DNA of 42,393 nucleotides from Tenericutes bacterium RIFOXYA12_FULL_35_10 (GCA_001830045.1 MIDA01000056.1:1-42393); one strand, 5' to 3'; numbered from the stretch's first letter, positions 1 to 42,393 are shown. Translations and numbers: made by a program. The notes: a model not told the origin generated them from the sequence alone.

Positions 1-910
1 CCAGTTTGTCTTTTATATCTGGATCTGTTTGGTTTAATAAAGCGTTAATGGATTCTAGTTGAATGATCGCTGTTGTGAGTGTATGACCAACATGATCATG
101 AATTTCAGATGCGACTCTTCCACGTTCTTCTTTGATCGTCATTTCTTCAATTTGTTGTGATTGCTCTTCGAGTTTTTTGACGAGATTTTTTAAGGTTCTA
201 CTCTGTATGGTTTGTTTTTTTAAGGTGGTAAATGTTAGATAGACCAATACCGTAATTAAAGTATTCGTATAGACAAAAGCAATAGATTCATCTGATGTCA
301 GAACTGGGAATAACATGTTTACTTTATAGATGGAAAAACCGATATAAAGTGGCACTATTATACAAAGTAAGACAATGTGTGATTTCAACGGTACAGCATT
401 AATTATAGACACGATAATAATCAGTGTAAGCAGATGAAGTGGTGATGATGCTGTAAAATATTCAAGCAATAAGATAAGTGCAAATAAAGAAAATGAAATA
501 ACATAGGTTAACCATTCGGTTTTATAAATCAATGTGAGTTCATTTAAGATCAACCCTAAATAAACCAAAGCGCCAATCCATATAACGAGTGATTCGTTTT
601 GAAATTGATTGGGGATGATCAATAATTGTAGGCTAAAAATCTGGAATGCTAAAAAGACTAGCATTAAAACACCACGTCTAAAATGAGGGCTTAATGTATG
701 TGGATATGATTTGGTATCTTTACTGTTTATGTAGAATAAGTAAATCGCAATCGCACTAAAACTGAATAAAAGAACGAGGATAATTAATAGAATTCTTATG
801 TTTTCTTTCACATCTTTTTGTCCCCATATATGCTTGATCATATAGAACTGCATGTATAATTGAAAAAGAGCTCCTGGTAATAAGATGGGAAGAATTTTTA
901 CGATTTCCAT
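1..910 (-). CDS. Sensor histidine kinase, LiaS/DesK (HisKA_3) type, C-terminus cut by window edge
   Basis: The reading frame is open from the ATG at 908-910 to the left edge (303 codons), so the ATP-binding domain lies outside the window. About 220 N-terminal residues are hydrophobic and form roughly six membrane segments with no large extracytoplasmic domain. A short charged coiled-coil linker leads into the dimerisation/phosphoacceptor motif ERGRVASEIHDHVGHTLT, in which His271 of EIHD is the expected phosphorylated residue (HisKA_3 family). Such kinases act with NarL/LuxR-type response regulators and often sense envelope stress or membrane state. The start is supported by GAAAGGAAA upstream and by a consensus promoter at 951-979. 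The response regulator would lie further downstream, off the left edge. Confidence 0.9.
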   Translation of the reverse strand, partial: MEIVKILPILLPGALFQLYMQFYMIKHIWGQKDVKENIRILLIILVLLFSFSAIAIYLFYINSKDTKSYPHTLSPHFRRGVLMLVFLAFQIFSLQLLIIPNQFQNESLVIWIGALVYLGLILNELTLIYKTEWLTYVISFSLFALILLLEYFTASSPLHLLTLIIIVSIINAVPLKSHIVLLCIIVPLYIGFSIYKVNMLFPVLTSDESIAFVYTNTLITVLVYLTFTTLKKQTIQSRTLKNLVKKLEEQSQQIEEMTIKEERGRVASEIHDHVGHTLTTAIIQLESINALLNQTDPDIKDKL

Positions 911-1532
911 GTATCGGTGGTTTTCCTTTCAAACGCGTTTATTTAATAACATCATAGAAGAAAAAAGGTTTTTTGTCAATGATAGCTTAAGTACAAAAAG
1001 CTCATAAGTCAGGTGTTGAAAATGCGTTATTATTAAAAAAAACATAAAAGTAAAATATAATTTTTAACTTGAAATTTGAAACCATAATAAAGTCATATCC
1101 CTAAAATTTGATTAAATTAAATCAACAGTTTTGCAATATATCATCGAAATGAATGAATTTGAAAAGTCTTTATTATATTAGGATGGGACCTAAATTTCTT
1201 TATGTTGAACAATAACCGTGGTATAATATCGTTAATTATAAGATGACTAAATAAATTAGAAATAAACTTCCTTAGTGTTATCACATGAAAAAAAGTAATG
1301 TTTGTTTTCGAAATGAACCTGTAGAAACAATAAAAAGTTTTTAAATTCGTTTATATCACTGTAAGAGAACAAGAAGTTTGGTCTACGCATAATCTTATAT
1401 GACTGTATCCATGTCGAAAATGGTTTACAAAGGTGAGTTAACTGATTTTTATCTCAACATGATTTTTCATTGGTCACATATCCATGATAAAAAATAAAAG
1501 AAAGATAATTGATGTATAGATGAGGGAAATCT
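911..1532. other. Gene-free AT-rich intergenic region
   Basis: This 620-bp spacer lies between divergent genes. Apart from the kinase promoter and an isolated extended -10 element (TGGTATAAT, 1219-1227, plus strand), I see no ORF with a ribosome binding site, no tRNA-like fold and no strong hairpin. The -10 element lacks a good -35 and sits about 300 bp upstream of the next gene, so any transcript from it would have a long leader. Confidence 0.5.
951..979 (-). promoter_or_regulatory. Sigma-A type promoter for the histidine kinase gene
   Basis: Read on the minus strand, TTGACA (974-979) is followed after 17 bp by TATGAT (951-956). This is a near-consensus vegetative promoter about 40 bp upstream of the kinase start codon. 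Confidence 0.8.
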
Positions 1533-2267
1533 ATGAACCTAAAAACAACGATCGAATCACATGAATACCATTCATTTTTAAAAAGTTTGTTATACCACTT
1601 AGTACCGGGTATTCCGATTGTCACATTTTATCTTTTAGTAGCACCTTTATTACTTCAAAAAGGTCTACCAGCTGCATTTACGTTAAGCATCGCTGTTCCA
1701 ATCGTATTAATACCAACACAATTGCTCATCCTTTATTTTCATGGATACAAAAAAAATCATAAATTATCAATACGAGGTGTTCTTTTTTATCAAGACAAGG
1801 CACACATTAAAGACTATGTGATCTATGGTTTATTTATCGCGATATGGTCTGCTATTGTTTTTGCACTTTTACAAAAACCAATAGCCCTTTTTATAAAAGA
1901 ACATGTTGTAGCTTTTCTTCCGGATTGGATGCTTAACGATGCATTTGAAGGAAGTCGTCCTATTCTAATCACTACCATCATCTTGATTATGATTTTTGGT
2001 AGCATTCTTGGTCCTGTTGTAGAAGAGTTTTATTTTAGAGGTTTTCTTCTTCCTAGGATCAAAGGAAGTGACACAAAGAAAGTGATTGTGAATTCATTTT
2101 TATTTGCACTTTATCACTTTTGGTCGCCTTGGGATTTTATTGTTCGTAGCATTGCAGTTCTACCCGTAGCCTATACTGCAGTAAAAAAAAGAAATATCTA
2201 CATAGGTATGTGTGCGCATAGTTTATTAAATGTTTTATCGAGCATTTTTTTGTTTACATTACTCTAA
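1533..2267 (+). CDS. CPBP family intramembrane metalloprotease (CAAX/Abi-like)
   Basis: A 244-residue multi-pass membrane protein carrying all three motifs of the CPBP family (Rce1/Abi, Pfam CPBP). These are EExxxR with Glu164, Glu165 and Arg169, a His in the FALYHFW segment (His195), and HxxxN (His229, Asn233). In Rce1 the first Glu, the two His and the Asn surround the catalytic site in the membrane. Bacterial members are linked to bacteriocin immunity or production and to membrane protein processing, but the substrate here cannot be told. GAGGGAAA precedes the ATG. It is the first of three such genes in 5 kb, interleaved with APH-fold kinases. Confidence 0.88.
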   Translation: MNLKTTIESHEYHSFLKSLLYHLVPGIPIVTFYLLVAPLLLQKGLPAAFTLSIAVPIVLIPTQLLILYFHGYKKNHKLSIRGVLFYQDKAHIKDYVIYGLFIAIWSAIVFALLQKPIALFIKEHVVAFLPDWMLNDAFEGSRPILITTIILIMIFGSILGPVVEEFYFRGFLLPRIKGSDTKKVIVNSFLFALYHFWSPWDFIVRSIAVLPVAYTAVKKRNIYIGMCAHSLLNVLSSIFLFTLL

Positions 2268-2373
2268 TGTATAGAACCAGTAGATCGTGGTGCTTAATAT
2301 ATTTTCTGTGATATTTTTTTGATTTTTATGGCTATAACATGATAAATTGATCATTATTTAGAGGGAGAATTTG

Positions 2374-3354
2374 ATGTTAAAATTTAAGTATTTATTTGAA
2401 AATTATGACTTAGCAAAAACATTTATTAATCGATATACACATGATCAAGAAACACTAGATGATACACTGTCTCATTTTAGGATTTCTGCAAACGCAATTT
2501 ATCCTTTTTACGCTAACCAGAAACTACAGTTTTTAAGGTTATCTCCCGCATGTGAAAAACAACTCGTATGCATTCAAGCTGAACTTGAATTCCTTCATTA
2601 TCTAAACAACAATCAATTTAGTGCATTAATTCCAGTTAAGTCACTAACAGGTGATTTCATTATCACCCAACAAACCATGTGGGGTGAATATCATGCTGTC
2701 GTATTTGAATCTGTAAATGGATATGCAATTGATGATTTACACCTTACTGATACTATTGTTGAATCATTTGGAAACACGTTAGGAAAACTTCACTTGTTAT
2801 CGAGTCAGTTTAATCCAAATCTCAAAAGAAAAACACACACCGATGTGTTTGATTGGATTGAAAGTGTCTATAAGACACACAATGTTTCAGAGGAATTTAT
2901 GCATCAATTGATGATGAATCGTTTAGAAATGCAGTCCATTCAGATGAATAAAGACAATTATGGTCTCATTCATTATGATTATGAAATTGATAATGTATTT
3001 TATGATGAAAAGACATTGAATTGTTCTGTGATAGATTTTGATGACTCAATGTATCATTTTTATGTGGTAGACATCATACAAGCGCTTGAATCTTTAAAAG
3101 AAATTGTGGATGAATCACATTGGGAGTACACGAAATCTTTATTTTTGAAGGCATATGAAAACACAGGAAGAAACGTCAGTGGCATAGATAGTTACTTTGA
3201 TATTATGCGAAAATTTTGTCATTTGTATCAGTACGGTAGAATTATGAACTCAATCAGTGAACAAAGAGATGATGAACCCATTTGGATGACTGAGTTGAGA
3301 AAAAAACTGATCATCAAAATGCGTACTTTAGAAAAAAACATAACATCACATTGA
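2374..3354 (+). CDS. APH-fold phosphotransferase (aminoglycoside phosphotransferase/homoserine kinase-like superfamily)
   Basis: A 326-residue soluble kinase-like protein. The catalytic loop is HYDYEIDN (His200, Asp202, Asn207), corresponding to HxDxxxxN of the APH/choline kinase fold, and the Mg-binding aspartate is in VIDFDD (Asp221). The N-terminal half (about residues 40-110) looks like the ATP-binding lobe. A TTG at 2371 is in frame, but the ATG at 2374 sits 6 nt after GAGGGAG and is preferred. The physiological substrate is unknown. Members of this family phosphorylate small alcohols, amino acids, sugars or antibiotics, and a resistance role is possible but not shown. A bidirectional terminator follows. 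Confidence 0.82.
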   Translation: MLKFKYLFENYDLAKTFINRYTHDQETLDDTLSHFRISANAIYPFYANQKLQFLRLSPACEKQLVCIQAELEFLHYLNNNQFSALIPVKSLTGDFIITQQTMWGEYHAVVFESVNGYAIDDLHLTDTIVESFGNTLGKLHLLSSQFNPNLKRKTHTDVFDWIESVYKTHNVSEEFMHQLMMNRLEMQSIQMNKDNYGLIHYDYEIDNVFYDEKTLNCSVIDFDDSMYHFYVVDIIQALESLKEIVDESHWEYTKSLFLKAYENTGRNVSGIDSYFDIMRKFCHLYQYGRIMNSISEQRDDEPIWMTELRKKLIIKMRTLEKNITSH

Positions 3355-3370
3355 GTTCTATGACAAAGCA

Positions 3371-3396
3371 AAAAACCCTATAGTTAGGGTCTTTTG
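3371..3396. terminator. Bidirectional rho-independent terminator
   Basis: The stem ACCCTA (3375-3380) pairs with TAGGGT (3385-3390) around a 4-nt loop. It is flanked by an A-run on the left and T-rich sequence on the right, so it can end both the kinase on the plus strand and the convergent CPBP gene on the minus strand. Confidence 0.7.
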
Positions 3397-3467
3397 ATTA
3401 AAGAGTCTTTTTTTAGGATTCAGTCTATATTGAAAGTCATATTTTTAAATCTTATTTAGTTGATGAA

Positions 3468-4256
3468 TTATAACACTGCATTAGATGTTTTGTTAATTTT
3501 CTTTTTCCAGATGATATGGATATAAATTAAACAAAGTGTTGCACATACGATCACCATTGAGAATCCAATAATAGCTTCTAATGGTATGGATAATTCTTCT
3601 TTAATATTTGTGTATAAAGCTCCCATAGGAGTCAGCAGTGGAAATAGAATGAAAATGTTTTTGGTAATACGGAAAATGATAGAGTACGTTAAGCCAACAA
3701 TAAAGAGCATACCATATTCGGATCCTAACATTCCATAACCAACGTGATATAAAGTGTAGATGATAGTCGATAGGAGTATAGCTGGGATGATCCCGAAACT
3801 TTCTTCAAATCGGTTTTGAGCATATCCTCTAAAAAAGATGTTTTCAAAATATCCGACTGTGATAACCATAAAGATGAGTGGAAGAATAGATGTAAAAGAT
3901 GGTAGTTCCACATTTCTAAGTGTTAGAAAATACTGAATAACTGTGAATACGAGACATAATCCGAGGCTGTAAACTAACTTTTTCTGATGTATTCCAATCT
4001 CTGATAGAGGACGTTTTTTTATTAAGGTATTGTAGATCGCAGGTGTTAATATTCCAAGAATCAAAACGCCAAGAACTCCAAATGTGATGAATTGAGCAGC
4101 TACGTGTTGTATTGTAATAATCTGAAATGAGAGATAAAACATCAACACAATAGCAAGATAATTCATAACAACAAACCACAATTCTTTTTTCGGTTCAAAC
4201 TTAAATAGATTTTTATTTTTCAAGTGCTTATATCTAAATGTGAAGTTCAAAAACAC
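3468..4256 (-). CDS. CPBP-family membrane protein with degenerate active-site motifs
   Basis: A 262-residue multi-pass membrane protein of the CPBP/CAAX-like family. Motif 1 reads ENIFFRG (Glu138, Asn139, Arg143), so the second Glu of the usual EE pair is Asn. Motif 2 keeps its His (LYHVGYG, His171). Motif 3, usually HxxxN, is not recognisable: the matching segment reads LLTPMGALYTN. The general-base Glu of Rce1 corresponds to the retained first Glu, but loss of the third-motif His suggests reduced or absent protease activity. AAAAGGGGAAC precedes the ATG. It is convergent with the upstream kinase gene. It could be a non-catalytic paralogue of its two neighbours. Confidence 0.8.
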   Translation of the reverse strand: MFLNFTFRYKHLKNKNLFKFEPKKELWFVVMNYLAIVLMFYLSFQIITIQHVAAQFITFGVLGVLILGILTPAIYNTLIKKRPLSEIGIHQKKLVYSLGLCLVFTVIQYFLTLRNVELPSFTSILPLIFMVITVGYFENIFFRGYAQNRFEESFGIIPAILLSTIIYTLYHVGYGMLGSEYGMLFIVGLTYSIIFRITKNIFILFPLLTPMGALYTNIKEELSIPLEAIIGFSMVIVCATLCLIYIHIIWKKKINKTSNAVL

Positions 4257-4886
4257 ATTTAGTTCCCCTTTTTCATTGATTTGTTGAACTTTTTTATGAT
4301 TAATTAGTAGGCATATAATTAATGGATTATAGGAAATCTCATTAATTTTTTAAAAATTACTGTCATTATTTAGTATTTATGTAAAAAAAATGATTTGACT
4401 TCATTATAGCACTTCAGGTTTTTTTTGTACTAAAATTTCAAAAAAATAGGCATCAAGAGCTGATTTTTGACGTAGAGTACTGCCATAATAACGATTTTTA
4501 AAACAGATAAATGATCAGTTATATTCAGTTTATTGTCGATAATTAGATGGATGAATTTACATTTTCTTGAAAAATGATCCGTTAAATCCGTTCTTGTGTA
4601 TCATTTCAATCAATGGTATGATTTAAATATGAAAATCGATAAGCAACACATGATAAGCGGTTTTAATCTGTAATTTTATCTCTTTGTTTAATAAAATTAA
4701 GTGATGTAAGTAGCTATTTCGTTGTTTTTTCTAACGCGCTATCATTTTAGATACATTAGTCTAAGACGCGTAGAGAAGAAGTTGTTATCGTATAGATGCG
4801 TAAATAAGTTTTAAATCATGCGTATGATTTTTATGTATTAAACACACAAATAAAATCACATGCTTCAAACATGAAGGTGAAATAAG
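4257..4886. other. Gene-free AT-rich divergent intergenic region
   Basis: This spacer holds the minus-strand extended -10 element. It also has a perfect AT-rich inverted repeat, AAATCAT-N4-ATGATTT (4813-4830), that has no U-tract worth calling a terminator, and a small hairpin CTTCA-N4-TGAAG (4863-4876) that overlaps the start of the ribosome binding site of the next gene. No ORF with translation signals and no structured RNA was recognised in the rest. Confidence 0.5.
4403..4411 (-). promoter_or_regulatory. Extended -10 promoter for the minus-strand CPBP gene
   Basis: On the minus strand the sequence reads TGCTATAAT, an extended -10 element, about 150 bp upstream of the CPBP start codon. 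No good -35 hexamer was found. Confidence 0.5.
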
Positions 4887-5615
4887 ATGATCAACAACAA
4901 AAGAGTACTAATAGGTGAAGGTAGAGTTGCCAAAGTATATTTGGAAGATGGATTTGCATATAAATGTTTTCAATCTACATACCCGGTAGATTGGATAAAA
5001 TATGAAGTCAAAGTTCAAAATGAAATTGTAAATAAAACTAATTTACCCGTTATTTCTTATGAATATAATGAGGGATTGAATGAAATCAAAATGCCATATA
5101 TTTGCGGTAAAGAATTGACACAACGCATTCTAGTTGATAAATACAAGAACGGTCTTGATGATCTAATCGCTTTACAAAAACAAATTTATGAATATGAGGA
5201 TCTTGATTTACCTCATGCACACGATGTTTTTTTTAATAGGATAGAGAATGCTAAACTTGATCAAAAGACTAAACATATGGGTTTGGATGCATTAGCTTCT
5301 ATTGAAAGAAAAAATACACTATGTCATCTAGATTTCCATTTCTCAAATATTATGTTTGATGGTAGTAAATACGTTATAATCGATTGGGTAAACGCAAAAC
5401 TTGGAAACCCAATACTCGATATTGCAAGATCTTATGTCATCTTGCGACAATATGCATTTAGGTTATCTGATCAATATCTCAAACGTATGGCACAGGATTT
5501 AAATCTGGAAGTATCATTGTTTGATAAACCTATCAAACTGATGGCTATTTTACGTATGTTAGAATTACAAGATAATGAATTAGATCAAAGACTAAAAGAA
5601 CTCATCTATACTTAG
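4887..5615 (+). CDS. Small APH-fold phosphotransferase
   Basis: A 242-residue protein of the APH/choline kinase superfamily. The N-terminus has a glycine-rich start (IGEGRVAKVY), then a lysine in YKCF that is likely the ATP-phosphate ligand. The catalytic loop is CHLDFHFSN (His147, Asp149, Asn154) and the Mg-binding Asp is in IIDWVNA (Asp166). The following stretch GNPILDIARSY is typical of the family. GAAGGTGA precedes the ATG. It is shorter than the 326-residue kinase upstream and not a close copy of it. The substrate is unknown. The CPBP gene starting at 5684 follows after 68 bp and may be cotranscribed. Confidence 0.82.
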   Translation: MINNKRVLIGEGRVAKVYLEDGFAYKCFQSTYPVDWIKYEVKVQNEIVNKTNLPVISYEYNEGLNEIKMPYICGKELTQRILVDKYKNGLDDLIALQKQIYEYEDLDLPHAHDVFFNRIENAKLDQKTKHMGLDALASIERKNTLCHLDFHFSNIMFDGSKYVIIDWVNAKLGNPILDIARSYVILRQYAFRLSDQYLKRMAQDLNLEVSLFDKPIKLMAILRMLELQDNELDQRLKELIYT

Positions 5616-5683
5616 CTTATTAGGGAGATTGACTGTTCAATGATTTATGGAGGAAATGATGAGATGGTGGGGGTAATTAAGCA

Positions 5684-6493
5684 TTGAAAACGAGTAAATC
5701 CATTCTTATTTATGTTTTATCGACTTGGATCATAAGTGCTCTTGTTTGGTTGATAGGCAGTTATTTCAATTCAAGTATACTGATCATTGTGGGCATAAGT
5801 GTACCATCTGTTTTAGCGCTTATTATGACTTTTAGAAAAGATAAACAAACGTTTTATGGATTATTGAAGTCGTTGTTTAACTTTAAAATCTCATTAAAGT
5901 CTTATCTTCTAATCTTTATGTACCTACCCATGATTGTTGTTATCTCTTACATCATTATGCGCTTATTGAATATCGAAACACCAGACGTCTCATACAAAAT
6001 TTATGAAGTACCTCTTGTTTTTGTTGTTATTCTTTTTACGATGGGGCCACTTGGTGAAGAAATTGGATGGCGTGGTTATGTGTTACCCACGTTAACTGAG
6101 AAACATCACATTTTGAAAGCAAGTCTCATTCTGGGGCTAATTTGGTCAGTTTGGCACCTACCCTTGTTTTTTATGAGTCATAGTTTGCAATATGCATTTG
6201 TACAGTCATACGGATTTTTTGTTGCTTTTGCGGGTTATTTAACATATACAATGCTACTTTCAATATTTATGGGAATCATGTATGAAAAAACACATCATCA
6301 TTTATGTGCACAAATATTGATACATACAATAGCTAACTTGACTATAGGTATCATGCCGATTGTTTTTAACATAAAAGGTGCTTTGATTCAATTAATCATC
6401 ATGACATTATTTACCTTGATTTTAATTTATTTCCAAAAGATAGGTTCACATGCTACAGTGATTCAACACAACCATGTTGATATCAATGAGTAA
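5684..6493 (+). CDS. CPBP family intramembrane metalloprotease
   Basis: A 269-residue polytopic membrane protein with complete CPBP motifs: GEEIGWRG (Glu125, Glu126, Arg130), WSVWHLP (His158) and HTIAN (His214, Asn218). An in-frame TAA lies two codons upstream, so TTG at 5684 is the first usable start, preceded by GGTGGGGGT. A 15-codon ORF (5640-5687) ends with a TGA that overlaps this TTG and could couple translation. The GEExGWRGY form of motif 1 is common in bacterial members annotated as CAAX amino-terminal proteases. Its substrate is unknown. Confidence 0.86.
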   Translation: MKTSKSILIYVLSTWIISALVWLIGSYFNSSILIIVGISVPSVLALIMTFRKDKQTFYGLLKSLFNFKISLKSYLLIFMYLPMIVVISYIIMRLLNIETPDVSYKIYEVPLVFVVILFTMGPLGEEIGWRGYVLPTLTEKHHILKASLILGLIWSVWHLPLFFMSHSLQYAFVQSYGFFVAFAGYLTYTMLLSIFMGIMYEKTHHHLCAQILIHTIANLTIGIMPIVFNIKGALIQLIIMTLFTLILIYFQKIGSHATVIQHNHVDINE

Positions 6494-6839
6494 ATACCCC
6501 TTGAAAATCATTTTGAGCAAAAAAGGATGCTAATATCAAGATATGGAGCTAGACTCGATGTATAGAGATTTTAATGTCTTTATTTGTATATTCAATGGGA
6601 ATAGAAAAATCGGATACACAGATACTCGCTATGAATGCGACCGTTGATGAGTCAATTACATAAAAATGAATAGTATTGAGTTGAGTTGATTAAGATAATT
6701 TTTTTTGTTAATGGTATGTAAAATCCTTTAAAACGTTTTCATTTCAAACCCTTATAACTTTACTTTCAAAGTAACCTTCTATCATATATAATGACAGTGC
6801 TGAACACACTAACATTTACATATATATAGGAGGTTTTTT
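6494..6839. other. Intergenic region upstream of pflB
   Basis: Contains a cre-like site at 6728-6741 and a probable -10 element (TATAAT, 6787-6792) for pflB. A 29-codon ORF at 6574-6663 has no ribosome binding site and is not called as a gene. Confidence 0.5.
6728..6741 (+). promoter_or_regulatory. Cre-like (CcpA/LacI-family) operator upstream of pflB
   Basis: TTAAAACGTTTTCA matches the catabolite-responsive element consensus TGNAANCGNTNNCA at every fixed position except the second and contains a perfect 10-bp palindrome, AAAACGTTTT. It lies about 46 bp upstream of the candidate -10 element. pfl genes are CcpA-controlled in several Bacillota, which makes the reading plausible. Confidence 0.45.
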
Positions 6840-9101
6840 ATGTCTTACTGGAGAGGGTTTAAAGAAGGTTCATGGATGAAGGAAATCAATGTTCGTGATT
6901 TCATGAATCAAAACTATACAGAGTACTTAGGTACATCATCATTTTTAACGGGTTCAACTGAAAGTAGTCTTGTTTTAAACAAACGCATTTTTGATTTACT
7001 TGAAGAAGAAAAACAAAAGGGCGGTGTCATCGAACTTGATACCGATGTGGTTGCATCCATCACTAGCCACAATGCAGGCTACATCAATAAGTCTTTAGAA
7101 AAGATTGTAGGTTTACAAACAGATAAACCTTTTAAACGTGCTTTCCATCCTTATGGAGGCATACAGGTTGCAACAAAAGCTGCAGAAGCTTATGGATACC
7201 ACATCAGTGACAATCTTAAGCATGTGTTTACGGAATACCGTAAAACACATAACCAAGGTGTCTTTGATGTCTATAACGGAGATATTCGTAAAGCAAGACG
7301 TTCTGCTATTATTACTGGACTTCCTGATGGATATGGTAGAGGTCGAATTATTGGAGATTACAGAAGAGTTGCTTTATATGGTGTTGACTTCTTAATTGAA
7401 CAAAAGAAGTTAGAAAAAACCAGATATAGCTATCCCATGAATGAAAGAAACATTCGTTTAAGAGAAGAAATTCAAGAACAGATCAATGCTTTAACTGATC
7501 TTAAAACATTAGGAACAATCTATGGTTTTGATTTATCAAGACCAGCAGCTAACGCTACTGAAGCTATTCAATGGTTATATTTAGGTTACTTAGCTGCAGT
7601 TAAAGAACAAAATGGAGCTGCTATGAGTTTAGGTAGAACAGCTACATTCTTAGATATCTATATTGAAAGAGATTTAGCTGAAGGCATTTTAACTGAATTA
7701 GAAGCACAAGAACTGATTGACCATTTCATTATGAAACTTCGTATGGTTCGTTTTGCAAGAACTCCTGAATATAATGAACTCTTTACAGGTGATCCAACAT
7801 GGGTCACAGAATCGCTTGCTGGTATGAATCTAGATGGTCGTTCATGGGTAACTAAGACAACTTATCGCTACTTACAAACACTTTATAACCTAGGAACATC
7901 TGCAGAGCCCAATTTAACGGTATTATGGAGTGATCGTTTACCAGAAAACTTTAAAAAGTTTTGTGCGAAGGTTTCGATTGATACATCATCCATTCAATAT
8001 GAAAATGATGAACAGATGAGACCTAATCATACAGATGATTACGCGATTGCATGCTGTGTATCTCCAATGACTTTAGGTAAAGAGATGCAATTCTTTGGTG
8101 CGAGAGCGAATATCGCTAAAGCATTACTCTATGCATTAAATGATGGTAAAGATGAAATCACAGGTGATCAAGTAGGTCCTCGTATTGGTGAAGTGACTTC
8201 AGAGTATCTTGAATTTGATGATGTTATGAAAAAATTTGATACCATGCTTGATTGGCTTGCTAAAACGTATGTAAGTGCATTAAATGCCATTCATTACATG
8301 CATGATAAATACGCCTATGAAAGATTACAAATGGCATTACATGATGCGGAAGTTATTCGTAACTTCGCAACCGGTATTGCAGGGCTATCAGTTGTTGCAG
8401 ATTCCCTATCTGCCATTAAGTATGCGAAAGTTAAACCTATCTATAATGAAAATCATTTAATTACTGATTTTGAAACAACCGGAGAATTTCCTTTCTATGG
8501 CAACAACGATGATCGTGTCGATCATCTTGCTGTTGATATTGTTAAATCATTTATGGATAAGATTAGAAGTCAATACACATACCGTGAATCTGTTCCTACA
8601 ATGAGTATTTTAACCATTACATCAAATGTGGTTTATGGTAAGAAAACAGGGAATACGCCTGATGGTAGAAAATATGGAGAAGCATTCGCACCCGGTGCGA
8701 ATCCGATGCATGGTAGAGATAAATCAGGGGCATTAAAATCTTTACTTTCCGTTTCTAAAATCCCATGTGAATCATGTCAAGATGGTATTTCAAATACATT
8801 TACATTAATTCCTGATGCTCTTGGTAAAGAACATCATGTTGATGGTGAAGATAACTTCGTTTATGAGGGTAACCTAAAGATTGATAACCTCGTCGGTATT
8901 TTAGATGGATATTTCATGAGTGGTGGCTATCACTTAAACGTGAATATCTTTAACCGTGATATGCTTGTTGATGCCTATAATCATCCTGATAAATATCCTA
9001 ATTTAACGATTAGAGTTTCAGGATATGCTGTAAACTTCTCCAATTTAACGAATGAACAAAAACGAGAAGTCATTAGTCGTACATTCCATGAATCTATCTA
9101 A
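6840..9101 (+). CDS. pflB: Formate C-acetyltransferase (pyruvate formate-lyase)
   Basis: Cleaves pyruvate with CoA to acetyl-CoA and formate in anaerobic mixed-acid fermentation; cytoplasmic glycyl-radical enzyme. The 753 residues match the family length (about 740-760). The N-terminus [12 protein letters not shown] is typical, the catalytic cysteine pair is Cys405-Cys406 in ACCVSPM, and the glycyl-radical motif is RVSGYAVNF with Gly728 near the C-terminus. TAGGAGG precedes the ATG. The gene overlaps its activating enzyme pflA by 14 bp, so the pair is probably translationally coupled. Homology to known PflB is obvious over the full length and I see no disruption. Confidence 0.98.
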
Positions 9102-9849
9102 AGACGTATTTGCCAATGTTCATCACATTGAAACATTTGGCACATTCGATGGACCAGGAATTAGATATGTCTTATTCTTACAAGGATGTCCTTTTCAATG
9201 TCAGTATTGTCATAATAGGGATTCTTGGAGTACAGATAAGAATAAGATCATGACATCGGATGAAGTGTTATCAGATTTCGAGAAATTTAGTCATTTCTAC
9301 AAAAACGGTGGCATCACCGTCAGTGGTGGTGAACCTCTCTTACAAATCCATTTTTTAATTGACCTTTTTAAGAAAGCCAAACAAAGAAATATTCACACAT
9401 GTCTAGATACAGCTGGTGGAACATATCATGAGAAACACAGTGATTTATTTATAGAACTCATGAGATATACAGATCTTGTTTTACTTGATTTAAAACAGAT
9501 CAATGAAGCCAAACATCTTAGCTTAACCAAACAATCCAATACTCAAGTTTTAGCCTTTGCAAGATTTTTAAATGACATCAAGAAAAAAGTCATCATCCGT
9601 CATGTCTTGGTACCAACCATAACGGATGATGAAACTGATTTAAAAAATTTAAGATTATTTTTAGATGGATTATCTAATGTTTCTCAAATTGAGATTCTTC
9701 CTTATCATAAATCAGGGATTCATAAATGGAAGAATTTAGGATTTACATATGAATTAGAGCATATTCAAGAGCCAACCAAACAGATGGTTGAAAACGCGAA
9801 AATAATCTTAACTAAAGGATATAAGTTTAATCGTCAAATAGTTGAATAG
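9088..9849 (+). CDS. pflA: Pyruvate formate-lyase activating enzyme (radical SAM)
   Basis: Generates the glycyl radical on PflB using S-adenosylmethionine and a [4Fe-4S] cluster. The 253-residue protein has the radical-SAM motif CPFQCQYC (Cys34, Cys38, Cys41, CxxxCxxC), preceded by the family signature [15 protein letters not shown], and the SGGEPLLQ motif. The ATG at 9088 gives the usual N-terminal spacing. An in-frame ATG at 9052 would add 12 unlikely residues. Neither has a strong Shine-Dalgarno, which fits coupling to pflB translation. A strong terminator follows at once, so pflBA is a two-gene operon. Confidence 0.96.
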
Positions 9850-9853
9850 ATTT

Positions 9854-9882
9854 AGTCCTCCAAATAAAGGAGGACTTTTTTA
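9854..9882 (+). terminator. Rho-independent terminator of pflBA
   Basis: The stem AGTCCTCC (9854-9861) pairs with GGAGGACT (9869-9876) around a 7-nt loop and is followed by a T-tract. Confidence 0.88.
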
Positions 9883-9924
9883 TGTTACGTTTTTAGAATA
9901 AATGTAATCAAATAGTACTAAAAG

Positions 9925-9952
9925 TGATATGATAAAACTAAAGGTTTATCAT
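9925..9952 (+). promoter_or_regulatory. Extended -10 promoter with overlapping inverted repeat
   Basis: TGATATGAT (9925-9933) is an extended -10. A perfect 8-8-8 inverted repeat, ATGATAAA-N8-TTTATCAT (9929-9952), overlaps the -10 and the probable transcription start. This is the expected place for a repressor operator. As an RNA hairpin it is AT-only and weak. Confidence 0.5.
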
Positions 9953-9975
9953 TTCCCTATAGGAGGATTTTTTAC

Positions 9976-12900
9976 ATGAGAAATAGGCAACGTATAGGAG
10001 CAATCATCCTTGCTCTGTTTTCTGTTTTCTTTTTATTTGGCTGTCAAGAGACAGAATTGACCATTAAGAAGGTCGAATTAGATCCAACAGTTGATCTATC
10101 TGATGTTGAACTTGCAGATTTTGAATTAAGTGATTTATCCTTAATTATCACATTTTCAGATGATTCAACTGAAAATGTTAGTGTCACTGCAAGTATGTTA
10201 GCATCTTCAGATGTCACAAAATTAACCTTCATGGGAAGTCACACATTTATCATTACCTATGAAGGATTTGAAGTTGAGGTTACGTTATCCTTAACAGATA
10301 GTGTGACACTCACCAATCTTCAAACCTATTATCAATATGCAGTTGATACGTTAGGTTTTGATGGAACGTATGATGCCTGGATTTCATCACTTTTATCAGG
10401 ATCAAGCGAAACAATCATTAAAGCTGAGTTTAATACACAAAATGAGTTTGTGATTACTTTTTCAAATATGCAGACTCAAAACTTAGGTTTAATGTCAAAC
10501 ACATTATTTACAGTTAATTTCTATGATTACTATGGTGAACTGATTACAAGTGTTCAAGTTCCACTGGGTGGAACTGCAACACCTCCCATAGCACCTGTGG
10601 TTTTAGAATATACATTTACAGGATGGGATCAAACATTTGATGATGTTCAGTCGAATCTTGAGATTCATGCTATTTATACATATTCAGGAACACCCATCGG
10701 TGATATTGAAGATGCTGATGAACTCATTTTATCTTTAACACGCCTTCAAGAAGCTCAGTTTGGGGTTAATTTAGATGCCATTTTTAGTCAAACAAATTCG
10801 ACACAAGCTGTAAAAAGATCTCGAAATACGTATGATATTTATGGTGATGCAGTTGTCATGGATACCTCTGATGGATTTGATCCATCTGAGTTTATCCCTC
10901 ATAACTACTGGAACCACATGTTTTATCATCAAGGATTATACCAGCAACCTCAAGTTCTTAATGGTTATCAAGTGATCACATCGACATTAACAACATTTAG
11001 CTCACATGCTTTAAACAATCTCTATGAAGTCAATACATCAGTGACCGATCATGCGAGAGAAAGAGCGGATTGGGCTGTTGATTATATCACAGTGATGGAT
11101 ACATGGGTTGATTTTGGAGATTATCTTTATTTACTCCATTATGATGAAGAATTAGACCGAGTTGAACTTTATACCATTTGGACAAATGAAACCCATGGTG
11201 TGACCTCATATGAAAGAATTTATGTTTATTATAACCAAAACGGTGAAGAAGTGGTTGAATCATGGGTTGAACAAATCTATGAGGATACGTCTACTTATCC
11301 AGGTGTTATGGGATACCATAACTCCATCGCAGGTAGAGACTTTAACTATTATGCGATTTGGTTAGATGAAAATTATCAACCTACATCTCAAAGACATTAT
11401 CGAGGGATTAATTTAAACGACGAAGGTGAATATGAGTATTATGATGGTTCAACATCGATGATCTCTGGTGAGTATGGATGGTATACCGTTTATCCAGGCA
11501 TTGATGATGAAAGAGAACTTTTATATTATCCAGATAAACCGATTGTTACGGTTTATTCACCAGATGCAAGTAGTGATGTTTTTAGAATCACACCAATGTT
11601 TGAAGTTGGTTATAATGTTGAAGTATATTTACCTTCAATGAGAGGTGTTGAAGCCCTTTTAGTTGAAGATGGTGGTATGATTTCACAAAATCAAGATTCG
11701 ACTGAAGTACAACAAATGATCATTGATCAAGGGTTTACACTGATGCCAGATTGGTGGGCATTAGATCCATCAAATCCAGATCTCATTACCGGATTTAAAA
11801 CCGCTAACGGAACCTTTTATGCAGATGCAATACCTAATGGTCAAGATGTTACTTTAAATCGTTTAAACATTGAAATTGGCAGTGAAGGTCTTCGTGATTA
11901 TGATCTGTACTATAATTATTTTGGAACAGCAACACTTTATGTGAATGCGACAAATTTAGATGAACTTGTTTCCATGTTGACAACTTATTTTAATACCGTA
12001 GGGTTAACGTATAAATACGGTAATACAGCTGAATTATTTATGGAAGTTGCAGAAATTTTTGAACATTATGAAGCGATTGGAAGAAAGATTTCAATCGTAA
12101 ATGATATCGCACCGATGAGTGTTGAAACGTATGCATCCTATCAATCTTATGTTGATACGCATGCCTTTATCACATCGTATTTAAGTATTAGAGAAACGTT
12201 ATTAGGCATGCAATCAACATTTTCAGTGATTGATCAAACTGAAATGCCTTCTAAAGATGATTTGAATAAGATCACTTTAATTGATACAGCTTCTAACTTG
12301 AGTGGATCACTTCAAGCCGATGGACAACAAATGTTAACAAGTGGCATAACTGCAACCTTAAAACGCTCACCTCTCTTACAACAAGGAAAGTCTTATGCTT
12401 TATATTATGCACTTCAAGTGGGTGGAACATTTATTCTCTTGGGACATGAAACGCCTTTAGCCTTTTCTGGTCAAGATTTAACATTTACTGGCAATCAAAC
12501 ATTGGTTATTCCAGAAGATTTAGTGGTTGGTGATTATGAACTTGTTACTTTCTTTGGTAAGGTTGTTGAAGATTCGTATTTACGTATATCAAATCCATTA
12601 TCTTTAACAGTTAACGGACTTGATGCATATCATATCACAACACCGGATGACGTTTTTGAAATGGCAACGGATACGTTTGTTTATTTAGATCAAAATGGAT
12701 TAAAGGTCAGTGTAACAAACATCGATATCTATCCACCTAAAGTCAAACTTGAAACAAGTGAACTGATCTATCAAGGCGAAGTCGCTATTGATGAATGGAT
12801 GATGCCACTGGGTAGTACAGTCCAAGATTTAGTGGACCAATTATCAATGACAGATAATTTTGATGGACTCATTACACCTAACCTATCCATGATTCAAAAA

Positions 12901-13566
12901 GATGGCGTTGCAGTAACTGCAACTGATCTTTTAACGGAAACCGGTTGGACCATCACAGTTATGGATGCAAATGGTAATATGACTAAAATCACATTTACTA
13001 AGATTTCATTTGGCTATACAGTGACTTGGATGTGGGATGAAGAAGTGATTGGTGAAATGATTGTAAAACCTGGTGAAACCGTTACACCACTTCAACCCGA
13101 AAAGAGTGGCTATACATTCACAGGATGGGATACAGTTGATTTCACAATCAATGAAGATCGAATCATTCATGCAATCTACACAGTGAATACATATACCATT
13201 ACATGGATGTATAATGATCAAGTTTATCAAGTAGATCAAAACATTCCATTTGGTAGTGAAATCGTTCCCCCAGTCATGGATACTATGGAAGGTTATTCAT
13301 TCAGATGGAATTTAGATGGAACAACAATGCCAGCAACAGATTTAGTGATCAGTGGTAGTTATATTCAACATGAATACTATATTACTTACTATTTAGATGG
13401 TATTTACTATGGTTCACAAGTGTATCACATCGGTGATACCATTGATTATCTTGTACCTAATGTAGAAGAAGGTATGGTATTTTCAGGATGGGATATCAGT
13501 TATGAAGTTATGCCTGGATCACATCTCGATGCACATGGAACAACATCACCTGCAAATCCATCGTAG
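9976..13566 (+). CDS. Large surface lipoprotein with InlB B-repeat-like domains
   Basis: A 1196-residue exported lipoprotein. The signal peptide ends in the lipobox LFGC (Cys23). Residues about 30-110 look like a bacterial Ig-type or DUF-like beta domain, followed by a GFDGTYDAWISSL motif of a kind seen in other surface proteins. One InlB/Listeria-Bacteroides-type repeat lies around 175-240 (YTFTGWD), and three more close the protein from about 1015 on, with YTFTGWDTVDF and VFSGWDISYE as landmarks. The centre (about 245-1010) is mostly beta-rich and not recognised. There is no LPXTG motif or C-terminal membrane segment, so the lipid anchor should hold it. TAGGAGGA precedes the ATG, and terminators on both sides make it monocistronic. 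Confidence 0.85.
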   Translation: MRNRQRIGAIILALFSVFFLFGCQETELTIKKVELDPTVDLSDVELADFELSDLSLIITFSDDSTENVSVTASMLASSDVTKLTFMGSHTFIITYEGFEVEVTLSLTDSVTLTNLQTYYQYAVDTLGFDGTYDAWISSLLSGSSETIIKAEFNTQNEFVITFSNMQTQNLGLMSNTLFTVNFYDYYGELITSVQVPLGGTATPPIAPVVLEYTFTGWDQTFDDVQSNLEIHAIYTYSGTPIGDIEDADELILSLTRLQEAQFGVNLDAIFSQTNSTQAVKRSRNTYDIYGDAVVMDTSDGFDPSEFIPHNYWNHMFYHQGLYQQPQVLNGYQVITSTLTTFSSHALNNLYEVNTSVTDHARERADWAVDYITVMDTWVDFGDYLYLLHYDEELDRVELYTIWTNETHGVTSYERIYVYYNQNGEEVVESWVEQIYEDTSTYPGVMGYHNSIAGRDFNYYAIWLDENYQPTSQRHYRGINLNDEGEYEYYDGSTSMISGEYGWYTVYPGIDDERELLYYPDKPIVTVYSPDASSDVFRITPMFEVGYNVEVYLPSMRGVEALLVEDGGMISQNQDSTEVQQMIIDQGFTLMPDWWALDPSNPDLITGFKTANGTFYADAIPNGQDVTLNRLNIEIGSEGLRDYDLYYNYFGTATLYVNATNLDELVSMLTTYFNTVGLTYKYGNTAELFMEVAEIFEHYEAIGRKISIVNDIAPMSVETYASYQSYVDTHAFITSYLSIRETLLGMQSTFSVIDQTEMPSKDDLNKITLIDTASNLSGSLQADGQQMLTSGITATLKRSPLLQQGKSYALYYALQVGGTFILLGHETPLAFSGQDLTFTGNQTLVIPEDLVVGDYELVTFFGKVVEDSYLRISNPLSLTVNGLDAYHITTPDDVFEMATDTFVYLDQNGLKVSVTNIDIYPPKVKLETSELIYQGEVAIDEWMMPLGSTVQDLVDQLSMTDNFDGLITPNLSMIQKDGVAVTATDLLTETGWTITVMDANGNMTKITFTKISFGYTVTWMWDEEVIGEMIVKPGETVTPLQPEKSGYTFTGWDTVDFTINEDRIIHAIYTVNTYTITWMYNDQVYQVDQNIPFGSEIVPPVMDTMEGYSFRWNLDGTTMPATDLVISGSYIQHEYYITYYLDGIYYGSQVYHIGDTIDYLVPNVEEGMVFSGWDISYEVMPGSHLDAHGTTSPANPS

Positions 13567-13580
13567 TTGATTATCAAGTG

Positions 13581-13615
13581 AACAAAACACCCTTTAGCGA
13601 GGGTGTTTTTTGTTC
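13581..13615 (+). terminator. Rho-independent terminator
   Basis: The stem AACAAAACACCCT pairs with AGGGTGTTTTTTGTT around the 6-nt loop 13594-13599, with an internal T-run. It ends the large lipoprotein gene. Confidence 0.85.
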
Positions 13616-13665
13616 ATCTATAGACTATATTTGATTGAAATGATAGATGGAACAAAATGTAAAAA

Positions 13666-13674
13666 TGTTACAAT
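13666..13674 (+). promoter_or_regulatory. Extended -10 promoter
   Basis: TGTTACAAT lies about 45 bp upstream of the DUF998 gene. It is a likely extended -10 without a clear -35. Confidence 0.4.
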
Positions 13675-13720
13675 AAAATTAATCTTAAATACAGAGTGAC
13701 TTTATTGAGGTGATGCTTAC

Positions 13721-14278
13721 GTGAAATTATTTAAAAGCATAGTTTATCTTTTATTGGTTCTGGTATCCAGCATATTACCCATCTTTAGTTTTGATGACTA
13801 TAGTTTGATTTCAAATACAACAAGTCATTTGGGTGCCCAAGGATCACCTTATGCATGGGTGATGAACATCACGTTTATGATACTTGGTATCTCAGCGCTG
13901 ATAGTTTTGTTTCGTTCAAATATCAAATACCATGTCGTTTTTGGATTTCTCTTTGGTGTAAGTTTAATCCTAACAGGAATTTTCAGACATGCTAATCTCG
14001 TTGATCCGCTTCAAACGGTGATTTGGAAAGATCAAATGCATTCTTTATTTGCTACAACGACAGGTGTAAGTTTTGTGTTTCTATCCTTTGGTCAGGCTAT
14101 GATGACACATGGAAAACAAAGGGTATTGGGAATCACCATGGCTCTTCTTGCGTCACTGATTTCTTTGTTCATGATGATGTATCCATCAATCATGGGGATT
14201 TTACAAAGAATCATGTTTCTATCGTCCTTTTATTGGTTGTTTTTTATCATGGTCCCTAATCCGGATAAAGCACTGTGA
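13721..14278 (+). CDS. DUF998 family membrane protein
   Basis: A 185-residue protein with five to six hydrophobic helices. The segment YSLISNTTSHLGAQGSPYAW and the following MN are characteristic of DUF998 membrane proteins, whose function is not established. Translation starts at GTG with TTGAGGTGATG upstream, and I see no in-frame ATG that fits better. It heads a run of closely spaced plus-strand genes up to 16474 (gaps of 47, 22, 1 and 8 bp), which may form one operon of small stress or housekeeping functions. Confidence 0.75.
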   Translation: MKLFKSIVYLLLVLVSSILPIFSFDDYSLISNTTSHLGAQGSPYAWVMNITFMILGISALIVLFRSNIKYHVVFGFLFGVSLILTGIFRHANLVDPLQTVIWKDQMHSLFATTTGVSFVFLSFGQAMMTHGKQRVLGITMALLASLISLFMMMYPSIMGILQRIMFLSSFYWLFFIMVPNPDKAL

Positions 14279-14325
14279 TATAATAGCCATAATCACTTTA
14301 TAATATTTAATGAAGGGACTAAACC

Positions 14326-14862
14326 ATGAACTATGTTTGTTTACTGAGAGGTATTAATGTAGGTGGCAACAGCAAAGTTTCCATGAAAGAACTAAAATCA
14401 ATACTTGAAGCGCATGGATATAAAAAAGTCTTGACTTACATTAATTCAGGAAATTTAATCTTCGAATCATTATTAAGCACCTTAGAGATTCAAGTTGAGA
14501 TTAAACAGTTGATTTTAACGCATTTTTCTGTGAATACACAAGTGTTAATCATTGAACAAAAAAAGTTTAAAGTAATTGCATCTCAAATCCCGAATTATTT
14601 CCAAAATGATGATAAATATAAAGCAGATATCATCTTTTATTATCAGAATCTAAACCATGAACTTATCGATCAACTTTCTTTTAGAGTGGGCATTGATGAT
14701 GTGATTTACTTAGATGATGCACTGATCCATGGGGTTAAAAGAGAACATCAGACAAAGTCTGGTTTAATGAAGATTGTTGGAACTCAAGTTTATCAATCTA
14801 TAACCATCAGAAATGTGAATACAGTCAGAAAAATTGCAGAATTACTTAGAGATTATGAATAA
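14326..14862 (+). CDS. DUF1697 family protein
   Basis: A 178-residue cytoplasmic protein. The N-terminus YVCLLRGINVGGNSKVSM and the following YINSGNLIFES are signatures of DUF1697, a widespread family of unknown function. The length is right for the family. GAAGGGAC lies upstream of the ATG. It lies 22 bp upstream of the S66 peptidase start and is likely cotranscribed with it. No function can be given from sequence. Confidence 0.85.
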   Translation: MNYVCLLRGINVGGNSKVSMKELKSILEAHGYKKVLTYINSGNLIFESLLSTLEIQVEIKQLILTHFSVNTQVLIIEQKKFKVIASQIPNYFQNDDKYKADIIFYYQNLNHELIDQLSFRVGIDDVIYLDDALIHGVKREHQTKSGLMKIVGTQVYQSITIRNVNTVRKIAELLRDYE

Positions 14863-14884
14863 AGATATAAAGGAGAATGCAACC

Positions 14885-15970
14885 ATGATTAAACCTCAAA
14901 AACTCAAAAAAGGCGATAAAGTCGCTATTGTTAGTCTATCATCAGGCATTTTAGGTGATTCTAAGTGTGCCCATCAATTAGAAATTGGAATTGGAAGATT
15001 ACTTGAAATGGGCTTAAAGCCTGTGATCATGCATAATGCATTATCGGGTAATTTCAAACATGAAATTGATCCTGGGTTGCGTGCAGAAGACCTGAAACAT
15101 GCATTTTATGATAGTTCCATCAAAGCAATCATCTGCGCCATCGGCGGTGATGACACATATAAAGTCGTTTTAGAACTTGCAAAAGATTTTGATTTTATGG
15201 ATAAAGTTATAAGACATCCCAAGATTTTTGTTGGTTTTTCAGATACAACCAATAATCATATATTCTTTTATAAACTTGGATTAGTCACTTATTATGGTGT
15301 TAACTTCTTAAGTGATTTAGCAGAACTAGATCGTCATATGCTACCTTATACATATGAGTCTTATCGAAGATTTTTTACGAATAAAAAGAAAACAGAGATT
15401 AAATCAAGTCCCATATGGTATGACGAAAGAACGGATTACTCTGATGATGCTACGGGTACACCGCGTATCAGTCATGAAGAGACTAGGGGTTATGAAGTTT
15501 TATATGGCAAAGGAAAAGTAACAGGCAAACTTTTAGGTGGCTGTTTAGAAAGTCTTTATGATGGTTATACAGGCTCACGTTATCCAAACCAAAAGTTATT
15601 CTATGAAGCTTATGAGATTATGCCAACAATCGATGACTGGAAAGATAAAATCATGTTTATTGAGACATCTGAAGAAACACCAGCACCAGAGCTCTTTAAA
15701 ACCTATTTAGACGAACTTGAATCAAGAGGTATCCTTGGAGTCATTAAAGCGATCATTGTAGGTAAACCGATGAATGAAACACATTATGAAGCATATAAAG
15801 AGATTTTAATCGATTTGGGAAATCGTTTAAATCTACCCATTTTATATAACATGAATTTTGGTCATGCAACACCAAGAACAATTCTGCCTTATGGGTTAGA
15901 TGCGACCATCAACTTTGATTTAAAGACGTTTACGATTGATGAAGCTATGTTTAGTGAGGTTAAAAAATAA
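14885..15970 (+). CDS. S66 family LD-carboxypeptidase / MccF-like serine peptidase
   Basis: A 361-residue cytoplasmic serine peptidase of family S66. Known members either trim the terminal D-alanine of murein tetrapeptides during recycling (LdcA) or hydrolyse microcin C-type aminoacyl nucleotides (MccF). The nucleophile is Ser119 in GFSDTT, and the other triad residues are likely Glu260 in FIETSEE and His327 in FGHATPR. The length and the GGCLESLYDGYTGSRY segment resemble MccF-like members more than short LdcA enzymes. The ATG at 14885 follows AAGGAGA. An in-frame TTG 51 bp upstream lies inside the preceding gene and is unlikely. Substrate class is uncertain. Confidence 0.87.
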   Translation: MIKPQKLKKGDKVAIVSLSSGILGDSKCAHQLEIGIGRLLEMGLKPVIMHNALSGNFKHEIDPGLRAEDLKHAFYDSSIKAIICAIGGDDTYKVVLELAKDFDFMDKVIRHPKIFVGFSDTTNNHIFFYKLGLVTYYGVNFLSDLAELDRHMLPYTYESYRRFFTNKKKTEIKSSPIWYDERTDYSDDATGTPRISHEETRGYEVLYGKGKVTGKLLGGCLESLYDGYTGSRYPNQKLFYEAYEIMPTIDDWKDKIMFIETSEETPAPELFKTYLDELESRGILGVIKAIIVGKPMNETHYEAYKEILIDLGNRLNLPILYNMNFGHATPRTILPYGLDATINFDLKTFTIDEAMFSEVKK

Positions 15971-15971
15971 G

Positions 15972-16166
15972 ATGTTAGCAGATATTTTACTCTCTCTTTT
16001 AAAATGGTCGATCTTTGGTGGTGTTATCCTTCTTCTAGAGTTTTTTAGACAACGCACCATTCATCATGAAAGTAAGAAGTTTAGATTTAAAATATTCATT
16101 TTGATTTATATCGTCATCGTGATTGTTTTAGTGTTTAATGATTTTTATCACTTTTTACCCATTTGA
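15972..16166 (+). CDS. Small two-helix membrane protein
   Basis: A 64-residue protein beginning MLADILLSLLKW with two hydrophobic segments (about residues 1-22 and 40-58) joined by a basic loop containing RQRTIHHESKKFR. The ATG at 15972 starts 1 bp after the stop of the S66 peptidase, with GTGAGGT about 11 nt upstream, inside the peptidase gene. An earlier in-frame ATG at 15936 would overlap the peptidase and add a non-hydrophobic leader. No family is recognised. Confidence 0.6.
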   Translation: MLADILLSLLKWSIFGGVILLLEFFRQRTIHHESKKFRFKIFILIYIVIVIVLVFNDFYHFLPI

Positions 16167-16174
16167 GGTGAGTT

Positions 16175-16474
16175 ATGAAAACGTTTATTTATCAATTAAA
16201 ACTAGATCCAAGATTATATGATAATCATGCATGGACTGATGAAGGTAAAAAGGCAGTTGAATGTCATTACATAAGATTAAAAGAAGATTTTGAAAAGGGA
16301 ATCATTATTCATGTGGGACGCACAGAAGATCCTACGTATGATGGATTTGGCATTGTCGTCTTCAATGCTTTAAGCATCGAAGAAGCGAAGGCATACATGC
16401 TAGATGATCCAGCAGTCAAAGGTGGACAGATGACTGCAAAGGTATTTCCTTATAAACAAGCATTTCATCAATAA
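16175..16474 (+). CDS. YciI-like (YCII domain) protein
   Basis: A 99-residue protein with the ferredoxin-like YCII fold. Landmarks are the EGKKAVECHYIRLKEDFEKG segment, the FGIVVFNALSIEEAKAYMLDDPAV helix-strand element, and the MTAKVFPYKQAF end. Family members are small enzymes or dimeric alpha/beta-barrel proteins of mostly unknown role. His27 in ECHY occupies the place of the conserved His of the family as far as I can judge by eye. GAGGTGAG precedes the ATG. It is the last gene of the run that begins with the DUF998 gene. Confidence 0.75.
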   Translation: MKTFIYQLKLDPRLYDNHAWTDEGKKAVECHYIRLKEDFEKGIIIHVGRTEDPTYDGFGIVVFNALSIEEAKAYMLDDPAVKGGQMTAKVFPYKQAFHQ

Positions 16475-16490
16475 TTTTTTTCAGAAGTTG

Positions 16491-16518
16491 AAAGATATTT
16501 GGAAAACAAGTATCTTTT
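16491..16518 (+). terminator. Probable rho-independent terminator
   Basis: AAAGATA (16491-16497) pairs with TATCTTT (16511-16517) over a 13-nt loop and leads into a T-run. The stem is AT-rich, so the call is moderate. Confidence 0.5.
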
Positions 16519-16540
16519 TTAATTTACAATCCCCAGATGA

Positions 16541-16598
16541 TTGATTTATCTATCTAGACATGATAAAATAACGTCGTATTAAGTAAACAAAGTTTACT
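16541..16598 (+). promoter_or_regulatory. Promoter and ROK-type operator of the amino-sugar operon
   Basis: TTGATT (16541-16546), a 17-bp spacer and TAAAAT (16564-16569) form a good vegetative promoter. A perfect inverted repeat AGTAAAC-AAA-GTTTACT (16582-16598) lies just past the transcription start. The spacing and the AT-rich arms resemble XylR/NagC-type operators. The first gene of the operon encodes a ROK repressor, so autoregulation is the simplest reading. Confidence 0.7.
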
Positions 16599-16605
16599 AA
16601 AAGAA

Positions 16606-17781
16606 ATGAGTGACATCATGACGGGTTCTGATCAACGCTTAGCCAGACAAAAAAATATGGAAATGATCTTTAATTTACTGAAAGACAAAGATTTGAGTAG
16701 TAGCGAAATGGCAACTCAAATGGGCTTAAGTAAAACAGCTTTAACGAAGATCATGAAAGAGATGTTAGATGCGAACTATGTCTTTTACAATGAATCAGAT
16801 GTCATTGAAGAAAGAAGAGGACGCAGAAAACAATACTTTACATTAAACCCTAACATGGGTATGTTTTTATTCGTCAATTTTATTTATCAACATATTGAAG
16901 TGATCTTATATGATTTAACAGGTAAAGAGATCAAGAGGTTAACGAAACCTACACAAGGTGTATCAGAAGATTTGATTTTACCAAACTTAATTTCTGAAGT
17001 TATTCATCTAGTTCAAGCATATCAAACAGACTCTAGAGTCTTGATGAATGTCTTGATTGCAGCTCCTGGTAAAGTGGATAAAAAGAAAAATGTGTTTAAA
17101 CAATCGAATATGTATAAAGCTTTAGAATCCTCAGAGCTTGCTCAAACCTTACATGAACAGTTAAACGTTCCTGTTTACTTAAAAAATGATATCAATTTAG
17201 CACTCCATGGTTACATGAAAAAGCATGATGAAAAACAGTCTAACACACTCATGATCTATATGGGTGATAGTGTTGGTGGTGCAGTTTATACCAATGGTTC
17301 TATCTTGGAAGGTGATCATGGATACGCCGCTGAATTTGGCTTAATGAAGACCTTTGATGAGAAAGGGAATTTAACAACGATTGAGTCTTTATGTTCGATG
17401 AAATCACTTTATCGTAAACTCAATCTAAGTGAAGTAAGTGAACTAAAAGGATTAGCTCAACGCTATGATTTAACGTTAAGTTCTGCACTGGATAAACTGA
17501 GTCAACATATGGCTCAACTCATGCATAATTTCTACCAAATCTTTGATTTTGAACATATGTGTATTGCAGGAGATATTGAAGTTATACGTGACTTTTTCTT
17601 ACCCAAATTAGACAATAAATTAGGTTTATACGATTTAGAAAATAGAGAAATCAAAATCGATTTTGAACGTGATATTGAATCCTTGATGATTTTAGGTGCG
17701 AAAGACCTCCTACAGTCTCAAGCATTTCAAACACTGATCGATAAAAGAAAGGACAAGATGGTTCATTATGACAACATTTAA
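16606..17781 (+). CDS. ROK family transcriptional repressor (NagC/XylR-like)
   Basis: A 391-residue DNA-binding regulator. Residues about 15-65 form a winged HTH (IFNLLKDKDLSSSEMATQMG, then LSKTALTKIMKEML) and the rest is a ROK sugar-kinase-like sensor domain, with VLIAAPGKVD and a GDSVGGAVYTNG segment like the ROK phosphate-binding loop. The usual CxCGxxGC zinc motif is absent. It probably represses the operon until an amino sugar or its phosphate binds. The ATG at 16606 has a poor ribosome site. The in-frame ATG at 16618 has GAGTGA upstream and would drop four residues. The 3' end overlaps the next gene by 14 bp. Confidence 0.88.
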   Translation: MSDIMTGSDQRLARQKNMEMIFNLLKDKDLSSSEMATQMGLSKTALTKIMKEMLDANYVFYNESDVIEERRGRRKQYFTLNPNMGMFLFVNFIYQHIEVILYDLTGKEIKRLTKPTQGVSEDLILPNLISEVIHLVQAYQTDSRVLMNVLIAAPGKVDKKKNVFKQSNMYKALESSELAQTLHEQLNVPVYLKNDINLALHGYMKKHDEKQSNTLMIYMGDSVGGAVYTNGSILEGDHGYAAEFGLMKTFDEKGNLTTIESLCSMKSLYRKLNLSEVSELKGLAQRYDLTLSSALDKLSQHMAQLMHNFYQIFDFEHMCIAGDIEVIRDFFLPKLDNKLGLYDLENREIKIDFERDIESLMILGAKDLLQSQAFQTLIDKRKDKMVHYDNI

Positions 17782-19165
17782 ATTTGCATCAAAACCCAAG
17801 GTATCATCCGCCCTTGATCAAAACTTTAGACCGATGTTTCTCGCATTTAGGGATTATGTAGAGGCGGTTAAGAAAACAGCTGATTATGAAGAAGTGACGA
17901 TTGGACTTAGACGTAGTGATGAAGAGTTATCGGTTTTTCATACGGTTGTTTTTCATGAAGACCATGAAGATTCAATCCATAACAATCTTTATATTGAACG
18001 TATTATCAAGACGTTATTATGGCTAAAAGGTGGATACCAAATCCTATTTAAAGGTCCAGAACGTTTAGGAAGATTCGTACAAAAAGCATTCTCATTTAAT
18101 CAACTCAGACATTTTGATGTGTCATTCATGGAAAGAGTTTATGAGAAACCATTTGAAGTGATTGTCTTAACGAAGGATACTGAACTTGTAGAATCTGAAA
18201 AATCAAAAGATATCGGAAGACACTTAGAAGGTTGTCGTATAGGATTTGATGCAGGTGGATCAGACCGTAAGGTATCCGCAGTGATTGATGGTAAAACGGT
18301 GTTTAGCGAAGAAGTTGTTTGGCATCCTAAATTACAAAGTGATCCAAACTATCATATTGAGGGTATTAAAGACTCGTTAATGAGAGCAGCATCACATCTA
18401 CCAAGGGTGGATGCGATTGGGGTATCATCAGCAGGCGTTTATATTGATAATCATGCGATGGTCGCATCCCTCTTCATCAAAGTTCCTGATGATCTCTATA
18501 AGAAACATATTAAAGATATTTACATTAATATCGCAAAAGATATGGGAGATATTCCCATTGAAGTTGCAAACGATGGAGATGTCACTGCACTTGCTGGCGC
18601 GATGAGTTTAAATGCTAATGAAGTTTTAGGGATTGCCATGGGTACATCAGAAGCTGCTGGCTTCGTCAATAATAAAGGCTTTATTACCGGATGGTTAAAT
18701 GAACTCGCATTCGTTCCTGTTGATATATCAGATGATGCACCACTGGATGAATGGAGTGGTGATATGGGATGTGGTTCTACCTGTTTCTCACAAGATGCAG
18801 TGATCAGATTAGCACCACTAGCAGGTATTGAATTAGATCCATTATTATCACCTGCTGAAAAATTAAAGAAAGTTCAAGAACTTGCTGAAAAGAAAAATGA
18901 AGGTGCTTTAGAGATCTTTAAAACGATTGGTATTTATTTAGGATATACGCTTGCGTACTATCATATGTATTACCACATGAAACACGTGTTAATCCTTGGT
19001 AGAGTCACTTCAGGCATTGGTGGAGAACTGATCTTGAGTGAAGCTAAAAACGTGTTAAAAGAAGAATTTAAAGACTTGCATGAATCAATTCATATCCAAC
19101 TTCCTGATGAAGCATCAAGAAGAGTTGGACAATCGATTGCAGCAGCAAGTTTAACGAAAATATAA
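17768..19165 (+). CDS. ROK/BadF-like sugar kinase with N-terminal extension
   Basis: A 465-residue protein of the ASKHA (actin-like ATPase) superfamily. The kinase part starts near residue 157 with the phosphate-1 loop GFDAGGSDRK (Gly159). It continues with GVSSAGV, the ANDGDVTALAG segment carrying the probable catalytic Asp, and the phosphate-2 loop GIAMGTSEAAG near residue 288. The first 155 residues have no ROK counterpart that I recognise. Context (ROK repressor upstream, deacetylase and NagB downstream) makes phosphorylation of N-acetylglucosamine or a related amino sugar the likely job. The start overlaps the repressor gene, so coupling is likely. Confidence 0.78.
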   Translation: MTTFKFASKPKVSSALDQNFRPMFLAFRDYVEAVKKTADYEEVTIGLRRSDEELSVFHTVVFHEDHEDSIHNNLYIERIIKTLLWLKGGYQILFKGPERLGRFVQKAFSFNQLRHFDVSFMERVYEKPFEVIVLTKDTELVESEKSKDIGRHLEGCRIGFDAGGSDRKVSAVIDGKTVFSEEVVWHPKLQSDPNYHIEGIKDSLMRAASHLPRVDAIGVSSAGVYIDNHAMVASLFIKVPDDLYKKHIKDIYINIAKDMGDIPIEVANDGDVTALAGAMSLNANEVLGIAMGTSEAAGFVNNKGFITGWLNELAFVPVDISDDAPLDEWSGDMGCGSTCFSQDAVIRLAPLAGIELDPLLSPAEKLKKVQELAEKKNEGALEIFKTIGIYLGYTLAYYHMYYHMKHVLILGRVTSGIGGELILSEAKNVLKEEFKDLHESIHIQLPDEASRRVGQSIAAASLTKI

Positions 19166-19183
19166 GAATAAGGAAGCGAAACG

Positions 19184-20032
19184 ATGAAACTATTAAAACC
19201 AACTGCAGAGTTTTTTATCCCCGATCAAAAACCAGTCGATGAAGCGATTAAACGAACTACACATATGTCTATAGCTGCGCATCAAGATGATATTGAAATC
19301 ATGGCATATGATGGCATTATCAAATGCTTTAATAACCTAAATAATTTCTTCTTTGGGGTTGTTGTAACAAACGGTTCTGGAAGTGCTAGAGATGGTGAAT
19401 ATGCAAAATACACCGATGAAGAAATGATTCAAGTGAGAAAACTTGAACAAAAGAAAGCTGCATATCTTGGAGAGTTTGGAGCACTTGCTTTACTCGATCA
19501 TCCATCAAAAGAAGTGAAAGATCCTAAGAATACTGCGATTGAAGTTGAAATGAGAAAACTCATTGAAGCTGCAAAACCAGAAGTTCTTTATACACACAAT
19601 CTTGCAGATAAACATGATACCCATATTGGTGTAACAACGAAAGTCATTCGTGCATTAAGAAGCATGAAAAAAGAAGACCGTCCTAAGAAGGTTTACGGTT
19701 GTGAAGTATGGCGTGACTTAGATTGGATGATTGATAGTGAAAAGGTTAGATTTAATGTGAGTGCACATCCTAATTTAGCTGCAGGTCTTGTTGAAGTTTT
19801 CGACTCGCAAATTGCGGGTGGAAAACGTTATGATCTTGCAACCATGGGTAGACGTTTAGCCAATGCAACCTATAGTGAATCACATTCCATCGATAAAGCT
19901 AACTATGTCTCATTTGCGATGGATTTAACACCACTCATTGAAGATGATAACCTGGATATCATATCCTATGTCACTTCCTATATTGAACGCTTTAATAAAG
20001 ATGTTAAAGATCGTATTGGTAAAATGCTATGA
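19184..20032 (+). CDS. PIG-L/LmbE family N-deacetylase
   Basis: A 282-residue zinc-dependent deacetylase of the PIG-L/LmbE family, whose characterised members remove acetyl groups from GlcNAc-containing substrates (GlcNAc-PI, GlcNAc-inositol, GlcNAc-malate, chitobiose). The metal-binding motif AAHQDDIE (His33, Asp35, Asp36) is the AHPDDE motif with Gln for Pro, and the second metal-ligand motif is HDTHIGV (His144, His147). It sits 18 bp after the kinase gene and overlaps nagB by 4 bp (ATGA). No nagA is seen in the window, so this enzyme may supply the deacetylation step. AAGGAAGCG precedes the ATG. Confidence 0.86.
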   Translation: MKLLKPTAEFFIPDQKPVDEAIKRTTHMSIAAHQDDIEIMAYDGIIKCFNNLNNFFFGVVVTNGSGSARDGEYAKYTDEEMIQVRKLEQKKAAYLGEFGALALLDHPSKEVKDPKNTAIEVEMRKLIEAAKPEVLYTHNLADKHDTHIGVTTKVIRALRSMKKEDRPKKVYGCEVWRDLDWMIDSEKVRFNVSAHPNLAAGLVEVFDSQIAGGKRYDLATMGRRLANATYSESHSIDKANYVSFAMDLTPLIEDDNLDIISYVTSYIERFNKDVKDRIGKML

Positions 20033-20757
20033 ATATTGTAATTTTAAAGAACTATGATGAAGTGAGTTCTAAAGCAAGCGAAATCGTCATCAATCAATTA
20101 ATTTCAAAACCCAATTCAGTCTTAGGTCTAGCAACAGGTTCAACACCGATTGGTTTATACAAAAGATTGATTCAAGCAAACAAAGAAAACAAAATCAGTT
20201 TTAAAGATGTGAAGTCATTTAATCTCGATGAATACATCGGATTAGACATCAAACATCCTCAAAGCTATCATCAGTTCATGATGGATAACTTGTTCTCAAA
20301 AGTTGACATCAATTTAGCAAATACACATCTACCTCAAAATGATGTTGAAAACATGAATGAACATGCTGAAGCTTATAATAAACTGCTTGCTAAAACAAAA
20401 ATTGATCTTCAAATTTTAGGGATTGGATCTAATGGTCATATTGGTTTCAATGAACCAGGAACACCTTTTGGCAATGAAACATTCATTGTCGAACTTGAAG
20501 AAAAAACAAGAAAAGATAACATGCGTTTCTTTAATTCACTCGATGAAGTTCCTAAATACGCCATTACGATGGGTATTAAGAACATTATGAGAAGTAAACA
20601 TATTTTATTACTCGCGAGTGGTATAGAAAAAAGTGATGCAGTCTATCAAATGATTCATGGTGAAGTTACTGAAAACCTACCAGCATCTATTTTACAGCTA
20701 CATCCTCATGCCACTGTGATATTAGATGAGAAAGCTGCATCTAAATTACCATTGTAA
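20029..20757 (+). CDS. nagB: Glucosamine-6-phosphate deaminase
   Basis: Converts glucosamine 6-phosphate to fructose 6-phosphate and ammonia, feeding glycolysis. The 242 residues match Bacillus-type NagB. Seen are the phosphate-binding LATGSTPIGLY, the catalytic-base segment NLDEYIGL (Asp67), and IGSNGHIGFNEPG with His137 and Glu142. Asn precedes Gly-His where E. coli has Asp141, which is normal for Gram-positive NagB. It is the last gene of the operon and is followed by a strong terminator. Full-length similarity makes this a firm call. Confidence 0.96.
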   Translation: MNIVILKNYDEVSSKASEIVINQLISKPNSVLGLATGSTPIGLYKRLIQANKENKISFKDVKSFNLDEYIGLDIKHPQSYHQFMMDNLFSKVDINLANTHLPQNDVENMNEHAEAYNKLLAKTKIDLQILGIGSNGHIGFNEPGTPFGNETFIVELEEKTRKDNMRFFNSLDEVPKYAITMGIKNIMRSKHILLLASGIEKSDAVYQMIHGEVTENLPASILQLHPHATVILDEKAASKLPL

Positions 20758-20768
20758 ATTCATATTTG

Positions 20769-20805
20769 AAAGGTATTTAGCCAACTTGCTAAGTACCTTT
20801 TTCTT
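20769..20805 (+). terminator. Rho-independent terminator of the amino-sugar operon
   Basis: AAAGGTATTTAGC pairs with GCTAAGTACCTTT (one mismatch) around CAACTT, followed by a T-rich run. Confidence 0.85.
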
Positions 20806-20995
20806 TTCCTTGCATAACAGAAATTATTAAGTATTTAATCATTTTATCAAGATAAATGTAAGAAAAATTATAAAAGGAATAATGTTTACTTATCTTGTTG
20901 TATAATTGATTTAATGCATGAAAAAGATGATCGTTAGTGAATCAAATTTTTGATGCAATAGAATCATTTTTATGTGAGAATACATGGAGGACATT

Positions 20996-21802
20996 ATGCA
21001 TCAGCAAAGAAAAACAGTTCTTGTTTCATCGATTGTGATTATTGGTTTAACGCTATTCGCATCACTTATGGGCATTTTTAAAACAGATATTTATAATGAT
21101 TCACCTACGTTTATTACGATATGGCAAAGTAATGACCTAATCACGTTAATAATGGCTATACCTTTATTTATCTTAGCGATTGTCATGTGGTATAAAAATC
21201 ACTCCATTAAATCGTTGTTGGTTTGGATGAGTATATTATGGTACATGATTTATAATTTTGCTTATTATGTATATGGTGCAGCATTTAATGATTTATATCT
21301 GATTCACTTGGTGATTTATACGTTGTCCATTGGATCGCTCATAATAGGTTTATCGCATTTTCCAACATCGATATTGGAAAAATCGATTAAACCAACTTTT
21401 AGTAGAAAAATTGTGATTGCACAAATGCTATTTGTTGCCATCGGTTTAACGGTTATATATACCATGCAGTCACTCTTATATGTTTTTAATGATACATTAC
21501 CTGCAATTATTGAACAGAGCGGACATGTAACAAGTGTCGTTTTTACTATTGATTTTTCAATGGTAGTACTTTTCTTTGTTATGGGTGCGGTGTTACTCAT
21601 AAAGAAAAATGCTTGGGGTTATGTAATTGCATTTTTAGGTAATCTTAAGGGTGTTATTTACATGAGTGTTTTAACATTGGCATCTTTAAGAACAAATCCC
21701 GATGAAGCCATGATATGGATTATTTTAGGTTTATTATCGCTCGTATCAGTTATCTTATTATGGGTTGGATTAAAAAATACGTTGATCAAAAAAATAGATT
21801 AA
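20996..21802 (+). CDS. Polytopic membrane protein of unknown function
   Basis: A 268-residue integral membrane protein with about seven hydrophobic helices and a short polar loop after the first one (KTDIYNDSPTFITIWQSND). I do not recognise the family. The ATG at 20996 has GGAGGA immediately upstream, and an in-frame ATG at 20984 would place the Shine-Dalgarno inside the coding region, so it is rejected. A TATAAT at 20901-20906 may be its -10. It appears monocistronic and shares a bidirectional terminator with the convergent C39 lipoprotein gene. Confidence 0.7.
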   Translation: MHQQRKTVLVSSIVIIGLTLFASLMGIFKTDIYNDSPTFITIWQSNDLITLIMAIPLFILAIVMWYKNHSIKSLLVWMSILWYMIYNFAYYVYGAAFNDLYLIHLVIYTLSIGSLIIGLSHFPTSILEKSIKPTFSRKIVIAQMLFVAIGLTVIYTMQSLLYVFNDTLPAIIEQSGHVTSVVFTIDFSMVVLFFVMGAVLLIKKNAWGYVIAFLGNLKGVIYMSVLTLASLRTNPDEAMIWIILGLLSLVSVILLWVGLKNTLIKKID

Positions 21803-21820
21803 CAACCACGTAATATATAC

Positions 21821-21854
21821 AAAAGGTCTCTGCATATTGCAGAAACCTTTTTTT
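21821..21854. terminator. Bidirectional rho-independent terminator
   Basis: AAAGGTCTCTGCA pairs with TGCAGAAACCTTT around a 3-nt loop, with an A-run on the left and a T-run on the right. It serves both convergent genes and abuts the stop codon at 21856. Confidence 0.85.
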
Positions 21855-21855
21855 A

Positions 21856-23994
21856 TTAAATAGTTGTTTTGGGTTGCATGAGCATGCCGCCCTTATCCCA
21901 TACCATCATCAGTTCTTCAACAGATCCTTTAATCGGAAATCTCATCCAACTCACTGCAGGGTCGTTAATAATGATATCGATCTTGCCATCTTCATGGATT
22001 TCATAACCGACTACAACCACCACATGTCCAGATGAAAATGAAATTGGACCAAATGCGCCTGTTGGAGAACTACCTTTGGATACACCGATAATAACGGGAC
22101 CATAATGATCTAAAACGTGTAACAACATCTCGTAACTATGAAACTCAAGTTCATGTAAAACCATGTTGAACTGTGTTGAACCAATATCGTTTTTGGTTGT
22201 TCCAAAACGTTCAGTTCCTTGTCTAATTAAAACAGAATAATATTCTTGAGGTATCTTTAAATCAGTGAGTTTTTGATAGTATTGTAACATCATCGATATC
22301 GATGTTGCCCAGCAGATATTTGGCCATAAGAAGGGATCAGTTGTATCTGCTTGTTTAAGTTGAGGAACTTCATAGAAAACAGTTTGTCTTAATGACTGAA
22401 TATCATAGATGTTTTTCTGATCTGCGATGGGTTGTAGTGAAACAAATGTGATTTCAGGACTTGGTGTTTCTAGGTTGTCTCGTTTTAAGATAATCTGATA
22501 CTGAATATCAAAGACATTTTCTGGGAAGTTTAAAGTAATCTGAGGTGGTTGGTTTTCTCCACCATATCCCCAGTTACCTTGAAGTAGAAATTCAGTCCAA
22601 CCAGAAGGAGTTAAGTATCTTAAATAAAATGAAGATGTGGCATGCTCGCTTGAGATAGAACCCCACATGAAATTAATTCTTTTTAAAGCTTCAGGTGAAT
22701 GATAAATGGGTGATGTATAAGATCCTGTTAGCATGTTTCCAGCAATCATAAGACGGTTATTTCTGTAGACGATTTGATCGAACGAACCCATCGTTAAACG
22801 ATCATTTTCATCAAGAACAAAGAGATCGTTTAAGTTGAAATTGATTGTGTTTATTTTTTGATCAATAAGTTCTGTTGATTGGTCATTTAGGCCATAAACC
22901 GTAAAGTTAAAAGGCATTGAAATGTGTTTTTCAGATACTGTCATTTCAGCAGTTAAAGTAACAGATGTAGTTATATCTGGTAGTCTATATTCACCTGTTT
23001 CAGATATGATTTCAGGATGAGATGAACTCCAACTGACATCCACTAAATTTAAGATACGTGTGGGAAGAATGACATCACTAAAGATCACATCAATTCCGTG
23101 ATTTATTTTAAGTGCTTTTTCAATCTCTTGCTCGATATGTTCAGGGCTATAACCCTCGACGTTAATATCAAATGTTTTTTCCATAGATGCATCTCCTTTT
23201 TGTATGGTTGCTGTTAAGGTGACTGTGATGTTTCCAATCGGTTTTGTATAATAACCTTCATGACTGATGATTTCAGGATGTGAAGATTGCCACGTTATCT
23301 CTGATGTAAAGTAACCTCTTGAAGGTAGTGTGAAAGACGATAATGGTATGGGGATTCTTAGTTCTAACATGGCGTGATCTTTTTGAACTTTCTCTAAATC
23401 AGGCATAGCTTTTACAGTGATTTCAAATACTTTAACTAATTCGGAAGATTCAAAACGAATGGCTGCTGTTAACGTAACGATTTCATCTTCGAGTGGGGCA
23501 TAGTATTTACCTGACTTACTTAAGATATAATCATGACTAGATGACCATATAATGGCTGATCCATGAACACCCCATGTTGGAAGAGTAAGGTCACCACTAA
23601 TCTCTAAAGGTATACCTAGTTCATCATGGTCCATCTGGACAAGTTCTAAAGCTGTATAAGGATTTCCGATGACAGTGATGACAAAAAATTTTGTTTTACT
23701 CACGCCTTCAAAGACATAATGTGCGGTTAAAGTAACATCTTGATTGACTAATATACGGCTAACGATACCTTCAGTAGTAATGATCTCTTCATGTGATGAA
23801 GTCCAAGTGATCGTCATTCCTTGAAATGATGTTGGTAAATCAAATGAACCCATCTCTACAGTTTCTGGGAGTGTAAGCTCATTAGCTATATAATCAATCG
23901 GTGGAGTCTCTTCTTGTGGATTTTCATCCTTGATACAGGAACTTAAGAAAAGAATAAAAATGATCTGTGTTAGTTTGATAAGTTTTAGTTTCAT
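21856..23994 (-). CDS. Lipoprotein with four Ig-like repeats and a C39-like peptidase domain
   Basis: A 712-residue surface lipoprotein. The signal peptide ends in the lipobox FLSSC. Residues about 30-370 hold four Ig-like units of roughly 85 residues, each with an ITW(T/Q/S)SSHPEII-type core and an (I/V)TVTLTA strand, resembling atrophied bacterial Ig domains. A beta-sandwich segment of about 150 residues follows. The C-terminal 170 residues are a Peptidase_C39_2/papain-like domain with Cys561 in NICWATS, His657 in SGHVVVV and Asp678 in NDPA. GTGAGGTG precedes the ATG at 23994, and the GTG at 24006 overlaps that site and is not used. The promoter carries the shared TGTATAGTCAA motif. The peptide substrate is unknown. 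Confidence 0.85.
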   Translation of the reverse strand: MKLKLIKLTQIIFILFLSSCIKDENPQEETPPIDYIANELTLPETVEMGSFDLPTSFQGMTITWTSSHEEIITTEGIVSRILVNQDVTLTAHYVFEGVSKTKFFVITVIGNPYTALELVQMDHDELGIPLEISGDLTLPTWGVHGSAIIWSSSHDYILSKSGKYYAPLEDEIVTLTAAIRFESSELVKVFEITVKAMPDLEKVQKDHAMLELRIPIPLSSFTLPSRGYFTSEITWQSSHPEIISHEGYYTKPIGNITVTLTATIQKGDASMEKTFDINVEGYSPEHIEQEIEKALKINHGIDVIFSDVILPTRILNLVDVSWSSSHPEIISETGEYRLPDITTSVTLTAEMTVSEKHISMPFNFTVYGLNDQSTELIDQKINTINFNLNDLFVLDENDRLTMGSFDQIVYRNNRLMIAGNMLTGSYTSPIYHSPEALKRINFMWGSISSEHATSSFYLRYLTPSGWTEFLLQGNWGYGGENQPPQITLNFPENVFDIQYQIILKRDNLETPSPEITFVSLQPIADQKNIYDIQSLRQTVFYEVPQLKQADTTDPFLWPNICWATSISMMLQYYQKLTDLKIPQEYYSVLIRQGTERFGTTKNDIGSTQFNMVLHELEFHSYEMLLHVLDHYGPVIIGVSKGSSPTGAFGPISFSSGHVVVVVGYEIHEDGKIDIIINDPAVSWMRFPIKGSVEELMMVWDKGGMLMQPKTTI

Positions 23995-24012
23995 GATGCA
24001 CCTCACAAAACT

Positions 24013-24101
24013 ATTATAAACAAAAATTTAAAACATGTATAGTCAAGAATCGAGAAAATGCATATTACTCAACTTGACTATACATTTACTCGTGTTATAA
24101 T
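24013..24101. promoter_or_regulatory. Divergent promoters with paired TGTATAGTCAA/TTGACTATACA operators
   Basis: Minus strand: TATACA (24036-24041), 17 bp, TATAAT (24013-24018). Plus strand: TTGACT (24074-24079), 16 bp, TGT-TATAAT (24093-24101). The inverted copies TGTATAGTCAA (24036-24046) and TTGACTATACA (24074-24084) lie over the two -35 regions, 38 bp apart in phase, so one regulator could control both genes. Confidence 0.7.
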
Positions 24102-24128
24102 AATTCTAGAGATTAACGGAGGACACTT

Positions 24129-25637
24129 ATGGCAAAAATTGTTTTATTACCCCTTGATGAAAGACCTTGTAATATCAGATATCCAAAACAGATCTTTAAA
24201 CAAAGTTCATTAGAAATTGTAACCCCTGATTCATCAGTCTTAGGTGATAAGAAAACACCAGCCTCTTTTGATGGTCTCAATCAATTTTTGATTGATTCAA
24301 CCAAAGATGCTTCAGGTTTAGTTGTTTCTATGGATATGCTTTTGTATGGTGGCTTAGTTCCCTCAAGACTACATCATTTATCAAAAGAATTTCTTTTAGA
24401 ACGTTTCAATATCTTAAGAACGATTAAAGAACAAAATCCATCGTTAATCATTTATGCGTTTGATTTAATTATGCGTTGTCCTCAATACAGTTCAAATGAT
24501 GAAGAACCTGATTATTATGGAACATGTGGCCTTGATATCTTTAAAACAGGGTTTATTGGACATAAGATTGAATTAGGGATTGCAACAGATGAAGATAAGA
24601 AATCATTTGAACGTTTGAACGCACCTAAACATTATCTTGATGATTACCTAGGAAGAAGAGATTTAAATCTTTCAATGAATCAAATGACATTAAACTATGT
24701 CAAAGAAGGAATCATTGATTTTTTGATCATCCCACAAGATGATGCAGCACAATATGGATTCACTGCCAAAAATCAAGAAGTTCTCAAAAAAGAAATAGAC
24801 CGATTAGAGATCAATTCAAAAGTTTATATGTATCCAGGTGCTGATGAAGTTGCAAACACGTTATTAAGCAGAATGTATACAGCACTTGAACATAAAAAAC
24901 CTAAATTTTATATTCATTACCCAAGTCCATCATGTGCGACAACCATTCCACTTTTAGAAGATAGATTCTTAGATGTTACCGTGAGATATCAAATTAGAGC
25001 AGCTGGTGGTATGATTATAAGTTCCATTCAAGAAGCAGACATCGTCTTATTTGTGAATGCTTCAGGAACGAAGATGGCTTCAAGTGCATCGATGATAGCA
25101 GTAAGAGATGAAGGATTACGTACACAACGTAATTTAATCGATTTTGTTGAACTTATGGAAGATGTGATTTCCATGGGCAAAGTCGTTGCAGTTGCAGATG
25201 TTGCTACACTCAATGGATCAGATCACGAACTCATGCAATTATTAAAACAAAAAAACCTTTTATTAAAACTAGGTGCTTACGCAGGATGGAACACATCTTC
25301 GAATACCTTAGGAACAACCATTCCTCACGGTATACAAACATGGGCGAATGGATTTACCAAATCTCATTTAGATTTCTTAATGGCAAGATATGTTGAAGAT
25401 TATGGTTACATGACAACCGTTAAAGGCTCTGTCAATCAAGAACTCAATGCCATGGGCATGAACTATTTTGATGTGAAATCAAGACTAAGTGATGTTGAAC
25501 AGATGGTTGAAAAGAGATTACAGATGTTTATCCATCAGTATTTAGCACCCATTGAAAAACACATTGTGATTGAACGTGTTTGGATGCCGTGGAAACGCAT
25601 GTTTGAAGTTGGCGTAGAAGTTAAATATCAAGATTAA
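24129..25637 (+). CDS. DUF4127 family protein
   Basis: A 502-residue protein with no signal peptide or membrane segment. It starts IVLLPLDERPCNIRYPKQ, the signature beginning of DUF4127, and has SMDMLLYGGLVPSR, IPQDDAAQYGF, YPGADEVA and LGAYAGWNTSSNT as further conserved-looking blocks. The acidic and Asn/Asp-rich loops suggest an enzyme active site, but I know of no established activity. ACGGAGGACA precedes the ATG. It is transcribed alone, ends at a bidirectional terminator, and shares the TTGACTATACA operator with the C39 lipoprotein gene, which ties it to the glycan regulon. Confidence 0.82.
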   Translation: MAKIVLLPLDERPCNIRYPKQIFKQSSLEIVTPDSSVLGDKKTPASFDGLNQFLIDSTKDASGLVVSMDMLLYGGLVPSRLHHLSKEFLLERFNILRTIKEQNPSLIIYAFDLIMRCPQYSSNDEEPDYYGTCGLDIFKTGFIGHKIELGIATDEDKKSFERLNAPKHYLDDYLGRRDLNLSMNQMTLNYVKEGIIDFLIIPQDDAAQYGFTAKNQEVLKKEIDRLEINSKVYMYPGADEVANTLLSRMYTALEHKKPKFYIHYPSPSCATTIPLLEDRFLDVTVRYQIRAAGGMIISSIQEADIVLFVNASGTKMASSASMIAVRDEGLRTQRNLIDFVELMEDVISMGKVVAVADVATLNGSDHELMQLLKQKNLLLKLGAYAGWNTSSNTLGTTIPHGIQTWANGFTKSHLDFLMARYVEDYGYMTTVKGSVNQELNAMGMNYFDVKSRLSDVEQMVEKRLQMFIHQYLAPIEKHIVIERVWMPWKRMFEVGVEVKYQD

Positions 25638-25641
25638 AGAA

Positions 25642-25670
25642 AAATCCCGAACAGCTCTTGTTCGGGATTT
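25642..25670. terminator. Bidirectional rho-independent terminator
   Basis: AATCCCGAACA (25643-25653) pairs perfectly with TGTTCGGGATT (25659-25669) around GCTCT. It separates the convergent DUF4127 and ROK kinase genes. Confidence 0.88.
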
Positions 25671-25674
25671 ATTG

Positions 25675-26550
25675 TTAATAAAGCTCTTTGATTTTGTTTT
25701 TGTGGTGTATGTATGCACCAAGCATACCCGAATCATTTTTGAGTGTTGCTAGTTTAATCTCAAATGAATCCATGAAGTAAGGTTCAAGTATTTGATTTAA
25801 GGCATTTTTGAGTTCTTTGATGAATTGATCGCCACGATCAGATATACCACCACCGATTAAAATGAGTTTAGGATTTAATGCATAAACTAAATTGATGATT
25901 CCAGATGATAGGTGGAAATAGAATTCATTTATGATTTCTTTTGCAAGTTCGTTTCCTTGATCATATAAATCAAAAAGTTCTTTACCTGATGAGATGCTAA
26001 GTCCTTTTTCATTTGCTTTTCTTACAATGGAAGAAGTAGATGCTAAATGTTCATAGGGTTTCCCATTAATGATTAGTCGTCCCCACTCTCCCGCACTATA
26101 TGAAGCTCCATGAACGACATGCCCATGAGAAACGATTGCACCGCCAATACCAGTACCAATCGTCATGGCGATGAAATCTTGAGGTTTACCATCACCATAA
26201 ACAGTTTCTGCAAGTGCTGCGCAGTTAACATCATTTTCAACAGTAGTAAAACAGTTCGTTTCAGTTTCGATGATTTCTTTAATCTTTAAACCGGTGTAAT
26301 CTTTAATTGTTCCAGTGGTTGCTAACACGACACCATGATCAGGATCAATCACACCAGCTGAACTCACAGCAACCCCGATAATATCTGTATCTTTTTGAAA
26401 AACCTTAACTTTTTCAATCACTTGATTCATGATGGCGAATCCGCCATCTTTTTGATTGGTTGGCATTTCATCTCTGAAGATGAGTTTACCTTTTTCATTG
26501 ATTAAACCATATTTAATGGATGTACCACCAATGTCAAAACTTGCAATCAT
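25675..26550 (-). CDS. ROK family sugar kinase (BglK-like)
   Basis: A 291-residue cytoplasmic kinase. It shows the phosphate-1 loop FDIGGTSIKYG, the catalytic ENDVNCAAL segment, the phosphate-2 loop TIGTGIGGAI, and a GEWGR motif. The classic CxCGxxGC zinc motif is missing, as in beta-glucoside kinase BglK, which it resembles in length and in the INEFY and IGGGIS segments. The likely reaction is ATP-dependent 6-phosphorylation of an imported sugar or disaccharide. Its ATG overlaps the stop of the upstream lipoprotein gene by 4 bp, so the two are coupled. It belongs to the TTGACTATACA regulon and may act on what the 29.8-42 kb transporter brings in. Confidence 0.88.
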   Translation of the reverse strand: MIASFDIGGTSIKYGLINEKGKLIFRDEMPTNQKDGGFAIMNQVIEKVKVFQKDTDIIGVAVSSAGVIDPDHGVVLATTGTIKDYTGLKIKEIIETETNCFTTVENDVNCAALAETVYGDGKPQDFIAMTIGTGIGGAIVSHGHVVHGASYSAGEWGRLIINGKPYEHLASTSSIVRKANEKGLSISSGKELFDLYDQGNELAKEIINEFYFHLSSGIINLVYALNPKLILIGGGISDRGDQFIKELKNALNQILEPYFMDSFEIKLATLKNDSGMLGAYIHHKNKIKELY

Positions 26551-27410
26551 GATGGGATTACCGGTAAAGTAACAGTTGTTTGATTATAAGCTGAAATAAC
26601 AATTTCTACATCAAATGTAATCGAATCTCTTGTCATAATCATATCGATCGTACGCACGTATCCACTTTCAATGGTTAAAACAAAGTTTGAAACAATCGAA
26701 CTATTTAAAAATGATTGTAAGCTTGTGTAATATTCCATCTTAAGTAAATATGTTGTAATGCCGTTACTTGTTTGTTCTGCAAAGTAATTTTTTGAAAAGT
26801 TGGTTAAGAAACTAAGTTCAGAGGTTCCTTTTTCACTGCACGTCGTTATACTCTTCGTCCAAACATCATTGATGTTTTCATAAATATAACATGTTTCACC
26901 ATCAACTTCATAATAAATTGTATCCCCAAGTGCTTCAACAGAAGCAGTCGTTTCACCCATTTTAACAATGACAGGATAAGATGTTTCATCTGAAGTAAAT
27001 GTGATGTTCATCGTATAGCTCAATAAACCATTCATATTATTTAAAGCTTCTTCAAGAGGATGAATAGGAATGATGGCTGCCTTAACTAAAACGGTAAATG
27101 AGACTTCATCTTCTTGATTCCCTAAAGTAAGTGTTGCTGTTAATGTCACTTCAGTGTCCACTTCAGGGCGAACAACAACACCTGTAGCATTGATGATATT
27201 GGGGTGACTTGATTCCCATGTGATCGTCACATCTTCAATTTCAGTCATTAAATCAAGTGATTCTGTGACAGCGTCTTCTGTATCACTTCCACGATAACCA
27301 ACGACGACATCATCTAAATAATCATCTAAATTGATTTCTTCAGTTGGGTCACATGCAAATAAAGTTAGGCTAAATAAGAGTGTAAAAATAGTTAATAATA
27401 GTTTTTTCAT
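26547..27410 (-). CDS. Lipoprotein with one Ig-like domain
   Basis: A 287-residue lipoprotein. The signal peptide MKKLLLTIFTLLFSLTLFAC ends in the lipobox LFAC. An Ig-like unit follows with ITWESSHPNIINATGVV and TEVTLTATL. The C-terminal 170 residues are beta-rich with periodic YSVxxxM-type strands and look like a LolA/LppX-type or DUF-like fold, which I cannot name. The ATG at 27410 has GCGAGGTG upstream. An earlier in-frame start adds a non-signal leader. It is the first gene of a two-gene operon with the ROK kinase. Confidence 0.8.
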   Translation of the reverse strand: MKKLLLTIFTLLFSLTLFACDPTEEINLDDYLDDVVVGYRGSDTEDAVTESLDLMTEIEDVTITWESSHPNIINATGVVVRPEVDTEVTLTATLTLGNQEDEVSFTVLVKAAIIPIHPLEEALNNMNGLLSYTMNITFTSDETSYPVIVKMGETTASVEALGDTIYYEVDGETCYIYENINDVWTKSITTCSEKGTSELSFLTNFSKNYFAEQTSNGITTYLLKMEYYTSLQSFLNSSIVSNFVLTIESGYVRTIDMIMTRDSITFDVEIVISAYNQTTVTLPVIPS

Positions 27411-27434
27411 GTATGGACACCTCGCTCCAAATTT

Positions 27435-27463
27435 ATTGTAGCACAGCAAACATGTATAGTCAA
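27435..27463 (-). promoter_or_regulatory. Promoter with TTGACTATACA operator, lipoprotein/ROK kinase operon
   Basis: Minus strand: TTGACT (27458-27463), a 17-bp spacer and TGC-TACAAT (-10 at 27435-27440). The operator copy TTGACTATACA covers 27453-27463, on the -35 element. Confidence 0.72.
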
Positions 27464-27627
27464 TTTTGAATCTTTTATTTAAAAACGAAAGAATGATAAA
27501 GAAAAGATAAAAATTTAACCAAATAGATGAAACATACGCATATATGTCATAAATACATAAAATGTATGCGCTTTAATCATCGAAATAGGGTAAAACCATG
27601 AAAAGTATAAAAATCGTCTAATTGCTA

Positions 27628-27687
27628 TTGAAACCGCTTTTATTGTGTGATATTATACTTGTAGAGACAAGTTACTTGCATAGTCAA
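27628..27687 (+). promoter_or_regulatory. Promoter with cre-like operator and downstream TGCATAGTCAA motif
   Basis: TTGAAA (27628-27633), a 17-bp spacer and TATTAT (27651-27656) form a promoter. TGAAACCGCTTTTA (27629-27642) matches the cre consensus TGNAANCGNTNNCA with one mismatch and covers the -35. TGCATAGTCAA (27677-27687), the regulon motif with one change, lies about 20 bp past the -10. Confidence 0.62.
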
Positions 27688-27725
27688 CTTAGGTCTTAAA
27701 AATTTGAAAAAGGAAAGTGAATGCA

Positions 27726-29654
27726 ATGAAAAAACTATTTAGCTTATTGTTAATTGCGGTTTTAGGTGTATCACTTGCAGCTTGCGCCGATGATGCAATC
27801 GATTATTTACCAGTCGATGAATATCAACAACAAATTGGCGACATTCAAGATCAACTCGATGATTTGTTACCACGTGATGAATACAATCAATACGAACCAT
27901 CTCTTCTTGAAGAACTACAAACTGCAGCTGACAACTTGACGTTACCTGCTTCAATCGTAACCGATAGACTCACATTACCAACTGTACCTGATATTACCAT
28001 TATTTGGCAATCCAGTCATCCAGAATATATCAACACCAATGGTATGGTTACACAACCAAGTTTCACAACTGGTGATGTTCAAGTACAATTAACAGCGTTC
28101 TTACTTAAGGATGGACAAGTTACAACAAAGAAATTTAATCTTCTTGTTCCAGCTCTTCCAGAATCTGATCTTGAAAAAGTAGAATCAGCAGTCGGAGAAG
28201 TCGCTGACATCCTTGAAGCAGACATTATCAATGAATCAATTAATCTTCCTTCAATGATCAATGGCGCTAACGTTGAATGGGTATCAAGCAACCCAACCAA
28301 CTTAAGTGTTACTGGAAAAGTATTACGTCCTCACTTTGATCAAGCGAATGCAACTGTCGTTCTAACTGCATATGTAAGTGCTGGTAAGTATTTACAAATG
28401 TATAAGAAGACTGTTACTGTTGAAAAGATGGCATATAAACAATATGGTATGTTAGCAACTGGTCCATTCCAATTAGCAAACGCAAATGCGACTGTTGGTG
28501 CACCACTTACTTTCAAACTTTCAACACAAGATGGTCATGAAATTTATATTCCAATGAGCAATGTCAATAGAGACAACATCCTCATTTCTTCTCCATATCC
28601 AATGGTTTATACGCCAACCTTTGGTGGTGACAAAGTTCCAACTGCAGTGAATAACTTAGGTGTTGTATCTGCATCAGGTTGGGGCGTTGCATATACCGTT
28701 ATTGATGGTGTTATCGACACAATCTGGGATGGTATTGGAAACAAGATGTTCAATGCTGAAAATCCAGCAGGTGTAACTTTCCCATCAGGAACAAACTACT
28801 TAACAGATATCGCTATTCCTGAAAATGGATATGTTGTTGTATTCCATAATAGTGCAGCATCCATTGGTAATACATTAAATGGTAGAGAATTTGCACGTAA
28901 TGTTGTTGGTGTTAACACTGCAACTTTAGGCAAGACACTGACTATGAGTGGTTTAGCATTAGATGACACTGGTATCCAATTAACTGGTGGTGTATTCTGG
29001 AGAGGTTTCGTTGATGTAACTATTCCATTTGCAAACATTAACCCAGAACCATGGAAGATGTGGGTCGACTACGCTACAACTGGTATGACAACTTCTAACT
29101 TTGCGTTCTTCCAAAGCTTAACAAAGACTTCTGATGAATTAGCTCCTGCTGCTGACGGTTCAAACGTTACAGGTGCAACTCCACTGATCTTTACATCTGC
29201 TTACTTTGATGCATTTGGTGGTACAGTAATCAATACAGGTCAAGGTTATACATTAGCAGCTGTTATGAGACCAGAAGCAGAATTAACACAAATTATCCAA
29301 ATTCAAGAAGAAGATAAAGAACTTATCCTCCAAAATGAATATGAATTATATCGTGTTTATGATGGTATTGGTGGCGCTATTAAGACTAAGAATGCAGCAC
29401 AATCACCACTCGCTGGTGGCGACTCAGGTAAGAACATGCAAGTAGGACGCGATCAATTTATCGCATTCTGGGCAAACAACGGTGTTGACTATGCTTCCGA
29501 TACACACAACCGTAGAATTGCAGCAGACTACTTCTATGCAATTGATAACTGGGTTTGGGGTGTACAAGGCATTTCTGAAGAAGATATGCTTGCAGCTGGT
29601 TACCGTAAGTTCTTATTCGTTGACATTTTTGAAGATTTCGAATTTGTTGAATAA
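27726..29654 (+). CDS. Probably abundant surface lipoprotein with Ig-like domains
   Basis: A 642-residue lipoprotein whose signal peptide ends in SLAAC. A short heptad-like stretch (YQQQIGDIQDQLDDLL) follows. Two Ig-like units lie at about 70-145 (ITIIWQSSHPEYI) and 150-235 (VEWVSSNPTNLSV). The remaining 400 residues are beta-rich, with FRGFVDVTIPFANI and WVDYATTGMT, and I do not recognise them. Two-fold codons end in C (AAC, TAC, GAC, TTC) far more than in neighbouring genes, which suggests selection for high expression. AAAGGAAAG lies 11 nt before the ATG at 27726, and an in-frame GTG at 27717 is too close to the site. A major glycan-binding surface protein is a guess. Confidence 0.78.
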   Translation: MKKLFSLLLIAVLGVSLAACADDAIDYLPVDEYQQQIGDIQDQLDDLLPRDEYNQYEPSLLEELQTAADNLTLPASIVTDRLTLPTVPDITIIWQSSHPEYINTNGMVTQPSFTTGDVQVQLTAFLLKDGQVTTKKFNLLVPALPESDLEKVESAVGEVADILEADIINESINLPSMINGANVEWVSSNPTNLSVTGKVLRPHFDQANATVVLTAYVSAGKYLQMYKKTVTVEKMAYKQYGMLATGPFQLANANATVGAPLTFKLSTQDGHEIYIPMSNVNRDNILISSPYPMVYTPTFGGDKVPTAVNNLGVVSASGWGVAYTVIDGVIDTIWDGIGNKMFNAENPAGVTFPSGTNYLTDIAIPENGYVVVFHNSAASIGNTLNGREFARNVVGVNTATLGKTLTMSGLALDDTGIQLTGGVFWRGFVDVTIPFANINPEPWKMWVDYATTGMTTSNFAFFQSLTKTSDELAPAADGSNVTGATPLIFTSAYFDAFGGTVINTGQGYTLAAVMRPEAELTQIIQIQEEDKELILQNEYELYRVYDGIGGAIKTKNAAQSPLAGGDSGKNMQVGRDQFIAFWANNGVDYASDTHNRRIAADYFYAIDNWVWGVQGISEEDMLAAGYRKFLFVDIFEDFEFVE

Positions 29655-29674
29655 GTAAAAAACAATCAATTTAC

Positions 29675-29708
29675 AAAGCGGAATGTTACGGCATTCCGCT
29701 TTTTCTTT
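29675..29708 (+). terminator. Rho-independent terminator
   Basis: AAAGCGGAATG pairs with CATTCCGCTTT around TTACGG, followed by a T-rich tract. It isolates the surface lipoprotein gene from the transporter operon. Confidence 0.88.
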
Positions 29709-29757
29709 CGCGCGTTAAGAAATATCAAAGATAATTTCTTAAAATGTTGAAAGAAAC

Positions 29758-29800
29758 TTGAATTGAGTTCGCAACTACGATATAATACTTATATAGACAA
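29758..29800 (+). promoter_or_regulatory. Promoter of the transporter operon with operator-like motif
   Basis: TTGAAT (29758-29763), 17 bp and TATAAT (29781-29786) make a strong promoter. TATATAGACAA (29790-29800), the regulon motif with two changes, covers the expected transcription start. Confidence 0.72.
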
Positions 29801-29845
29801 CTTAACATATAGACGTTTTTCATAAACATAAACGAGGTGGATTGC

Positions 29846-32737
29846 ATGACCATAAAACGCTTGATTATCATCGCACTTGGAGTCGTGTTGTCACTATGGA
29901 TTATCATCGGATTGTTTAGTAAAGATGAAGCCATTATGACACATGATTTTAAAAAGGATATTGAGCTTAGCACATTTGAAGATGCTGAATATCAATCATA
30001 CTTAACATCCCATGAAGACGTATTTTCAAATGAATCATACATCTTAACAGGAGATCACATTGATCCTGTTTTTAGTCATGATTATGAAATCGTATCAGGT
30101 GATTCGTATGGTAAATCAAGCAATCTCATCTTAACAGGTGAAACCTCATCTGTTCGTTTTAATGTTGATGTAAACCAGTCTGGTTATTATCATATTGAAG
30201 TTTCCTATTTTCCTGTTGAAGGAAAGAGTAGTCGTATTGAAAGAGAACTTAAAATCAACGAAGTGACACCCTATCGTGCAGCACAAAAATTATCATTTGC
30301 ACGTATTTGGGTGAGCCAAACAGAAGGTTTCACACAAGATCGTAACGGAAATGACATTATCCCAAGACAAATTGAAGAACCACGTTGGGTTAGCCAAACG
30401 TTAAAAGATAGTGAAGGTTTAATTAAAGAAGATTTACGTTTCTATTTTGAAGATGGCGTCAATACGCTCGATTGGATTGCGTATAAAGAGCCTATGTTAA
30501 TTGAATCCATTACGATTTATCAAAAAGAAGACTTAAATTCATATGAAGTTTATCAAAATGAACACCAAAACTTAGCAAATAACTTAAATGGTGATGAGAT
30601 GATCATCATTGAAGGTCAAGATATGCACGAAAAATCTTCTCCAACACTTTATCCGATTGCAGACAGAACATCTGCTATTTCAACCCCACAGAGCAGTTAT
30701 GCGCTGCGTGCAAATTCAGGTGGTGGCTATAACTGGAGAATCGTTGGAGATTGGATTTCTTATACATTTGATGTTGAAAAAGCAGGCTTTTATAACATCA
30801 GCATGCGTGCTAAACAATCATATATTCGTGGAGCTTATGTCACACGTAAAGTGATGATTGATGGGGAAGTCCCCTTTAATGAAGTCTCTGAAGTCCCATT
30901 TATCTATTCGGGTAATTGGAATGTGTATACCATGGGTGAAGAAGAAGCGTTTGAGTTCTACTTAACTCCTGGAACACACGAAATTAGTTTTGAAGTCGTT
31001 TTAGGTGACTTTAATACGTCAATTCGTGAAGTGACCGATGTGATCACAACACTCAATGAAGTGTATCGCGATATCATCATGATTACAACCGCACAACCAG
31101 ATTTATATCGTGACTACTTACTTAATGAACGTTTACCTGAAATGTTACCTACATTTGAAGAAACAAAAGAAACATTAGAAAAAATCTCTGAAGATCTTTT
31201 CATTATGACTGGTGAATCTTCAACACATACCGTGATCTTAGATAAGGTAGCTTTACAACTTGAAGCATTTATCAAAGAGCCTGAAACCATTCATAAGCGT
31301 CTTGCAGAATATCAAACCAACATTTCTGCATTAGGTACATGGGTTTTAGAAATTAAAGAACAACCGCTTGCAATCGACTATATCGCGATTCATTCGCCTG
31401 AAACTAAAATAGAAAAGATCAATGCGAATGTGTTTGAATCATTTTGGTTTAGTTTAAATAACTTTATCGCATCCTTTGTTGTTGACTATAATTCATTAGC
31501 TTCAAGTGCAGATGATGAAAATTTAGAAGGCAATATTACCGTTTGGATTGGATCTGGACGTGACCAAGCCAACATCATGAGACGTATGATCGATGAAGAG
31601 TTTACATCAACCTATAACATTGGTGTCAATTTACAACTTGTCTCTATGGATGTGTTATTACCATCAACTTTAACGAAGAGTGGACCTGATGTTGCAATAG
31701 GTGTAGGTAATTCAACACCTGTGAATTACGCGATGCGTAATGCAGTCTATGACTTATCACAATTTGATGATTTCGATTTAGTGAAAGAACGTTTCCAAGA
31801 AAGTGCATTTGTGCCTTATGCCTATTTAGATGGTTATTACGGTTTACCTGATACACAACAATTTCCAGTTATGTTTTATCGTAAAGATATTCTAGATGAA
31901 TTAAACATTGATATTCCTGAAACATGGCAAGATGTGATTGAAATCATTCCGGAATTACAACGTGTTAATCTTGATTTCTATTTACCGATTGATATTGTAG
32001 AAAACGTTCAAGGTGTTCTAGCTCCAAACGTGATGTTTGTCACACTGCTTTATCAAAATGGTGGGGAACTCTATTTGGAAGATGGTAGAATATCTGGTTT
32101 ATCAGAAAGAGTTGCGCTTGATTCGTTTAAACAATGGACAGACTTTTACACCAATTACCGTTTCCAAATTCAAGCAAACTTCGTGAACCGTTTTAGATCA
32201 GGTGAGATGCCAATTGGTATTGCTTATTACAGCATGTATAACACCTTATCTGTGTTCGCACCTGAAATTTCAGGTAACTGGGGTTTTACTGCAGTTCCTG
32301 GTGTTAAACAAGAAGATGATTCAATCAATCATGTAGTTCCCACTACAGGTACAGCAATCCTTTTAATGAATCAATCTAAACAAAAAGCGTTAGCTTGGGA
32401 ATTTATGAAGTGGTGGACAGAAGAAGATACTCAAGTGCGTTTCGGTAGAGAAATGGAAGGTATATTAGGTGCAGCAGCACGTTATCCAACCGCGAATGTC
32501 AGTGCACTCGAAAAACTACCTTGGCCAGCTCAAGACTTAGCTGTCTTAAAAGCACAATGGGATCAAACGCGTGGTATTCCTGAAGTGCCAGGTGGTTATT
32601 TTACAGGTAGACATTTAGATAATGCACTTCGTAAAGTGATTAATACGGGAGCAAACCCGAGAGATACACTTTATGAATACACAGCGATTATTAACAGTGA
32701 AATTGAAAGTAAACGAAAAGAATTTGACCTTGATTAA
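29846..32737 (+). CDS. Membrane-anchored bipartite extracellular solute-binding protein
   Basis: A 963-residue protein with an N-terminal membrane helix (residues 4-23) and no lipobox. Residues about 60-235 and 255-385 look like two beta-sandwich, CBM6/35-like modules. The second has GDWISYTFDV with AGFYNIS and ends in LTPGTHEISFEV. A helical linker follows, then from about residue 560 a complete family-1 ABC solute-binding domain (GNITVWIGSGRDQANIMRRM, AYLDGYYGLPDTQQFPVMFY, ETWQDVIEII, MPIGIAYYSMY and ALAWEFMKWWTEE). It should deliver an oligosaccharide to the permeases encoded next to it. GAGGTGG precedes the ATG at 29846. A solute-binding domain alone is usually about 400-450 residues, so the extra 550 are the unusual part. 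Confidence 0.87.
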   Translation: MTIKRLIIIALGVVLSLWIIIGLFSKDEAIMTHDFKKDIELSTFEDAEYQSYLTSHEDVFSNESYILTGDHIDPVFSHDYEIVSGDSYGKSSNLILTGETSSVRFNVDVNQSGYYHIEVSYFPVEGKSSRIERELKINEVTPYRAAQKLSFARIWVSQTEGFTQDRNGNDIIPRQIEEPRWVSQTLKDSEGLIKEDLRFYFEDGVNTLDWIAYKEPMLIESITIYQKEDLNSYEVYQNEHQNLANNLNGDEMIIIEGQDMHEKSSPTLYPIADRTSAISTPQSSYALRANSGGGYNWRIVGDWISYTFDVEKAGFYNISMRAKQSYIRGAYVTRKVMIDGEVPFNEVSEVPFIYSGNWNVYTMGEEEAFEFYLTPGTHEISFEVVLGDFNTSIREVTDVITTLNEVYRDIIMITTAQPDLYRDYLLNERLPEMLPTFEETKETLEKISEDLFIMTGESSTHTVILDKVALQLEAFIKEPETIHKRLAEYQTNISALGTWVLEIKEQPLAIDYIAIHSPETKIEKINANVFESFWFSLNNFIASFVVDYNSLASSADDENLEGNITVWIGSGRDQANIMRRMIDEEFTSTYNIGVNLQLVSMDVLLPSTLTKSGPDVAIGVGNSTPVNYAMRNAVYDLSQFDDFDLVKERFQESAFVPYAYLDGYYGLPDTQQFPVMFYRKDILDELNIDIPETWQDVIEIIPELQRVNLDFYLPIDIVENVQGVLAPNVMFVTLLYQNGGELYLEDGRISGLSERVALDSFKQWTDFYTNYRFQIQANFVNRFRSGEMPIGIAYYSMYNTLSVFAPEISGNWGFTAVPGVKQEDDSINHVVPTTGTAILLMNQSKQKALAWEFMKWWTEEDTQVRFGREMEGILGAAARYPTANVSALEKLPWPAQDLAVLKAQWDQTRGIPEVPGGYFTGRHLDNALRKVINTGANPRDTLYEYTAIINSEIESKRKEFDLD

Positions 32738-32748
32738 GGAGTGATGAA

Positions 32749-33720
32749 ATGAGTGCTTTAATAGACAAAGTGAATCAACGTTTTCATCGCTACCTTGATA
32801 AAAAAAGGGAAGTTCGTGAAAAAAGAAAGTTAGAAAGAAAACGTGATTTTAAGAGAAGTAGAGATTTATATATTCTCTTAACACCCTATTTCTTACTGTT
32901 CTTTCTTTTTACCGTGTTACCGGTTGCGATTTCGTTGATTTTTAGTTTTACATATTTCAATATGCTTGAGTTTCCAAAATGGGCAGGATGGGAAAATTAT
33001 CGCAGACTGTTCTTTGAAGATGATGTGTTTTTAATTGCGATTAAAAATACCATTATGTTTGCAGTCATTACAGGTCCGCTTGGATATTTGGGATCGTTTG
33101 TGTTTGCATGGCTTGTCAATGAATTAAAACCTAAAGTCAGATCCGTAATGACCTTAATTATATATGCACCTTCGATTTCAGGTGGCGCTTATATCATTTG
33201 GAGACTGATTTTCTCTGGTGATATGTATGGATATGCGAACGCATTTTTAATTCGTTATGGCATCGTCTTAGAACCGATTCAATGGCTACAAAACCCTGAC
33301 TTTATTCCATTTATTATTATTTTAGTGCAGTTATGGTTATCTTTAGGGGTATCATTCCTCGCGTTTATTGCTGGTCTTCAAGGTGTTGACCGCACATTAT
33401 ATGAAGCGGGAGCAGTCGATGGTATTAAAAACCGTTGGCAAGAATTATGGTATATTACACTACCTTCCATTAAACCTCAACTTATGTTCTCTGCAGTTAT
33501 TCAAATCACTGCATCTTTAGCGATTGCAGAAGTAGCAATGAATATTGCAGGTTTCCCATCGGTTGAGTATGCTGGTCATACGATTGTTACGCATTTAATT
33601 GACGTAGGTAATCTACGTTTTGAAATGGGTTACGCATCTGCGATTGCAACGATTTTGTTTGTCATGATGTTAGGTGGCAACTTAATCGTTCAAAAATTAT
33701 TAAGAAGGGTGGGTACTTAG
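32749..33720 (+). CDS. Sugar ABC transporter permease, MalF/UgpA type (pair 1)
   Basis: A 323-residue inner membrane permease with six helices and the EAA loop EAGAVDGIKNRWQELWYITL, which contacts the ATPase. A highly basic N-terminal tail of about 40 residues (KKREVREKRKLERKRDFKR) precedes the first helix. The sequence YILLTPYFLLFFLFTVLPV is typical of the family's first segment. AAGGAG precedes the ATG. It lies 11 bp after the binding-protein gene and 1 bp before its MalG-type partner. Confidence 0.93.
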   Translation: MSALIDKVNQRFHRYLDKKREVREKRKLERKRDFKRSRDLYILLTPYFLLFFLFTVLPVAISLIFSFTYFNMLEFPKWAGWENYRRLFFEDDVFLIAIKNTIMFAVITGPLGYLGSFVFAWLVNELKPKVRSVMTLIIYAPSISGGAYIIWRLIFSGDMYGYANAFLIRYGIVLEPIQWLQNPDFIPFIIILVQLWLSLGVSFLAFIAGLQGVDRTLYEAGAVDGIKNRWQELWYITLPSIKPQLMFSAVIQITASLAIAEVAMNIAGFPSVEYAGHTIVTHLIDVGNLRFEMGYASAIATILFVMMLGGNLIVQKLLRRVGT

Positions 33721-33721
33721 T

Positions 33722-34651
33722 ATGGCAAAACGTCAAAAAGGATACCATCCGAAAAAAAGAAATATCCTTTACCGTGTGATTAAGAAACTTATGCGTCTGA
33801 TTCAACCCGGTAATGCATTAAATCGTTCTTTAGGTGGCGATGTCGTTTTATTACTGACATTACTTCTATTTGGTATGTTTACCGCATATCCGATGGTTTT
33901 TATCATCAATAATGCGTTTAAACCCTTATCAGAAATTTTAGTGTTCCCACCTAAACTATTTGTGAGAAACCCGACTTTAAATAACTTTACTGACCTCATT
34001 TTATTGATGTCAGAATCTTGGATTCCAGTTTCACGATACGTATTTAATACCGTTTTAATCACAGTAGTCGGAACGACTGGACATGTCATTTTCGCATCCA
34101 TGGCAGCCTATCCGCTTGCTAAACATAAGTTTCCTGGTGTTAAGGGGTTAAATAAGGTTGTTGTTTATTCCTTAATGTTTAATGGAGCTGTAACAGCAAT
34201 CCCAGCTTATGTCATTATGACACAACTTGGATTAATCGATACCCTATGGGCGATCATCCTACCTGCATTTGCCTTTTCATTAGGTTTATATTTGATGAAA
34301 AACTTTATGGAACAAATTCCAACAACGTATATTGAATCTGCGTATATGGATGGCGCATCCGAGTATCAAATTTTTTGGAAGATTGTGATGCCTTTAGTGA
34401 AACCAGCGTGGTTAACGTTAATCATTTTATCTTTCCAAACTCTCTGGGGTGCAACCGGTGGTCAGTATATTTATGATGAAGCATTAAAACCTTTAAGCTT
34501 CGCATTAAACCAGATTGTTGGTGGCGGTATCGCAAGAACAGGTGTGGTTGCAGCTGTATCACTTTTCATGATGATTGTACCTGTGACAGTATTCATCATT
34601 TCCCAAAGTTCAATCATTGAAACAATGGCCCACTCGGGCATTAAGGAGTGA
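33722..34651 (+). CDS. Sugar ABC transporter permease, MalG/UgpE type (pair 1)
   Basis: A 309-residue permease, six membrane helices, with the EAA loop ESAYMDGASEYQIFWKIVMP and the usual MalG-like NTVLITVVGTTGHV segment followed by PLAKHKFPG. It should form a heterodimer with the preceding MalF-type protein. It starts immediately after the stop of that gene, with AAGGGTGGG upstream. No ATPase gene is present in the operon, so a shared MsmK/UgpC-like ATPase elsewhere is expected. Confidence 0.93.
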   Translation: MAKRQKGYHPKKRNILYRVIKKLMRLIQPGNALNRSLGGDVVLLLTLLLFGMFTAYPMVFIINNAFKPLSEILVFPPKLFVRNPTLNNFTDLILLMSESWIPVSRYVFNTVLITVVGTTGHVIFASMAAYPLAKHKFPGVKGLNKVVVYSLMFNGAVTAIPAYVIMTQLGLIDTLWAIILPAFAFSLGLYLMKNFMEQIPTTYIESAYMDGASEYQIFWKIVMPLVKPAWLTLIILSFQTLWGATGGQYIYDEALKPLSFALNQIVGGGIARTGVVAAVSLFMMIVPVTVFIISQSSIIETMAHSGIKE

Positions 34652-34655
34652 GACC

Positions 34656-36134
34656 ATGAAAAAAATAACATTATTATTGATGCTTGTGTTTGTTTCTATC
34701 TTTGGTTTTTCACTTCAGGTAAATGCACAAACCAATTATCCATCCTATACCTATGATTACTGGCGTACACCACTACCTGGTGTAAGCCCTTATCGTGTTA
34801 AACAAGTTGTTTTAGGAACTTCCATTAATATTTCACTCCCAGATGATCCTGAAACTGCAAATAAGACACTAAAATATGTTGAAGATTTGTTTGTGACAGA
34901 AGATCACTACTACATCGTTGATCTTCAATCTCAAAAAATTATTATTACGGATAAATCATTTAACGTCGAAAAGATTATTCGTGACATCCCTGAATATGAT
35001 GAAACGGATACATTAATTAATACGTATACCCTTGTTCGTCCACGTGGTATTTATGTTACAGAAGAGTATATCTATGTTGTTGATGAAAATGATTTAACAA
35101 ACGGTTATGTCTACGTCATCAGCCATGATGGTGAGTTTGTTGCCAGATACGGTAGACCTGATAATCCAACGTATAACGCGGTTGTTTTTAAACCTAATAA
35201 GATTGTTGTTGACAGAGCGGGTAGAATGTATATCGTTGTTGTGGGTGCCTTTGATGGCATTGTGGAACTCCAAAGAGATGGAACATTCTCACGTTTCGTT
35301 GGGGTACAACCTGTTCAAGTCAATCCACTGGATCTCTTATGGCGCTCATTTTTATCAAGAGAACAACTTTCAACCGTGAGATTATTCTTACCTGTTGAAT
35401 ATAATGCCATGAGTATTGACAATGAAGGGTTTATTTACGCAACCTCATCAGGAACTTCATCAGCCCCCATTCAACGGATCAACCCCAAAGGGATGGACGT
35501 TTTAAGAAAGAACGGATACGTTGATCCCATTGGTGATGTTGTAAGAATGCCTGACCAAGTCAGAAGTGGATTAACATCTATTAGTGTCAACGATTATGGC
35601 ATGTATAGTGTTTTAGACCGTTCGAATAAAAAGATTTTTACCTATAATGATGAAGGCTATTTAGCGTATGTTACAGGTTTTGAAGGAGAATTTGAAGGGA
35701 ATTTCTTATTTCCAACCGCGATTAAATATGATCATGAAAATTTAGTGGTTGCAGATTCAACCGATTCAAGAACCATCATCACGATTTTTGAACCTACAGC
35801 ATTTGGGTCTTTAGTCAATGAAGCAAGTAAACTCACATACGACGGTGAATCGATTGATGCATCAGCCGTTTGGGAAGACATCTTAGTGATGAACTCTAAC
35901 TATTCACTCGCATATGTTGGTATCGGTCATGCATACTACAGAGAACGCATGTATAAAGAAGCGATGGATGCATATCAACTTGGACAAGATAGAGAAAATT
36001 ATTCAAAAGCGTATAAGGAATACAGAAAAATTCGTTTTGAGGCAAACTTTCCGTTAGTCGCAACCTTCATTGGTTTAATCATTGCCTTTTCACTCGCATA
36101 TCCGATTATTAAAGATTTAACAAAGAAAGAGTAG
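34656..36134 (+). CDS. Exported beta-propeller (NHL-like) protein with TPR-like stretch and C-terminal membrane anchor
   Basis: A 492-residue protein. It has a cleavable signal peptide ending near VNAQ, then repeated beta-propeller blades with the NHL-like pattern RPRGIYVTEEYIYVVD, KPNKIVVDRAGRMYIV and FPTAIKYDHENLVVAD over about residues 60-390. A helical TPR-like pair (YSLAYVGIGHAYYRERMYKE, then AMDAYQLGQ) follows. A C-terminal helix (FPLVATFIGLIIAFSLAYPI) anchors it with a short basic tail inside. It lies outside the membrane beside the transporter. It may scaffold or sense glycans, but I do not know a function for the family. AAGGAG precedes the ATG at 34656, and an upstream in-frame start lies inside the permease gene. 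Confidence 0.82.
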   Translation: MKKITLLLMLVFVSIFGFSLQVNAQTNYPSYTYDYWRTPLPGVSPYRVKQVVLGTSINISLPDDPETANKTLKYVEDLFVTEDHYYIVDLQSQKIIITDKSFNVEKIIRDIPEYDETDTLINTYTLVRPRGIYVTEEYIYVVDENDLTNGYVYVISHDGEFVARYGRPDNPTYNAVVFKPNKIVVDRAGRMYIVVVGAFDGIVELQRDGTFSRFVGVQPVQVNPLDLLWRSFLSREQLSTVRLFLPVEYNAMSIDNEGFIYATSSGTSSAPIQRINPKGMDVLRKNGYVDPIGDVVRMPDQVRSGLTSISVNDYGMYSVLDRSNKKIFTYNDEGYLAYVTGFEGEFEGNFLFPTAIKYDHENLVVADSTDSRTIITIFEPTAFGSLVNEASKLTYDGESIDASAVWEDILVMNSNYSLAYVGIGHAYYRERMYKEAMDAYQLGQDRENYSKAYKEYRKIRFEANFPLVATFIGLIIAFSLAYPIIKDLTKKE

Positions 36135-36142
36135 GTGAGACC

Positions 36143-36835
36143 ATGCGTCGTCTGACATTAACAAGACAACAAGTGAATCAAGTAGCCGTAAGCATAAAGC
36201 ATGCTCTTTCTTATTTCTATGAGCATTTTATTAAATTTCCTTTTTATGTGTTAACACATCCGATTGATGGTTTCTATGAAATGAAACATGAACATAGAGG
36301 ACTTCTTAGAGTAGCGACCTTTTATATCTTGCTTCATGGTATTTTAGGTATTTTAGAATATAACTATACGGGTTTTATCTTTAACACCATTAACCCAAAC
36401 ACGTTTAGAATGTTTAGAAGTATTGTGGTTGCACTTGTACCATACATGATTTTTGTGGTTGCCAATTGGTCAATCACATCACTGATGGATGGTAAAGGGA
36501 AATTAAAAGAAATCTATATGGTTGTCGGTTATGCCTTTTTCCCAAGTGTTTTCTTAAGAATCTTAAATCTTTTCTTAAGTAACTACTTTACGATGGATGA
36601 AGCCTTTTTCTATCATGCAATTCAAGCTGTAGGCTTTGGATTAACGATTTTAATGATTTTTATGGGTATTCGTTCCATTCATGAATATTCTGTAATGCGT
36701 GCTCTATCAACGGTATTTTTATCATTTGTGAGTATGCTTGTGATTGTCTTTATTGGACTGCTTGCGATTGGTTTAGCTCAACAGATTGCTGTGTTTATCA
36801 CAACCATCATCAAAGAGCTAACCTTAAGATTATAG
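36143..36835 (+). CDS. YIP1 family membrane protein
   Basis: A 230-residue protein with about five membrane helices. The segment FYVLTHPIDGFYEMKHEHRG before the first helix and the GKGKLKEIYMVVGYAFFPSV element are characteristic of Yip1-domain proteins in bacteria. Its role is unknown. It lies 8 bp after the propeller gene and 12 bp before the DUF5696 gene, with GTAGGTGAGACC before the ATG. Its fixed place in the operon suggests it assists assembly or trafficking of the transporter or the anchored proteins. Confidence 0.82.
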   Translation: MRRLTLTRQQVNQVAVSIKHALSYFYEHFIKFPFYVLTHPIDGFYEMKHEHRGLLRVATFYILLHGILGILEYNYTGFIFNTINPNTFRMFRSIVVALVPYMIFVVANWSITSLMDGKGKLKEIYMVVGYAFFPSVFLRILNLFLSNYFTMDEAFFYHAIQAVGFGLTILMIFMGIRSIHEYSVMRALSTVFLSFVSMLVIVFIGLLAIGLAQQIAVFITTIIKELTLRL

Positions 36836-36847
36836 GAGGTTAATATC

Positions 36848-39406
36848 ATGAAAAAAATCATCTTATTACTCCTCATTATGGGTAGTATTGCACTCTATTT
36901 CATCTTGAACCAACCACCAAAATCAGAGATTCAAGATTTATATTTGAAAAATGAAACATCTCAAATTATGGATATCGCTTTTATTGAATCAACGAGAAAT
37001 GTTTCGGGTTATGACCTGATTGCAGAAAATAATTTCTTAAAACTCTTTATGAATGATAGAAATTCTCATTTCGCAGTGGTTGATAAACGAAATGATTACG
37101 TATGGTACTCCAACTATTTCACATCAGACCCTAAAGCAACAAAGACGTATCAGAACTTACAGAAATCAACGTTTTCTCTCAGATATAGAGAAACCGATAA
37201 TACAACGAAACTGATGACTAATTACGAATATTCCATTCAAAATCAACAATTTGAGATCGATCTTGAATCGGTTGAAGATGGATTTAGAATAGATTATACG
37301 GTAGCAGATCGTTCACCTAAGGGTTACTGGTTTCCAACTAAAATTTCTAAAGAGCGCTTTGAAGAACTGATTTATAATCCGTTTGTCTCCCATGAGTTTG
37401 AAAGTCCTGCGCAATACACAGAACTTGATCGCTATTTAAGAAATGCGTATAAACCCTTAGAAGATGATCCAAATACGTATATTTTAGCGCTTGTTACAGG
37501 TGATAAAACATCTTCAGATTTAGTAGGAACAGATATTAGTTATCTTTATGAAATTTTATATGAAATTGGGCATTACGGTAATAAACAAGACGAACTTGGA
37601 AACTACATCGAAGAATACCATTTTGATGATGTCAACTTTGATAACGATATGTATGGTTATGAAGTTGAAATTAAAGATCCTGAGTTCTTTATCCCAATGA
37701 CCGTAAAACTTACTGAAGACAGTGTGGTTGCAACGATCATCACTGAAGAGATTGTTGCTAAAGAACCTTATGACATTATCTCCATCAATTTCCTTCCTTA
37801 CTTTGGTGCGGCTAATGAAACCAAAGAAGGTTATATGGTGATTCCTGAAGGTTCTGGTGGTATTATCAATTTTACGAATGGTAAGACACAGCAAAGATCT
37901 TATACGACATATCTTTATGATCAAGATCACACGCTGATTCCTGCAAAACTTTCGATGCAAGATGTGGGTGCTAAAATGCCTATTTACGGATTAAAGCATG
38001 AAAATAATGCGATACTTGCCGTGATTGAAGGTGGTGCAGAGCATGCGATGTTAACTGCTGAAATTTCTGGTAAAAACGATCGTTTTAACAAGATTATGCC
38101 AGAGTTTACGTTTAAAGATAGCGGTCTTTACTATTTAACACAATCCGGTATATCGATTTGGAATGAAGATACATATGATTATCAACCTGAAATTCGTTAT
38201 TATTTTACAGAAGGTGAAGATGCAAATTACACAGGTCTAGCACATGTATATAAAGATTATCTTCAGATGAAATATGATCTTGAAGTTTTAGAAAACAAGA
38301 AGACATCACTTTATTTAGATATTTTAGGTTCTTATGATTTTGATGATTATTTTTTATTTTTTCCATATAAACGTGTTGAAACGTTAACAACCTATAGACA
38401 AGCTCAAACCATGATTGAGTCCCTTAAAAATCAAGGTGTGAATCATATGGTTGCTAACTATAAGGGTTGGTTTAATAAAGGTATGGAACATGAAAGACCA
38501 GATCATATCAACCTTGATTCATCGTTGGGTACTAAAAAAGCATTTCAAGCATTTAATCGCTATATGGAAGAACAAGGCTATCCTCTCTTTTATGATGTTG
38601 AGTTTATGAAATTATACGATAAGTCATCACTTTATAATAATGCGAACATCTCACGTATCGTGGGTGGCACGATGATGGAATATTACCCATATGACCAAGC
38701 ATCAAGACTACCGATTAAGACAGAAGATCCTTATTACTTACTTAAGCTTTCAGCAATCGATGAAAACATTGAAGGATTCTTACGTGATGCAAACAAATTA
38801 GAGCTTCCAGGTATCAACCTAACCAGTTTAGGACAAGAACTTTATAGCGATTTCCATAAGAATCACCAGCTTTATCGCTATGAAGCCGTTGATTACATCA
38901 TGGACATGATGCAAAATGTGAAGGATCATACATCAGTGATGGTGACATCATCAAACGATTATGCATTACCTTTCGCCGATTATTTAGTTGATTTAACCTA
39001 TCAAACATCTAATTATTTAGTCGTTGATTATGCAATTCCTTTTTATCAGATGGCAATTTCAGGCATGATTGATTATGCGATGCCTTCCATCAATTTAGGT
39101 CAAAACGAAGTTGATCAATACTATGTATTAAAAGCACTTGAAACGGGATCAAATTTAAAGTTTACCGTTTCATACGAAGATACATCACAACTGATTAACA
39201 CCCGTTTTAATAACTTTTTCTCAACAGAGTTTTCGTTAATCGAAAACAACATGGTTCAGCTTTATCAAGAACTCTATAACGTCATTGGTGATGATAACTA
39301 TATCATCAGCCATGAAGTTACTTTAGCAGGAGAAGTTGTTGTTACATATGTCAAAGGACAAGTGATTACAATCAATTATCAAAATCTAACGTATACGGTA
39401 CAGTAA
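36848..39406 (+). CDS. DUF5696 family membrane-anchored protein, glycoside hydrolase-like
   Basis: An 852-residue protein with an N-terminal membrane anchor (IILLLLIMGSIALYFIL) and an extracellular remainder. Residues about 50-480 are beta-rich, with FAVVDKRNDYVWYSN and FEIDLESVEDGFRIDYTVAD, like the mutarotase-type sandwich before some glycosidase barrels. From about 517 the pattern changes to alternating helix and strand (QAQTMIESLKNQGVNHMVAN, PLFYDVEFMKLYD, SVMVTSSNDYALPFADYLVD), consistent with a (beta/alpha)8 barrel. Candidate acidic catalytic residues occur in FYDVEF and in the GQELYSDF region. I assign it to DUF5696 from memory of similar proteins in such transporter loci. TAGGAGG precedes the ATG. 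Activity is inferred, not shown. Confidence 0.72.
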   Translation: MKKIILLLLIMGSIALYFILNQPPKSEIQDLYLKNETSQIMDIAFIESTRNVSGYDLIAENNFLKLFMNDRNSHFAVVDKRNDYVWYSNYFTSDPKATKTYQNLQKSTFSLRYRETDNTTKLMTNYEYSIQNQQFEIDLESVEDGFRIDYTVADRSPKGYWFPTKISKERFEELIYNPFVSHEFESPAQYTELDRYLRNAYKPLEDDPNTYILALVTGDKTSSDLVGTDISYLYEILYEIGHYGNKQDELGNYIEEYHFDDVNFDNDMYGYEVEIKDPEFFIPMTVKLTEDSVVATIITEEIVAKEPYDIISINFLPYFGAANETKEGYMVIPEGSGGIINFTNGKTQQRSYTTYLYDQDHTLIPAKLSMQDVGAKMPIYGLKHENNAILAVIEGGAEHAMLTAEISGKNDRFNKIMPEFTFKDSGLYYLTQSGISIWNEDTYDYQPEIRYYFTEGEDANYTGLAHVYKDYLQMKYDLEVLENKKTSLYLDILGSYDFDDYFLFFPYKRVETLTTYRQAQTMIESLKNQGVNHMVANYKGWFNKGMEHERPDHINLDSSLGTKKAFQAFNRYMEEQGYPLFYDVEFMKLYDKSSLYNNANISRIVGGTMMEYYPYDQASRLPIKTEDPYYLLKLSAIDENIEGFLRDANKLELPGINLTSLGQELYSDFHKNHQLYRYEAVDYIMDMMQNVKDHTSVMVTSSNDYALPFADYLVDLTYQTSNYLVVDYAIPFYQMAISGMIDYAMPSINLGQNEVDQYYVLKALETGSNLKFTVSYEDTSQLINTRFNNFFSTEFSLIENNMVQLYQELYNVIGDDNYIISHEVTLAGEVVVTYVKGQVITINYQNLTYTVQ

Positions 39407-39418
39407 AGGAGGTATGAC

Positions 39419-40396
39419 ATGAAAGCATTGACATTAAAAGTGAAAAAACCAATGTCTTATGATAAACAAAAGATGCTTTTTGGTATCCTCTTTTTAGCAC
39501 CTTGGCTTATTGGTTTTGCAGGTATCTTCTTATACTCCATGATTGATTCTGTCATTTATAGTTTATCTAACGTCTACTTTCTTGGACCAGCATCTGCAGA
39601 TCAAGTCGCTGCCTATATTGCAGATCAAGGGCTTGTTGGACAAACCTTCTTCAAAATGGGTATTTTATTCGAATTTGTCGGATTAGATAACTTTGTATAC
39701 GCATGGAATGTACATTCAGAGTATCGTAGAGTCTTGATCAGTTCCATGGTCGAATCACTCATAAATTTACCTGTCATTTTGATTTTTAGCTTGTTGATAG
39801 CAACGATGTTAAATACGAAGTTTAAAGGAAATGTATTTGCAAGAGCTATTTTCTTCCTTCCCGTTATTTTAGCATCAGAAGCTGTAACCATCGCTTTATC
39901 ACAAGCGGTTGATCTTCAAGCGCTTATGCAAGGAGATAGCTTAGGTATTTTTGGAAATTTCCAATTAAATACATTACTGATTGAATCCGGATTTCCAGAA
40001 TCAGTAGTTGAATTTTTAGTTTCAATCGTGAATACCATTTTCGTGATTATATCATTAGCTGGTGTGCAGATTCTAATCTTCTTAGCAGGCTTACAATCCA
40101 TACCAACACATTTATATGAAGCAGCAAAAGTAGAAGGTGCAACTCCTTATGAATCATTTTGGAAGATTACGATTCCGATGGTTTCACCACACGTGATTAC
40201 AGTGGGTGTGTTTACCATAGTAGATTCATTTTTAAAGAGTCCAGTGACTTCACTTATTATTCAAACGAAAGATAATCAACAGTATGGCGTTTCTTCAGCC
40301 ATGGCGTGGATTTATTTTGTTGCTGTCATGTTACTTTTAGGAATCTTTGTATATCTAGCGAATAAGGGGGCATTCTATTATGATGACGAACGTTAA
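39419..40396 (+). CDS. Sugar ABC transporter permease, MalF type (pair 2)
   Basis: A 325-residue permease with six helices and the EAA loop EAAKVEGATPYESFWKITIP. The loop after the first helix is long (about residues 50-100, with a DQVAAYIADQGLVGQTFFKMG segment) and may reach the binding protein or a glycan. AAAGGAGG precedes the ATG. It overlaps the next permease gene by 17 bp. The protein is not a copy of the first MalF-type permease of this operon, so the two pairs are probably functionally distinct. Confidence 0.92.
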   Translation: MKALTLKVKKPMSYDKQKMLFGILFLAPWLIGFAGIFLYSMIDSVIYSLSNVYFLGPASADQVAAYIADQGLVGQTFFKMGILFEFVGLDNFVYAWNVHSEYRRVLISSMVESLINLPVILIFSLLIATMLNTKFKGNVFARAIFFLPVILASEAVTIALSQAVDLQALMQGDSLGIFGNFQLNTLLIESGFPESVVEFLVSIVNTIFVIISLAGVQILIFLAGLQSIPTHLYEAAKVEGATPYESFWKITIPMVSPHVITVGVFTIVDSFLKSPVTSLIIQTKDNQQYGVSSAMAWIYFVAVMLLLGIFVYLANKGAFYYDDER

Positions 40397-41396
40397 ATCA
40401 TGGTTTGCTAAACTTGTTATTCGTTTGAAAAAAGGGTTATCAAAATCAAAAGAAAAAGTGACAAGCAAAGCGTTTAAGTTTACTGTTGTCAATAAGACAA
40501 AACAGACATCGATTTCCATCATTAGAGGATTTATTATCTTTGGTTTATGTTTTATTGTGATTTATCCGATTTTACAGATGATTGTTGCAAGTATCAGTGA
40601 TTTAAGGGATTTAAATGATCCTTTAGTCGTTTGGATACCAAGAACGATCAGTTTGCAGACAATCAAGATTGCAGCATCCGCCATTGATTATTTTGCTGCT
40701 TTAAGAAATACATTTATCATGGCTGTAGGAGTGATGGTCATTACACTCTTTACAACATCATTAGCAGGTTATGCATTCGCAAGACTTCGTTTTAAAGGGA
40801 TGACGGTGTTATTCATTTTTGTGGTGTTCACCATCGTTGTACCCCCACAAACGATTGCTATGCCGATGTTTATGATCTTTAATTACTTTGGATTAACCTC
40901 TACCTTCTGGCCGCTCTTTATTTTGGCGTTTACAGGTATGGGAATTAAGGCTGGGATTTTCATTTTCATCTTTAATCAGGTGTTTAGAAATCTTCCTAAA
41001 GAATTAGAAGAAGCTGCTTTAATTGATGGTTGTGGTATCGTAAGAACATTTTATAATGTGATGTTACCTAATGCCAAGAGTGCTGTGGTTACAGTGATGT
41101 TATTCTCATTCGTTTGGCAGTGGAATGATGTATTCTACTCACAACTTTTGATTAGTACACAATATTTAGATCTACTTTCATTAAATATTGCAGAAATTGC
41201 ACCTCGTCTGACTTATATTTTGTATCAACTTGGTATCGACCAGACGGTTGCAGAAGGTATGTCTAGAAATCCACTGGTTGTGGGAACGATTGCGAATACA
41301 GCAGCGATTTTAATGTTATTACCTTTATTGATTGGATATATTTTTGTACAACGACTTTTCGTAGAAAGCGTTGAACGCGTAGGGATCGTGGGTTAA
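40380..41396 (+). CDS. Sugar ABC transporter permease, MalG type (pair 2)
   Basis: A 338-residue permease with a basic N-terminal tail of about 45 residues, six helices and the EAA loop EAALIDGCGIVRTFYNVMLP. The segment TTSLAGYAFARLRFKG is typical of MalG-like permeases. AAGGGGG lies upstream of the ATG at 40380 and a second ATG follows directly at 40383. The stop TAA overlaps by one base with the ATG of the next gene (TAATG), so coupling is likely. It pairs with the MalF-type protein just upstream. Confidence 0.92.
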   Translation: MMTNVKSWFAKLVIRLKKGLSKSKEKVTSKAFKFTVVNKTKQTSISIIRGFIIFGLCFIVIYPILQMIVASISDLRDLNDPLVVWIPRTISLQTIKIAASAIDYFAALRNTFIMAVGVMVITLFTTSLAGYAFARLRFKGMTVLFIFVVFTIVVPPQTIAMPMFMIFNYFGLTSTFWPLFILAFTGMGIKAGIFIFIFNQVFRNLPKELEEAALIDGCGIVRTFYNVMLPNAKSAVVTVMLFSFVWQWNDVFYSQLLISTQYLDLLSLNIAEIAPRLTYILYQLGIDQTVAEGMSRNPLVVGTIANTAAILMLLPLLIGYIFVQRLFVESVERVGIVG

Positions 41397-42393
41397 TGGA
41401 TCAATTGATGAAAAAGCATCACTCCAAGTTTACATGGTTGATGGACTGGGTATATCTCTTAGTTATGATCAACTTAATGGCCATTGCTGGAACTGTTATC
41501 GGTTTCGGTGTTTTAGGCTTCTTTCCAGCTTGGATGACAGCTCATCAGTTGATTAAACGTAAATTAAACCAAGAAGATTTTCAGTTAGGTAAGTCGTTTG
41601 TTGAAACGTATAAATCTTATTTTTGGAAATCTAATAAGTTAGGCTATGTCTTAGTCAGTTTAGGATTAGTCATTGCATTGAGTTGGATTTATTACATTAG
41701 AGATTTAAGTTCCACATTTCATTGGGTAGGCATGGTTGGTGTTGGGTTTCTCGCATTTATTTGGTTACTCATGATGGGAATCACGCCGATTAGTTTTGTG
41801 TATTTCCCTAAATTTAAAATGGGTGAACATTTGAAGTTCACGTTGATTATGACAATGGGTATGCCTGGCTTAGCATTAATTATCTTTTTAAATTCACTTT
41901 TCTTTTATGGGATTGTCATGATTAGATTCATCTCAATTTTCCCATTCTTAGCTTTTACACTTCCCGCACTTGTGAATTTATTGTTTGCACGTAAAAAACT
42001 ATTAAAAGTATTCACAGTTTTTAAAGATGAGCACACCATGATTAGAACGTTAAACTCATATGCGCATACAGAAGATTTATGGGGACTATGGAATGAAAGT
42101 TATCCTGAGGTTCCTGTGAATCACGATCAGTTATTGTCATGGTTTAAAGATGATCAAAAGATCAACCATCGCGCATCACTCGTGTTAACAAATACCAAAG
42201 AAGAAACTTTGGGCATGCTTCTAACACGTGTTCAAGGTAAAGTTTTATATATCGAACTCATGATGGTTGATGCCAGTTATCAGCGAAGAGGTTATGGTAA
42301 GAAGATGCTAAGTTGGATCGAAAAAGTATCGAAGGAAGCTGAGATTGAGTCACTATGTATTGGTTCTGAAGAAAGTTTATTTCAAGCATTACC
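41396..42393 (+). CDS. DUF624 (YesL-like) membrane domain fused to a GNAT acetyltransferase, cut by window edge
   Basis: The frame is open from ATG at 41396 to the right edge (332 codons). Residues about 1-205 are a polytopic DUF624/YesL-type domain. It begins with WLMDWVYLLVMINLMAIAGT, then has the FFPAWMTAHQLIK element and further helices. After a cytoplasmic linker with ARKKLLKVFTVFKDE, residues about 215-332 read as a GNAT fold. The strand LYIELMMVDASYQ leads into RRGYGKKML, the acetyl-CoA binding motif (Q/R)xxGxG. DUF624 proteins often accompany carbohydrate ABC transporters in Bacillota. A fused acetyltransferase is not something I know. The C-terminal end of the GNAT domain is beyond the window. 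Confidence 0.8.
   Translation, partial: MDQLMKKHHSKFTWLMDWVYLLVMINLMAIAGTVIGFGVLGFFPAWMTAHQLIKRKLNQEDFQLGKSFVETYKSYFWKSNKLGYVLVSLGLVIALSWIYYIRDLSSTFHWVGMVGVGFLAFIWLLMMGITPISFVYFPKFKMGEHLKFTLIMTMGMPGLALIIFLNSLFFYGIVMIRFISIFPFLAFTLPALVNLLFARKKLLKVFTVFKDEHTMIRTLNSYAHTEDLWGLWNESYPEVPVNHDQLLSWFKDDQKINHRASLVLTNTKEETLGMLLTRVQGKVLYIELMMVDASYQRRGYGKKMLSWIEKVSKEAEIESLCIGSEESLFQAL

Follow-up and report, generated by a model that had tools for sequence, protein, structure and literature searches.

A probable glycan-uptake module of eight genes, in one order in wall-less Acholeplasma relatives, Paenibacillus and gut clostridia

We found that the operon closing the window, the 42,393-nucleotide stretch of DNA from Tenericutes bacterium RIFOXYA12_FULL_35_10 that we analysed, is one copy of a putative eight-gene glycan-uptake module, which has the same gene order in wall-less relatives of Acholeplasma, in Paenibacillus and in gut clostridia. 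The module is probably a modular, ATPase-less importer of the CUT1 type for glycan chains or long oligosaccharides, in which a constant engine would serve swappable substrate parts. Nine head-to-tail genes, all on the plus strand, span 29846-42393. An earlier note on this DNA had described MalF/MalG pairs on both sides of three poorly understood genes, with gaps of 1-12 bp or overlaps throughout, and both descriptions held. Domain assignment by Pfam and NCBIfam identified four CUT1-type permeases flanking the propeller, YIP1 and DUF5696 genes, and the gaps measure, in operon order, 11, 1, 4, 8, 12 and 12 bp, followed by overlaps of 17 and 1 bp. The features are as follows; the start codons of the large binding protein (lSBP) and the propeller were chosen by context.

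29675..29702, plus strand: terminator-like hairpin with a 12-bp stem, parting the upstream lipoprotein gene from the operon (consensus match only)
29758..29786, plus strand: promoter-like site TTGAAT-17-TATAAT ahead of the operon (consensus match only)
29846..32737, plus strand: lSBP, giant tethered binding protein (ATG 29846; Pfam SBP_bac_1, E 4e-23, residues 580-866)
32749..33720, plus strand: MalF1 permease, constant half (Pfam BPD_transp_1)
33722..34651, plus strand: MalG1 permease, constant half (Pfam BPD_transp_1)
34656..36134, plus strand: secreted NHL-type propeller with TPR and a C-terminal TM helix (ATG 34656; weak NHL/TPR matches only)
36143..36835, plus strand: YIP1-family membrane protein (Pfam Yip1, E 3.3e-15)
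36848..39406, plus strand: DUF5696 protein with N-terminal anchor, beta sandwich and GH129-like TIM barrel (Pfam, E 9e-159)
39419..40396, plus strand: MalF2 permease, variable half (Pfam BPD_transp_1)
40380..41396, plus strand: MalG2 permease, variable half (Pfam BPD_transp_1)
41396..42393, plus strand, running beyond the window end: DUF624/YesL membrane protein fused to a GNAT acetyltransferase (PF04854, PF00583)

The DUF5696 match (PF18952) reaches 530 bits against a Pfam gathering score of 25.6. The ninth gene, the YesL-GNAT fusion, is present at its full length of 379 amino acids in a related locus (L030), and MalF2 and MalG2 are apparently one fused protein in two others (L029 and L044).

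To the earlier note the operon looked selected as a whole, an idea that a lack of co-occurrence in other genomes would refute. We selected loci by DUF5696 similarity alone and examined the best 79 of 516 relatives in GTDB genomes. The eight core genes occurred in identical order and strand in all 58 of these loci that were long enough, covering Acholeplasmataceae, Izemoplasma, Haloplasma, Bacillus, Lederbergia, Cohnella, Paenibacillus, Lachnospiraceae and Oscillospiraceae; the 58 are the closest DUF5696 matches, and their lineages are not independent. The converse was assessed in 392 genomes of the GTDB phylum, with the N-terminal 510 residues of lSBP as the only part of that protein used. DUF5696 and the lSBP N-domain occurred together in 47 genomes, DUF5696 alone in two (in one the frame is partial, in the other it stands where a contig begins) and the N-domain alone in none; the Fisher value of 7e-59 ignores shared ancestry and is not to be read literally. 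For 83 of the 99 DUF5696 matches, the N-domain lay 5.5-9 kb upstream on the same strand, and unpaired matches are partly an artefact, because scoring was limited to three candidates per genome. The module appears to be present in about 12% of the sampled genomes, in up to five copies per genome. Given the order in 58 of 58 loci and the 47/2/0 co-occurrence, the gene arrangement exceeds chance, and the idea of a unit survived its test. The similar gene sets that the note placed in Paenibacillus-type Bacillota were likewise found in Paenibacillus, and its view that the operon has no described function was supported: a literature search found no paper naming DUF5696, and searches on YIP1, NHL, SBP and polysaccharide utilisation found no description of the module. 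In 20 of the 58 loci, propeller and YIP1 are a single protein; in those checked by hydropathy the propeller precedes the TM segments, and in the one tested Pfam recognised both domains. DUF624 was detected next to the module in some of the loci but not in all.

The proteins of the module differ widely in how far they have diverged. Mean identity between lineages is 59% for MalF1, 55% for MalG1 and 48% for the lSBP ligand domain, then 40% for MalG2, 38% for MalF2 and for YIP1, 37% for the lSBP jelly rolls, 34% for the propeller, 27% for DUF5696 and 21.5% for the small SBP described below. Parts expected to meet different sugars vary most, and lSBP with the neighbouring MalF1/MalG1 barely changes with the substrate, a correlation in sequence rather than a mechanism; the gradient could also reflect partner contacts rather than function. 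Distance-matrix co-evolution paired lSBP with DUF5696, the small SBP with MalG2, and MalF2 with MalG2, partnerships that are confounded by shared ancestry and to which we gave no weight.

The earlier note had also proposed a glycan import machine, and the enzymes encoded beside the modules support this proposal. Flanking sets differ between copies, pointing to peptidoglycan sugars, beta-1,2-glucan, laminarin-type glucan, mannan, xylan or, for the window copy, a HexNAc glycan. The window genome has at least five copies: besides that in the window, one on contig C11 (PF10091 endo-glucanase, GH3 and SOGP 1,2-beta-oligoglucan phosphorylase), one on C33 (GH16), and truncated modules on C27 (with sulfatase, GH35 and PF10091) and C19 (with its small SBP upstream). 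Haloplasma copies are accompanied by NAGPA, GHL10, GH20 and DUF4127, those of Paenibacillus by GH26+CBM35 with GH2 mannosidase, GH38, GH30, GH53 and GH20, and those of Lachnospiraceae by GH10, GH3 and GH67. Most exo-enzymes beside modules have no signal peptide. The main argument for import is that these partners are cytosolic: with phosphorylases, MurQ, GH67 and signal-less GH10, GH3 and NamZ inside the cell, oligomers would have to enter it.

The claim that did not hold was that of a single binding protein. A small SBP adjoins 55 of the 58 complete modules, 41 just upstream and 14 downstream, and was not detected at three loci, one of which begins close to a contig end, whereas in the other two a long antisense ORF covers the site. 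Paenibacillus encodes this ~470-amino-acid protein upstream of the module, Lachnospiraceae downstream of it, and its profiles also match a ~530-amino-acid lipoprotein upstream of the A. laidlawii-type module. A relative with a window-type operon (G034) has its small SBP ~20 kb further on (L128:10678-12609), and that of the window genome, 83-84% identical, is on contig C87 (L177:7558-9492). The operon appeared to have one binding protein because the window's contig (C56), in a genome of 2.05 Mb in 106 contigs, ends at 42801. The genes of contigs C82 and C87 follow the order of relatives G034 and G029 (GxGYxYP-like, NanE, SGNH esterase and GHL10, then GH84, FAD oxidoreductase, GH38, GntR regulator, NAGPA and SBP), and judging from this synteny the window operon apparently continues from C56 onto C82 and C87. 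NanE, GH84, GH38, SGNH esterase, GHL10 and NAGPA indicate that the substrate of the window copy is a HexNAc-rich glycan; they do not separate host N-glycan from bacterial wall polymer. The Ig-type lipoprotein at 27717-29654 was considered as the missing small SBP and rejected: the small-SBP profiles are silent on it, and the terminator-like hairpin intervenes.

The absence of an ATPase from the window, also noted before, was confirmed, and a Walker A plus LSGGQ screen of about 100 related loci found no ABC ATPase either. Orphan ATPases serving several ATPase-less importers are established in Bacillota (PMC7658222). Of the three close UgpC/MsmX-type ATPases in the window genome, two lie beside their own permeases; the best, at G000:C3:17200 (492 bits, above the curated cut-off), has no transporter gene next to it, its neighbours being unrelated genes such as tpi and pgk, and by analogy it may be what powers the module.

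With pores and binding proteins that are CUT1 parts, the module is no categorical novelty, but its fixed nine-part architecture with swappable enzymes is undescribed in the literature that we found. Like it, the MsmX-served importers YtcPQ-YteP, YesOPQ and MdxEFG of B. subtilis combine an SBP with a MalF/MalG-type pair, have glycan enzymes alongside and lack an ATPase in the operon, theirs being an orphan encoded elsewhere (PMC7658222). In contrast, each has one pair and one SBP, without DUF5696, propeller, YIP1 or an SBP of ~970 amino acids. The accessory proteins YesL/MusI (DUF624) also stand beside maltose-type importers, whereas the window type is fused to a GNAT acetyltransferase. Bacteroidota polysaccharide utilisation loci similarly couple substrate-specific enzymes to an uptake complex of their own, and one genome has several such loci; the module differs in its ABC permeases, and Pfam found no SusC or SusD domain in the nine genes. 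A putative, unnamed uptake system of fixed architecture and swappable specificity appears to be present across Bacillota; it suggests possible roles for proteins of the DUF5696, YIP1 and DUF624 families, and from it substrates can be predicted for many orphan operons.

DUF5696 had been read as an anchored hydrolase-like protein at the importer mouth. The fold bears this out: an AF2 model (pLDDT 88.1, pTM 0.85, from a 75-sequence alignment) consists of an N-terminal helix, beta sandwich, TIM barrel and C-terminal beta domain, and Foldseek placed ZgGH129 and NagBb at the top (5opq, E 1e-26; 5wzq, E 5e-24; TMt 0.66-0.73), followed by GH101 and GH36. Short DUF5696 sequence matches point to the same PDB entries. 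The GH129 enzymes NagBb and ZgGH129/DagB share this sandwich, barrel and C-terminal domain, but identity is about 11%, and DUF5696 is membrane-anchored and encoded inside an ABC operon. PF11308 (Glyco_hydro_129) gave no DUF5696 match at E<=1, and no GH129 relatives for a direct profile comparison were found in the phylum, where the controls were silent too. Active hydrolysis is doubtful. The GH129 nucleophile is D435 in NagBb and D486 in ZgGH129 (PMC5698469), and the corresponding site at the end of strand 4, residues 656-663, placed with moderate certainty by proportion in the barrel rather than by superposition, holds no conserved D or E in the 75 sequences. It carries R, D, G, T, S and others, and differs even between orthologues that are 70% identical. 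From these sequences, loss of hydrolytic activity is likely. Because D491 (89%), D727 (93%) and E765 (100%) are conserved, an unusual activity is possible.

We therefore weighed other readings against the importer proposed above. A reading in which DUF5696 cleaves glycans, as a membrane-anchored exo-glycosidase of a GH129-like family, and the rest of the module imports its products seems decidedly unlikely. It would fit the fold and the conserved D727 and E765, and catalytic residues can shift within the GH129 fold, because ZgGH129 and NagBb are both active with only one catalytic residue in common (PMC5698469). The freely varying nucleophile site argues against it, as does the fact that this one fold class accompanies many alpha- and beta-linked glycans. 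Also unlikely, if a little less strained, is a pair of ordinary importers that work independently, each on a different product of one glycan (lSBP with MalF1/MalG1, and the small SBP with MalF2/MalG2), the accessories being minor. Each permease pair has an SBP candidate and keeps its EAA loops, and B. subtilis has two ATPase-less RG importers, YesOPQ and YtcPQ-YteP (PMC7658222). However, the pairs are never parted by loss of DUF5696, NHL or YIP1 in the 58 loci, and the lSBP ligand domain is 48% identical across copies neighbouring peptidoglycan, xylan and mannan enzymes, which is odd for a substrate-specific receptor; that lSBP and MalF1/MalG1 barely change with substrate makes a plain pair of importers doubtful.

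This constancy, together with a propeller-TM-YIP1 architecture resembling a membrane sensor, could suggest instead that lSBP, MalF1/MalG1, propeller and YIP1 do not transport but serve to sense or regulate glycan availability. We consider this very unlikely: Pfam found no cytoplasmic signalling domain in the eight proteins, the enzyme loci often carry their own LacI, GntR or histidine-kinase regulators, and a regex screen of relatives found the EAA coupling loop in 89/89 MalF1 and 91/91 MalG1 sequences (and in 98/99 MalG2 and 88/101 MalF2, leaving 13 MalF2 without a match). Bolder, and quite unlikely, is a two-engine polysaccharide translocase, in which lSBP-MalF1-MalG1 would select no sugar; driven by ATP, it would move, strip or feed long glycan chains, kept in place by DUF5696 and propeller-YIP1, into a substrate-specific MalF2-MalG2 pore. 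Gram-positive and wall-less bacteria would then swallow chains rather than short sugars, and one Acholeplasmataceae copy would import peptidoglycan strands, a polymer not made there.

In the importer that we favour, the small lipoprotein SBP, MalF2/MalG2 and DUF5696 would form the substrate-facing, fast-changing half, and lSBP with MalF1/MalG1 the conserved half, little changed whatever glycan the neighbouring enzymes handle. Propeller and YIP1, which many species encode as a single fused protein, would act as one unit; together with DUF5696, itself anchored in the membrane, they probably serve as a scaffold for the chain at the importer mouth or align it there. Both pores are probably powered by one shared orphan MsmX-like ATPase, and imported chains would then be cut by the co-encoded cytosolic exo-enzymes and phosphorylases; for the window copy, the chain would be a HexNAc-rich glycan. 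Gene order, co-occurrence, the two SBPs, the enzyme sets, the folds and the conservation gradient were established by computation; in this scheme we infer transport itself, the assembly of a complex, the sharing of an ATPase, the length of the chains and a binding rather than cleaving role for DUF5696. In an AF2 model of lSBP (pLDDT 88.3), the N-terminal TM helix is followed by two jelly rolls and then, after a helical stretch, by the SBP domain; the first jelly roll has sub-threshold similarity to CBM35, and the SBP domain matches sugar-binding SBPs in Foldseek. The substrate-independent constancy of lSBP and MalF1/MalG1 was the result that we least expected.

We read the window genome as that of an uncultured member of the Acholeplasmataceae, a family to which A. 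laidlawii, A. equifetale and A. oculi belong, along with numerous reduced genomes. By gene content the family is wall-less, since none of its 88 genomes has a penicillin-binding transpeptidase, compared with 10 of 14 control genomes. One copy type in this family, the A. laidlawii type, is accompanied by a NamZ exo-muramidase, GH3, a BadF-type kinase, MurQ and NagB; MurQ and NagB are above the NCBIfam cut-offs, GH3 is at the N-acetylhexosaminidase cut-off, and NamZ and GH3 have no signal peptide. This copy is likely a peptidoglycan-sugar importer, for a wall sugar that these bacteria do not make, and the module predicts that wall-less Acholeplasma feed on the peptidoglycan sugars of other bacteria; a literature search on NamZ or MurQ in Acholeplasma found nothing. 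Of the 88 family genomes, 27 carry NamZ. It is encoded about 2.6-3 kb downstream of a DUF5696 gene in 23 of them, and in the other four, the window genome (contig C21) included, it is on a different or broken contig.

In copies of the module of the beta-1,2-glucan type, what looks like a single protein of about 625 aa (L029:4180-6069 and L044:6747-8621) stands in place of the second permease pair. This apparent fusion of MalF2 and MalG2 argues that the two together build one pore. A second fusion lies in the window itself, where a GNAT acetyltransferase is joined to DUF624/YesL in one protein (41396-42393); read to the contig end, this protein comprises 379 aa (L030:5396-6535). Window-type relatives carry counterparts of like length (L127, L129 and L138), whereas YesL in other modules is a stand-alone protein of about 213 aa. 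At the start of contig C82 of the source genome (L167:1-520), the GxGYxYP gene comes after a stretch of Ns and a fragment that resembles a pseudouridine synthase; this looks like a scaffold join, and the assembly there should therefore be read with care.

Genes for peptidoglycan-sugar catabolism (NamZ, GH3, MurQ and NagB; L048:15143-20856) adjoin a copy of the module, and 26 more Acholeplasmataceae genomes, including the source genome (C21:2318), carry a set of this type. None of the 88 genomes of this family encodes a penicillin-binding transpeptidase.

DUF4127 (PF13552), encoded in the window at 24129-25637, is found repeatedly close to module copies from lineages that are not related (L039, L041, L075-L077, L110, L130, L132 and L139), and its function may be connected with HexNAc glycans. 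Upstream of the operon, the genes at 21856-24006 and 26547-29654 encode a lipoprotein family with repeated atrophied Ig domains (aBig_2); judged by eye, the former apparently ends in a C-terminal C39-like peptidase domain.
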